From contig CM056573.1 in assembly GCA_029721435.1 (NCBI GenBank), forward strand, positions 96,553,947 to 96,617,946: a stretch of 64,000 nucleotides of DNA, read 5' to 3'. Origin of the DNA: Gymnothorax reevesii. Taxonomy: Eukaryota > Chordata > Actinopteri > Anguilliformes > Muraenidae. Below are positions 1 through 64,000 of the stretch, in pieces (position 1 is the first letter of the stretch; each line of letters opens with the position of its first letter). A model generated the notes under the pieces. That model saw only the letters and a list, made by a program, of their open reading frames with translations, was not told the DNA's origin and searched no databases. The translations under genes and the position numbers were made by a program.

Positions 1-880
1 TATTCGGCTGGGCTCTCGACTGGCTTGGGCCATGGGTTGTGATTTGTTACCAATTTCACTTTTAAAGCGGAAATTTTGGATGGGATGTGACATTTTTTTG
101 TCATACTGCTAAATAGGAAGGAGTAAAATAAATTTTGACTTGACATCAAGGTCACAGTTGACTTGGCCTAAGTCGAAAAAAAGCGCGTAGCTACGCGCTT
201 TTTGGCCTACGCGTATTCTCTCCTCGACTTAAGTCTGTGCATTACGCGCCTTGAAGGCAGTTACGCTCTTGGGGCGGAGCAAGGCCAAAATCAGGGCGTT
301 TCCGGGCATTTCTCATGCAAATAACACTTGCGCGTATTCTCCCCCTGGCTTACGCGCTTTTTCTGTTAAGCGCTTTTGAGGGCTGTATTAAGGTCAAGCG
401 CCAACATTAGGCGAAATTGAATATTGCGTTTGATGTCGGTTATAGGCCGAATTTTAACATTACTTTTATTTTATTTAACATGGTAAAGGTTGAGACATTT
501 AATATTCGATTGTTCTTCCTTATTTCTAAACTACATTTCTCAAAGCCATGATAATTTATCAAACAAAATCATCACATGATATTACGCATCAGCCTCTTCT
601 CCAATCAGTTAAATTACAAACGCAAAACAATTAATTAATGAGTATACATAAAACCATCATTCTACCATGCCCTCAAAATCTAAAGCCAAAATGCCAGTCC
701 TGCATTTGCTAGCACTCTTGTGTGATTGGGAAAGAGTAGCGCGCCAAGCTCGAAGACGAACACGCATATATCGGCTTCGTTTGGACATCCTGGGACAAAC
801 AAACATCGAGTGCATCCAGCGCTTTCGCCTGGACCATGCATGAGGCAATCATCTATCTTTGCCGACTTCTGGATGAACAG

Positions 881-1262
881 CTATCCAGCCATCCACAAAA
901 CATACCTGTGGTCATCAACGTCAGAACTGCGCTGTCGCTCCTGGCATCTGGGTCGTTCCAGAGAGTGGCTGGTGATGTCATTCACATCACAGGCGTCTGT
1001 TTCAAGGTGTCTGACGCAGTTCGTTGGCGCTTCAAGTTCTTCTCCATGCACTTCCACTGCAGAAAGAGTGGATGCCATCCCCTCCTCCTGTGCAGTGAAA
1101 TGCACAGGGGATGATGGTTGCCCACCACCTGTTGCGTGTACACTTCTCCGGTGTGCAGAGAGCCTGGCTTTTACAGCGCCCCGCAGATCTCTCCATTTAT
1201 GCTTCAAATCGGGGATACTGCGCTTGCATCTCCCCACCGAAGCCACATCCAGAACGATTCGC
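881..1262 (-). pseudogene. Myb/SANT-like DNA-binding protein fragment (Harbinger-associated)
   Basis: The minus-strand reading frame contains CKRSIPDLKHKWRDLRGAVK, then RRSVHATGGGQPSS and FTAQEEGMASTLSAVEVHGE. KHKWRDLRG followed by ATGGG is the end of the Myb/SANT domain and the linker found in Harbinger-associated Myb-like proteins and relatives such as NAIF1. The first two helices of the domain are missing or diverged upstream of 1262, and the frame ends at 881. In active elements this protein assists nuclear import and DNA binding of the transposase. A domesticated gene is possible but less likely given the broken context. Confidence 0.5.
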
Positions 1263-2129
1263 AGCTTAATTTCTCGGATCAGCCTTCAGTGCTCGCTTGC
1301 CATACAACACCAACATCTGTGAAATTTGGTTTTCGGCTTTGGCTCGACGTCGCCATCATTGTCTTCCATGTTCTATTAACAAATGCGACTGCCCTGTATG
1401 TTCGTGATAATCTAAAAAGTTGTGATATCCTCATGAGTGAGGGGATTGATTTTCTAATTGAGGATATCTTTATTAACTAACTGGAGTCCTAGTAATTTTT
1501 TACCATTGGTAATACTGTGTAATTTAATGTGTGAATAAAGATATTATTAAATAGGCTACTCTAGATTGAGCCCTACCCTGGAAAATACCAAAGCACTATC
1601 CATTTGTCAATCAATTTTAGCCTTTAAAGAATAGCCGACATGGGAAGAATCATTATCAGTAAATGGGATAATTGATTATAATAAAGTATTAGGCACAAGT
1701 TCAAGTGAATGTGTCGCTCAAATCAAATAGGATGATAGGCTATGGATATGGAATTCCGTCATTACTGAGGCGGTTTCGGGGCGGGGAGATGACCGAGTGC
1801 GGGGTAAGAATCCTTGTTAAAGTGTTTCCATGTCCTTTATTTGCAAACCTGACATCGGAGTAGTTTTCAAGTGCGCAATTTCTAAATGAGATCATATAAA
1901 CTGTCTTTGATTGTCTTTGTGTGACTAGAATGTTCTCTTTGCCTTCTTCCCTGTCTTCCACGGAACAAACAGACTGGTATAGGAGGGGCACATTTTCAAT
2001 GATCTGATTGTGCTGATTGAGAAGCGCTAAATTCTTTATTTATTATTTCATTATCGCGGCAATTTGTTTGTATGTATAGCTTTAATGCCATGGTGGCTAG
2101 AGTAAGAAATAACAAGTGTTTGTCATTAA

Positions 2130-2222
2130 CATATCCCCGCCGCCGCAATTTTATGTGTCCGTACGGACGGAGCCCAATGCAATATCCCCCGCTTTGCGCT
2201 AATCGCGCGGCGGGGGATAAAT
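2130..2222. repeat. Terminal hairpin module (ATATCCCC...GGGGGATA family)
   Basis: TATCCCCCGC pairs with GCGGCGGGGGATA across a short loop, preceded by a GTACGGACGG motif. The same layout (GGACGG motif, then a CCCC/GGGG hairpin, then an AT-rich end) recurs near 7263, 20371, 26215 and 50335. Confidence 0.5.
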
Positions 2223-2778
2223 AAAGAGATGTCTGAATTACGTCTTGTAATTGGTCCGGCCTTCTATTACAGCGGCATATAAAACCTCGTTTCTTCACAT
2301 GACAAACTTCACAGGAAAATAAAAAATAAATATAAAGTAAAATAATAATAATAATAATTATAATAATATAAATGGATAAATATAGTTTAAAATAAAAATG
2401 TTTAGTCTTGCATGTAAGAATAGTGGACATACGAGTTTTCGTTTCTTATCAGTTTGGAGATATGAGGTTTTATCAGCAGGCCGACGATATTCAAATATAA
2501 AGTCTGGTTTGCGTTTTCCATGGACCACAAATGTATTTTCATGGTAAAGCAGAAAATCCTTTTTTCCATGTTTTCCTGATAGCCATAATCAATGAGCTTT
2601 GGACAGAGTCTGCCTCTCTTTTGGATCAGTCACACCTCTTTCATAAGGCCGCCTACATTCCGAAGTTAAGCGCTGTGGGCGTGATCAAAGCGAGTGGGGG
2701 AGAATACGCGTAACTCAAAAGCGCTTAACTTGAAGCGCGTAAAAAAAGACTTACGCGCTAATGGGAGAATAGACCCCT

Positions 2779-2842
2779 ACATGAGAAAAGGGTCTCGCTC
2801 TCTCTGCTCTACATGAGAAAAGGGTCTCGCTCTCTCTGCTCT
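2779..2842. repeat. Perfect tandem duplication of 32 bp
   Basis: Two identical copies, 2779-2810 and 2811-2842, each starting ACATGAGAAAAGGGTC and ending CTCTCTGCTCT. Confidence 0.95.
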
Positions 2843-2849
2843 TAAACTG

Positions 2850-3240
2850 CATGATTCTGCTGGAGGATGTTTTGCGTTTCTCTGCTTTTGCCACTAAAAC
2901 CTATTTCAGGCAGTGCTGTCGGCGCATCTATTGCAATTATTTGTATATTTGTAGTTGTAATATGTCTGTCTGTCTGTCTGTCCGCTCACATAACTCAACA
3001 ACCGCAGATCATCTTGGAGTTTTTACAGGTCATGGGTGTCTACCGTTGCTCAGTCCTCCTAAGATGATCTGGATCTGGATCCAGATGGGATTTGGGATCC
3101 GTTTTCTAAATTTTTCTCCATATGTCTATTTGTCAGCCCATATAACCCAAAAAAAAAAAAATTACTTATCGGTTTAACTTGAAAGTTTTACTCATTGGCA
3201 CCGCTGCTAATTCCTTAACGGGCAAGGGTCTGCAATCTTT
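2850..3240. repeat. TGTC microsatellite and adjoining unclassified repeat
   Basis: A (TGTC)n run at about 2963-2982 opens a stretch resembling the TGTC-headed repeat at 34375, with GATC/GGATCC-rich sequence near 3063-3100. No coding signal was recognised. Confidence 0.4.
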
Positions 3241-3979
3241 GATTGTCTTGTTCGTTGTTGGTTGATGTTTATCACTTTAAACTCCATTATATGAGAGTTG
3301 TAATAGCTGGGGTTCAGTTTGGGGAAAGATGTTCTGACCCATTTTTTCTAAGCCTATTTCTAAAAGCCGGCAAGCAATACCGAGATCATTGGTTCAGAAT
3401 AAGTGCTGCTCCTCTGCGGCTATGTAAGGTATACGTACAGCCTCTAACAACTATGCCGCTGGTCATCTTCAGCAAACGCATCCCACGTTCATCCCGACAT
3501 CTGCAATCATCAAAGCCAAAAGATCCCTGAAGCCTTTTCAGTCCAGGGTAAGCTTGCAAATAACTGGTGGTCGGTGGTTGCCTTTAATCCGTATTTCCTC
3601 TGTCACTTGCTCTTTGCTTGCGGGGTTATGGAGCCCCTAGCCATTGCTGGCTAATGTCCGGGTTGTATAGTTCTATAGACCTCATTCGTGTTCCATGTCA
3701 TGCTCATCATGTTTTGCTCTCTCAGCAGCCTGTGCTTCTCAGTCATGTTGTTCCTGCTTGGTGAGCATTCCTTCCTTTGGGGGATTCATCAGGCTGTGCT
3801 TTTGGGGGGCTTCTGCCCCCTATTTTTGGGGGATTTTTCAGCTGCGGCTCTAAGCTGTGCTCCTGCTCTACGAGTCATCCCAAAGAGTCCAAGCGCCAAA
3901 TGAGCATGTTAATTCTGACGGCTGTCCTGATCCTCTCATCCCTAATTTAACATCAATTAATTAGCCAGCCAGCGGAGGA

Positions 3980-4197
3980 TGGGCTTCCCCAGAATAGCCA
4001 GGTTCCTCCTGAGATTTCCTCTCACTGAGGAGTTTTTTCTCACCTTCATTTGAGGCTTTTTCTCCCTACAGGGAGTTTTTTGCCTGCTATTTGGAGATTA
4101 GGGATTAGTCTGGGCTCTGCCCTTTTCTCTCGGTAAAGCATATTTGTGACAGCCTGTATATGAAAAGCGCTATGAATAAAAATTGAATTGAATTCTA
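3980..4197 (+). mobile_element. 3' tail of a non-LTR retrotransposon or SINE
   Basis: The sequence runs from a GAGATTTCCTCTCACTGAGGAG block through GGGAGTTTTT to AAAAGCGCTATGAATAAA and AATTGAATTGAATTC. This GCGCTAT-AATAAA-ATTGAATTGAATT ending is a common 3' end of fish non-LTR elements. The upstream part was not resolved. Confidence 0.55.
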
Positions 4198-4626
4198 CTC
4201 ATGCTCAATGCATAATACATTTTTCCTGATTTCACTCGAGTCTCTCCTGATTGAAATAATCAGCTGCAGAATCTGGATCTGTGTCCAAATTGGTCTGGAA
4301 ATTTTATCACCTCTTCCCATTCATACAGTCAAATTTGCCATACATTTTGCGGTAATCTGTGGAATAGTTTTTGAGTTTTCCTGCTGACAAAGTGATCATA
4401 AATGCCTCCTGCCAGTGGTAATAAAACCAAAACTTTTCTTTCACCTGATCCTGCATATGGCTCCTCTGTTTGCCCTGCTCTCATACCCCAGCAGCTCACC
4501 TGCACTCCCCAGGGTGGCACTCTATGGCATTTATATAAGCGAGAGTTCTTTGGCTACTAATGAGGTAGGTGAAGCAGGCAACCAGGGCACTCTTATTGGA
4601 CTCTATTCAAGAAAAGTGAAGCTCAC

Positions 4627-4737
4627 CTGGTGTCTAGATCCCAGAGGGTGGTGTCATCACTTATCCAGGGGTTGGAGGGTTCTGGTATGGACACAAATGG
4701 GTCGTAATCCAGGAACTGCTCAGTGAAACTCATCAAA
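4627..4737 (-). CDS. rgs6: rgs6 coding exon (second half of GGL domain), 111 nt
   Basis: On the minus strand acceptor TTATTTTTGCTCCAG is followed by one base, 36 codons and two bases, then donor CACCAG|GTGAGC. The translation includes LMSFTEQFLDYDPF and IPEPSNPWISDDTTLWDLDT. SNPWISDD is the R7 counterpart of the NPF-type motif of G-gamma subunits, which packs against G-beta-5. The length is 111 nt (37 codons), so skipping keeps frame but removes this half of the GGL domain. Mammalian RGS6 is known to make isoforms with complete or incomplete GGL domains, and that this exon is the variable one is my inference. No RGS-domain exon is visible in the remaining 4.6 kb, so the 3' part of the gene continues beyond the window. 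Confidence 0.96.
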
Positions 4738-4908
4738 CTGGAGCAAAAATAAGAGATCTTATTGCACACAATGCAATACCCAATACATGGCAGTCCACTT
4801 ACATTCAAGCTATGAATTACAACCACCAATGTTTTGTTCAATATGCACCAAAACAACAGGTTATTGGTACAGCTTCAATACTGCCTGAATGTTGAGGATA
4901 AAGTAAAT

Positions 4909-5270
4909 CAGTGGTTCTCAGACTCAGTCCTGGGGGACCACTGTGTATGCGGGTTTTCGGTGCAACCACAAACGCAGTCCTAGAATTCTATTAAGCTGTT
5001 AATTTGTTTTAATTAGATGCATTTCATTTATTACTTGATGATAAATTTAACCATTTTGGCCATGTGTTGACTCGAGGCAAGGTGACATTGTATTACACAA
5101 GTTTTGTAATACAAGAGATGCAGTCAAAGACACTATTTTTAGGACATTTTGCCTCAAAATGTATAGGTGTGAGTTATGGTATTTGTCCAGCGGAGTACAG
5201 AGCATCAAAACTTTAGCGTGCTGTATCATGATTTTGTAAAAAGATGTTTGACGTTCCAAGATATTCATAC
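4909..5270 (+). repeat. Interspersed repeat starting CAGTGGTTCTCAGACTCAG (copy 1)
   Basis: It opens with CAGTGGTTCTCAGACTCAG and TCCTGGGGGACCACTG, a head frequent in fish genomes (hAT-like or SINE-like, class uncertain). A second copy lies inverted at 11936-12214, with similar downstream sequence (GGTTTTCG, GCAACCACAAA, and an AATT-rich body). Confidence 0.5.
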
Positions 5271-6180
5271 AATCACTTGATGTGCTATGATTTTAATTTT
5301 TTGAAATTAAAAAAAATTTTATTTTAAAATTATTTTTTTTCCGGCAATGCAACAATCTTGAAACTTCTTGTTGCACCGCTTATTTAGAATTCAGTATCCA
5401 CGTTGCTTCATTGATCTTTCAGCCCAATTACTGAAATATGGCTTTGGCAACCTCAACTTGGATCATGTTTCTCGTTGTGATATAATGTTTTTACTTACAC
5501 TCAAACCAGGGTTGCTATCAGTCAATGGGAAGAACTCTTGAGCTCTCCACTGTGATTTATGATAGTGCTTGATATGATCTGATATGTGCCAAGTCTTTAA
5601 GAACACGTTTCTGCAAACATTTTATTTTCCAACCAGAGGGCGTTTTTTTTTCACTAAAAAGAGACATTTCCCCATGCCCCCTTGGTATTTCTTTTTTCTT
5701 CCCCACAATGTTACTACGGATACATTAAAAAAGGAAAAATTTTATTTAAACAGAAAAAGGCACATCTGTGCCACCTATTGAGCATGTGTACAAAATTTCA
5801 TGAAAAATCTCAGGCGGTATCAGAGTTATGGTCCAGAGAGGATGGGGATGCCGATGCCCATGTGGACAGGAAACTGAACGAAAGTAATATGTCTGAGGGG
5901 ATACATAACTAAAGCTAGCTGAGCACAGCTAGGTCACACCATACCAATTCAATAAATTTAAGAAAATCCTCCCACCTGACTACTTCAGATTTACTTTGAA
6001 AATTGACACAAAGTTACATTGGACCTGTGCCACATTGAGGGTCAACATCTCTAATAGTTTTTTTTAATCAGGAAGAATACACAAGCCTCTCATTGTTTCC
6101 AAGAAACAGTAGGGCAAAATCCGGGAAAATGCAATTTTACACAAGTCTGCGGTCAAATTGCCAATGTATGGCAATTTTAA
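5271..6180. other. rgs6 intron without recognised features
   Basis: AT-rich sequence with homopolymer runs. The stretch near 5760-5910 reads like the edge of a tandem-core repeat (GGACAGGAAACTGAACGAAAG), but I could not place a boundary. No exon, transposase or inverted terminus was seen. Confidence 0.4.
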
Positions 6181-6189
6181 CCCTTTGTA

Positions 6190-7306
6190 TAAACTAGGCT
6201 TATGCCGTCGGAGGCGACGGCTGGGGGTATATCACCGAACGCCCCCAATCCTCCAATTCCCCAATCCTTGAATAGACCTTGAATAGACATCCATTTGAAC
6301 TTAATTTCAAGTCAATCGGTCAAATGGTTCGGAAGATATGGCCAAAATGGTAATTTTCCATCACAAAGCGCCACCTGGTGGTAAAATATTGAACCTTACA
6401 GATATGATGTCATCATGTGACATGTTGTTAGGTCATGACCCTGCAGTTGCACATAGTTTCATGTCAGTTGGAGAAATAGTTCCAAAGACATAGCAAAAAT
6501 GGTGAATTTCATGTGATAAAGCTCCACCTTGTGTCAGAATTTTGAACCAAACAGGTATAATGTCATCACGGGACACATCCTCAGGTCATGACCTTTCGTT
6601 TGCACTTGATTTGAGGTCGATCGGACAAATATTTCCAGAGATATGATAAAAACAGTGATTTTTCCAGTTTTTGGCCCCTGGTGACCAATCTAGAAATGGT
6701 AAATTGTCAAAAATCGAATCAGTTTTTCCTCTTTATGATACTTACTTGGAATTTCTAATTGCAATATTACTGCAGTTATCGCGTTAACATGTACATCAAT
6801 TTTTGGCCCCTGGTGGCCAATCTAGAGATCGTAAATTGTCCAAAATCTAATCAGTTCTTCCTCTTTATGATACTTATTTATGTGCGAAACCTTAAATTTG
6901 TAATTGAAATATTACTGAAGTTATTGCGGAACAGTGATTTTTTTCAGTTTTTGGCCCCTGGTGGCCAATCTAGAAATTGTAAATTGTCCAAAATCGAATC
7001 AGTTCTTCCCCTTTATGATACTTACTTATATGCAAAAGTTGGAATTTCTAATTGAAATATTACTGCAGTTATCGCGTTAACACTGAAATCAGTTTTTGGC
7101 CCCTGGTGGCCGATCTAGACATCATAAATTGTCCAAAATCGAATCAGTTCCTCCTCTTTATGATACTTACTTATGTGCAATATTTGGAATTTGGAATTGA
7201 AATATTATTGAAGTTATTGCGTAAACACGTAGTGCGGCGGCAGCGGCGGCGGCCGGACCAAAAACATAATATCCCCTGGAACGCCATTCGGCGTTCGGGG
7301 ATATAA
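6190..7306. mobile_element. Non-autonomous element with internal tandem array and terminal hairpin (Helentron/pearl-like layout)
   Basis: Four diverged units of roughly 130-150 bp begin TTTTTGGCCCCTGG at about 6668, 6800, 6948 and 7093, each followed by TAAATTGTCCAAAATC, TTTATGATACTTA and GAAATATTACTG. After the array come a CGGCGGCGGCCGGACC block and a hairpin: ATATCCCC (7269-7276), AACGCC (7280-7285), loop ATTC, GGCGTT (7290-7295), GGGGATAT (7297-7304). The left end near 6205 has GGCGACGG and GGGGGTATAT. A tandem core with a terminal hairpin is the layout of non-autonomous Helentrons and bivalve pearl elements; that classification is inference. Confidence 0.55.
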
Positions 7307-7310
7307 TTAA

Positions 7311-8100
7311 TTTTGATTAAGCCCATCAAAAAAATTGTACTTTATTAAACAGTGAAAAGTAAGTTGAAACTGCCATAATATTACCGGTATTAATTCTAGA
7401 ACTCCCTTAATACTGATGCCTTCAGTATTTGTACCAAATATCCAGGTCATTTCAAGGTGATACCTGTAAAAGTTGTAATAAATCACCTTGCACCGGACCA
7501 ACCAGTCACCGACTTCCTATTTGCTTCGTGAATAATCATGTACATGCGGGACATCAAGTCAGAGTGGAAGAGCACATCCAATCTAATCCATCAAAATAAA
7601 AGGTCAGCGATTGATGTTGCGTTATGACCTCAATTTGTTATGGCCCCTATTTGTTATGATCTATCAGACAGCAAGGGATGAAAGACAAAATTTTGAAACT
7701 TAAACAGATTAAATTAAACAAACCACTGACCAAGATTGAAATATTAACAAACAAAAAAAAAGAGATATTTACAGTCCCTTGAGATGGGGTTGCTTTGCGA
7801 TGTTCTGGGACAGGAAAATGCTCCAACACAGGCAAAAATCCACAAAAAGCTTCACAGGTCTTGAAAAGAGCGACAGGTCTGGCCAAATATATCCTTCCAC
7901 AATTTCTCCTTGCAATTTCTCCTATTACCTTACCCTCACAATTTTTCTCCTTATATACTCTTTTCCAGCCCCCTCTCACCTTCCAGACTTTTTTCAATTC
8001 TCTGGGACTTTCCCCTCTGAGGCATGCCCAGGACACGCACAAAACCTAGCTGCAGACTGGCTTAACAAAAAAAAGTCAGTCCTTTTTGCCGTTGCCCCCC
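7311..8100. other. rgs6 intron without recognised features
   Basis: Mixed-composition sequence whose short ORFs on both strands show no family motifs. No inverted termini or tandem structure were noticed. Confidence 0.4.
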
Positions 8101-8104
8101 CCCC

Positions 8105-8850
8105 GGCCACCCTTTGGAGGTGCCATTGTGCGAATGGCCCGTGGACTCAGTTTGACGCACTGGGAGCGCAAGGCTCTGGCTCAGGTTAGGTTTGCGCAGT
8201 TAATGTGGTTTTGAGCACAATGGAAACATCAGAACCCAGAGTCAAATGGCTACCGGCAAAGTCTTACTGACAGCATCTCAAGCCGATCACAGAGAGGAAA
8301 ATACATCGCAAGCGAGCTGAATGCTGAGGAGCTGAGATCTTTGAAGCAATGCCCCAGAAAAAAAAACATGCTTGGAGACTGGAAGATCTAGTTTCGTTTT
8401 AATACGGCCACATTGGGCTAACAATAGCAACTGCAGATTTATCGTCAAACAGTTAAGAAATTGTTTTTGCTCATCTCTGTGGACTGTAAAGTGTATACCT
8501 GCTGTTCTTTTAGTGTGGTGTTGATTTAAAATGACAAGGCTTACATCGTTGAATTCTGTGGACTTTTCTTTTTCGTTTGAGCTATCGTTTGTATGCATAG
8601 CACAAATTCAATAGAAATGCTAGTGACTCAGCGCTGATATGATTTTATCCTATGTTTTGCTCCATGTGTATTTACCTGCTTAGTGCTTGAATTGTGTTTG
8701 GTTGAGGTAAAAATGGTCAACATGAGCTTTTTGCTGAGTTTCTTCGCGTAAAGTGGATAAGCCACATGACAATGTTGCAATTAGGAAACATGCTGTATTC
8801 TTTATGCGTAACGACCGCCCCCGGTGCCGGGGACTTTCTAGTTTAAGGGG
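8105..8850 (+). mobile_element. piggyBac-like or related dispersed repeat, copy 1
   Basis: The sequence from AATGGCCCGTGGACTCA, through TGACGCACTGGGAGCG, CAGCTGAGATCTT-type and TTTGTATGCATA blocks, to GGGGACTTTCTAGTTTAAGGGGTTAA recurs inverted at 55622-56690. Its right end, read inward, is TTAACCCCTTAAAC followed by a GGCACCGGGGG palindrome. A TTAA edge with CCC is a piggyBac-type terminus. The left terminus is not certain. Confidence 0.5.
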
Positions 8851-9639
8851 TTAAAGTTCATAAAGTTTTTTTTACCACAAAATTAATGCAAAACAGGTGT
8901 GAGTCATTGTAACTTGCTTTGTTGTCCAACTCTTCATTTTCAAATAAATGAAAAGGTCTAGTGAAAATGTATCAATTATACAAATTAAGAGCCCGCTCAT
9001 TTTTTTTTAAATTCATTGGTAAATTTTTGTTTTAATTTCTCTCTTTATTCAGCTGTTTCCCATATAGGAATCATTCCATGAACATGGCACAATTTGAGTC
9101 CCTCTCACCTCTTTAGGTGTATTTTATCTATTGGGTCACCAACATTTATATTTTTACACATACATTTAAATGTCTCCTTTAATACAGTGTAAAAAACAAG
9201 TTAAATTTTACCTTTTTTATGAGAATTAATATAGTTTTTTTCAGTTGACACCACCTATTTTGTCAAGTCCTCCATGACCTTGATGGAAGTATACTTTGAA
9301 AATACCAAATAAAACTTAAAGTCAATAAATTTTGATGTCAACCAAAAGATCTATTTGTGCTCTTTTGCTGGTGATGTTTTTTTTTTTCAAAATTAATTGA
9401 TAATTATTCATTAAAATCAAATTATTTAGTTCTGTGCCTGAATAACCCCTCAACCTTGTTACACAAATGATTCTTCCCCCATAAATACAATGGTATGATC
9501 CATATGTACATCAGGAAGTGACATCACTGAGGTCTTTTGGACAACAGGACAAGAGAAATGGGCAGGTAGCTCCCTTCTTTTCCTTTATCTTAGTCATTTA
9601 TCTTGTGATATTGCGGTCGTCAAACTCAATGACTCAACA

Positions 9640-10090
9640 GCGTAACATGAAAAAAAGGTGGCACATGGTGGTGCAAGAATAATGGTGTGGGCAAGCATAT
9701 GCCATGGATAGCATACCCGTCTGCATTTCATTGAGGGTAACTTGAACGGGCAGTGGTACCGCGATGAGATCCTGAGGCCCATAGTCGTACCATTCGTGCA
9801 ACTCCATCACGTGACATTCCAGCACGATAATGCCTGGCCACACACTGCCCCGATCTGCTCAGAGTTTCTTGATGAGGAGGATGTCCCTGTTCTCATTTGG
9901 ACAGCATATTCATCTGATATGTCGCCAGTTGAACACCTTTGGGATGTTCCGGATCAGCGGGTTAGACAATGTGTTCCGATTCTAGAAAATGTGCCAGCTC
10001 CGAGTTGCGCTGCAGGAGTAATGGGACAACATTCCACAGGCAACTATTGAAAAATCCTGTTGACTCCATGTGCCGGAGGTGTACCGCTTT
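9640..10090 (+). pseudogene. Tc1/mariner transposase, C-terminal half
   Basis: The frame contains ARIMVWASICHG, then WYRDEILRPIVVPF, FQHDNAWPHTAPICSEFL and PVLIWTAYSSDMSPVEHLWD. FQHDNA is the second catalytic Asp block of the DDE motif and SPVEHLWD contains the terminal Glu region. The N-terminal helix-turn-helix domains are absent, a stop interrupts near 9710, and the frame breaks after about 10010, where diverged remnants of the C-terminus continue. The family resembles the one whose N-terminal half is at 54604-54924. The element is inactive and lies inside the rgs6 GGL intron, antisense to the gene. Confidence 0.75.
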
Positions 10091-11935
10091 ACATGATGCC
10101 GATGGTGAACACACTCATTACTGACTGCTATGAATTCTGCCCGCTGAACCCTGGTGCAGAGCCACTGATATTCTCAGAATTATGACACTCCCATTGACTC
10201 TCGTATGCAAAACATGGCGGCGCACTGCCGGGTACTGGAAACTTCCGATAGTTCCAAAAGAGGATTCTTGCAGCTTTGTACCGATTCACTTCCATTGAGA
10301 CAACAACGACAGTAAGTGATAAAATATTGAAGTCTTATGATTCACGAAATGTATACGTATATCATACCTAGTCTAACTTGATCAGCTGTTTTAAGTTTAA
10401 TCATAAACGGTTGCGGAGTTTCTAACTCCGTTTAGCTCTCAATAACCATTTCGAATAAGACCACTTGTTATTCATAAAATTGGATGAAACCACATATTAG
10501 GACTTTGACAACTGACGTGTCACCCATCATGTTTTAGCCAGTTCTTTGAAATTGTATCTGTCAATTTGCATTTGCCATGCCAGGCACTGTTAGCTTTCTA
10601 GCGATCTTGCTGTAGTCAGCTAGCTGTATTATATGCCATGTTGTATTTCGCAAAAAGATGGTCTTTTAAATGATTTACTCATTTTATTGTGTCATGTAGG
10701 CTTACCGTTCACACATTTGAGCAGTTACACTTATTTAAGTTGTCCCACATCACCATAAAAGTTTGACCTCTGTAAAACGTATGTAAATAATGTAATTCAT
10801 TAAGAGAAATACATTTCTGGCATTTGTGTGTGGTTTAATTTAATATTTACCATTCAGAAATGCAATCACTGCTGTCTGTCCCATAGGAGATTATGACAGT
10901 GCAGAGTTTGTTTAGAACTATATCGCTTCCCCACAAATCACGTGACCACTCAAGCAACAAAGTCAATGAGTGGCGCCACTCTGTATCACTCTGCCCTGGT
11001 GGGTTCAGGCTGTGATAACTCATGAATTGTGCACAATAAATTGTTAGTCATGTTTCTGTTGCTTGAATATTAAGGCAAGAATAAAATAATAATTGTTTTG
11101 TTGAAATATTTCTCAATTGATAAAAAATAATTTGAAAAAAATTACTTCGAGCATTTATATTTTTGTTCAGAGTATGTTCCATGTTTAAGCTGTGATGAAG
11201 ATGGCACCAACAACAGCAGCAGAAAGGCAGAAGTACAAAAGTAGTTTCGGGCGCCTTAAAGCTGATCCTGAAGGAAGGGAGAGATACCTGCTGTATAAAA
11301 GCATATTCGACCAGATGAGGGTTGGCTCTTATGCACACGCACACGCACACACACACAATATGTTGTTGTAGTTTGTTTTTAATTTCGGTTAATAATCTTA
11401 TCCAGTGAATTTGAGAGTAAAAAGGCAACTATTAATATGTAAAGCTGTATTTGTCCCTTCAACCCTGTAACCATCTTCAACCCTGTGACCCTCATCTCAA
11501 CCCCGTCACACCTACATGTTCTTTCAATATTTTTAAAAAATGTATTGATAAAATTTAGTTTGCTGACTTCTGTCTAAAATGTTGAGAGCTATCACAAGAT
11601 CATAGATTTTGATTAAAATTCTTCAGTTAAACAACATTTCTGATGAAAAATGAGAAGAGTGCTTTCACGCATAGGTACATTTCAGGCTTTAGTACAGCAA
11701 AAATGTGAGATTTTATCTCATTTTTGTATTTCCTATTATTAAATTAGTGTGGGGGACATCAGATTAATATACAAATATTGCTTTCTTTAGAAATACATTT
11801 TATGATCATATTCAATGAGCTTCCATCAAGGACATAACGGGGTTGAAGAATAACATCTTGAAATAATGACCAATAATAATAGAGAGCTAATGCCTGAGAT
11901 GGGAAAATATGTTTTTCTGATAGTTGAATATGTTC
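10091..11935. other. rgs6 intron without recognised features, with a short CA microsatellite
   Basis: Largely AT-rich sequence. A (CA)n run sits at 11334-11358. No coding signal or element terminus was recognised. Confidence 0.4.
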
Positions 11936-12214
11936 TTAATGCTGAGGGATATACATACAAATAATACATTTTGGTAGAAAATTTGAAAATGTCGAAGTCC
12001 AATTTGAACCATTCTCATGGAATGACTCATAGAATGATGTGAATATGGAAATTATATTGTTCACTGCAAGCATAGCAATTTCTGACAATTTTGCGTGAAA
12101 AGGTAATGAAGTGCAATTACCCTCATTAAAATTCTTGGGGTTGCATTTGTGGTTGCAGCGAAAACCAGCATTCACAGTGGTCTTCCAGGACCGAGTTTAA
12201 GAACCACTGCAGTA
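11936..12214 (-). repeat. Interspersed repeat starting CAGTGGTTCTTAAACTCGG (copy 2)
   Basis: Inverted relative to 4909-5270: on the minus strand it begins GCAGTGGTTCTTAAACTCGG and continues through ACCACTGTGAATGC and GCTGCAACCACAAATGC. The two copies are diverged throughout, so they are old. Confidence 0.5.
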
Positions 12215-13405
12215 AATGAACGCAAGAACATTTAAAAGTCAAATTGCACATCTATTACTTTGACACTTTAAGCCAACAAACAATCATTCTGAAACAGGGA
12301 TCGATTTTAGAGCTCCTGAAAAATCCATATCAAAACCTGCTGACTAATAACTTGTGTTACAAATACAATATTTTAGCTTAATTACAGTACATCTCCTGTG
12401 GGTTTCACAAACAAAATGCTTGCATTCTGATGTCATAAATGATTGGTCCATATTATCAGCTGATCACAAACCCTGTTGCTGTGTTTGTGGCTTCCAGGGT
12501 ACACTGAGTAAATTTTGTTTTCGCCCCTCTAAAAGACTGCGTCACAGGAATGATGAATATGTAGTCTGAGACACAGAATCCAACTGGAAGCTAAAACAGA
12601 CACAATTCTCCTGAGACCACTACTTAGGATGCCTCACAGTCGATCCACTGACACCACAACAGACCCCACACCGCAACCCCATATCAGCCTGCCGATAAGT
12701 CCCTCTGCAAACAGCCTTAAGCCCAACTTGCATATCAATCACGCTGACCTCTGTCATCCTCGAGCTGACTGGGAAGGATCATTCCCACCACTGGCTCTGA
12801 AAGGAATGCTCTAATCAATGTGGCCTGGAGCCAGTGGACCTCTGATTTGTTCTTGGGGTTGATGGGCATGGGGGAGGGGTATCAGAGACACTGTCACCAG
12901 GGGAAGGTGCGCACAAAGGAAGCAACATGGAATTCAGCAAAATGTGGTCAGGTCAGCGGATATGCAAGAACCGGGGGGGTAGAGTCCATCAGTCTCGAGC
13001 ATGTTTGTATTTGGGGTGGTATTGTGGGTGTGGGGGTTCCTGTATATTTGGGCCACCGTTACAGGATATCAACCACACACAAGCCAAACACAAGCATAAT
13101 TCGAGTAGAAATTAAAACACAATGAAACAATGGAGCGACTGTGCCTTCTTTTTCATTGTCCTGATGGCTTCCATATTTTTACAGCAAATACCCTTTAAAA
13201 AAAACAGCTATTTTTGAAAGAAAATAACCATAATGACAAACACATAGCAATACAAAAGGGACGGCCTGATTAGTTTTATGCATATGATTATATTTTCATA
13301 TTTAAAATTTGCTTAGAGACGAGAACAGGCAGGCTGGTAAATTATGTGAATTGACCTGACAAGAACGACAAACAAGTGGCCTGAAGGAAAAGCAGCTCTA
13401 AAAAA
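12215..13405. other. rgs6 intron flank of the minisatellite, no recognised features
   Basis: Ordinary unique-looking sequence up to the first partial 28-bp unit. ORFs here are short and lack motifs. This is the distal, non-exon end of the array. Confidence 0.4.
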
Positions 13406-16400
13406 ATCTCAATCTGCACTCACCTGTCTATGCATCTCAATCTGCAATCACCTGTCTATGCATCTCAATCTGCCCTCACCTGTCTATGCATATCAATCTG
13501 CTCTCACCTGTCGATGCATCTCAATCTGCCCTCACCTGTCTATGCATCTCAATCTGCACTCACCTGTCTATGCATCTCAATCTGCACTCGCCTGTCTATG
13601 CATCTCAATCTGCCCTCACCTGTCTATGCATATCAATCTGGACTCACCTGTCTATGCATCTCAATCTGGACTCACCTGTCTATGCATCTCAATCTGCACT
13701 CGCCTGTCTATGCATCTCAATCTGGACTCACCTGTCTATGCATCTCAATCTGCACTCGCCTGTCTATGCATCTCAATCTGGACTCACCTGTCTATGCATC
13801 TCAATCTGCACTCGCCTGTCTATGCATCTCAATCTGGACTCACCTGTCTATGCATCTCAATCTGCCCTCACCTGTCTATGCATCTCAATCTGCACTCACT
13901 TGTCTATGCATCTCAATCTGGACTCACCTGTCTACGCATCTCAATCTGCCCTCACCTGTCTATGCATCTCAATCTGCACTCACCTGTCTATGCATCTCAA
14001 TCTGCACTCACCTGTCTATGCATCTCAATCTGCCCTCACCTGTCTATGCATCTCAATCTGCACTCACTTGTCTATGCATCTCAATCTGCCCTCACCTGTC
14101 TATGCATCTCAATCTGGACTCACCTGTCTATGCATCTCAATCTGCACTCGCCTGTCTATGCATCTCAATCTGCACTCACTTGTCTATGCATCTCAATCTG
14201 CCCTCACCTGTCTATGCATCTCAATCTGGACTCACCTGTCTATGCATCTCAATCTGCACTCGCCTGTCTATGCATCTCAATCTGGACTCACCTGTCTATG
14301 CATCTCAATCTGCACTCACTTGTCTATGCATCTCAATCTGCCCTCACCTGTCTACGCATCTCAATCTGGACTCACCTGTCTACGCATCTCAATCTGCCCT
14401 CACCTGTCTATGCATCTCAATCTGCACTCACCTGTCTATGCATCTCAATCTGCACTCACATGTCTATGCATCTCAATCTGCCCTCACCTGTCTATGCATC
14501 TCAATCTGCACTCACTTGTCTATGCATCTCAATCTGCCCTCACCTGTCTATGCATCGCAATCTGGACTCACCTGTCTATGCATCTCAATCTGGACTCACC
14601 TGTCTATGCATCTCAATCTGGACTCACCTGTCTATGCATCTCAATCTGCACTCGCCTGTCTATGCATCTCAATCTGGACTCACCTGTCTATGCATCTCAA
14701 TCTGGACTCACCTGTCTATGCATCTCAATCTGCACTCGCCTGTCTATGCATCTCAATCTGGACTCACCTGTCTATGCATCTCAATCTGCACTCGCCTGTC
14801 TATGCATCTCAATCTGCACTCACCTGTCTATGCATCTCAATCTGGACTCACCTGTCTATGCATCTCAATCTGCACTCGCCTGTCTATGCATCTCAATCTG
14901 GACTCACCTGTCTATGCATCTCAATCTGCACTCGCCTGTCTATGCATCTCAATCTGGACTCACCTGTCTATGCATCTCAATCTGCACTCACCTGTCTATG
15001 CATCTCAATCTGGACTCACCTGTCTAAGCATCTCAATCTGGACTCACCTGTCTATGCATCTCAATCTGCACTCACCTGTCTATGCATCTCAATCTGGACT
15101 CACCTGTCTATGCATCTCAATCTGGACTCACCTGTCTATGCATCTCAATCTGCACTCACCTGTCTATGCATCTCAATCTGGACTCACCTGTCTATGCATC
15201 TCAATCTGCACTCGCCTGTCTATGCATCTCAATCTGCACTCGCCTGTCTACGCATCTCAATCTGCACTCACCTGTCTATGCATCTCAATCTGCACTCGCC
15301 TGTCTATGCATCTCAATCTGGACTCACCTGTCTATGCATCTCAATCTGCACTTGCCTGTCTATGCATCTCAATCTGCACTCACTTGTCTATGCATCTCAA
15401 TCTGCCCTCACCTGTCTATGCATCTCAATCTGGACTCACCTGTCTACGCATCTCAATCTGCACTCACCTGTCTATGCATCTCAATCTGCACTCACCTGTC
15501 TATGCATCTCAATCTGCACTCACCTGTCTATGCATCTCAATCTGCCCTCACCTGTCTATGCATCTCAATCTGCACTCACTTGTCTATGCATCTCAATCTG
15601 CCCTCACCTGTCTATGCATCGCAATCTGGACTCACCTGTCTATGCATCTCAATCTGGACTCACCTGTCTATGCATCTCAATCTGCACTCGCCTGTCTATG
15701 CATCTCAATCTGGACTCACCTGTCTATGCATCTCAATCTGGACTCACCTGTCTATGCATCTCAATCTGCACTCGCCTGTCTATGCATCTCAATCTGGACT
15801 CACCTGTCTATGCATCTCAATCTGCCCTCACCTGTCTACGCATCTCAATCTGGACTCACCTGTCTACGCATCTCAATCTGCCCTCACCTGTCTACGCATC
15901 TCAATCTGCACTCACCTGTCTATGCATCTCAATCTGCACTCACCTGTCTATGCATCTCAATCTGCCCTCACCTGTCTATGCATCTCAATCTGCACTCACT
16001 TGTCTATGCATCTCAATCTGCCCTCACCTGTCTATGCATCGCAATCTGGACTCACCTGTCTATGCATCTCAATCTGGACTCACCTGTCTATGCATCTCAA
16101 TCTGCACTCGCCTGTCTATGCATCTCAATCTGGACTCACCTGTCTATGCATCTCAATCTGGACTCACCTGTCTATGCATCTCAATCTGGACTCACCTGTC
16201 TATGCATCTCAATCTGCACTCGCCTGTCTATGCATCTCAATCTGGACTCACCTGTCTATGCATCTCAATCTGCACTCGCCTGTCTATGCATCTCAATCTG
16301 GACTCACCTGTCTATGCATCTCAATCTGCACTCGCCTGTCTATGCATCTCAATCTGGACTCGCCTGTCTATGCATCTCAATCTGGACTCACCTGTCTATG

Positions 16401-17544
16401 CATCTCAATCTGCACTCACCTGTCTATGCATCTCAATCTGCACTCACCTGTCTATGCATCTCAATCTGGACTCACCTGTCTATGCATCTCAATCTGCACT
16501 CACCTGTCTATGCATCTCAATCTGGACTCACCTGTCTATGCATCTCAATCTGCACTCACCTGTCTATGCATTTCAATCTGGACTCACCTGTCTATGCATC
16601 TCAATCTGCACTCGCCTGTCTATGCATCTCAATCTGGACTCACCTGTCTATGCATCTCAATCTGCACTCACCTGTCTATGCATCTCAATCTGGACTCACC
16701 TGTCTATGCATCTCAATCTGCACTCGCCTGTCTATGCATCTCAATCTGGACTCACCTGTCTATGCATCTCAATCTGCACTCGCCTGTCTATGCATCTCAA
16801 TCTGGACTCACCTGTCTATGCATCTCAATCTGCACTCACCTGTCTATGCATCTCAATCTGCACTCACCTGTCTATGCATCTCAATCTGCACTCACCTGTC
16901 TATGCATCTCAATCTGGACTCACCTGTCTATGCATCTCAATCTGGACTCACCTGTCTATGCATCTCAATCTGGACTCACCTGTCTATGCATCTCAATCTG
17001 CTCTCACCTGTCTATGCATCTCAATCTGCACTCGCCTGTCTATGCATCTCAATCTGCAATCACCTGTCTATGCATCTCAATCTGCTCTCACCTGTCTATG
17101 CATCTCAATCTGCACTCACCTGTCTATGCATCTCAATCTGCACTCGCCTGTCTATGCATCTCAATCTGCAATCACCTGTCTATGCATCTCAATCTGCACT
17201 CGCCTGTCTATGCATCTCAATCTGGACTCACCTGTCTATGCATCTCAATCTGGACTCACCTGTCTATGCATCTCAATCTGCTCTCACCTGTCTATGCATC
17301 TCAATCTGCACTCGCCTGTCTATGCATCTCAATCTGCAATCACCTGTCTATGCATCTCAATCTGCTCTCACCTGTCTATGCATCTCAATCTGCACTCACC
17401 TGTCTATGCATCTCAATCTGCACTCGCCTGTCTATGCATCTCAATCTGCAATCACCTGTCTATGCATCTCAATCTGCACTCGCCTGTCTATGCATCTCAA
17501 TCTGGACTCACCTGTCTATGCATCTCAATCTGGACTCACCTGTC
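13406..17544 (-). repeat. 28-bp minisatellite, about 148 copies, each unit a copy of the rgs6 5' splice site
   Basis: On the rgs6 strand the unit starts GTGAGTCCA (or GTGAGTGCA), continues GATTGAGATGCATAGACAG and then repeats. The TCTC landmark at 13407 and at 17523 lie 4116 bp apart, exactly 147 x 28, so there is no net indel. The unit joins the 62-nt exon without a gap: the exon ends GACAG and intron GTGAGT opens the first unit, so the unit spans an exon-intron junction (5 exon-like plus 23 intron bases). By hand count about 30 units read GC instead of GT at the donor, about 8 have A instead of G just before the GT, and a few have other changes. Larger periods exist, for example 420 bp (15 units) between 15616 and 16036. 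The plus-strand reading frames through it are not genes. Confidence 0.98.
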
Positions 17545-17601
17545 AGCGACTTTGGACACCTTCATACAATGTCTGTCCAGCTGAGTGTTTAAAAATGAGA
17601 T
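17540..17601 (-). CDS. rgs6: rgs6 coding exon (first half of GGL domain), 62 nt, donor fused to minisatellite
   Basis: On the minus strand a long pyrimidine tract and acceptor TTCTCTTCTCCCAG precede 20 codons plus two bases. The translation reads ISFLNTQLDRHCMKVSKVAD, matching the helical part of the R7 GGL domain (RGS6 has an FLNxQxDRHCLKMSKVAES-like stretch). The exon ends GCTGACAG, and the two leftover bases AG join the leading T of the 4627-4737 exon to give Ser. Its donor, CAG|GTGAGT, is a perfect U1 consensus and is also the first unit of the 28-bp minisatellite at 13406-17544. There is no ordinary intron sequence between donor and array. Reading past the donor gives an in-frame TGA at once (AG|G TGA). 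The GGL domain binds G-beta-5 and stabilises the protein. Confidence 0.96.
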
Positions 17602-18225
17602 CTGGGAGAAGAGAAACAAAAAACAAACTGTCATGTGCTCTGCTCCCAAAAGATGTGACATGAATCAAAAATTCCTGATACATGAGAATAACTGGACAAA
17701 TGGTGGTGGCGTTGGCACAGTATATCCCGAAACTAAAGAACTCCCCCCCCCTTTCACAAACATTATAATTCAGCTGGGTGGTGACGCTACAGGTTTTTGT
17801 GTATATGGTCCCGAAAGTCGGCAGGGGAACTACTGTGGGCTCCAGGAATGTTCACAGCAAATTTTACCCAATTGCATTTTTTGTAAAATAAAATTTTTCC
17901 TGGCTGCAGTGTTACAGGAACAGTTACAGTACTACGAGAACAATAGGACTGTTATTTTATGTAACAAGACATTCACTGCAAAGCTTATCTGGGCCCGTAT
18001 TCACAAAGCATCTTAGCGCAAAAAGTAGGTCCTAACTGCCGAATTTAGGAGAAACTCCTAAAAAAAATGGGCATGTCAGTCATAAATTTAAGACTCCTAA
18101 TAATTTTTACTAAGTGTTATTCACAAAGCATTTTAGGCCTAAAAGTAGCTCCTAAGTCTGGGAGGGCTTAAAAGTAGTCAAGAGGACTCCTAACTCGCTA
18201 AAACCTATTCACAAAGAATCGGAAA

Positions 18226-18648
18226 ATGGCTGCTGCTGTTGAAAGACGGAATGACTTGGAAATTCTGAATGGTGCGCAGTTGTTGAAAAGATATCGGATC
18301 AACCTTGAAGGGATTTTATTTGTTGTTGACTTGGTGGGGGAGAGAATTACGCCTCCAACCATGAGAAACAATCTAATAAGCCCCAAAATAAAAAGTTTGA
18401 AAACAGTTTGTTACTTGGCCACCGGAAAAATGAGACTTTGCACCGCGGACAATTTAGGGATTTCACAATCATATGTCAGTCGCTCAATTCAACAAACAAT
18501 CAATGCACTCTGTGAACCTCATATCATTCGACAGTTTATCCGATTTCCAATGGACATTTGCCAAAAACACAGAATCAAACTTGTATTCATGCACATCTCG
18601 GCATGCATGAAATATTTTATTAGACAATTGAGCGAGGGATACATTTAA
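18226..18648 (+). pseudogene. Harbinger transposase, N-terminal part (HARBI1-like)
   Basis: The ORF opens MAAAVERRNDLEILNGAQLL and contains a LLKRYRINLEGILFVVDLV helix region, then CYLATGKMRLCTADNLGISQ and SYVSRSIQQTINAL. The GISQSYVSR helix-turn-helix-like block followed by an HIIRQFIRFP segment is characteristic of HARBI1-type transposases. The DDE nuclease domain that should follow is absent: the frame runs into unrelated sequence and stops after 140 codons, against about 350 in full-length proteins. Confidence 0.85.
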
Positions 18649-18820
18649 TAGATCATCATAATAATACCAGCCTATGTCATATTTTGTATGCATATTTGAA
18701 TTGTAGGCTATAAATTACAAACCAAGCTTAGTATGCTTTCCTGTTTGAATTATAGCCCGTTTATTGGCTGCAATCTCAGACCTCCTCTGCCATTGCAGCC
18801 CATACCACCGCTTCTCGCAG

Positions 18821-19018
18821 TCATCTGTTCTCAGACACACGAGGGGACTGCAGCATTGGTCTGTCGGCTGATATTATCCCACGCATCCCGCTTGGATTTG
18901 CTGTGCACCCCCAAGCCTCTCTGATAACATGCTTTCGCTCCAGCACCAACTGGGCCAGCAGCAGTAACTGGTCGTGCCTCCAGTTAGGCTTTCGCGGCCT
19001 TTTTGAACTTTCTTCCAT
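18821..19018 (-). pseudogene. Harbinger Myb/SANT-like accessory protein, N-terminal fragment
   Basis: The minus-strand ORF begins MEESSKRPRKPNWRHDQLLL and continues LAQLVLERKHVIREAWG. PNW..DQLLLLAQLVLERK matches the first helix of the Myb/SANT-like domain in Harbinger second proteins. It becomes unrelated after about 38 residues. Its orientation, facing the transposase, fits a two-gene Harbinger element. Confidence 0.7.
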
Positions 19019-19609
19019 GACAGTTTAGGGCAAACAAACTTGAACAGCCCGACATTTAAATTATCGCAACATATTCTCATTGGGTAATAAGTTGCTAATT
19101 ATTGAGGCAAACGACATGTTTTATTTCTGACTTGTTTTATGCTATTGGCATTTTTACAAGTATCTCTTTCCTTTGTATGTTTATTTGCCCAAGGGCGTGA
19201 TGTGTGGGGACTGCGCAGAGTGCATTTTCAGGAGTGCTCAACATGTTATTATTTTATGGGACAAACCAGCCGCTTGGACTCTTTCCTCATTTTTTCCTCC
19301 ATGGGTTGAATGTGGGATATTTTTTTCAATGGGCCACCCTGTCACCAAACAACCAATCACCGTGCCCATTGTCCTATGGCTCGTGCATGAGAATTTACGT
19401 CATCCATATCAACGGAGATTTACTCCCACCTGTCTCAGCGCTACTCCTAGTCTAGGAGTTACCAGTTTTCTTGACTGAAAGTTGCTCTCAGCGGCTTTTT
19501 AAAAAATTTTAAATATTTTACTCCTTCATAAAATGTTTTAGAGCGACTTAGGAGTACTCCTAGCAGTAAGATAAGTTGCTTTGAGAATACGGGCCCTGAT
19601 TCCCATTAA

Positions 19610-20406
19610 TACAATTTGACTAATTTCATTTGGAAATGTAGTTTCACCTAATGGTCATGTGACAGTAAAAGTAATATAGCCATCAAAATTAATACGGTTC
19701 CTCCTCGATGTACCAGGAATAATGACAGTAGATTTGAGGGGATTCACATTAGAGCTGTTTGAGTTGTTCCATTTTTAAAAATGGATGGTCTGGCCTGGTG
19801 GTGGTGCAAAAGAAAAGATAATGGGGTCAATAATATCACCCTGATGCACAAGGAACAGTCACAGAAGGTTTAGCATGATTTCTTTCCAAATTGCCAGTTA
19901 GTGTGCATTTGGAAATGTGGAATTTGTAGTGGTTGTTCAACAGAAAACATGACAAAGCCATCACAGTCAATAACATCTTTCTCCGTGCTGTGCTCTATGA
20001 ATGTTGAAAGCAGATTTGACATGATTTCCATTAAAACTATTTGAATCATAGCAATTTTAAAAATTACAATTAAAATTAAAAAAGTTTGGCCTGATGGTGG
20101 TGCCACAGCAAAGGTCACAGAGTGGCCTACATGAATAGCAGCCCTTCCCTGTGCACCAGAAATAGTCACGTATATGACATCAATCCCATCAAAAAAATGA
20201 CTGAGTTTCTGCATTTGGAAATGTAAAGTTTGACCAAATGGTGGTAGTGCAGGAAAATGGGGTCATACAAAATGATTGGATCCATCCTTAAAGCCCCAGA
20301 AACAAACACCTTCTAACACACTAAAACAAAGGATCTCCAGTGGCGGCGATGGCATCTACGGTGAATCCATAATACCCCCAAAACATGGTTTTGCGGGGAT
20401 AATTAA
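19610..20406. mobile_element. Tandem-core element with terminal hairpin (same layout as 6190-7306)
   Basis: Diverged units of about 150 bp or its multiples recur, marked by CATTTGGAAATGT (near 19630, 19907 and 20211) and by TGGCCTGGTGGTGGTGC-like blocks (near 19793 and 20090). The right end has GGCGGCGATGGC and then the hairpin ATACCCC-CAAAAC-ATG-GTTTTG-CGGGGAT (about 20373-20400) with AATTAATTA after it. Its hairpin lies about 70 bp from the donor of the rgs6 99-nt exon, so this end forms part of that exon's downstream intron. Confidence 0.5.
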
Positions 20407-20435
20407 TTACATCGGAGGTTATGGATGGCTTTGTG

Positions 20436-20462
20436 GGCGTGTGTGTGTGTGCGTGTGTGCGC
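20436..20462. repeat. (GT)n microsatellite, CA-repeat on the rgs6 transcript
   Basis: An interrupted GT run lies on the plus strand. In rgs6 pre-mRNA it is a CA repeat starting about 16 nt downstream of the weak GTACAG donor of the 99-nt exon, a position where CA repeats can bind hnRNP L and influence donor use. Confidence 0.9.
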
Positions 20463-20478
20463 GCCATTGCATCTGTAC

Positions 20479-20577
20479 CTCTTTCTGCACATCCTCTTTG
20501 GTGGTCTTCCTGGCTGGTTGTGAGGGTGTGTGGACAGGGCTCTGAGACTGTGCTTCCTCTGGCACACCGTATACTGA
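20479..20577 (-). CDS. rgs6: rgs6 coding exon (pre-GGL linker), 99 nt
   Basis: On the minus strand the acceptor CCCCTGTTAACAG is followed by 33 codons starting [16 protein letters not shown] and ending [12 protein letters not shown], then the donor GAG|GTACAG. RGS6 proteins carry an SVYGV...QSPVH...RKTTKED segment right after NPQKVKK, so this exon settles the identification as rgs6. It is phase 0 at both ends. The donor is weak (GTACAG rather than GTAAGT), and a CA repeat on the transcript begins about 16 nt downstream of it, while a transposon terminal hairpin lies about 70 bp away. The final codons open the first helix of the GGL domain. Confidence 0.95.
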
Positions 20578-20959
20578 CTGTTAACAGGGGAGCGGAAAAT
20601 AAGAAAAAACAAGATGATTCAGAGTGAGGAGAAAAAGATAATAGTTACATATACCTGGCTTGTGGCTGTATGAAGATTTTGTTGTTAATGTCACCAGCAC
20701 TCACTTCGAGGAGGTGGGTTACCACGAGTTCCATTCCTCTTTTGAGTGATCAGCTCAACATTTTTGGGACTTCAACATAAATCCAAGTTAAATGATTGAT
20801 TCAATATTTTCTATATAGGAATAAAAACACCACAGGACCTGATTTATTAACTGTACATAATTTCGGTAACCAAACCATAAAATACCACTTTTCATTAAAG
20901 TCATGTTAGTAGTTCTGCTCGTGACAAGAAATGATTACATGCAGATCAACAGACAGACA

Positions 20960-21290
20960 CACCAATGACTATATATCCTCACCCCACATTCTATTGGGTG
21001 AATGACAAACAAACATGAACTATTACATATATAATATAGTTTTTCTGTTATATTCCTGGTAAGCTAACAGATCACCGATGTTAGTAATTTTGTAAAGATC
21101 ATTGAGAGGGTTTTGAGTTCTCTCTCATCAGCTATCCCCCTTGAATCAATCAGATTTAATTTAAAAGGCACCACCTAAGGACCTTCTTCATATGCCTATA
21201 AACTTTTGTGAAGATCATTCACACAGTTTTAAAGTTCTGCTCTGTAAATTGTGAATACCATCCTCATTTAAAGGGTACCTCTGGATAAAT
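20960..21290. repeat. Diverged repeat related to 25860-26240
   Basis: Blocks such as TTTTGTGAAGATCATTCACA, AGTTCTGCTC and ACCATCCTCATTTAAAGGGTACCTCTGG recur in the tandem units at 25860-26240. It is probably a fragment of the same tandem-core family. Confidence 0.4.
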
Positions 21291-21629
21291 TATATTTTAA
21301 AATATTTGTTTTTCTTGCAGAAATAGAAATAAAAAATCAGCATTTTATGTTAACACTGTGACAAAATACAGCCGAACTTGAAACGTCGGCTGATCCTGCA
21401 AGTTTTGCCAGGGGTGTGCCATACCGGGGCAGGCTGTGACGTCCGCGAGTTGATTGTGTTCAATCCTGTCAAACACTGGTCAAAGGCGGTCTTAGGCATT
21501 CTGGCTGTGTTTACATAAAAAAAAAACTCCGGAATATCCAAATCTTGTGTAGGACAAAGAGAATAGTAATAAATTTGACGATAACGAGAATGATTTGGTG
21601 GCCAATTTTTGGAAAGGCCGGGTTAAGAT

Positions 21630-21940
21630 GTCGCCAAACACATGGTGTAACTGTGGTCGCTGTTCCAAACAAAGAAGATGGATGCCACTGTTGCAAAGAA
21701 CATGAGCTTTTACTGGATAAAATGGGAGGGTATGACGTGCTTGACCGATTTTCCAGACCTGGAACAATATGTAGCCCCCGTCCGTCACTCGAAATGGCAT
21801 TTATCGATGCTATGATTCAGAAGCACATAGGAGGGCCAGCATCACAACTGCTGTCAAACTGGCGAGTACACACATCTGCGCATTTGGGTGGGCAATTCCA
21901 CTGTGGCGTGTTACCCCGAGCGCATTACTACGTTTTATAG
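21630..21940 (+). pseudogene. P2X7-C-terminal-like zinc-binding domain fragment
   Basis: One frame gives NTWCNCGRCS (about 21636-21665). The adjacent frame continues NKEDGCHCCKEHELLLDKMG, then DRFSRPGTICSPRPSLEMAF. WCxCGxC followed by a CxCC.E block is the signature of the P2RX7 C-terminal-like domain (P2RX7_C), widespread in fish in multicopy, often transposon-linked genes. A frameshift separates the two motifs and the end is degenerate. A matching N-terminal exon-like piece lies downstream at 23449, so the locus is rearranged or holds two copies. Function of these fish proteins is unknown to me. Confidence 0.5.
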
Positions 21941-22351
21941 TTTTGTTTCCTTCATTGCATATTCACTGTGTGTATAATATTTAGGGCTGAACTGAATGTC
22001 ATTTTTTCACGTTCAAATTTTTGACAGAGATACTCAAATGAAGCTTTGAATTCCTCCCCCTCAACTTACACATTCGGACGCGCGATGCAGCACATGCGCT
22101 TTAAAAATGCATTCTCCTCGGAGGCCGACTATATGCAACATTATACTATGAAAAAAATGGTAACAAATAGATAAAATACATCAGAAGATTTCTAAAGTGT
22201 TTTTAATTCTAACAGTGAGATACAGAACAGATGTGACAAACATGCACTCGTTATGAAAGGGACAACTCCATAACGGAATGCTTACCGTGGCCCATCCAGA
22301 AAATGATAAAATAAAACTAAACTTTTTCCAAACAACCTAGCATAATAACTC

Positions 22352-22356
<5 letters not shown>

Positions 22357-22398
<42 letters not shown>
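22357..22398. repeat. (TA)n microsatellite
   Basis: About 21 uninterrupted TA dinucleotides on the plus strand. Confidence 0.97.
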
Positions 22399-22401
<3 letters not shown>

Positions 22402-22489
22402 ACACATGTAACCAATTCAGACACGACTATCATGTTTGCTGTATTGACATAAACTTCAGTGACGCTTATACACTAGTATCTGGTAAGCA

Positions 22490-22800
22490 TCAGCAAACTC
22501 ATCAAGTTAATGAGCTAAATCTGCCGCGGTGTGACATTGTCATTTTAGCTGTTTCAAGCACATCGTTGAGATGCTCCCAGTCTTCTGTAATCAGATGGGC
22601 TGGTACAGTCATATAAGCTTTGATCTGTTGGGTTGTCCAAATGTCTATCATAAAGCCTATGGCAGAGTTTTTACTAATATCACAGAGAATTTCCCTCACT
22701 GCTGTATATTTTTGGTTGTACTTTCAATGGATTTTTTTGTCGCAATTTGGGATTGTGTACCCCAGCTCTAACTTGTCCATAAAATGTCTAAAACCTTCAC
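22490..22800 (-). pseudogene. hAT (ZBED-type) transposase fragment
   Basis: On the minus strand one frame reads REILCDISKNSAIGFMIDIW then TTQQIKAYMTVPAHLITEDW, preceded in a diverged stretch by FRHFMDKLELGYTIP. T-D-I-W-T-x(5-6)-Y-M-T-x-T-A-H-x-I is the conserved block after the first catalytic Asp in hAT transposases. Only about 100 codons remain, with stops, so it is a relic. Confidence 0.75.
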
Positions 22801-23448
22801 CTTGCACAGTATTCACTGGCTACATGCAATTAATATCACAGGCGCATCCGTTATTTCCTTTCTTCTCTTCTCCAGCGCAGGAGGTTTTTTCATCACCTGC
22901 TGTTAGTTGGCTTGTTGTCGCAGGTGCAGGCTGTTGCAAGCAAAGCACCAATGTTTCGTAACAATAATAAAATTTTTGATTTAGAATTATTGATTTTACT
23001 TGTTAACTTTACTTTGCTACTCCAATGCGAAGTTAGCCTATTTATTCATCACACACTTGCTATTTTGGATACTAACAATTTTAGCCATTAGTCTAAAAAT
23101 CTAATTTTCTACTTAAAGGTCACAATGAATGCTTGAACAGAGTATTTATTCGTGTTCTGTGATGTGACATATAGACAAAAAAAATTTTGGTGGGGTCTGT
23201 AATGCCTCAGAAGCTTCCTAAAAATCTCTCTCAAAAATCTATGTAACAGTGGGGGATTTTGAACGCGTTTTGCACCTATTAGGCGACCTTTCGAGCTTAA
23301 CTGGCAACCTCATTATGAAATGCAAGCAATTGACGCTGATTGGCTGGCTTTGCTGCCACTCAAAAGAGTGTAATTTTGCCCAGAGCAGTAGGGCAAATGG
23401 AAAACACTCGCCGGCTTTGGAATACGGACAGACCAACTTAATGCAGCT

Positions 23449-23562
23449 ATGGTATATTCAGAGATTCAGCCTTATATGTTTGAGCCCAAATTGGATGAGG
23501 ACACTGAATTGGAGGAAAAACCAGTCCAGCAAAGGCTGGATTTAAACGTTTCTGAATGGTAA
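23449..23562 (+). pseudogene. N-terminal exon-like piece of a P2X7-C-terminal-like protein
   Basis: The frame reads MVYSEIQPYMFEPKLDEDTE then LEEKPVQQRLDLNVSEW. PYMFEP followed by an acidic stretch and LxxSEW is how the fish P2X7-like proteins begin, immediately before WCxCGxC. Here a GTAACT donor-like site follows instead. The zinc-binding part with WCNCGRC lies upstream at 21630, in the wrong order for one gene. Confidence 0.45.
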
Positions 23563-23650
23563 CTATTTTTTTTCCAAACTGTCTCGGAGACGGCTAGATA
23601 GGCTACTTTAGAGCTGCCAAGGCTTATGCATTCGGTGTGAGCCTCTCGCA

Positions 23651-23899
23651 TTGACGTTCCTGTGCCGTAGTCAGCATGTATTCAATCAAAGCACACTGAG
23701 AAATTTATTTGCGGAATTTAAGTGCTTGTGCAATAAGTTAATCCGAATCACGTGCATTACGGTGGATTTCCCCACTAGTGACACGGAAATTGATTATGAC
23801 TCTGGAATTCTCACGCTTGTCTTTACTGAGGGATTGGAAGCAACGGAATTGCATAAAGACGTGTATGCAAATTATTTTGAAGGGGAGCAAATGGAATGA
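23651..23899 (+). other. Unrecognised ORF
   Basis: An 82-codon frame ends VFTEGLEATELHKDVYANYF then EGEQME. Its acidic second half, from TVDFPTSDTEIDYDSG, looks more protein-like than the neighbouring sequence, but I recognise no domain. It may belong to the transposon-derived material around it. Confidence 0.2.
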
Positions 23900-24360
23900 G
23901 AGTGGGGGGGGGCAGTGAGATACATGTGACATCATATGTATCCATTGTCCAGATTGGCCCGTTTTCTGGCGGTTATTTTTAAAAGAGGAATTTCTATGAA
24001 ACGGAGATGTTCTGAATATCTAGCACTTTTCGTATGTTCTTGAATGCGGGTACAATACCGTTATTCAACTAAGACAAGGTAAAAACGGTTATTGATTATA
24101 TGTCGCCTTCAAGCGAAGCGGAGCAAATTCAGAAAATTAATATTTCTCAAATGAGTCGCCATGTTCATTGAAAATGATAGTACACCAGTTTCCCCTTGCA
24201 TAACTGGCACTTTTTTGGTATCATCATATATTCTAAAATGCTCCCAAACCGCCAGTTTCTTTAACAATTTTCTTTTATGAGTTCTTCATGCACTTGATAA
24301 TGACCGACTTGATGAAGGAGTGCCAGCACAAAATAAAAGTAGAGAGTCAGTTTTCTTTTT

Positions 24361-24806
24361 TATTTTTTAATTTGGCATGTCCAATCCCACCCGAATCTGG
24401 AATGTCCAATTAGGGGAAGTATGAACAAGGCTTTCGCATATGCAATCCTCTGTTGCCAATTCAGAGTGAAGACAGTTCACGGCTCTCCTCCAAAGCACAC
24501 GCCTATCCTTGCAAGTTCAGAATGAGGGCGGAGGATACTCCAAAATGAACAAGCTTACAATCTTCCTGACAAGCGCCTGTCTGGCCGACAGGATGCGCCT
24601 AAGCAACGAACAAAGCAACTTATATTACCTTTCCCGGCAGACCCTTCCCAATTTTCATCCCTGTAGCGCAATGGCCAATTGTGCGCTACTCTGAAAAAAC
24701 TGCCGACCACTGCCGGTTGGTACGACTGGGGCTTGAACCCCCGCCGTGATGGTCACTTTTGCTTCGCAATGCGATGCTTTAACCGAGTGAGCTATCCGGC
24801 CGCTCA
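24361..24806 (-). mobile_element. tRNA-derived SINE
   Basis: On the minus strand the head starts GAGCGGCCGGATAGCTCACT, giving a box A-like TAGCTCACTCGG (24783-24794) and a box B-like GGTTCAAGCCC (24729-24739) with spacing typical of tRNA promoters. It is followed by a body of about 360 bp without tRNA folding and an A/T-rich tail near 24361. This is a Pol III-type SINE rather than a tRNA gene, because the 3' half of the cloverleaf is absent. Confidence 0.75.
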
Positions 24807-24888
24807 AATTTCTTTTTTAATACGTTGAGCCGGTTAACAACGATAACACTGTTGGAGCTGAAAATGGTTTTAGTTACTGTACTTGTGT

Positions 24889-25140
24889 ACCTAGCGCCAT
24901 TAAAAACGCAATGGTGAGGTATGTACTGTTTTTGTGGCTAATTGAAGAATTGATTGTTTGCTCAATGTTTGTTATTACTGAAGTGCTTGGCGTGTCCACT
25001 TGGCGCGCGTCAGGATTACAATGCCACGCGCTTTTCATTATTTCCACTCGTGCCTCACTGGAAAAGCAATAAAAATCAATCGATTCTTCAATTTGCTGCA
25101 AATACAGTACATACCTCACTGTTGCGTTTTTAATGGGGCG
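24889..25140. repeat. Fold-back element, about 250 bp
   Basis: CGCCATTAAAAACGCAATGG, then TGAGGTATGTACTG, at 24893-24930 recurs inverted at 25095-25138 (CAGTACATACCTCA, then TTGCGTTTTTAATGG). The arms extend through AATTGAAGAATTGATT. It could be a MITE; no target duplication was resolved. Confidence 0.65.
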
Positions 25141-25859
25141 AAGTATATAAATGAAATCTTATGGCTGTTGCGGCTAGACTGCTTTGCTAAGATGTCAAGT
25201 GCGGTGGGACAGCAAAAAGCACGCCAGTGCACGCAGTGAAAATGTGATTTCTGACAGGCCAAACGCTAATAAATATGGACTGAAGCAGAATAATTTTTTT
25301 GATAAAAATATGTTGTGAATTCAGAAAGTTATTACATCCATCTTTTTTGGAAATTTAGGCTGTAATACAATTAAACTGGTATTAGGATTACTATGTACGG
25401 CTCGTTAAATCTTCATCTCCAATTGTGCCGAAAAAATAACTGGTTTAAACGGAATGAATTGTTGATGTGGCGGGGGGAGTTCAAGATTCGATGGCATTGG
25501 AACACTGAAAAAATGTTTTCCTTTGTTTTTTATTTTGTTGTTAGTACAGCTATAAGCTTTGCACTCAGCAATTTCTTCGGGGTCTGCCATCTGGACATCA
25601 GGATCTGGGCCCCTGGGCACCATGTACAGCACCTGTAGGATCCTGACCAATAACAGTACTAGAAAGCGTTACAGGCAGGAATCAACTTGCTGACGTCATA
25701 CAGTACCTGGATTGGGGGGCAAAGGTCCATCATGGTGGATTTCTAATTTGACACAAGCTATGTTTACCATCCTTGTGTGGCTTTGATAAAACTTTCCTTG
25801 ATAAATTAAAAGAAAAAAATTATGTTTCAGCACCACAGAAGTTGTGTTGAGATATACAT

Positions 25860-26240
25860 TGCTGACCTCCAGAGGTGCCCTTTAAGTCAAATTTCATTGT
25901 GTTTCCATGGAAACTGTCAAAAAACACAGAATTCAGAAACCTTAAAATAGTAAAAGGTACAACCTTGAGACCTAATTAATAAATGTATCAAGTTTTGTAA
26001 ATCATTGACAAGGTTTTCGAGTTCTGCTCCAGGCAAAATGACTACCCCCTCATTTAAGTCCTACTTCATCATGTTTCCAAGGAAACCATAAAAAATTCAG
26101 AATTCAGACATCTCAAAATAGCAAAAGGCACAACCTTAAGACCTAATTAATAAGATTATCAAGTTTTGTTGAGATCATTCAAATAGTTTGATTTGATAAC
26201 ATCTGGACGGACGGATATTCCCCCAATAATAATAATTAAG
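25860..26240. mobile_element. Tandem-core element fragment with GGACGGACGG end
   Basis: Two units of about 169 bp (from about 25892 and 26061) share TTCATYRTGTTTCCAWGGAAAC, ACAGAATTCAGA, GACCTAATTAATAA and CAAGTTTTGT. The right end has ACATCTGGACGGACGGATAT followed by TCCCCCAATAATAATAATTA, matching the terminal module of the other tandem-core elements but without a clear hairpin. Confidence 0.5.
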
Positions 26241-26729
26241 ACAACTAATAAGGCATATTATCAGTAGACTAAATAATCATTTTGAACTGAATTAACCCAT
26301 TAGTTCATCACAGCGCTTCTGTCAACTTAATTAATTTCACTAATTTTTTTCCCCCACCAGTAAAGAAAATAAAGTTAAACGGGCTGTAAATCCCATAATC
26401 ACACATGATTCCTAGCTGTTTTGAGCGCATCTACAACAGTTAGACTAGCTTGCTGTTAACTGGCTATGCGATTTGTCGATGTAGTTGCAGCTGACTAGCA
26501 TGATGTAATTTTGCAGTTAAGTTTACCTCCAGTGGCGTAGCCAGAACTGAAAATTGGGTTGGTACAGAAAATCCCTTTAAAAAAATCATTAGTGCTTACA
26601 TGTTCTCAGCCATTTTCCTTTATTAACACATTTTCTGTTTCCACTGGATTTATCCATTGGCAATCTAAGAGCTAATTTGCTGAAAGGAAAAGTTATCTTG
26701 TTACCCGACCGATACCGGATGCTGGTCTT

Positions 26730-27735
26730 GGTATCATTGCATTCCTATATATTAAAAATATTGCTCAAAATTGTTTTAAAAATATACCAATGAAAAAAAG
26801 TCATCATGCACCATAAATCCCATGGTTGCTTTTGAACGTGTGCATAAAACAAGGAAACAACATTTAAAAAAATGTTTTAATTCAGGGTGGCGGGTAAAAA
26901 AAACATTATGTGCGGTGTGGGGCAAAGATGGAGAAAAATAAAATGACTGAGGAAAATAACGGTTTGGGAGATATAAACTAAAATAAGGTTATTTTGTCTT
27001 TGCCACTGTTACCCCTTGAATAATATCCAGCAGGAGTGAAATGAACTTGCTTCTGCTTTATAGACAGTGAAGCTGGGAAAGAAATGGATCAACCTGGATG
27101 ATATAAGACTAAAAATAACTGTTGCTGAACACCAGATTGTAGACATATCCTTGAAAGCCAAGTCGGACATATGGAAGATATGTGGATAGCTGAGAGACAG
27201 TGACCACACTTTCATCTGTCACTTTAATGCTCATAAAGTTCCTCATTTTACGGTTAGTTCATCTGTCAGCCAATCTTTAAATGATAACAAGCACTTTTCA
27301 GACAAAATGCAGGGTTCTGTATTTGATAGCAAAAGTACTCCAAACATTCTGTCTATACTGAGTGACAAAAGAAATAAAAATTGATACAAGATTGATCAGA
27401 AACTTAGAATATGCATAATCATTTTAAAAATCTTTTTTACTATTAGCACGTGCACGTTTAAACTCATTTCCTCAAACATTTCTGTTTTGCAGTAACTTCT
27501 ACTTGTTGACCATGCAAGTACATTAACCAACTTGCATTTCCTATTTTTGATTTAACGGAAATTCATGCAGTTTTTGGCAAGATATGCCTTGTCTTCTATG
27601 GTCCCCTAACAGCTGTCCCTCCAAGAAAATCACCTAGAAGACTGAAGGAATGACTGGGTTTGCCAGTATACAGGAGTCATGGCCTTATCCTCAATAATAT
27701 GATAATTCCTAAAAGTGTAATCTTGCACAGTGAAT
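26730..27735 (+). repeat. Dispersed ~1-kb duplication, copy A (uninterrupted)
   Basis: Aligns by eye with 36481-41240 once three transposons are removed from the latter. Shared blocks include AAAAGTCATCAT, GGTAACGGGTAAAAAA-like, ATAATATCC(A/T)GCAGGAGTGAA, GAAATGGATCAACCTGGA, CACCAGATTGT(A/T)GACAT, ACTTTAATGCT(C/T), ACCATGCAA(G/A)TACATTAA and ATGGTCCCCTA. Function unknown; it may be an old transposon or a segmental copy. It preserves the empty sites for the piggyBac-like and Tc1 insertions in copy B. Confidence 0.75.
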
Positions 27736-27739
27736 CGCG

Positions 27740-28785
27740 CATCACCTGGATGGTGAATCGCAAATCACGTGGAGCTACGTTCCCTCATGATTTAAATAAA
27801 TCAGACCATTCAATAATAATAGGGCACACAGTGGTACAGGGTTGCAAAAGATCATGCTCGCCATTTTGACATCTATTTTTCAAATATCTCGATTAACTAC
27901 ATAATAATCTTTCCCATTGTAGTCTTTTTATTTTTAATCGTTTGCATGTCCGTGCGCTGCTGCTCATCCTTATGAGTGCAACAAGGGTACGCGCGTTGTG
28001 CACTCGCCTACAAAGGGGCGACAAATGAGAAGACACTACTCTCTCAGTGGTGGATATTATGGGATAAGCCAGAATCCTTATGAGTTACGCAAGTACAGTA
28101 AATAAGCCATTACTCTCCATGAAAATCACCAGTTATGTTCAGTGACCTTTTAAGCAAAAAATGATCAACCAATGAAACTCTTGGATGCTGTAAACTGGGT
28201 TTTTATGACGAGGAAAGTTGATGCCTAATCTTCAGTGTGATTTGTCTTGCGTCTGCTGGTTACATTTAGAAAATGATGTCATGATGAATGACAAAAAAGT
28301 AAAAAATTCAAACAGTTTTTCTTCAGGCCCAACAGCGAAGCAATTTTTTGAAACCAAGTTTTTTGGGTATTATGATCCAGCCGTCCTTACCAGTGTATGT
28401 ATTAGGTAAAGGTCGAAGGCTGAAATTAATATAGGAGAGTGAACACTGCAGTTGAAATGTTTTGATTACGGCTGTAATTTGATATTTTGATCAGAACAAT
28501 GACTTGGTAATCATGAATGGATGCCTTTAAAGGATTCTGCATGGTAAAATTGATGTGTTTTCCAATTATGTAAGAGACCCTACCGACTAAAGCGCCACAG
28601 ATGCACTGACACTCTAGCAACGGGAGCGAGGCGAAACAGGAGCTTAAATAGAGTCCGGGCCACGCCCCCAATCAATGCCAGCTGGCCCAGGAATCCAATA
28701 GGGAGCAAAACGATATCGTCCCGGACGAGAGCAACAAACAGCTCTCAAAGCTCCCAAACCATGACAAAATCATTAAATTTATAGA
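27740..28785. other. rgs6 intron without recognised features
   Basis: Mixed sequence. A GC-richer block at 28580-28760 (CGCCACAGATGCACTGACAC, GGGCCACGCCCCC, CGTCCCGGACGAG) looks unlike its AT-rich surroundings and could be a promoter-type or LTR fragment, but no family was recognised. Confidence 0.3.
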
Positions 28786-29140
28786 CCCTTAAACCTTAAG
28801 GATCTGGAGAAGTTCGCCAAAGAGGAGTGGGCTAAAATCCCCGTGGAGATGTGCAGAAACCTTGTGATCGACCACAGGAAGCATTTGGAGGCTGTAATTG
28901 TGAATAAAGGCTTGGCCATCAATTACTGAGAAAAGGGTATGAATAATTCCGGACATGGCACTTTTTGTAAATCTGTCAAATAAAATAGCCAAAAGTACTG
29001 TATTTCTTTGAAAATTGTTTCCTGTACTTCTTACAGCCCTATGTCAACTTACTGTGTCATTTGTGGAAGACAAAATTTGATTTGTCAAAAAAAAAGAAAA
29101 CTAAATTTGGTAGGGGTATGAATAATTTTGGGCACAACTG
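28786..29140 (+). pseudogene. Tc1 element 3' fragment with transposase C-terminus
   Basis: The frame reads [20 protein letters not shown] then [17 protein letters not shown] and a stop, which is the C-terminus of a Tc1 transposase. It is followed by a GGTATGAATAATTTTGGGCA terminus ending at TA 29141-29142. The 5' part of the element is missing. Confidence 0.8.
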
Positions 29141-29614
29141 TATGTTTTACATGTACTTGTATTACTATTTTGGAACCTCACTTCCTTGTTCTTTTGTATT
29201 GTGTTTTCTATGCCGTCCAGCTGTGCCGCGAAAGCATAAGAAATAACCAAATCCATCTTTGCACTTGAGTCCATTCCACAGCTCCTGATCTTTGTGCACA
29301 ACACCGGTGCTCAGGGATCAACCCCTACAGAAGTGGTTTTCCTTCTGTGCAACATGTGATCATAAATGCTGGCAAGAATTTGCCAAAATTATGGAAATTA
29401 TGATGCAAATCCCAAAAAAAGGTCATTTCAGACAGAGTAAAGCACAGGATATCGAACTTGATTCTTGGCTGCAATTTCAAAATGCGTGTCAGTAGCACTT
29501 CAAACTCAAACCCAGCTTTTCAGACAGTACTAGTACTGTTGCTCGACCTCTTCTTGACCACATTGATGTCATTTTGTCTTTATTATTTTTAGTTGTTTTC
29601 ATCATCATCATATT

Positions 29615-29930
29615 ATTAACCTCCGCCAAGGAGGTTTATGTTTTCGGTGCCGTTTGTTTGTTGGTTTGTTTGTTTGTGTACAAGATAAGTCAGAAATTAA
29701 TGGCCGGATTTTGATGAAATTTTCAGGGTAGGTGGGTATTAAGTCAAGGAAGAGGTGATTAAATTTTGGCATATCTAGGCCAAAGTACTGCTGAGATATA
29801 CTCCAAAGTTCAAGATTTCAAGTCTTTCCAATGGGCCGGAGTTCCAATCGCCGTGCTTTTGGCTTTGCTGCCCCCTGGCGGCGGAGGTTCTGCACTCTCT
29901 GAGTGCTCTTCTAGGTATTATTATTGTCTT
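29615..29930 (+). repeat. Interspersed repeat with CCTCCGCCAAGGAGG head (copy 1)
   Basis: Begins AACCTCCGCCAAGGAGGTTT, which can form a small hairpin, then a TTTG-repeat, and ends GCACTCTCTGAGTGCTCTTC. An inverted diverged copy lies at 33546-33912. Shared internal blocks include TTTCCAATGGGCC, GGCCAAAGTAC and TTGGCATATCTAGG. Class unknown; probably a non-autonomous DNA element. Confidence 0.6.
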
Positions 29931-30742
29931 TATTATTAGGACCAGACGAGCACAGGGACAAGTAGGAATAGTACAGTGGGGCTGGAGACTAGAAGGGGCA
30001 CACAAAATGAAGCACCAGCCTTCTCGTTGCACCAGGCAAGTCACTCCAAAGCAGGGGTATTAAGCATTATCCAAAAGGTGCGGGCGTTTATTCCAGCAAT
30101 GAAGTTACAAACATGATTCTCAAATCAACCCATTAGTGGTATCAGGTGTGTAACTAATCAGTTGTGATGAAATCTTGCACCCATGTCAGCCCTTTCTGAA
30201 TAAGGTTGACTATCCATGCACTATAGCAGTGGTCTTCATTCTGTGTCCCGGAGAGTAACAGGGTCTGATCTGTTTTGTTTTTTTCTTGATATCAACCATA
30301 AATTTTGGCCCAAGTAACCAGTCCAGGTGTATTAATAGTGGGCCAGTTTGGATTGATGTGATGCCAGCAGTTTTCATATTCAAAGAATCACATGACATCT
30401 AAAACCTCCAGTAATTCAATATTTTAGATTTAATATGGTTCATTGAGGGCAAAAAGTGACATCTTGGGTCTCTGGGATCAAGAATGAAAATCCCTGCACT
30501 GGAGGTATGTATTACTCAGATCAAGCAGGGGGGGGTAATTTGGACTTTCGTACCCTGGACCAGTATTTTCCCCCTCAGGGATCAACAATGAAAAATGTAA
30601 TATTAATTTGCAGGAAGGGGTACCAAGGACTTACCTGTTTCAGACAGGGCTGTGTGACATTGTGGTATGTAAAAACTGCATTAAAGGAGATGATCATTAA
30701 AATCAGTTTGGCCTGTCAGCCTTCTTGCTGGATGCTGCCTAC
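29931..30742. other. rgs6 intron without recognised features
   Basis: Sequence flanking the 75-nt exon on its donor side. Short ORFs lack motifs, and no element termini were seen. Confidence 0.35.
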
Positions 30743-30817
30743 CTTCTTCACTTTTTGAGGGTTTTTTTCACGCCGGCACTTGCGAATGTCCATCTCTGTG
30801 GTGTTCACACAACCCGG
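30743..30817 (-). CDS. rgs6: rgs6 coding exon, 75 nt
   Basis: On the minus strand a CTAACT branch-like motif and the acceptor TCTTGCTTTCAG precede 25 whole codons, followed by donor GTAGGC. The translation begins [16 protein letters not shown] and ends KNPQKVKK. The other two frames contain stops within the exon. RGS7 has a related but distinct sequence here, so MDIRKCRR...NPQKVKK points to RGS6. The exon is phase 0 at both ends, so skipping it would keep frame. It lies between a 22.4-kb upstream intron and a 10.2-kb downstream intron, both filled with repeats. The segment is a basic, probably flexible linker between the DHEX region and the GGL domain. Confidence 0.95.
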
Positions 30818-31927
30818 CTGAAAGCAAGATGCACAGTTAGTTATGATGTGAGGATATGCTCCAGCAGCTTTTACAGTTCCCACATGCTCAGAGATGTTCA
30901 TAAGGCCTGCATAATGGCCCAACTGGTTGGTTTCTTGAGCCAGTCACCTTCAGGCATCAGAGATTTGCGTTCTAATTCATTATATAATTTACATTGCTGT
31001 GGCATGTACTGTCATTATCAACCAAATTTAATGCACTTCAACTTAATACATTCACCAGAAAAATCACGTATTGTAGTCTGTTGGTATGATTAGTGCAGGG
31101 GTAGGACTAAATTAGAAGTTCCTCTTTGGTTTTTACTTTAAAATTCTCTAAACCCCAATTTTAACAGCAGTTACTCTGGACATTCATATTAATCTTATTG
31201 TTTATCTTTAGAAGCAAAGAGGTTTAATCCACAGCATGTTGCTCACTAAGACTTCATAGCAAAATAAGGATACCTTGGCTGACTCCACACAAGAGGATAA
31301 TCAGACAGGCTTTAGGTCCGATTAACCCCCTTGACTATATTTTGGTTAATCTATCGAAAACAGCACACACAGTTGTAACTCGTGCGAGCCAGCTGAAAAT
31401 GTTTGCCTCCGTGTTTGTTTGTTCTTGTCAAGGCTTCAAGAAATAAATATCCCTCAAGGTGCAGCATCAGGCACAATAAAGTTCCAAAGAGGCCTAACAG
31501 TAAGCACCAAAATTGTAGGTGAGTTGGTCTCAAAAATGGTAAAATTATTTGAAATGGCAAGAGGAGTCAACAATTATGACGGCATAAGATCAACACCATA
31601 AAAACAACAACAGCAAAATACCAAAAACAAACAAACAAACAAACAAACAAAAAAAAACTGTAGCCATAAGTCAAAGTTCTCTGATCTGGGCAGGACACTT
31701 GCTGCCTTAGTTGCTAATGACCACAACCAAAGCTCTAAACAATATCACAGAATTAAACCAATTCATATTTGGACCAGTCTCAACAAAAACAGTATATTGT
31801 GAGATTCACAAATCTGGTATTACTGGTATTCCGCCCATTCTTAGAAAAGCAGACCTCGTTCCAGGGCTCAGTGTTAACAGTTGTCCTGTTGCCTGGGGGG
31901 AAGTCTGCCTTTTGGACAAGTCAGACG
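30818..31927. other. rgs6 intron without recognised features; (AAAC)n at 31622-31650
   Basis: This is the acceptor side of the 75-nt exon. Apart from an AAAC microsatellite nothing was recognised. Confidence 0.35.
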
Positions 31928-32581
31928 TACAACCCCTGGCAAAAATGATTGAATCATGTCACATACAGGACATTCATTCAGCTTTTCTCTTCATAGCAAG
32001 TAAACAAATTGCAGAGGTAATGCAAAACTATTTTTGTTTTTTAGCTCAGATGTAATGAAACACATCCCAAATAAATTAAGTTCTTTTAATGAATGTAATT
32101 TTTTTCATGATTAATTAGAGGAATCACTTTTGGAATTGGTACTTCTATAAGAAATATCAGCACAAATCTGAATATCCAAATTAGTCTGCAGTTACGAAAC
32201 TGTACAGACCTTAATGAGGTCTTGGCCTTAGCTAATAGAGAAGAAGCATGGCACCAACAAGAGAGCTGACAATTGAAACAGTGGAAATGATTTTAAAACT
32301 GCTCCAAGAAATTTATTTAACATGGAAAGTGGCAAACAATGTGGGCTGCTCCCAGTTCGCTGTGTTTAAAATTTGGAGGAAGTACAAACAAAATCGGAAG
32401 GCTATCAAAGGAAAAATATGGGTACACCACAGACGACATCAAAGCGCCAGCACAAAATACTCCAAGCAATATGCCTTGTACAAATAGAAAACGCACAAAA
32501 ACAAATGAAAAACAAATGGGCAGAAACAGCAGTCAATATTTGAGAGAGAACTGTGCAAAATCAACTGAGTGAAATAGGATT
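31928..32581 (+). mobile_element. Tc1 element, 5' half, interrupted by a second Tc1
   Basis: Starts at a TA with CAACCCCTGGCAAAAATGAT, a Tc1-type terminus. A transposase start at 32248 reads MAPTRELTIETVEMILKLLQ and ANNVGCSQFAVFKIWRKYKQ, the first helix-turn-helix of a Tc1 transposase. Frameshifts follow. The element is cut at TA 32582-32583, where the next Tc1 begins, and its 3' half was not found beyond. Confidence 0.75.
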
Positions 32582-32583
32582 TA

Positions 32584-33471
32584 CAGTTGCAATCAAAATT
32601 ATTCAACCCCCTTTGTAAATTAGGTTTACTGGCAGAATTTACAAACTTTCAGCTGTTTGCAACGAACAAATCATACAAGAAAAATTCAAATGGCTGAGCA
32701 CAACAAATATTATAAGTGGTTTCTCCAAATTCAACACAAAATGCTACTTTTCATGACTGCTGCAGGCTAAAAATTATTTAACCCCTTCGTGACAAGCATC
32801 TTTAATTCTTGGCAGAATACCCTTTTGCCGCTAGTACCTGCTGGAAATGTGATGTATAGGCAGATGTCAGCTTTTGGCAGCAATCCCAAGGAATCTTAGT
32901 CCAGTCCTTATGGAAAATGGCCTCTAGTTCACTAATATTCTAAGGTTTGCATGATGTACTGTAACTGTGGTCTTCAAATCCTACCAGAGATGTTTTATGG
33001 GGGTCAAGTGAGGCAAAGGTGATGGGCACTCTAGAATATTCCCAGACTTCTGAAACCAAGCCTTGGTGGATGTTGAGGTATGCTAAGGATCATTGCCCTT
33101 TTGGAAGGTCCAATGATACCAAAGCGTCAGCTTCCCTACAGACGGCATAACATTTTCTCCTTGGATATCCTGGTACTTAACTGGATCCATCTTGCCCTCC
33201 ATACTTTGCCGATTTCCATTTCCAGAGGAAGCAAGGCAGTCGCAGAGCATCAAAAAGTCCCCACAATTCTTCACTGTAAGCAGGGTGTACTTTTCAGCAT
33301 GTGCTTCTTTATTACTCCAGCAGAGACAACACTGATTCATAAGCCCGAAATATTCCAGTTTTGTTTCTTCACTCCACAGAACAATATCCCTAAACTTCTG
33401 TGGCTTATTTATATGGTTTTGAGCATATTGGAGCTTTTGCTTTTGGATCAGTTGTGGTGAATGTCTTGTAG
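32584..33471 (-). mobile_element. Truncated Tc1 element, transposase C-terminal part
   Basis: The terminus CAGTTGCAATCAAAATTATT follows TA at 32582-32583. On the minus strand the frame 33083-33470 contains DIVLWSEETKLEYFGL and LTLWYHWTFQKGNDP, the first and second catalytic regions of a Tc1 transposase, and decayed C-terminal codons follow toward 32800. The 5' half is missing: it is cut at 33471 by a different repeat beginning CCAGTGGTTCTCAACTGGTG. Confidence 0.75.
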
Positions 33472-33545
33472 ACCAGTGGTTCTCAACTGGTGGGTCGTGG
33501 ACCCGTTCTGAGAGGGTCGCGGAAAGCTGGTTAAAAAAATAATAA
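33472..33545. repeat. hAT-like terminal fragment (GTGGTTCTCAACTGGTGGGTCG)
   Basis: CCAGTGGTTCTCAACTGGTG, then GGTCG and GAGAGGGTCGCGG, is a terminus commonly seen in vertebrate hAT non-autonomous elements. Only about 75 bp remain. Confidence 0.4.
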
Positions 33546-33912
33546 AACAAGAGCACTCAGAGAGTGTAGCTCCTCCACAATCCCAAGGCAACTCAGTGCA
33601 TGAGTTATTTTTGCAGGCTGATGTAGGGTATTGCTGCATTTTACCGCCAGGTGGCAGCAAAACCCAAGAGCACTGCGATTGGAAATTCGGCCCATTGGAA
33701 AGACTTGAAATCTTGAACTTCGGCGTATATCCCAGCTGTACTTTGGCCTAGATATGCCATTTAATTACGTGTTCCTCTTGTGCTACTCAAACATCCTGCA
33801 AATTTTGGTTAAATTCTATGCAGCCTTTTTTGAGCTATCCTGCTAACAGACAAACAAACAAACCAACCAACACCAGCAAAAACATTCACCTCCGTGGCGG
33901 AGGCTAATAATG
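33546..33912 (-). repeat. Interspersed repeat with CCTCCGCC head (copy 2)
   Basis: Inverted relative to 29615-29930: on the minus strand it begins GCCTCCGCCACGGAGGTGAA, has the TTGGTTTGTTTGTTTG run, and ends CACTCTCTGAGTGCTCTTG. Moderate divergence from copy 1. Confidence 0.6.
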
Positions 33913-34359
33913 TTTTATGCGCGTCTGACTCTGGAGGCATGGTAACCATCATTCGATTGACGTTCACTTTAAGAGTTGTGTTGAGGTTCTGGAGAGTCGA
34001 GGAGGGTAGTTGAACGGAAGAGGAAGAAGTGAGGAGAGTTGAGCTCACAAGTGACGATAGGAGTTTGCACTTGAAGCGCGAGTTTGTGTAAAATCAAAGT
34101 TTTTTTTTTTTGCGTATTCGAGATGCATCATAATACATCTGGCCTGTGGTGGCCAGTAACTCGCTGAGCATATAATGCAGAGCGATTTATATACGCAAAA
34201 TATTTAGTTTTTTGGCCTGATTTATGTTGTGCAGTTCTGATAATTTAATTTTATTCACTTTTATACATGCAGTTGTCATGTTCCTCCTCAGTTAGTGCTC
34301 TGAATGCAGAAATATTCATAGAAGTTAAATATATATATCATATCATCATACTTCATACT

Positions 34360-34376
34360 ATAATTTGAGGAACGTT

Positions 34377-34407
<31 letters not shown>

Positions 34408-34760
34408 TTGTTCCCCTACTCCTCCGAGGTCCTCTGACAGATCTTCACCAAACTTGGTGGGTCTATGTAGGTTGTCCCTGGAATTGTCCTTGAGGGGTTA
34501 GTTTTTTGAAAGGTCAAGGTCACTGGGGTCAAAGGTCAATTTTTCGCATCTCCCATCTCCCTGGACAGATTTTCATGAAAGTTGGTATGTGGACATAGGT
34601 CGTCACAAGAAATGACCGCGAGAGGTCCGTTCCGTCAAAGGTCAAGGTCATGAGGGTCAAAGGTCAAACTGTAGGTCGTCACGAGAAAACAAGGTCACTG
34701 GGGTCAAAAGTCAATGGACAGTTTCCTGACAAACAAGGCACATACACAGACAATGTTGTC
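34360..34760 (+). repeat. TGTC-headed interspersed repeat rich in AGGTCA half-sites
   Basis: A TCTG/TTTG tetranucleotide run (34377-34412) is followed by AGATCTTCACCAAACTTGGT and several AGGTCA motifs: AGGTCAAGGTCA at 34511-34522 and 34639-34650, and GGGTCAAAGGTCA at 34526-34538 and 34654-34666. A partial relative lies at 2850-3240. Class unknown. Confidence 0.55.
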
Positions 34761-36090
34761 TACAGAGAAATCCTCAACTAACCAGTAAGCTCCAACCAAA
34801 CCATTCAACTTTGGACACTCCACCACCCCCATGACAAAACTCCCCTTCCTCTTGGGGATAAGGGTGTGGCATAGCCCTTTACAAATGTAACTGCTGTATT
34901 TTCATCTCGATGCTCGCACAGTCGAAATTATTCTCGCCACGGGTAATTTACTAGTACTACTCAAAATTTGATAGGGATCATAGGAATTTTTATGTGAAAT
35001 GACATGCAAATTTGGTAACTGCCACTGATGAGCAATATATTGGATAAATGACAACCATGGCTTGATTTAACAGGACCCCAAAAAATAACATTTAAAAGTA
35101 AATATCTCAAAAACTAAGAAAAAATTCAAAAATCTGTTCCGATGCAACTTAATTCAGAACAAATTGAATTTTACATTTTTAAAATTCTGAATTTTAAAAA
35201 GTTTGAATGGTATTAATAGCTTCCAAAAGGAGGAGTTGATGGGCCAAATTTAGGCAGAAGAAGAAGAAAGAGAATAAAGCGAGCTGATCTGTCAACCACT
35301 ATTTGAGAAAGTTGGAACCAGCTGAATGGAGAATATTGTTTTCTATTCATGAAGCCTGAATGTTCACAATAAACAATAATTGTTTTGTGTCACATCTGCC
35401 ATTTTTTTATTCTAAAAGAAAAAAAGGTTGGATAAACATCCCATATGTGCCATCGATTTTTTGCCGGGGATCTGCCTGGTTTTTATACTAGACTTGCCCG
35501 ATTGAGCAAGTAAATAAAATTTATTATCAGGTTTCATCTTTTTCATGCAGTGATATGTGTTCGTGCACACGTCTATCAAAAAAGTATAAAATAAGTGTCC
35601 ATATGACAGAATGTACGGAGGGGTAAATGGGTCATAATTATTTAGCATTAAGTCCCCCATTTCCGCTCACCCCGTCAAGGATCGCAAATCAAAACTTGCA
35701 AATAAATAATGGAAAACCTATTACTATTACTAACTTATTACACACCTATACTGTGTTATACTTTTCAGGAGTAATTTAAGCCGTGTTTGTGTTCATGAGT
35801 CACATGGTTTTCAGTTAGTGGGGTTTTTTTTCAATCACAGGCATTTTTTCTTACTCTCCCTCAGCTTTCACTTTTCAGTGCTTAAATAGGGAGAGGGTGC
35901 CTAACTCCACCCATGCCACTTCTGGGTTTTTTCTGTCTCCTCTCTCAGCTTCAAATGCAGTTAAATGGTTCAAAGATATTATATGGATTTAGGTAGTTTG
36001 GTCATTATCAATTAATGATGTATAAGATATGGCCAATAATATTGATTCTGATGTGGATACTTTTGAAACCAGATCCTCAATCCTTGAGAG
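34761..36090. other. rgs6 intron without recognised features
   Basis: AT-rich sequence without ORFs of note, inverted termini or tandem repeats that I could see. Confidence 0.35.
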
Positions 36091-36093
36091 ATC

Positions 36094-36440
36094 TAGGGCC
36101 CTATTTTAATGATCTAAGCACACGGTCTGAAACACGTGGTTCATGAAGGGCATGTCAAAATCCATTTTCACTAGTTTAATGGCAGATTATCGGAGCGCAA
36201 AGCAAGGCGCATGGTTCAGAAGGGTTGTGCGCAATTTCTGAATTAATCATAGAAGTGTTTTGGGCTTAACATGAAATAAACCAGAGTGTCATCACCCATT
36301 CCCTTTAAAAGCCAAATTTCCTTGCATCTTGGCGAATTGCTAATGTAAGGGCGGATTTGCCAAATAGTAGGAAAAACACTTTTCTGCGTGGCAAACGGGT
36401 CACCTCATGCGTGAAATGACAGCACGCAAGCTAACCACTG
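36094..36440 (+). mobile_element. Non-autonomous fish DNA repeat starting GGGCCCTATTTTAATGATCT
   Basis: GGGCCCTATTTTAATGATCT, AGCACACGGTCTG, then ATTAATCATAGAAGTGTTTT and CCATTCCCTTTAAAAGCCA follow the order of a very common fish DNA-transposon repeat (hAT-type as I recall). Only one end is evident. Confidence 0.5.
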
Positions 36441-37086
36441 CTGAAAGTATGGAAACCTGATCACTGTAATCCTTAAAAATGTTAATAAAAAAAAAATTTA
36501 AATATTGTTCAAAACGAAAAATGAAATGAAAAATGAAAAAAGTCATCATTCACTGTGAATTCCGAGGTCGCATTTGAATGTGTGCATCAAACAAGGACGC
36601 TAAATTTTAAGTAGATTTAAGTCAGGGTAACGGGTAAAAAATAATCACGTGCATGCTGGGCAATGTGCAACAAAAAACAGCTAGGGATAAAGAGGGGAAA
36701 AATAATGTTATTTTGATGAGGCTTCCCTGACCCTTTCAATAATATCCTGCAGGAGTGAAATTAACTTACGCCTGCTTCATCGTCAGCGAGGCTAGGAAAG
36801 AAATGGATCAACCTGGACGACATGAGAACAAAAATAACTACTTGTGAACGCCAGATTGTTGACATCTCATCCTTGAAGATTAAATCAAAAATTTGGTTTT
36901 AATTTACAGATGGTGACCACAACAACATCTTTTGCTTTAACCCTTAAATCCCCGACTATAGTCAAAGAAAAGTTGAAAGAAAAATCTGTCTTCTGTTAAT
37001 ATGTCCGGGGGAGGGGCTAATTACAACCATAAAGCAATTTTTAATTTTTGGTGACCTTTAACCTCATTTTGGTTTTGTGACATATA

Positions 37087-38684
37087 CATCGCCCTCCATA
37101 ACTATTGGCAGCCCTGGTTAAGATGTGTTCTTTAGCTTCTAATAAATTCAGTTTATTTTCTAAATAAGATAGGACAACATTGAAAAAAAGAGGAAAATCC
37201 AACCTTTATTTCAAGTGCATTTATTCAGTGGGAAAAAAAAATCCCACAATAATGAATAATTCTTTTACATCAAATCATGCGTGCCACAATTATTAGCACC
37301 CCTGATGTTAATAGTTTGTACAACCCCCTTTTGCCAACAAAAAAGCACCTAATCTTCTTCTATAATGTTTCACAAGATGGGAGAATACAGAAAGAGGGAT
37401 CTTCGACCATTCCTCTTTGCACAATCTCTCTAAATCATCCAGCGACCTGGGTCCTCTCCTCTGCACTTTCCTCTTCAGCTCACTCTGCAGGTTTTCAATG
37501 GGGTTGAGGTCTGGGGACTGAGATGGCCATGGGAGGAGCTTGATTCTGTGTCTGGTGAACCCTTTCTGTGTAGATTTGGCCACATGTTTAGGGTCATTAT
37601 CTTGCTGAAAGACCCAATGACGACCCATCTTCAGCTTTCGGGCAGAGGCCACCAGATTTTGATTTAAAACGTCCTGGTATTTCAAAGTGTTCATAATGCC
37701 ATGCACCCTAACAGGGTTCCTGGGGTCTCTGGAAGAGAAACAGGCCCACAGCATCACCGATTCTCCCCCATACTTCACAGTGGGCATGAGGTGCTTTTCT
37801 GCATACTCATCTTTTGTGTTCCACCAGACCCACTTAGAGTGTTTGTTGCCAAAAAGCTCTATCTTGGTCTCATCTGACCAAATCAATGGTCCCAGTTGAA
37901 GTCCCAGTGCCGCTTAGCGAACTCCAGACATTTGCATTTATGATTGTGAGTGAGAAAAGGTTTTTTCCGTGCATGCCTCCCAAACAGCTTTTTGGCATGT
38001 AGACAGCGTCTGATGGTTGTTTTGGAGACTTTGTGACCCCAAGATGCAAATCTTTGTTGCAATTCTTTAACAGTGAGCTTTGGAGAACTTTTTATTTCTC
38101 TTACCATCCTTCACACTGTGCGGGGTGGCAAAATAACCTTGCATCCTCATCCAGGCTTGTTTGTCACTGTTCCAGTTGTTTTAAACTTCTTAATGATTCC
38201 TCTGACAGTAGATATGGGCAGGTGCAGGCGAGTGGCTATTTTCCTGTTGCCATTGCCTGACTTGTGAAGGTCAACACACATCTTTATTACTTGAATGAAG
38301 TGTTCCTTTGTCTTTCCCATGTTGAAGAGTGGATAAGAGAAATGCCCTCTGTGTTACATCATATTTATACCCCAGGGAAACAGGAAGTGTTGATTTACTA
38401 ATTAGATGTTCCTAGATACTCTGATCAACTTTGTTAACTACTGTAGAAATGACAGAAATACTTCAAATACATTTATTTCCAAGGAATTGTTAATTGTGGA
38501 AAAGGTGATTTTATGAAAAATAATTATTTCTTAGTCAGGGATTTTTTTTTTCCCCTTAAAATTCACTTGAGTCGAAGGTTAAATTTTTATACAATTTTCA
38601 GTGTGAGAGTATGCTTCTGCGATAAAAATTGAATTTATTTTAAGGCTTTTAACACATCTTAACCAGTAATTATGGAGGGCACTG
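37087..38684 (-). mobile_element. Tc1 element nested in the piggyBac-like MITE
   Basis: TA target duplications at 37085-37086 and 38685-38686 flank termini CATCGCCCTCCATAACTATT and, inverted, CAGTGCCCTCCATAATTACT. It encodes a Tc1 transposase on the minus strand and is essentially full length at 1598 bp. Confidence 0.93.
37308..38320 (-). pseudogene. Tc1 transposase, full length but broken
   Basis: The minus-strand start at 38320 reads MGKTKEHFIQVIKMCVDLHK, followed by the paired helix-turn-helix region. Downstream frames give MIWSDETKIELFGNKHSKWV, WVFQQDNDPKHVAKSTQKGF and LPWPSQSPDLNPIENLQSEL, which hold the DDE triad (Asp in WSDE, Asp in QDND, Glu in PIEN). Breaks: two TGA stops (about 38145 and 38109) at positions where the family usually has Arg, consistent with CpG decay, and a frameshift near 37885. 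The C-terminus ends GAFLLAKGGCTNY. It uses a cut-and-paste TA-targeting mechanism but is now inactive. Confidence 0.92.
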
Positions 38685-39315
38685 TATGTTACTCTAAGTT
38701 TCTTGGATATAAAGAGAACTTTTGTCCATCATTGTTTTGGTAGTGGTCATATAGCTGAAGTATTAGGCATAGCTTATTTTTCATTAACTCACCTGTTTCT
38801 TTACTTTATCCAGTGGGCAGCTACATTGAAAAGGTTAGCTGGTGCAGCCAGTGTTGTGTCAGTTCCACTGCATCAGATGGCAGTACTGATATGTCTAAAT
38901 ATGTTACTATGGGTATAAGGTTGCATGATATATGTGGGGTTAGTGGTTTTGACAACCCCCAAAATCGTGTGACAAATTTGTCACAGGGGGCATTTAAGGG
39001 TTAATGCTTGTTATAAGGCTTTTTGTATGGTTGCTTTGTCTGAGGGCCAAACTGCAAATTATTATAAGCACATTTCAAACGAAATGTGGAGTTGTGTTTT
39101 TGATAGAAGTGGGAGGGAGGGGTTGCAGGTTTTGTATTCACGGGTCAGGTAGGATTAAAAAATTACAGTGAGATAATCGTTGATAACACGTCTATCCATG
39201 TTGGACTGTGACCTGACTTATCCAAACATCAGAAGCCCTCCAAACACCTTCCAACAAAGGTCGCACAAGTTAATGAAAGACTAACCAGAAACTAAGAATG
39301 TATGTAATTATAATA

Positions 39316-40903
39316 CAAAACTCAAAACCAGTGAAGTTGGCACGCTATGTAAATCGAAGATAAAAACAGAATACAATGATTTGCAAATCGTTTTCAACTT
39401 ATATTCAATTGAATGCATTGCAAAGACAAGATGCTTAATGTTCAAACTGAGAAGCTTTTTTTTTTTTGCAAATAATCATTAACTTAGAATTTAAAGGCAG
39501 CAACACATTGCAAAAAAGTTTTTACCACTGTGTTACATCGCCTTTCCTTTTAACGACACTCAGTAAACATTTGAGAACTGAGGAGACCAATTTTTGAAGC
39601 TTTTCAGGAGGAACTTTTTCCCATTCTTGCTTGATGTACAGCTTAAGTTGTTCAACAGTCCGGGGTCTCCGTTGTCGTATTTTACGCTTCATAATGCGCC
39701 ACACATTTTCAATGGGAGACAGGTCTGGACTACAGGCAGGCCAGTCTAGTACCCATACTGTTTTACTATGGAGCCATGCTGTTATAACACGTGCAGAATA
39801 TGGCTTGGCATTGTCTTGCTGAAATAAGCAGGGGCGTCCATGAAAAAGACGTTGCTTGGATGGCACATATGTTGCTCCAAAACCTGTATGTACCTTTCAG
39901 CATTAATGGTGTCTTCACATATGTGTAAGTTGCCCATGCTTTGCGCACTAATACACCCCCATACCATCACAGATGCTGGCTTTTGAACTTTGCGCCTATG
40001 ACAGTCCAGATGGTCCTTTTCCTCTTTGGTCCGGAGGACACCACGTCCAGTTTCCAAAAACAATTTGAAATGTGGACTCGTCAGACCACAGAACACTTTT
40101 CCACTTTGCATCAGTCCATCTTAGATGAGCTTGGGCCCAGCGAAGCCGTCAGCATTTCTAGGTGCTGTTGATAAATGGCTTTCGCTTTGCATTGTAGAGT
40201 TTTAACTTGCACTTGCAGATGTAGCTTCGAACTGTAGTTACTGACAGTGGTTTTCTGAAGTGTTCCTGAGCCCATGTGGTGATGTCCTTTACACACTGAT
40301 GTCGATTTTTGATGCAGTACCGCCTGAGGGATCGAAGGTCACGGGCATTCAATGTTGGTTTTCGGCCTTGTCGCTTACGTGCAGTGATTTCTCCAGATTC
40401 TCCGAACCTTTTGACGATATTACGGACCGTAGATGATGAAATCCCTAAATTTCTTGCAATAGCTCGTTGAGGAATGTTGCTTTTAAACTGTACGACAATC
40501 AGCTCACGTATTTGTTCACTAAGAGGTGACCCTCGCTCCATCCTTGTTTGTGAATGACTGAGCATTTCAGGGAAGCTACTTTTATACCCAATCATGGCAC
40601 CCACCTGTTCCCAATTAGCCCGTTCACCAGTGGGATGTTCCAAATAAGTGTTTGATGAGCATTCCTCAACTCTCTCTGTCTTTTTTGCCACTTGTGCCAG
40701 CTTTTTTGAAACATGTTGCAGGCATCAAATTCCAAATGAGGTAATATTTGCAAAAAATTACAAAGTTTACCTGTTCGAACATTAAGTAACTTGTCTTTGC
40801 AGTGATTCAATTGAATATAGGTTGAAAAGGATTTGCAAATCATTGTATTCTGTTTTTATTTACGATTTACACAACGTGCCAACTTCACTGGTTTTGGGTT
40901 TTG
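39316..40903 (-). mobile_element. Tc1 element with ~200-bp inverted ends
   Basis: TA at 39314-39315 and 40904-40905 flank termini CAAAACTCAAAACCAGTGAA and, inverted, CAAAACCCAAAACCAGTGAA. Similarity between the ends continues for about 200 bp, so it has long inverted repeats. At 1588 bp it is full length. The flanks join to copy-A-like sequence, confirming it as an insertion. Confidence 0.93.
39522..40531 (-). pseudogene. Tc1 transposase, full length but frameshifted
   Basis: The minus-strand frame begins MERGSPLSEQIRELIVVQFK and contains ISSSTVRNIVKRFGESGEIT and RKRQGRKPTLNARDLRSLRR, the two helix-turn-helix motifs with GRKP linker. Other frames follow with [59 protein letters not shown] and WPACSPDLSPIENVWRIMKR. 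The order is complete, but at least two frameshifts break it, near 40160 and 39800. The first catalytic Asp (normally in WSDE) lies at a break: VFCGLTSP shows a substitution. Confidence 0.92.
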
Positions 40904-41439
40904 TAATATTCTTACTTATTAGCATGTACATTTGTACACTTACACAAATTTTTTCAAACTTTTCTTTGTTTTGCTATCACTTTGACTGAGTGACCATGCA
41001 AATACATTAATTTACTCGCTAACTTGAGTTTCTACTGTTGATCAGTATATTACATGACTTTTTTTCGACTGAATGGAAATTCACATGGTTTTAGGTATGA
41101 TATACCATCTCTTTAATGGTCCCCTAGTAGGGAGGATCACCAAGAAGACTGCAAGAATGACTTAGTTCACCAGTATAAGGGATTCATGTCTTTATCCTGA
41201 ATAAGTTGTAAATACCTACTGAATCTTTTGTCACAGTAAGTAAAAGTCCTCCTTGGAATTGAATAACAGTCAGTTTTTTTTTTTTTTTTTTAATTCAATA
41301 CTATGCTATTAGTCATTCAAAACTGGGTTTGAAGTACAGTAACAATGCATTACTAAAATTGGAGAAGTAAATACGAAACCTAGTTCCTTAAATATAAAGT
41401 TAAAGTGCTGATATCAACAATAAACAACACTGAACAATA

Positions 41440-43640
41440 CTCAGAGGAACCTCCGAAAATCCTGGATCGTTCGCTCTGCCTGCCCATTCATCTTTGGGTG
41501 TTATCCCGAGGTTAGGCTTACTGAAGCTCCCAGTTTCCTGAAGAACCCCTCCACACTCAAAGGGTGAAATCTAGCCCACAGTTTGAGAGGATGTCCTCCA
41601 GAAGGCTGAAGTTTCTGAAGAAATGCGTGAATAGCACCTCTGCTACTTGGCAGTGTGGCGAACGGCACAAATTTAGAAAATCTGTCAACAATTACCAGTA
41701 TATATTTATTTCCTTCAGAGGAAGGGACCCAGACAGCAAATAGATCTGTGCCTGATGTTGTCCAACATCCTGAAAACGATCCACCCCAGATAATTTTGCT
41801 CCTTGGTCCAGATCCGGCACGGATCCACTTTACAGTTCTGGAACAGATCCGGACCAGATCTGAACCGGATCCACAAAAGAACAACTGTTTACAGCCTTGT
41901 CAGGCGACTGTCAATCTGCCAGATATGCTGCAGGTGAGTTCAGCGGGTCTGACAGGTAAACAGAGGTAGGGCAGAAGTGGCTAAATCCTATATGGACCCT
42001 TTTGCTGTCTGGGGAGGTCGGTTACAAAATCCACATCAATGTGCGACCATGGATGATGCGGGACTGGTAATGGGTTGAGTTTGCTGGCTGGCAACTGACG
42101 AGGTGTCTTGGAGATCGTGCAAAATGTACACGAGCGGATGGCTGCTTCCACATCAAAGGCCAGGTTGGCCGCCAATATTTTCTGCTAATGTTCTGAGAGG
42201 TTCTTTTGGCTCCGAGGTGCCCTGCAGACAGGGGAGTCTGAACCCACAGAATAATTCGCTGTTGAAGAGCAGCAGGGACAAAGGTCTTTCCCGCTGGCGC
42301 CAAGGTGGTAGGAGGACTCCTGGTCTACTTCGCTATTTCTCAGTCCAACTCACAGTTGATCAGGGCGAGGATGCAGGAGGAGAGTAGAATCGGTTCTTTT
42401 GACTCTGGATCTTTCTCTACCTCCTATCTTCGGGATAGTGCATCTGCTTTGATTTTCTTGGAGCCTAGGATATAGGTAATTTAAAAATTGAAAGGTGTAA
42501 AAAAATAAAAAATTAAAAAAAAAAGCACTCCTGGCCCAATGGTGATTCAGCCGTTTTGCCTTTCGAAGATATTCCAGATTCTGATGGTCGGTTGTCCACA
42601 ATGTGGTTGACCTCTTGCGGGTTTAAGCTTGTGTGACAAATCTGCACAGGGATAAAGCTTTTCACGGATTCCATGACTCTGGGACAGGATTGCCCCCACT
42701 CCTGCATTAGCGGTGTCGACTTCCATTACAAAGGGCTTATTTAGATCTGGTAAACTTGAGTATAGGAGCAGTAACGACTTTTGAGTGTGTCGAATGCAAA
42801 CTGAGCTTCCGGATTCCATCCCAGGTTTTTGGGGTTTCCCTTCCCCACCAGGCTGAAATGGGCCATACTGCAACTGCCTTTACCTTCTTATCTTCCATAG
42901 CCACTCCCTCTGGTCTAATCAAGTAGCCAAGGAAGGAGATGGGGGACTGATAAAAGATGCATTTTCCAGCCTTGACAAAAAGTTGATCTTGTAACAGGCG
43001 TTGAGTACTCCTCGCATGTCCCACATCATAAGTGGTTGAGCACATGATGATGTCGTCGAGGTAGATGATGACAAATCTTCCCAGCATCTCTCGTAGCACT
43101 TCATTGACGAAGGACTGGAACACAGAGGGGGTGTTAACTAGGCCAAACAACATGCCGCAGTATTTTTAGTACCCAGAGATGGTGCTGAAAGCCGTCTTCC
43201 ACTCGTCACCTTCACTGATACAGATAAGATTGTAAGTGCTGCGGAGGTCAAGCTTCGTGAAAATCTACACACCTCAAAGCTGCTCCACAGTGCTGGGGAC
43301 CAGAGGGAGTTGATATCTGTTCTTCACAGTGACGTCATTAAGGCCTCTGTAGTCTATGCAGGGGTATATACTGTACCTCCATCCTTTTTCTGGACAAGAA
43401 TGAAGCTGGCGGACAAATGTGAGGTGGTAGGGCGAATGAAGCCCGGCTGTAGAGCTTCTTGTACATACTGTTCCATTGCTTGAGTTTCAGCCACCAACTG
43501 GGGGTATACATGGCTCCTGGGGGGGTGAAGTGCTGAACAGGAGCTCAACAGCACAATCCCAAGGACGATGAGGAGGTAACTGGGTTGCTTTAGTCTTGCT
43601 AAGCGCCGCTTTCAGATCCTAGTACTTTGGTAATCTCAGG
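41440..43640 (-). mobile_element. Ty3/gypsy retrotransposon fragment, canonical RT-RNaseH-integrase order
   Basis: On the minus strand from high to low coordinate: RT N-terminus (43354-43554, [20 protein letters not shown]), RT core (42737-43153, with FVIIYLDDIIMCST), RNase H (42350-42873, [18 protein letters not shown] and [18 protein letters not shown]), integrase zinc-finger region (41981-42303, [20 protein letters not shown]) and integrase core (41501-41884, NKYILVIVDRFSKFVPFATL). Frameshifts separate all parts, gag and protease are absent, and a GATCC-rich insertion of about 120 bp lies near 41770-41890. LTRs were not identified. It is antisense-inert and ancient. Confidence 0.85.
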
Positions 43641-44020
43641 ATGGTCTCCCTGGTCAGAGCTCTCAACAGTCATGGAGGCAATGGAGAGGGGGCTACAGTG
43701 CTTCCGAGAGGTGGGTGACTGGAAGTGGAGATGTCTTGGTTGCCAGGTGATAGTGGGATTATGTAACAACAGCTATGGTAGGCCAAGGGTGAGTGGGTGC
43801 GTAGCACTGTAAATATAACAATACAATTATTAACTGGACCAGTATCCAGGTTCAAGGAGAGTGGTGAAATGAACTAGAATCGACAAGTCAAGAGACAGGG
43901 GCTTTGTATAAAATAAGCCGGCAGTTTACTAACAAAGAATATATATTCAATAGATCAATAAATAGGTAGAAAAATAAATGAAATAAATATAAACAATAAA
44001 TATTCTTAAACTATCTGACA

Positions 44021-44139
44021 GTCATTGCATTTTGATTTTATTCACAACCTAGACTTCGTCCCAGCTATTTCGGAATAAGTGTTGTATCGGAATAGTTGGG
44101 ACAAAGTGTAAATTGTGAATAAAATCAAAATGCAATGAC
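44021..44139. repeat. Palindrome at the left edge of a Tc1 element
   Basis: GTCATTGCATTTTGATTTTA (44021 on) is matched inverted by TAAAATCAAAATGCAATGAC ending at about 44139. The arms are about 55 bp and centre near 44080. The right arm is the terminus of the Tc1 element at 44085; the left arm is another copy of that terminus in opposite orientation. Confidence 0.8.
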
Positions 44140-45605
44140 TTTCAGATCACGAGCCAATATGTTATTTATAATAGAACATAAATCATATTTCAAATGTTGA
44201 AACTGAGACATTTAACATTTTTATTGACATAATAACCTCATTTCAAATTTTCTGGATGCAACAGGTCTCAAAAAAGTTGGAACACAGGCAAAAAAAAAAA
44301 AGCTGAAAAAGCTATTAATTTATAAGATAAACAGGTGAAAGAACATTTAGCAAGTAATAACATTAACTGGCATCAGGTGTGTAACATGATTGGCTACAAA
44401 AGGGATGTCTTAGAGAGGCTCAGAAGTGAAGATGGCCAGAGGCTCTCCAACCCGTAAAGGTTTGCGTAAAAAAATTGAGGAATACTTAAAAAAAAAATGG
44501 TCCTCAACGTCAAATTGCAAAGGCTTTTAAGGTCTCATCATCAACAGTGCATAACATCATCAAAAGATTCAGAGAAACTGGAAAAATCTCTGTGCATAAG
44601 AGACAAGGCCGAAGACCTTTACTGGATACCCGAGATCTTCAGACGCAACTGCATCACTCACTGGCATGGTTTTGTCATTGACATTACTAAATGAGCCCAG
44701 GAATACCTCAAGAAACCACTGTCTGTAAACACAGTCCGCCGTGCCATCCACAGATGCCACCTAAAACTCTATCATGCGAAAAGGAAACCATTGGTGATCA
44801 TGATCCAGAAGCGCCGCCGTGTTCTGTGGACCAAGGCTCATTTAAGATGGACTGTAGCAAAGTGGCAAAGTGTCATATGGTCAGACGAGTCCAAATTTGA
44901 CATTCTTGTTGGAAATCATGGGCGTTGTGTCCTCTTGGCAAAAGAGGAGAAAGACCACCCCTGCTGTTATCAGCGTTCAGTTCAAAAGCCAGCATCTCTG
45001 ATGGTATGGGGATGCATTAGTGCATGTGGTGTGGGACACTTCCATGTTTTAAAAAGCACCATGAATTCTGAAAGGTTTTTGAGCAAAATATGCTCTCCTT
45101 CAGATGACAAATATTCCAGGGAAAGCCTTGTGTATTTCAGCAGGACAATGCAAAATCACATACTGCAGCTAGTTCAACTGCAGTCTGCCTGCAGTCCTGA
45201 TCTTTCACAGATTGAGAGCATTTGGCGCATGATTGAACGATGAAGTCCATCAAAGGAGACCCAAAACTCTCCAGCAGCCTGTATTAAACAAGAGTGAGAT
45301 CAAATTCCAATGGCTAAACTCAAGAAACCTTTCTCCTTAATGGCCAAATGTCTCCACTCTGTGGTAGAAAGAAGACGGGATGCTACACCATGGTAAACGG
45401 GCCCCTGTCCCAATGTTTTTGAAACCTGCAACAGCCATCAAATTTGAAATTAGCTCTTTTTGTGGATAAAGTTGTGAAATTTCTCAGCTTCAACATTAGC
45501 TATATTATCTCTGTTCTATTGTGAATGAAGTACTGGCTGATGTGATTTGAAAGTCGCGTTTGGATTTTATTCGCAATTCACACTTTGTCCCAAATATTTT
45601 GGAAT
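44085..45605 (+). mobile_element. Tc1 element with degenerate transposase
   Basis: The left terminus (GTTGGGACAAAGTGTAAATT, then GTGAATAAAATC) is matched at the right by the inverted GGGACAAAGTGTGAATTGCG. The transposase begins at about 44431 with MARGSPTRKGLRKKIEEY, and recognisable later pieces include 44791-45243 with [36 protein letters not shown] and [16 protein letters not shown]. Many frameshifts and stops occur. Immediately to its right begins the protease tail of a gypsy element, so it marks or caused the truncation of that element. Confidence 0.85.
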
Positions 45606-45824
45606 TGGAACCTGGTGGTAGTATCATGCATCCATGGGGATGATAAAAGCTACCCTACCAGCCAGGTAACCATATGCTCTCCCAAGGGCACTGTGTCCAC
45701 CCGTGTAGGGGTCGTCCCAGGACTCCTGGTACCCGTCCTGATTGGCCGAGACTGTGACTTGTTCCCCAAATACTGGGCGTGGTCACCAAAGGGAAAAGTT
45801 GTGCGCCACAAGATGCCCTCCTGA

Positions 45825-47401
45825 GTGATTCAAGTATGTGCCGCGCCCTCAAGAGAGACCTTGTCTGGTCCAGAGGACACCGATGGCCCCCCTGCTGGCC
45901 GGGTGAGCAGGAGGCGGGCTGCCATAACCCCACTGCTGGAACAAAGAGCCCCTCCAGGAAGTGAGACAAGTGAGGATGACCCCAACTTGTCAGAGTTCAT
46001 GCGAAGCCACAGTGGTCCACCAGAGGGGGCTACTGAGTTTAGCCGAGCCCAGCACGAAGATCCCAATCTGGTCCAAGCATGGAAAGCCGTAAGCCACGAG
46101 GAGGTAAGCCCACCAGTTTTTCCGCACTTTATGGTGAACAATGGGCTATTATACAGGGTAATTAGGAAGAATGGTGAACTGTGCAATCAGCTACTGGTGC
46201 CAAAGACTTATGTTTCCAAGGTGCTCTACTTGGCACACTCCCACCCTCTTGGAGCCCACCTGGGGGCTGAAAAGACGTATGAAAGACTGACCATGAGGTT
46301 CTACTGGCCAGGGGTAAAGAGAGCTGTGGAAGACTACTGTAAACACTGCGCCGAGTGTCAACTCCACAGCCCAAAGGTATCGTATCACAACCCTTTGATA
46401 CCCCTGCCGATCATTGATGTTCCCTTTAAACGGATAGGGATGGATATTGTAGGTCCCCTGCCGAAGTCCAGTCGAGGTCATCGGTACGTTCTCGTCATCC
46501 TGGACTACGCCACTCGGTATCCCGAAGCCATTCCCCTGAGGACAGCAACGGGTAAGACAGTGGCTAAAGAACTGTTCATACTGTGCAGTAGAGTGGGAAT
46601 ACCAGAAGAAATATTGACGGACCAGGGGTCATGTTTTACGTCAAAGGTAATGAGGGCATTGTGTCAACTGTTGAAAGTCAAACAGGTAGGAACCTCTGTT
46701 TACCACCCGCAGACTGACGGGCTTGTAGAGCGTTTAACAAAACCCTGAAGCAAATGATGAGGAAGCTAATAGAGAGCGATGCTAAAGATTGGGACCAGCT
46801 ATTGCCATATCTACTGTTTTCTATACGGGAAGTACCGCAGGCCTCCACTGGCTTCTCACCCTTTGAGTTACTGTATGGCAGGAGACCACGTGGACTACTG
46901 GACCTAGCCAAGGAGGCGTGGGAACAAACACCTACGCGACACACTACCGCGATCGAGCATGTGGAGAAAATGCACCGCCGGATGGCCCAGATCTGGCCCG
47001 CAGTGAGGGAACACATGCGCCAGGCACAGGAGGCCCAAGCTAGGCTTTACAACAGGGGAGCCCAGGTGAGAGAATTCAACCCGGGGGATAAGGTCATGGT
47101 GTTGATCCCCACTCAAGAGTGCAAATTTCTAGCAAAATGGCATGGGCCGTATGAGGTGCTGGAAAGGATCTCCCCGATCAATTATAAAGTAAGGCAGGTT
47201 GGGAGACGGCAGAACACCCAGATATACCACGTTAATGTATTAAAAAGATGGTATGAACCCAACCAGGTTCCGTTAACCGCCTTCGCTAACTGGCCTCCGC
47301 CTGGGCCTCCCGACATCCTCATGGGCGACCAACTTTCCCCTCACCAGGTCCAAGAGCTGAAGGAGCTGTTAAATCGGAATAGGGACGTCTTTTCTGACTA
47401 A
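45825..47401 (+). pseudogene. Gypsy integrase (zinc finger, DDE core, GPY/F domain), one frameshift
   Basis: Frame 1 (45825-46748) has the zinc-binding part HSHPLGAHLGAEKTYERLTM with CKHCAECQ, and core motifs FKRIGMDIVGPLPKSSRG (first Asp), GIPEEILTDQGSCFTS (second Asp) and TSVYHPQTDGLVERL (catalytic Glu region). A frameshift near 46745 leads to frame 2 (46754-47401) with DWDQLLPYLLFSIREVPQAS, GFSPFELLYGRRPRGLLDLA and the C-terminal GPY/F domain WHGPYEVLERISPINYKV. It integrates element cDNA into host DNA. The following protein is RT, not an LTR, so the order is IN-RT. Confidence 0.9.
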
Positions 47402-48733
47402 CCTGGGCGAACTACGGTAGTCACCCATGACATTGTTACAGAGCCAGGAAAGATGGTGAGGCTGAGACCCTACCGGATCCCAGAAGCCCGAAGGGAAGCC
47501 ATCCGTGAGGAGGTACGTGCTATGTTGAAGATGAATGTCATTGAGGAGTCTAACAGTGCCTGGCGGAGCCCAATTGTGATGGTACCGAAACCGGATGGCT
47601 CATTACGGTTCTGCAATGATTTTAGGAGATTAAATGAAATCTCTATGTTTGATGCCTACCCAATGCCCAGGGTAGATGAACTCCTGGAAAGACTGGGGCC
47701 AGCTAGGTTCATCAGTACTCTGGACCTAACAAGGGGGTATTAGCAGGTACCCCTGACTACCCAAGCCAAAGAGAAGACTGCGTTTGCAACCCCTGACGGA
47801 CTGTTCCAGTATAAGGTACTTCCATTTGGGGTCCATGGAGCCCCGGCCACGTTTCAACGCCTAATGGACCGAGTCCTAAGACCCCACAGTGAGTATGCCG
47901 CATCATACTTGGACGACATTGTAGTGCACAGCCCAGACTGGGAGACCCATCTGGAACGCTTGGAAGCAGTCCTGGGGGCCTTACGAACTGTGGGGTTGAC
48001 GGCCAAAGCAGCTAAGTGTCGCCTTAGTCTGGAGGAGGCCCACTACCTTGGATATACGGTGGGAAGGGGCTGCGTGCAACCTCAGGCGTCAAAGGTGGAG
48101 GCCATAGCCACGTGGCCAAGGCCAGAAACTAGAAAACAGGTGAGGACCTTCTTGGGTCTAGTGGGGTATTACAGACAGTTCGTACCAAATTTTGCTTCTC
48201 TTGCTGCCCCGCTGTTTGACCTGACAAAGAAGGAGAGTAAACACAGAGTTTGCTGGACAAGCGAGGCTGAGGAAGCCTTCCACTCCTTAAGAGAGGCACT
48301 GTGTCACGAGCCTGTCCTGGCCACGATAAAGTTCTCCTTACCCTTAATTCTCCAGACGGACGCTTCGGATATCGGCTTGGGGGCGGTCCTGTCACAAGTC
48401 AAAGACGGAGTGGAGCAACCAGTGACCTACATCAGCTGTAAGTTGCTCAAACGTGAGCACAACTATGCCACAATTGTAAAAGAATGCTTGGCAATTAAGT
48501 GGGCTATAGAGCACTTGAAATACTATTTGACGGGACGAGAATTTACTCTGATAACCGACCATGCGCCACTAAAATAGATGTCACTGAATAAAAACAAGAA
48601 CTCTCGAATAACCAGATGGTTCCTTGAGTTACAGGATTATAGGTTTAAGGTGGAACACAGAGCGGGGAAACACCATGGAAACGCGGATGCCCTGTCTAGG
48701 AGACCCGAATGCCTATGGTCGCTTCCTGACCGA
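47402..48733 (+). pseudogene. Gypsy reverse transcriptase and RNase H, three stops
   Basis: One frame contains RPYRIPEARREAIREEVRAM, SPIVMVPKPDGSLRFCNDFR, a stop at 47741-47743 where a Trp or Tyr codon is usual, VLPFGVHGAPATFQRLMDRV, the catalytic YLDDIVVHS (about 47909), then RNase H LILQTDASDIGLGAVLSQ, ITDHAPLK with a stop at 48575-48577, and HGNADALSRRP. A third stop, at 47399-47401, separates integrase from RT. There are no frameshifts within this part, so it decayed mainly by point mutation. Copies element RNA to DNA and degrades the RNA strand. Confidence 0.92.
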
Positions 48734-48760
48734 GGGACTCGGATGTTGAGGGGGAGGGAG

Positions 48761-49227
48761 TGTGGCACCCCGAGTGCTTCTCGGGGCCCCACTAATTCAA
48801 CCTGGCACTCAAGAGCACATGGCAGGAAGAAACCACAGGGCTATGTGATTGACAATCAGTATTTTCCTGCAGACATGTTGGCTAATTGGCTAATTGATTG
48901 TTAAGGGGGCAAACCTGGGCACCATTGATTGAATGAGGACTAGGTCTTCAAAAAGGCTAAGCTGGCAGTGTGGTGGGGGTTCTTTTTTCACCAATGTCTG
49001 TCTCCCCAGCACTGTGTGAAGACTGGCAGGCGGCGGAGTAACCCCAACCCCAGAGAATTGGAGGCCCTCAAGACCTGCGACTAGTGTGGACGGATTGTGT
49101 TGTTTTGTTGGTTTTTGGCCCCTGCCCCCTTCGCTCACTGGAGTATTTGTGAAACCTGAGAGAAATAAATCAAGTCTAATTTTGTTTCCACCGCATTGTT
49201 TGCAGTATGTCTTCTTGAGCCCCCACA
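48761..49227 (+). repeat. 3' LTR of the truncated Gmr1-type element
   Basis: Starts TGTGGCACCCCG right after purine tract GAGGGGGAGGGAG, ends CCCCACA, and has AATAAA at about 49164-49169. TGTGG/CCACA are inverted LTR ends. The partner 5' LTR is not in the window. Confidence 0.7.
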
Positions 49228-50045
49228 CAAGCTGTTATCACATGAGACAACTTAAGGAGACAGTTTTGTCATCATGAGATTAAGAACTGAGCTACTTCAT
49301 CCACCGAGGAATTCTGCAAGATGTGGCTGAAAACTTCAGAAGAAGTTTACACCCTGTGTTTAGATTTTTTTTTTCTTAATTTGTTCAGATTTATTTTTCT
49401 AATGTTCAATATTGTGGTTCTTTATAATGTTGATTTCCCTTCCCGTTCTTCCTTGGCCTTAAAGACCACAGCAAATGCTCGTATTTGTTTTTAGAAGATG
49501 GGCACTGAAGCAGACCGACTCTCCTTGATACTGTGGACTAAAGTTTTTAAAGTACTGGACATTCTTTCCACAGAAAGTTGTGTGTGATCTTAAGGCTGTT
49601 CATTTGTCTGCCTGAGCAGTATTTTAACCATGTGATCCTATATGGCTGTCTTGACCCAAATGTTACGTAAACTGCCATTTGTACAGTTTATAACTTTAAC
49701 GTACGGTTTTTAGACTTATGAAGTTCTGATCAGAAAATTGAATAGCGATTGCTTGCATGGATAATGCTGTACTGTTTTAATTGATAAGGAAAATACACTG
49801 ATTATTTGAAAAGATGTTCAACTTGTCTGCTTTAATGATTGTGGTTTACTTAAGTTTAGAATTTTTTCAAGTTAAGTATTATGCTGCATGAATGGTAAGT
49901 ACCTGCTAAGCAAAAAAATTCAGAATATGCAAGACACTGTATTACTTGGTCAGTAGTAATGTGCACGAGTCATAATGGGGGAGGAAAAATTCAGAAACAT
50001 CAGTATTGTATTTTAAAACACTAAACTTAAAATATGGGTTATCCC
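49228..50045 (+). other. Unclassified unique-looking sequence downstream of the LTR
   Basis: Low-repeat, evenly mixed sequence (for example GAGATTAAGAACTGAGCTAC, CCTTGGCCTTAAAGACCACA) that reads like a vertebrate 3' UTR but has no upstream coding exon that I can identify. It may be rgs6 intron. Confidence 0.2.
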
Positions 50046-50410
50046 ATTTTAGAGTAATAGCTTCCCATAAGTTGGGTTGATTGTACAACCCATCGTGCTA
50101 GGTCAAAGTAACCAAGCATTGGGTTGGTCCATATTTGACCAGTGGCGGTCCGTCGGCAGAAACACGGATAACCAATAACCTCGCCTTTCACTACTTAATG
50201 ACCTACACCTCTCGAAGTTCACCTCTCCCAATTAGCAACAGTTGCTGAAGACTGATAGGTAGAACCGCCAAGTTGTCAATCCGACGAGGGATTCTATCCC
50301 TCCGATGAGGGATCTCACGGAAACAAAAAGTTAACGGACGACGGACGGACGGACATGGTGTCGACATAATGCCCCCTTTCCTCTTTGGAGGGCGGGGGCA
50401 TAATTATGTA
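50046..50410. mobile_element. Short MITE-like piece followed by GGACGG-hairpin terminus
   Basis: CAACCCATCGTGCTAGGTC and CATTGGGTTGGTCCATATTT resemble a common fish MITE. From 50335 ACGGACGGACGGACATGGTG leads to the hairpin CATAATGCCCCC...GGGGGCATAATTATG, the same terminal module as at 7263 and 20371. Confidence 0.45.
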
Positions 50411-50639
50411 GAGGATGGAGTTTGGCTCAGATCTGGGGGCTGGTTTACACTTTAAGATGCAGAGAACTGTGCATATATCTGAGAGCTTGTTGCTTTGTTT
50501 CAGAGAGAATGCTTCATCAGTTTTCTATCGTGACAATTTGGATATCACCACATTAAAAGTAATTTGAGGAACTGCACAGGCACTGTGTGATCCCCATTGC
50601 TAGTGGTGTGTAACTCCAGTCCAGGAGGGAAATTATGAA

Positions 50640-53005
50640 TACTGTTATGAACAGACCAGGAATCAAGTGCGGAGGCAGAGTACAGTCCATTGGTAGGTTT
50701 TATTGATAGTAATATGGTAGACAGTGGGATGGAGTGGAATATTGCACAGTTTTCACTTCAGATATTATTGGCAAAGCAGTGTGGAGGTTGTCAAAGCCCG
50801 GCCAGTAGCTTTCCGCGGTGACAGCCAGATGGATTGCACACTCCACCAGAGCGAAACGGTCCGAAGGCAGAATGGAGAAGCTTCGGATAAGTCCCAATCC
50901 TGATCACCATAAAAAGGTTGAGAGCTTGTTTCTGATAAACTGGAAAGAGGAACAAACTAGGAAAGTATTGACAGGCACGTGGTCCCAATCCTGAAAACCA
51001 CAAAGCCATTATCTGGACAAGGAAAAGAACCTCATAATTAAAGATTACATTATAACTTACCTAGATGGAGGCTTTTACAAGTAAATACTGACTGGTTCAA
51101 AGCTCTTTTACAATCTAACAACTTGCCAATCCAAGGAGAGAGTATAAATCCATTGCACACATAAGTTAGGGTAACCATGAAACAAAACACAGCCAGGGAT
51201 CAAGGAACACGCAAGATGTAAACCAAACAAGTGAGGCAATTCTTCAAATATGCACAGACCACATGCTGCAGGAAGAGCTTGGCAGTCTCTTTAGCTGTGG
51301 GCAGCTTAACCAATGGAACGAAGTGAGCTGCTCTAGAGAACCAGTCCATGATGGTCACGATGACCATGCACCCATCAGAGGGGGTCAGTCCCATGACAAA
51401 ATCTATGGCCACGCTCGACTGGGCACTTCCGAGAGGTGTAACAGACAGGCAGCTAGTTACCTCATTTGGAGTGGGCGTACATGGTTCTGGCTGCAACAAA
51501 TTCCTGAGTGTCCCTGCAGATGGTTAGCTACTAAAAGCACTGACGAACACGGGAAAGACTGTGAGAGATCCCAGGATGGTATTCCAGCTGAGAGACTTAG
51601 CCCCAGGCCAAGACCTTGCCTCTCACTTTATTAGGGATGAAGAGATGGGTGGTTGTAGTGTCAAGTGGAGAGAGACAGGACCGCAGTGCCCCTTTGACCT
51701 CACTCTACACTTGCAGCTTCATGGCAGCCAGGAGAAATCTGCCCAGGAGGATGGTGTCTGGTGGATCTTTAGGCACCTGGTGGATCTTTGAGATAGGCAG
51801 TCAGGTTTAGCATTTTTAGTACTGGGTCTGCATGAGTTAATGAGTTGAATCTTGTGAAGAAGTGGGACAAATGGGCTTGTCAGGGATTCAGCGTCTTTAA
51901 AGTTGAGAGGTACCTCAGGTTGCAATGGTTCGTCCAGATGAGAAAGGCGAGCCTGGATCCCTCCAACCAGCATCTCTCCAAAGGCAAGCTTCTCCGCCAA
52001 CAATGCCTGATCACCGATGGAATATTTCCTCTTAGCAACACAGAGCCAGCGAGAGAAGTAACCACAATGGTGTAATTTGCCATTGTCAGCTTGCTGTGAT
52101 CGAACAGTCCCAGCACCCAAGTTGTAGACGTCCACTTCCACTAAGAACTGCCACTGGGGGTCTGGGAGCCGAAGGATGGGAGCAGTGGTGAACAGCCACT
52201 TGAAATGGCCAAAGTTGGAGGCCACCTGGGGGTCCAGGCAAAGGGAACCTTAGTGGATGTCAGCATGGGAAGGGGGCCAGCAACAGTGAAATCCCCTTGA
52301 ATGATGTTGGCATACCCAAGGCACTTTTGCAGCTCCTTGCAATATTTAGGGTTTCGCTAATACAGCATAGTTTGTACTTTCAGGCAATTCATTTCCAAAC
52401 AGTCCTGTGTTACTACATAACCCAGCAAGGAGACGGTAGTGCGATGGAATTCACACTTTTCTGGTTTTAAGTAAAGTTAGTTTCCTTTTGAATGATGAAG
52501 CAGACATGGCTGGTGTGACCCTCCAGAGTTTGGGAGAAGGCCAGTATATTGTGTAAGATGACGTAGACAAACCAGGAGACCATGTCTCAGAGGATATTAT
52601 TTATGAGGGACTGGTACACAGCGGGGGCATTAGCGGGCCCAAATGGCATCATCAGGTGTGCGGTCCCAATCCTGGGGACTGTGAAAAAGGTTTGGGACCT
52701 TGTTCCTTTTCATTAGACGAAGAAGGGAATTTCCATGATTCCTCACATATAAGATTATGTTTCCACTTTCAAAGAGGAGTTTACTAGGTAAACAGTGACT
52801 GGTTCAAAGTACTTACTGCAAATTACAATCTAGCAAATAGCAACTCAAAGGAGTGGGTATAAATACAACACACGCAAGGCAGGCTTACTATGGAACAAGA
52901 CACAGCCAGGAATTGGGGAACATATAAGACGCAAACCAATCAAAAGAGACAATACTAGACAGTTGCTGAATGGGAGGAGACAAAGAATGCCTTTACATGA
53001 GAGTT
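50640..53005 (-). mobile_element. Decayed Ty3/gypsy retrotransposon with LTR-like flanking repeats
   Basis: On the minus strand an RT piece near 52540-52655 contains LMMPFGPANAPAVYQSLINN, RNase H lies in 51719-52225 (FLVEVDVYNLGAGTVRSQ) and an integrase core piece in 51200-51499 (VAIDFVMGLTPSDGCMVIVT, then IMDWFSRAAHFVPL). The catalytic YxDD of RT has decayed. Sequence at 52665-52965 (GGTCCCAATCCTG, TGACTGGTTCAAAG, GGGTATAAATAC, AGACACAGCCAGG) recurs in the same orientation at 50985-51235, so these are probably the two LTRs, the 3' one truncated into integrase. Confidence 0.75.
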
Positions 53006-53230
53006 GTGACAGAATACTGGCTTGTCATGCCATTTATTACTACCACCAATGAACTCAGCCAAATGATTTCACGCTGAAGGGATGTTTTCATTGGCAAATT
53101 CAGGAGGTCAGAACGAGTACTGGGGAGGACTTTTACTTTCTGAACCTACAGTGTCCATCTCTGATGGCCAAGACTGAAGTTTGACATGTGCTAATTTCCA
53201 GCAGCTGCTCATGCTCCAGCAGTCACTTAC

Positions 53231-53312
53231 CACAGGTCGGTGGACATCCCAAAATGCCCTCTCTTGACTGTCCAGGATCTTGCGATCTGTCTTGTCCTTT
53301 TTCCGATCAATC
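53231..53312 (-). CDS. rgs6: rgs6 coding exon (linker between DEP/DHEX region and GGL), 82 nt
   Basis: Read on the minus strand, a CTGTGCAG acceptor precedes the exon and a strong GTAAGTGAC donor follows it. The exon has one leading base plus 27 codons, including [20 protein letters not shown] and then DVHRPV, which I recognise as the conserved linker of R7-family RGS proteins (RGS6, RGS7) just after the DEP/DHEX helices. It ends in phase 0 and joins directly to the phase-0 exon at 30743-30817, whose residues follow these in RGS6. R7 RGS proteins are GTPase-activating proteins for Gi/o alpha subunits, work as obligate dimers with G-beta-5, and are anchored through R7BP. The upstream exon, which should encode an ARKWEFIFMQAEAQ-like helix, was not found between here and 64000. 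Assignment to rgs6 rather than rgs7 rests mainly on the next two exons. Confidence 0.95.
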
Positions 53313-53479
53313 CTGCACAGAAAGTGCTCAGAGTTACAGCGATACGATAAGGACCCATTAGATCACGCTCTGCCACTTGGATAAATTACATTTCCGTAAA
53401 ATTTCCCATTTCTGGTGTGTAGAGAAATTCTACCATTTGTAACTGACGTTTTGAGGCAAAGTGTCTGCACATCAAAGAA

Positions 53480-53645
53480 AAAAAGATTTAAATATACTTC
53501 AAAAGTAAGGCAACCGGCTACAAAACAGTTTTGAGTTTGCTCAACTTGTGGCTAAACAAACTGTTTGAAACTTGAAATTAAATCAACTCAAAACTGGTTT
53601 TCAGCTGCTTGCCTTACTTTGCTGAATCAACTTTTTTACAGTGTG
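53480..53645. repeat. Palindromic MITE near the 82-nt rgs6 exon
   Basis: TAAGGCAACCGGCTACAAAA, then CAGTTTTGAGTTT, near 53507-53540 is matched inverted by AACTCAAAACTGGTTTTCAG, then CTGCTTGCCTTA, near 53586-53618. The right end TTTTTTACAGTGTG is typical of TACAGTG-ended MITEs. It lies about 170 bp upstream of the exon acceptor. Confidence 0.65.
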
Positions 53646-54449
53646 TCTACAGTCTATTTTGGTAATTATTTTTTCTCAGCTATAAGCATATTTTTGACAG
53701 CCTTGCCATTTGCTTCCTTCACTGCCAGTTGTTTATGTGGCTTCAAAGTAAGCATGGTCTAGTGCCCAGGGGTCTCAGGTATCAACACTGTGTAGAAACA
53801 ACACAATTGCTAACACTATTTTTTATGCAAATGGCACAAGTATGAAAAGTAATGTTGTCAGAATATGCGGACCGCAACGCTAACTCTCGGGCAGTGATAA
53901 GCATGTGCAGGTTGCAACACAAATTCTTGTCTGGCATAAAATTACGACTGTCTTTAATGCTCCATTTGAAATGTTTTTTATATCATATTGCAAATAAGTT
54001 AACCTAAACTAAAAGTAAGCCACATGGCATCATTATTTTAAATTTACAGTTCCCTAGCACTGGAGGAAAATACAACTTTTACATAACTCGTCCAATATGT
54101 GATTTTTATTATGCTTGGTATAAAGCGCAATGTAAACCAAGTGAAATTCATTTCATGCAGATAACACGCCTTACTCTTTGCATCAAAACCACAATCACCA
54201 ACAGTGTTCCCTATTCATGGGACATGAAGACGTTAATACATGTCAGGCACCAAGAGATCCATGCCACCTGGGAAGTGAGGTACACAAATCCATCTCTCCG
54301 AAAAACAAAACAGAGTGTGGAAGCACCGGCAAATGCACTTGGAATAAGTCAGGTGTGATGCATAATCGATCCCATATGTCAGGAGCGGTCCGCAGCCTTC
54401 ACTATCTAAGAGTCCAAAAAAAAAAAACTGCCAGGAGCCAAAGAACATA
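53646..54449. other. rgs6 intron without recognised features
   Basis: No coding, terminal or tandem signals were recognised. Confidence 0.35.
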
Positions 54450-54451
54450 TA

Positions 54452-55262
54452 CTCAGCCAAAATAAAAACTTCACACTTGTTTGGAGGTCAATAAGTTGAA
54501 CATACAAGAAATGAGGTTTTAAATAATGATTTAATTCTGTACTAATTAAAGATGGTGTATCATAAAAATAATGTCCATAATGTAACCAGTTCCACCAGAA
54601 ATGCTACGGAAATGTCCAAGAGTAAAAATAGTAAGTTACAACTTGAATAAGAGCAGTGCGCTGGCGATTACGTATGGTTTGGGCAGTCACACGACCTCTA
54701 AACAATTCATTCCTAGTGGACGTTGCAGTGACAAATTGATTATGCAAATGACGTAAGACAATTTGTTGGTCTTCTGCTTTTGACGTCACACGTGGGCTAC
54801 CAGAACGAGGTCGGTCAGCTGTGGTGCCAGTTTGTTGGAGACGTGTCCGAAGATCATGGATAGTCCGTCGACTGCATCCCATAACCCTTGCAACGTCAGT
54901 GACGGATGTTTCCGTATTCAGCATGCCAATGGCACGTTCACGCTGAATGTTTTACAGCTATGGCATTGAAAATCAACAAATAATTAACTGTAAAAATTAG
55001 TTTTTCCAAGATGTCACTCTAACGAGCTAACGTGAGCTCAGTTGCACATCTGTCATATGGTCACGTGACTAGGAATACGAGAAAACATGATTTTAGCTTA
55101 AAGTACGCTCGCATGTGCTACGTACCCGTGCACGTAGGAGTTGTGTGTCATGATGTCTTTGACAACGCATTTACCCCTAGTGATAATAAAAACTCTTTTA
55201 TTAAAAGTTTTAAGATATAATATTTACTAATTTATGAGTGTGAAGTTTCTTTTTTGACTCAG
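54452..55262 (-). mobile_element. Tc1/mariner deletion derivative, 811 bp
   Basis: TA at 54450-54451 and 55263-55264 flank termini CTCAGCCAAAATAAAAACTT and, inverted, CTGAGTCAAAAAAGAAACTT. Only the N-terminal transposase part is kept on the minus strand, so the element lost about half its length internally. Confidence 0.85.
54604..54924 (-). pseudogene. Tc1/mariner transposase, N-terminal helix-turn-helix region only
   Basis: The frame reads MLNTETSVTDVARVMGCSRR, TIHDLRTRLQQTGTTADRPR and SGSPRVTSKAEDQQIVLRHL, the paired DNA-binding helices with the RPRSG.PRV linker, then FRGRVTAQTIRNRQRTALIQ. The catalytic domain is deleted. The family resembles the one whose C-terminal half is at 9640-10090. 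Confidence 0.85.
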
Positions 55263-55621
55263 TATATATGAGCCCAATAATGATGGTAACACCGCCGATT
55301 AAGTCTAAATGAGCATTTAAACGGTTTTGTTGCATTAATGAAATTATTGAACAATGATTAAGAAAACTGAAATATTGTGTTATTTTCAACGAAGATGTTA
55401 CTAATAACAAAACAAAAAACTGAACAATTGTGGAGAGCAGAGAATATCCAAAGGCATGCATAGCACTATGGACCTGCCTCGAAATGGAATAGTAACAAAG
55501 ATCCATGCTGGCTTACATTGAGTCCTCTCCATTTTTGTGCAAATACAATGAAATTGACAAGTTATATTCATTAAAGACTTTTGATTTAATTAAAGAAGAG
55601 TAATTTATGTTATCTGATTAA

Positions 55622-56690
55622 CCCCTTAAACCCGAACGCCCCCTGTACCAGGGGTGGTTGTTACGCTTAATAAATACTGCATTTTTCCTAATCGGAAAAA
55701 ATGTCAGGCAGCTTATCCATTTTACATCAAGAAACTCAGGGGAAAAGCGCATGTTGACCATTTTTACCTCAACCGAACACAATTCAAGCACTAAGCAAGT
55801 AAATAACCATGTAGCAAAACATAGGATGAAATCATATTAGCGCTGAGTCGCTGACTTTATTACTGAATTTGTCCTATGCATACAAACGATACCTCAAATG
55901 AGAGAGGAGTGTCCACTCAATCCAACAATATACGCCTTCTTCCGGCTTCTGAGGAGAGCAGTCGCCAAGGCTGCCCTCCTGCATTTAATCCCTTCTTCCC
56001 CCACCTCTCTCCCCCTCCCATTCCCCTGAAAAAATTCCCACGCATTTCCTGCGTGTCGTGTTATAACCTGATGTGTACTATTATGTCTGATGTCATCTTC
56101 TGTGTTAACTGTAACCTTTAATTTTCTGAAGAAGAAAGTTGAGTTGGCGGCGCGACGCACGTAGCAGTGGCCCAGAGCACTTTCTCTCCAAACCAATCTC
56201 GTTGTATCTTTGGTGCAATGACAATAAAGGCTATTCTATTCTATTCTACTCTAAACCGACACCACACTCAAAGAACAGCAGGCATACACTTTACAGTCTA
56301 CAGAGATTAGCAAAAAAATGTCTTACCTTTGATATTTTAAAATAAAAACTTTTCGAGGGTAAATCTGTGCTTGCTTTTGTTAGCCCAATGTGTCCGAGTT
56401 ATAGCGAAACTGGATCTTCCAATCTCCAAGCATGGTTTTTTTTTTTCCAGGGCATTGCTTCCAAGATCTCAGCTCCTCAGCAATCAGCTTGCTTGCAACA
56501 TATTTTCCTCTCTGTGATCGGCTTATGATGCTGTCAGTTAGACTTTGTCAGAAGCCATTTGATTCTATGGGTTCTGATGTTTCCAATGAGCTCCAAACCA
56601 CCTTAATCGCACAAACCTAGCCTGAGCTAGAGCCTTGCGTTCCCAGTGCGTCAAATTGAGTCCATGGGCCATTCCCATGTACTACAATAG
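55622..56690 (-). mobile_element. piggyBac-like or related dispersed repeat, copy 2, split by a LINE tail
   Basis: Inverted relative to 8105-8850. Its outer end is TTAACCCCTTAAACCCGAAC followed by palindrome CCCCCTGTACCAGGGG. Matching blocks include AATTCAAGCACTAAGCA, TATGCATACAAACGAT, TTTACAGTC, AAGATCTCAGCTCCTCAGCA and CCCAGTGCGTCAAA. Sequence at about 55935-56257 is absent from copy 1 and ends in a LINE-type tail, so a retroelement inserted into this copy. Confidence 0.55.
55935..56257 (+). mobile_element. 3' end of a LINE (CR1/L2/Rex-type tail)
   Basis: The insertion ends GGTGCAATGACAATAAAGGC followed by the tail TATTCTATTCTATTCTAC, a short tandem 3' end typical of CR1/L2-like LINEs. No ORF remains. 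Confidence 0.65.
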
Positions 56691-56726
56691 CACGACCATA
56701 TAAACACTTAACTGGTTAGTTTGTGG

Positions 56727-57394
56727 TGTTACGACAGGGGCATAGTAGGTCATAATTTATGGAAATGTGTGTGTTTGTATTTCCCGCCTCCTTGTGGCAG
56801 GCTGGTGCTGTTTTGTTTGTGCTCTCCTCTGTTCAGTAGGTGTGTCGGCCGATGATTGGTTCAGAAACTGATGCGCTGCTGTTAAAGGGGGACATGCCGG
56901 TACCAGCGGAACTCTCCTCTTTTTCCCGGCTTACAACGAGACCGTGCCACGCTGTCCCAACTTCGTTGTGTAGTGCTGTGTTCTAAAAAGTCTGTGCTGT
57001 GACCAAACCTGTTACTTACAAAATATAGATACCTGTTTTTGCTCTAAAAAGCAGTCCTGGTAGCTGTAGGGGTGGGAAGCCCATTTTGTTTCTAAACACC
57101 ACATTTCTCTCTTGTTTATGATAGGGAGTCAGGTGAGCTACCTGTCTTTTTGTTTTTATTATTTTCTTTTGTGCGTAGGTAAGCGAGGTTGCTCCTTGTC
57201 CATTTTGTTTGTTATTTTGGGCCATGCTCACCCTGATGTTCTCTACCTAACTTATTGTGCGCAACGAATAAACCGTTCTTTTTTGGACTGCATCTGCCGT
57301 GGCACTGGTCGTCCTTGGGAGCGGGGAAAGAGGGGAGTCGTTTTTTTCTTTTTTTTATGTTGTGTTCTGGTTTTCCCCCGAACCGGGCATAACA
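56727..57394 (+). repeat. 5' LTR, 668 bp
   Basis: Starts TGTTACGACAGGGGC, ends GGGCATAACA, and has a polyadenylation signal AATAAA at 57267-57272. TGTTA...TAACA are the inverted LTR ends. Confidence 0.95.
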
Positions 57395-57399
57395 TAATG

Positions 57400-57411
57400 T
57401 GGGGGCTCGTC
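57400..57411 (+). promoter_or_regulatory. Primer-binding site, tRNA-Pro type
   Basis: TGGGGGCTCGTC, six bases after the 5' LTR, equals the first 12 bases of the primer site complementary to the 3' end of tRNA-Pro, as used by several gypsy elements and gammaretroviruses. Confidence 0.75.
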
Positions 57412-57469
57412 AGTTTTCCCTCATGTGTTGTTGGGTAAGTTTTTTTTTGTTTTTTTTTCATAAGGCACG

Positions 57470-58583
57470 ATGGAGTTTGATTTGGATACTTTTACAATTA
57501 ATTCTACGTTGCAGCAGTTAAATAAATGTAAGAAGGTTGATTTGTTGCTCATTGCTAATGTATTTGATGTGCAAGTGCCGGTACATGCAAAGAAAGAGGA
57601 GCTGAAACAGCTCTTGGTTGAGAAACTGGGGGAGAGGGGTGTATTTGCGTATCTTTCCACCGAAGGGGCGGGGAAAGCTGATGTTAAACTCCAAGGTCCA
57701 GTGACACCTGTACCCACTGTGATGCACGTTCCGACAAATCCTTCCCTTATGTCGGGGGATGTCGGCTGAGGAGCTTCAGCTGACTCTCCGCATTAGGGAA
57801 AGGGAGTTTAGGAACAGGGAGTTGGAGGTGCAGGCGATGCAGTTAAGGCTGCGAGCCTTGGAGCTGGAGCGTTAGCCTAGTGTCATTCCCCAAGGATCTG
57901 CGGAGCATCAGACCCCGTCCTCTCCCCGTGACGGTTTCGATATGAGCAGGCATATTGCACTGGTACCGCAGTTCAGAGAGTCAGAGGCGGACTCGTATTT
58001 TAATGCTTTTGAGCGTATTGCGACTGCTTTGAATTGGCCGAAGGATGTTTGGTCTTTGCTGCTCCAATGTAAATTTGTGGGAAAAGCGCAGGAGGTGTGT
58101 GCTGCCCTTAATGTGGAACAGAGTTTAGATTATGACGTGGTTAAGGCCACTGTTTTACGTGCCTATGAATTGGTGCCTGAGGCGTATAGGCAAAAGTTTA
58201 GGAACTGTGTTAAGGACGTCAACCAGACTTATGTGGAATTTGCGCGTGAGAAGGAAGTGCTTTTAGATAAATGGTGTCAATCAAGTAAATTCAATGATTT
58301 TCGGCAACTGAGAGAGCTAATTATTTTGGAAGAGTTTAAAAAGTGCTTGCTGGAGCGCATTGTTGTTTATTTTAATGAACAAAAAGTTGCGGATTTAGCT
58401 GAAGCCGCTGTCTTAGCGGACGAATTTGTTTTGATTCATAAAAATGTTTTTATTTCGCCTGGAGCCCACGGATTCGCGGTAAATGAGGAGAAAAACTTAA
58501 AGTCACCTAAAGTTTTTCGGCGCAACGTTGCTGCCGCAAGTGAGAGTCTTGAATGTTTTTTTGTCAAGAACCTGGTCACCTAA
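57470..58583 (+). pseudogene. Gypsy Gag (SCAN-like capsid), broken
   Basis: The start MEFDLDTFTINSTLQQLNKC opens a 99-codon N-terminal part. After a frame break (57769-57942) a second part reads LVPQFRESEADSYFNAFERI, WPKDVWSLLLQCKFVGKAQE and VCAALNVEQSLDYDVVKATV, the helical capsid region related to vertebrate SCAN domains. The zinc knuckle (Cys-x2-Cys-x4-His-x4-Cys spacing) starts at about 58552, but a one-base length change in the T run at 58556-58562 puts its second half in another frame. Gag packages element RNA. The SCAN resemblance fits the proposed origin of SCAN from Gmr1-like capsids. Confidence 0.85.
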
Positions 58584-58643
58584 TTGCCAGTTGTCCTGTG
58601 TTAAAACGAGATCACTTCGCCTGTTGGATTAATTCAGAGTGAA

Positions 58644-59492
58644 TTGGCTGCCAGTTCGCGTGAGCAGCTGACAATGGAGGTATTGATATCAGATATTGAT
58701 GACGACTTTAAGCCGTTTATTTTGAATGGTTTTCTTTCTTTATTTGGCAATGAGGCGGACAAGGTTCCGATTGTTATTTTAAGGGATACTGGCGCAAAGC
58801 ATTCCTTGGCTCAGCAGGATGTTGTACCTTTCACTGATCAGTCATATTGTGGGTCCGTCCTACTGGTGTGGGGCATTAAAATGAGTGTGTTACATGTGCC
58901 GTTACATGCAGTTACCCTTTTTTCTTCATTCGCATCAGGCCCTGTGCGTGTGGGTGTGCGTGATCAGCTGCCTGTTGCCGGGGTTGATCTCATTCTTGGT
59001 AATGATTTGACGGGGGATGGAGTGTTTCCCGTCACTCCGGAGGTAACGGAGGACCCTGTAGCTGATGTAAGTGTAATGGTTCCCACTGCACTGGAGTCTT
59101 CTCCCGTTTTTCCGTCATGTGTTGTGACGCGTGCCCAGGCTCGTAAGCTTGGTGATTCGGTGGATCTTTCTGATTGTTTTTTGAGTAAACCTGACCTAGG
59201 CAACCATATATCTCAGCAGGGATGTTTACCCGTTTCCACGGATGTAGTGCCATGTGGAGAAAATCTATGTTTGGCCATTGACAGGGATCAACTCATTCAG
59301 GCTCAACGATCTGACAGCACTTTGCGTAAATGTTTGTCTGCGGCTCAGCAACCGGAGAATGGAACACATCCAGTGGCTTACCTGTTTGAGGATGGCGTTT
59401 TGTTGCGTAAATGGTCCCCGGGCGCAGGGAGAGATTACATCATGCTTGTGAGCTGGCTCGAGAATCTTTGTCCACTGCTCAGACCAATATGA
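58644..59492 (+). pseudogene. Gypsy protease and start of integrase, then deletion junction
   Basis: The frame has KVPIVILRDTGAKHSLAQQD, where D-T-G-A is the retropepsin active site, and VAGVDLILGNDLTGDGVFPV, the flap/C-terminal part (LILGNDL). Later LIQAQRSDSTLRKCL and AYLFEDGVLLRKWSPG match the segment just before the integrase zinc finger. The frame then jumps at about 59440 into sequence belonging to the integrase C-terminus. The zinc finger and the whole DDE core are therefore missing. Confidence 0.87.
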
Positions 59493-59785
59493 AAAAGCGA
59501 TATGACAAAACATCTGTCAGTCGTAGTTTTAAACCTGGTGACTGGGTGTTAGTGCTGTTGCCTGTTGTTGGGTTCAGTCTTGAAGCAAAGTTCTGTGGAC
59601 CGTATGAGGTGCAGCAAAAATTGAGTGACACCGATTACATTGTTAAGACACCTAATAGGAAGATAAGGTCTCGAGTTTGTCATGCTAATATGTTGAAGCC
59701 ATATGTTGTCCGCAATGAATCCAGCGAGTCTGATACTAGTCCTGAGATATCTGTTGATCCGGAGTGGTCGCGTCCTCCCCTTACT
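59440..59785 (+). pseudogene. Integrase C-terminal (GPY/F) domain upstream of RT
   Basis: ARESLSTAQTNMKKRYDKTS, FKPGDWVLVLLPVVG and FCGPYEVQQKLSDTDYIVKT, with HANMLKPY, are the hallmarks of the gypsy integrase C-terminal domain. It lies immediately upstream of the RT, the reverse of canonical gypsy order. The frame changes near 59780. Confidence 0.92.
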
Positions 59786-61253
59786 GTCCCAAGGAGGATG
59801 GTTTGTTTGAAAAGCCTATCTCAATACCTTGTGTACGTTTGGAGAATTCCAAGATTTTGGAAAATCTGGAGGGTCATTTGATGTATCAATCTGAGTCGGC
59901 CAGGGTTGATATTTGTCATCTTATTCGTTGTTCCTCTCCGATATTTGGTGATAGACCCACGAGAACCACAGTCATTCAGCATGATCTTGATGTTGGTGAT
60001 CATAAGCCGATTAAGCAGCACGCGTATTGCGTTAATCAAGCTAAACGGGCTTTAATGCAGAAAGAGGTTGAATATCTTCTTGAAAATGGTTTGTCTGTGC
60101 AGAGCTCCAGTTCATGGAGCTCACCCTCGCTTTTGGTACCGAAATCTGACCAAACACCTCGACTATGTACTGATTATCGTAAGGTGAATGCCATTACTAA
60201 GCCAGATTCTTTTCCTCTTCCGCGTATGGATGACTGTGTGGACCGTGTAGGGTCCACTAAGTACGTTACAAAATTGGATCTGTTGAAGGGATATTGGCAA
60301 GTTCCCCTTTCATCGCGTGCATCTGAAGTCTCTGCTTTTGTTACTTCTTCAATATACGGTCATGCCATTTGGGTTAAGAAATGCTCCTGCTACCTTTCAA
60401 GGGATGATGATTATGGTCCTCTCTGGTGTTAAAAACTGCGAGGCATATCTTGACGACATTGTGTGTTATTCATCCACCTGGTCTGAGCATGTGGAAACGT
60501 TGCTGGAGGTTTTTCGCCGATTGGAGGGTGCCCATTTGACTTTAAATCTTGCCAAAAGTGAGTGGCAAGGCTGTAGTCACATACTTGGACAAGCAGGTGG
60601 GGCAAGGGCAGGTGTGCCCTTTGTCAGCTAAAGTCCAAGCAATACTGGATTTTCCTGTGCCAGAAACACAGCGGCAACTTCGGCGGTTTTTGGGAATGTG
60701 TGGCTATTACCGCGGGTTCTGTAGGAATTTTTCAAGTGTGGTGGCACCTCTTACCAGCCTAGTGAGACCTTTTAGTCAATTTATCTGGACCCCTCCATGT
60801 CAGGAATCATTTAATGCTGCTAAAGCTCTTCTATGCAGCGCGCCAGTGTTGACTGCTCCTGATTTTACTCATCCTTTTAAAATGGAAGTAGACGCCAGTG
60901 CACATGGTGCAGGAGTTGTGCTGCTGCAAGAAGATGAGCAGGGTATTGATCACCCTGTGTGCTACTTTTCAAAAAAATTTAATAAGCATCAGATGAATTA
61001 CAGTACGATTGAAAAGGAGGCCTTGGCATTGCTTTTGGCCCTTCAGCATTTTGAAGTTTATGTTGGGTCAGCCGCAGTCCCAACTCAGGTGTATTCGGAC
61101 CATAATCCTCTCGTGTTTTTGTCTCGTATGCATAATCATAACCAACGTCTAATGCGCTGGTCATTATTGCTGCAGGATTTCGATATTGAAATTCATCACA
61201 TAAGGGGTAATGAAAATTTGGTGGCAGATGCTTTGTCGCGTGCTGGTCAGTAG
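59786..61253 (+). pseudogene. Gypsy RT and RNase H, two frameshifts
   Basis: Frame a (to about 60350) has SSSWSSPSLLVPKSDQTPRL, CTDYRKVNAITKPDSFPLPR and YVTKLDLLKGYWQVPLSSRA. Frame b (60350-60575) has VMPFGLRNAPATFQGMM and the catalytic CEAYLDDIVCYSS. Frame c (60575-61253) has RRFLGMCGYYRGFCRNFSSV, FKMEVDASAHGAGVVLLQ and VYSDHNPLVFLSRMHNHNQR, ending NLVADALSRAGQ and stop. All RT and RNase H blocks are present with catalytic residues intact. Only frameshifts break it. Confidence 0.93.
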
Positions 61254-61303
61254 GTATCAAACATTTCTTTGGGGGAAGAAATGTTTGTTCTTAGGTGGGG
61301 GGG

Positions 61304-61969
61304 TGTTACGACCGGGGCATAGTAGGTCATAATTTATGGAAATGTGTGTGTTTGTATTTTCCGCCTCCTTGTGGCAGGCTTGTGCTGTTTTGTTTGTGCT
61401 CTCCTCTGTTCAGTAGGTGTGTCGGCCGATGATTGGTTCAGAAACTGATGCGCTGCTGTTAAAGGGGGACATGCCGGTACCAGCGGAACTCTCCTCTTTT
61501 TCCCGGCTTACAACGAGACCGTGCCATGCTGTCCCAACTTCGTTGTGTAGTGCTGTGTTCTAAAAAGTCTGTGCTGTGACCAAACCTGTTACTTACAAAA
61601 TATAGATACCTGTTTTTGCTCTAAAAAGCAGTCCTGGTAGCTGTAGGGGTGGGAAGCCCATTTTGTTTCTAAACACCACATTTCTCTCTTGTTTATGATA
61701 GGGAGTCAGGTGAGCTACCTGTCTTTTTGTTTTTATTATTTTCTTTTGTGCGTAGGTAAGCGAGGTTGCTCCTTGTCCATTTTGTTTGTTATTTTGGGCC
61801 ATGCTCACCCTGATGTTCTCTACCTGACCTATTGTCCGCAACAAATAAACCGTTCTGTTTTGGACTGCATCTGCCGTGGCACTGGTCGTCCTTGGGAGCG
61901 AGAAAGAGGGGAATCGTTTTTTTCTTTTTTTATGTTGTGTTCAGGTTTTCCCCCGAATCGGGCATAACA
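61304..61969 (+). repeat. 3' LTR, 666 bp
   Basis: Matches the 5' LTR throughout. Differences cluster in the last 160 bp. Followed directly by the GTGG target duplication. Confidence 0.95.
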
Positions 61970-61973
61970 GTGG

Positions 61974-62566
61974 TATTTTCCTAAAAATTATCCCCTAAGT
62001 ATTCAATAGTCTTTTTCAAAGGCGTTTTCTGACAGAATCTTTGTGCCATTCCGCGTGATCCATGAGGCCCCTGGTATTTTCCAGATTGGAGTGGCTATTC
62101 CACCACTGTTGAGTAAATAGTGTCTCCTGTGTTATTCTCCCAACACTCCCCATAAATGTGTACAATATTTTGCGAGCAACCTGTTTTGGCGAAACTTTCG
62201 TATACTGTTATTTTTCCCTACCCTGGTCAGTGACAGCACAGGAAAATGGTACCCCTTCGAATGGATGCAGAATTTGACAACTTTTCAAAATTCTAAGCAG
62301 CCCTTTTACAATACTGTGATAAGAACAATGTCCTACGTGTGGTAAAAGACTAGTTTAGGTTTGCGATTTGGCTGCGCGCATGCTCTTTGCAGACTACAAA
62401 CGGCAGAAGATGCACAAATCGCATTGAGGAATATTAAGTTGTTTCGCTTTCCTTGTGGTAAAAGGCAGCGAACAGCATAGATTTGGGCTATAAACAGGTA
62501 GAATTTTTGGAAAGAACTCTGTATTCAACATTTATCAATATTGTATAAAATCAGTCCTTTTTCGGC
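61974..62566. other. rgs6 intron without recognised features
   Basis: Unassigned sequence between the gypsy target duplication and the first recognisable LINE codons. It may include diverged LINE sequence. Confidence 0.3.
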
Positions 62567-64000
62567 TTACCTTGATGTTTGGGTACCCAGAGGTGTGTCA
62601 GGGCATCCAGCAGATCAAAAACAACATAGGCCGCTGTGAACCACCCACAAACATCAGTTTCTCCCTGGCTGAGGAGCTCAACCATTTTTATTCCTGCTTT
62701 GAAACATCAGGGATGGATAACAGAGCTATTCCCCACCCCCCTGCTCACACAGACTACTCACTCACTGTTTTGGAAGGAAGTGAGGAAGTGAGACACATTT
62801 TTAAAATGAACACCAGGAAGGCAGAGGGGCCAGACGGGATTCCAGAAAGGGTTGTCAAAGACTGCGCCCATCAGTTTGCAGATGTCTTTGCGGACATCTT
62901 TAACAGGTCTCTGTCCAAAGCCACTGTACCGACCTACTTCAAAACAGCCACCATCGTCCCAGTGCCTAAGCAAAGCAATATCAGCATCCTGAAAGACTAC
63001 AGACCAGTGGCGCTTACCCCCATCATTGCTAAGTGCTTTAAGGGGCTGGTAATGAAGCACATAAAATCTGTCCTTCCCCCCAACCTGGACCAGCATCAGT
63101 TTGCCTACAGGGCAAACAGGTCCACAGAGGATATGATCATCACAGCCCTCCACACAGGTCTAACGCATCTCGACAAGAAAGGGACAAGTGTGGGAATGCT
63201 TTTTACAGACTACAGCTCGGCGTTCAACACAAGTGTACCCAGCAGGCTGGTCACTAAACTCCCCAACCTGGGCTTCAGCAACACTCTATGTGCATGGCTG
63301 CGTGCTGAGCCCGTTGCTGTACTCCATCTACACATATGACTGCATCTCCATCCAACCCTCAAAGACAATCATAAAATTTGCGGACGACACAACTGTGGTG
63401 GGACAGATCACCAATGGCAATGAGGCAGCCTACAGAGATGAAGTTAACAGACCAGTATAATGGTGCACAGGAAACAATCTGACCCTGAATGTCAAGAAAA
63501 CCAAAGAAATAATAGTCGACTTCAGGAGGCACAAGGAAGACCCCTCCCCCTTAATCATCAAAGGCAAGGTAGTACACAGTAAAAAATGGAGTGTCAATAT
63601 TCCAGAGTAAACCCATTTTCCTCTGGATAGAGTATTTATAGCACTATGCAGAGTGAAATCGTCTAAATGGAAGTGTCAAAAGTGAGAGTCAATTCCCACT
63701 TCCACACAAGGACGTTATCTACTCTGCAGGGTGATGATTCCCTATAGTGTCAAATATTTTTACACACCTCATTGTTAATTTTGACACAAAATAGAGTAAA
63801 ATTAACTATAAAAATCTTACACTGGCTGTAGAGTAAAATTTACACTGATTTTGAGTGGGACCAAATGTTATCTGACAGAGAGTTAAATTCAACTCTTAAA
63901 GAGTAAAATTGACACTATGATTTTTACTGTGTAGGGGGGGATCTCCTGTTTTAAATTTCTGGTCACCTAGATCACTGAGGATCTTAAGTGGGTAACAAAT
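62567..64000 (+). mobile_element. LINE (jockey-superfamily: CR1/L2/Rex1-like) reverse-transcriptase region, broken, continues past window
   Basis: RT blocks in order: HIFKMNTRKAEGPDGIPERV, TYFKTATIVPVPKQSNISIL, KDYRPVALTPIIAKCFKGLV, QHQFAYRANRSTEDMIITAL, GMLFTDYSSAFNT, then GCVLSPLLYSIYTYDC, the catalytic IIKFADDTTVVGQITNGNEA and NNLTLNVKKTKEIIVDFRRH. About 100 bp expected between CAWL (63300) and GCVLSPLL is missing with a frame change, and a stop follows near 63458. A MITE interrupts it at 63573-63933, after which FKFL...ITEDLKW sequence resumes. Confidence 0.9.
63573..63933. mobile_element. MITE inserted in the LINE
   Basis: Inverted ends TACACAGTAAAAA...GTGTCAAT at 63573 and, inverted, at 63933 enclose about 360 bp rich in GAGTAAAATT and GACACT motifs. 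LINE sequence stops at its left edge and resumes at its right edge. Target duplication is ambiguous (TA or similar). Confidence 0.85.

Follow-up and report, generated by a model that had tools for sequence, protein, structure and literature searches.

The rgs6-like gene and its exons

The window (the whole stretch of DNA analyzed, 64,000 nt) carries on its minus strand five co-linear exons, each with AG at its 5' side and GT at its 3' side, which by homology are exons of an R7-family RGS gene. Three of them lie upstream of the tandem array that is the subject of this report, at positions 53312-53231 (82 nt, with its start set at AG), 30817-30743 (75 nt) and 20577-20479 (99 nt). The fourth (17601-17540, 62 nt; ISFLNTQLDRHCMKVSKVAD + AG) encodes part of the GGL domain and has as its own donor the first unit of the array, and the exon after the array (4737-4627, 111 nt) encodes the final part of the same domain and can be skipped with the reading frame preserved. 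The array-bearing intron between these two exons (4738-17539, minus strand) is 12,802 nt long, with the array at its start, and the intron upstream of the GGL exon is 2,877 nt long.

Spliced in silico, the five exons give one continuous reading frame. The resulting protein, a query whose first two residues and last residue are not wholly exonic, gives an ungapped alignment with RGS7 from the PDB (E 5.1e-60), including across the array intron, and four distinct PDB sequences (three RGS7 and one RGS9) were matched at E up to 0.01. Against Pfam, the joined exons match GGL over the whole profile (E 2e-16) and the C-terminal part of the DHEX domain in RGS_DHEX (E 2e-14). Taken alone, the 20 residues of the GGL exon match RGS7 only weakly (best E 0.72), so that the exon assignment rests on the joined exons. 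No convincing match to a DEP or RGS-domain exon was found in the window by tblastn with RGS6 and RGS7 queries. In local alignments of unequal length with the human sequences, the 75-nt exon is 96% identical to RGS6 and 64% to RGS7; the corresponding figures are 69% against 30% for the exon of 99 nt, 71% against 58% for the GGL exon of 62 nt, and 53% against 59% for the exon of 111 nt. The 82-nt exon was compared with RGS7 only. Of the four exons set against both proteins, three fit RGS6 better than RGS7 and the 111-nt exon fits it worse. The original prediction that 17540-17601 is the GGL exon of rgs6 is upheld by homology (joined exons to RGS7, Pfam GGL) as regards an R7 RGS GGL exon, and the gene is likely rgs6 rather than RGS7, as judged by pairwise identity.

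A 28-bp minisatellite that begins at the exon-intron junction

The array is a 28-bp minisatellite (13406-17539, minus strand; consensus GTGAGTGCAGATTGAGATGCATAGACAG) of 147 full units and an 18-nt partial unit at its intron-distal end, and it measures 4,134 nt when counted from intron base +1 (17539). Tandem Repeats Finder (TRF) reports a single array at 13406-17544 with a period of 28, 147.8 copies, 94% matches and 0% indels. Unit 1 starts at the donor of the GGL exon, and the bases common to the exon end and the unit end are exactly five, GACAG. TRF and our parsing of the units therefore agree with the earlier claim of an array of about 147 copies that adjoins the exon in this phase and overlaps it by GACAG. 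The full units fall into 20 types, the three commonest with 45, 30 and 29 copies, and both edges of the array pass into non-repeat sequence, the far edge by way of the 18 nt of unit followed by a T run. At the exon-proximal end (16923-17544, minus strand) there is an exact duplication in which 17544-17203 is the same as 17264-16923, that is, 342 nt at an offset of 280 nt or 10 units, and the identity extends 5 nt into the GGL exon. A block of 10 units beside the exon has thus been duplicated in tandem, either recently or possibly in the course of assembly.

A single long higher-order period was considered and set aside because the signal is weak: the best lag autocorrelation, at lag 90, is 0.298, and shuffling puts the 95% level of the maximum at 0.289, with lags listed to 99 and shuffles covering only those to 59. 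A gene on the plus strand was likewise dismissed, as the long open reading frames there reflect a repeat that is almost free of stops in three frames. Rfam gave no match at gathering score in the window.

We propose that the array probably arose by tandem amplification of the exon-intron junction, with the shared GACAG marking the overlap. In the simplest history a first 28-bp duplication would have taken in 5 bases of the exon and 23 of the intron, or would have come from slippage between two copies of GACAG, and expansion would then have followed. The trace left by such a founding duplication amounts to only 5 common bases, three of which (CAG) are expected at any donor. That same donor consensus is what one would expect if the minisatellite had instead arisen inside the intron and acquired its GACAG and its phase at the exon by chance or microhomology, an origin with which the far edge, where the array stops in mid-unit after 18 nt, is also compatible, as is the finding that six exact pieces of the unit, together with the far-edge sequence, are absent from the window outside 13380-17570, so that this search gave no source of the unit elsewhere in it. 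Against such an origin, when the 4.1-kb array was placed at random in the window, its edge came within 5 nt of an rgs6-like exon edge (10 edges) in 0.37% of trials, although the figure rises to 3.75% when an edge of any one among the window's 11 arrays is accepted (12 TRF rows, two overlapping rows merged), and we regard this origin as highly improbable. It is very unlikely, too, that the array is an artefact of assembly that inflated or misplaced the units of the array or the 10-unit duplication next to the exon. The exact recurrence of 342 nt, 5 exonic bases included, 280 nt further on is what such an error might produce, but the units form a varied series of different types and are not copies of one block, and the array continues into non-repeat sequence on both sides.

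Donor sites in the array

The array presents 148 9-mers in donor phase, of which 79 are CAG/GTGAGT. GC donors account for another 31 (30 GCGAGT and one GCAAGT) and the other 38 are altered elsewhere (19 GTGAGG, five GTGATT, five GTGAGA, and nine in which GTGAGT follows an A or T at -1). The original prediction spoke of some 147 further near-consensus donors behind the real one; an array of donor-phase sites is indeed there, but only 78 of the 147 downstream sites match CAG/GTGAGT. Nor is CAG/GTGAGT a perfect match to U1, as had been stated, since from the sequence of the U1 5' end the Watson-Crick optimum is CAG/GTAAGT. The difference is small in energetic terms, and with the same flank a simple calculation of the U1 duplex gives -14.1 kcal/mol for CAG/GTAAGT and -14.0 kcal/mol for CAG/GTGAGT. 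By such a calculation 78 of the 147 downstream sites form a duplex with U1 at least as stable as that of the first donor. The donor of unit 2 is identical in sequence to that of unit 1, and the donor of unit 6 pairs with U1 slightly better than the first (-13.3 versus -12.2 kcal/mol).

Six of the downstream donors would give an exon shorter than 250 nt (90 to 230 nt), and in two of them, those of units 2 and 6, the full CAG/GTGAGT is present. Full sites occur in two of nine units in the zone of units 2-10, three of 10 in units 11-20, 69 of 118 in units 21-138 and four of 10 in units 139-148, and the comparison of units 2-10 with units 21-138 gives a Fisher p of 0.043 when units 11-20, a copy of units 1-10, are left out. 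The far end is also low, so that an edge effect may suffice, and this weakens the idea that selection has removed competing donors close to the exon; diverged edge units may explain the scarcity of full donors near the exon as well as selection would. An excess of variation at the donor positions was not upheld (seven of 14 substitution types in nine of 28 positions, p 0.13). The local accessibility predicted for the first donor is 0.26, below that of the 14 other donors sampled (0.31-0.73), and the idea that RNA structure favors the first donor was dropped because this prediction points the opposite way.

Coding consequence and proposed splicing

The exon ends in GAC AG, such that use of any later donor reads GAC AGG TGA and meets an immediate stop at intron bases 2-4. 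In all seven lengths translated (1 to 147 units), read-through past the first donor gave the same TGA stop at nt 64, and the conserved protein join ...KVAD-SLMSFTEQ... is regained through the first donor alone. The mechanism that we put forward is that splicing uses the first donor, that the downstream donors are silent or rarely used, and that each use of one of them would add 28n nt, meet the TGA and yield a transcript that is truncated or degraded by NMD. Exon definition is to be expected because long introns (2,877 and 12,802 nt) lie on both sides of the exon, and it would favor the donor closest to the upstream acceptor. In a minigene study (PMC9225289), the upstream one of two identical strong donors was used exclusively in five exon-definition minigenes, and larger exons were mostly skipped when both donors were weakened. 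The same study reports that human donors of matched strength in the exon-definition class show a preference for the upstream donor, smaller exons being favored, and that, when all human events are taken without matching, use of the downstream donor is somewhat higher, at about 60%. On the strength of these published minigene data, competition among the donors of the array should favor the first. Our preferred reading is that of a junction-derived minisatellite that is tolerated and mostly passive, with the first donor in use and those downstream silent or rare, and we consider it likely to be correct. It is also favored by the normal splicing reported for lancelet genes with duplicated junctions (PMC3087553, PMC3902484), by the low level of the one-unit retention product in ABCA7 (2 ± 1%; PMC5954066), and by the fact that no more than two of the six donors giving an exon below 250 nt are full sites. 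Some observations sit less easily with passivity. The donor of unit 2 equals the first and that of unit 6 exceeds it in pairing with U1, the first donor has the lowest predicted accessibility of those sampled, and human IFI6 is reported to use downstream repeat donors, so that arrays of this kind are not always silent.

Three regulatory roles have to be weighed against a passive array. The human exon behind the RGS6 form with an incomplete GGL is, we take it, exon 13. By analogy with ABCA7, the length of the array or the factors bound to it could promote skipping of the 111-nt exon at 4737-4627 with no shift of donor, giving an RGS6 isoform with an incomplete GGL. The ABCA7 study reports that skipping of exon 19 rises with the length of its variable number tandem repeat (VNTR), which also correlates with lower expression (PMC5954066), human RGS6 transcripts have been cloned with an incomplete or an intact GGL (PMC8805202), and the 111-nt exon stays in frame if skipped. 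Yet the ABCA7 array lies in a C-rich region and its authors invoke specific binding motifs, whereas on the transcribed strand the rgs6 unit is not rich in C; the acceptor of the 111-nt exon lies 8.7 kb beyond the array; and the protein lacking the complete GGL went undetected in vivo in the human RGS6 study and is probably unstable (PMC8805202). Tuning of this kind is in our view unlikely. Were the array to work like the VNTR of ABCA7, the number of its copies would determine what fraction of RGS6 is unstable and GGL-incomplete. The fuller version, a length-variable rheostat in which copy number would shift the ratio of complete to incomplete GGL by way of skipping of the 111-nt exon and hence the Gbeta5-dependent stability of RGS6, is a speculation by analogy to which we give little credence.

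The donors themselves might act instead if those downstream were often used, the stop-containing products lowering rgs6 output as the array lengthens. The 78 of 147 sites that rival the first in U1 duplex stability would allow this and the extended exons meet TGA at once in the seven lengths checked, whereas under exon definition donors of matched strength favor the first (PMC9225289) and the product that retains one unit in ABCA7 amounts to 2 ± 1%, is out-of-frame and is unaffected by array length (PMC5954066). The scarcity of full donors in units 2-10 compared with units 21-138 also speaks against frequent use, although the far end has four of 10 and an edge effect may explain the scarcity; dosage control by unproductive splicing is a doubtful proposition. 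Almost certainly wrong, in our estimation, is a role as a U1 platform, in which the array would hold U1 on the pre-mRNA and so suppress premature polyadenylation in a long intron, or would titrate U1. All 16 AATAAA or ATTAAA hexamers of the intron do lie downstream of the array (from +6157 onward) and the intron outside the array is without any CAGGTRAGT, but such hexamers are common by chance. We return, then, to the tolerated and mostly passive junction-derived array, which offers a natural test of donor choice by the spliceosome, with an identical donor 28 nt downstream of the first and dozens more beyond.

Comparison with known systems

By its unit size, its start at a real donor and a flanking exon that is genuine by homology, the rgs6 array is a junction-spanning donor minisatellite. 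Neither the principle nor the scale of such an array is new. The original prediction knew of no described case on this scale, and this does not hold, given that the ABCA7 VNTR reaches about 427 copies and IFI6 and the lancelet "mirages" have been published as well. We found no further case of a donor array in the available portions of PMC2812944, PMC12783039, PMC3618361, PMC8724738 and PMC3045353, and the matches listed in the open-licence literature included neither an rgs6 case nor a donor array in fish, a result that argues only weakly for their absence.

Introns that derive from tandem arrays are said to have been described by Zhuo et al. in 2007. These resemble the rgs6 array in being repeats with splice signals; the rgs6 units differ in that AG/GT is present but its AG is not preceded by a pyrimidine tract, and the rgs6 intron interrupts a conserved domain and so would appear not to be a new intron. 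The units of human IFI6/6-16 are reportedly short, at 12 bp, and frame-keeping, so that their donors yield protein isoforms. The 1995 account of that gene reportedly describes a minisatellite giving multiple splice donors, with two downstream units used and three mRNA species, and so a tandem repeat that multiplies a splice donor as in rgs6, where in contrast the units are 28 bp and meet an immediate stop.

The mirages of lancelet genes (Adh, globin and TnC, with similar repeats in PGBD5) are tandem duplications across an exon-intron boundary, and the splicing of genes with such duplicated junctions is reported as normal (PMC3087553, PMC3902484). Like the rgs6 array they have boundary-spanning units with splice signals in many of them, but their units are of 10-160 bp, in three to six copies in the cases with a stated count and at either intron end, whereas rgs6 has one array on the donor side with 147 copies. 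At intron 4 of irak3 in trout, likewise a fish, 15-17 nt from the junction side of an exon are repeated directly beside it, but on the acceptor side, with exonic bases and in four copies (PMC6763605).

The closest likeness is to the VNTR in intron 18 of human ABCA7 (PMC5954066). Its 25-bp unit opens with the two bases of the exon 18 donor, and its length runs from 298 bp to 10,678 bp, or about 12 to 427 copies. As in rgs6, the unit is of similar size, the array begins at the GT of the exon donor and runs into the intron, and retention of one unit is out-of-frame. The ABCA7 VNTR differs in lying in a C-rich region and in its host intron, which would be shorter judging from a reported eightfold increase, and it is strongly polymorphic and tied to skipping of the downstream exon and to disease risk, while the rgs6 array is known from one sequence. 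The rgs6 array adds a case in a conserved signalling gene, probably of a fish, to the small set of splice-donor minisatellites, and together with ABCA7 it allows one to ask whether the length of a donor array generally affects skipping of the exon that follows.

Open reading frames and repeats around the array

The complement of the 28-bp minisatellite that starts at the donor of the 62-nt rgs6-like GGL exon is nearly free of stop codons in three frames on the plus strand (13350-17663), giving open reading frames of 1437 and 1399 aa together with 541 and 854 aa in the third frame. The sequence of these long frames is mostly repeat, and gene finders could be misled by them. Another plus-strand ORF (18202-18648) lies about 600 bp away from the GGL exon; by eye we take it to resemble the N-terminus of a Harbinger/HARBI1-type transposase, and a Pfam search with it gave no match at E 0.001.

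The intron that holds the 28-bp array also contains two diverged tandem arrays found by TRF (6292-7228, units of 153 and 145 bp), whose units carry GCGCCACCTGGTGG or GGCCCCTGGTGGCC, motifs that to the eye appear CTCF-like.

Tc1/mariner-like transposase pieces with DDE_3 and HTH domains (37308-37913 and 39522-40724, minus strand) are located inside an rgs6 intron. An LTR-type element on the plus strand (56725-61601) has two direct repeats of 300 nt, spaced 4,577 nt apart, and between these repeats lie one ORF in which a SCAN domain is recognised (E 8.4e-13) and another with RT-RNase H; the high identity of the repeats (99%) suggests a young insertion. It is the second such element, the other being Ty3/gypsy-like (45825-48904, plus strand), with reverse transcriptase downstream of the integrase ORF, which is the Gmr1-like order.
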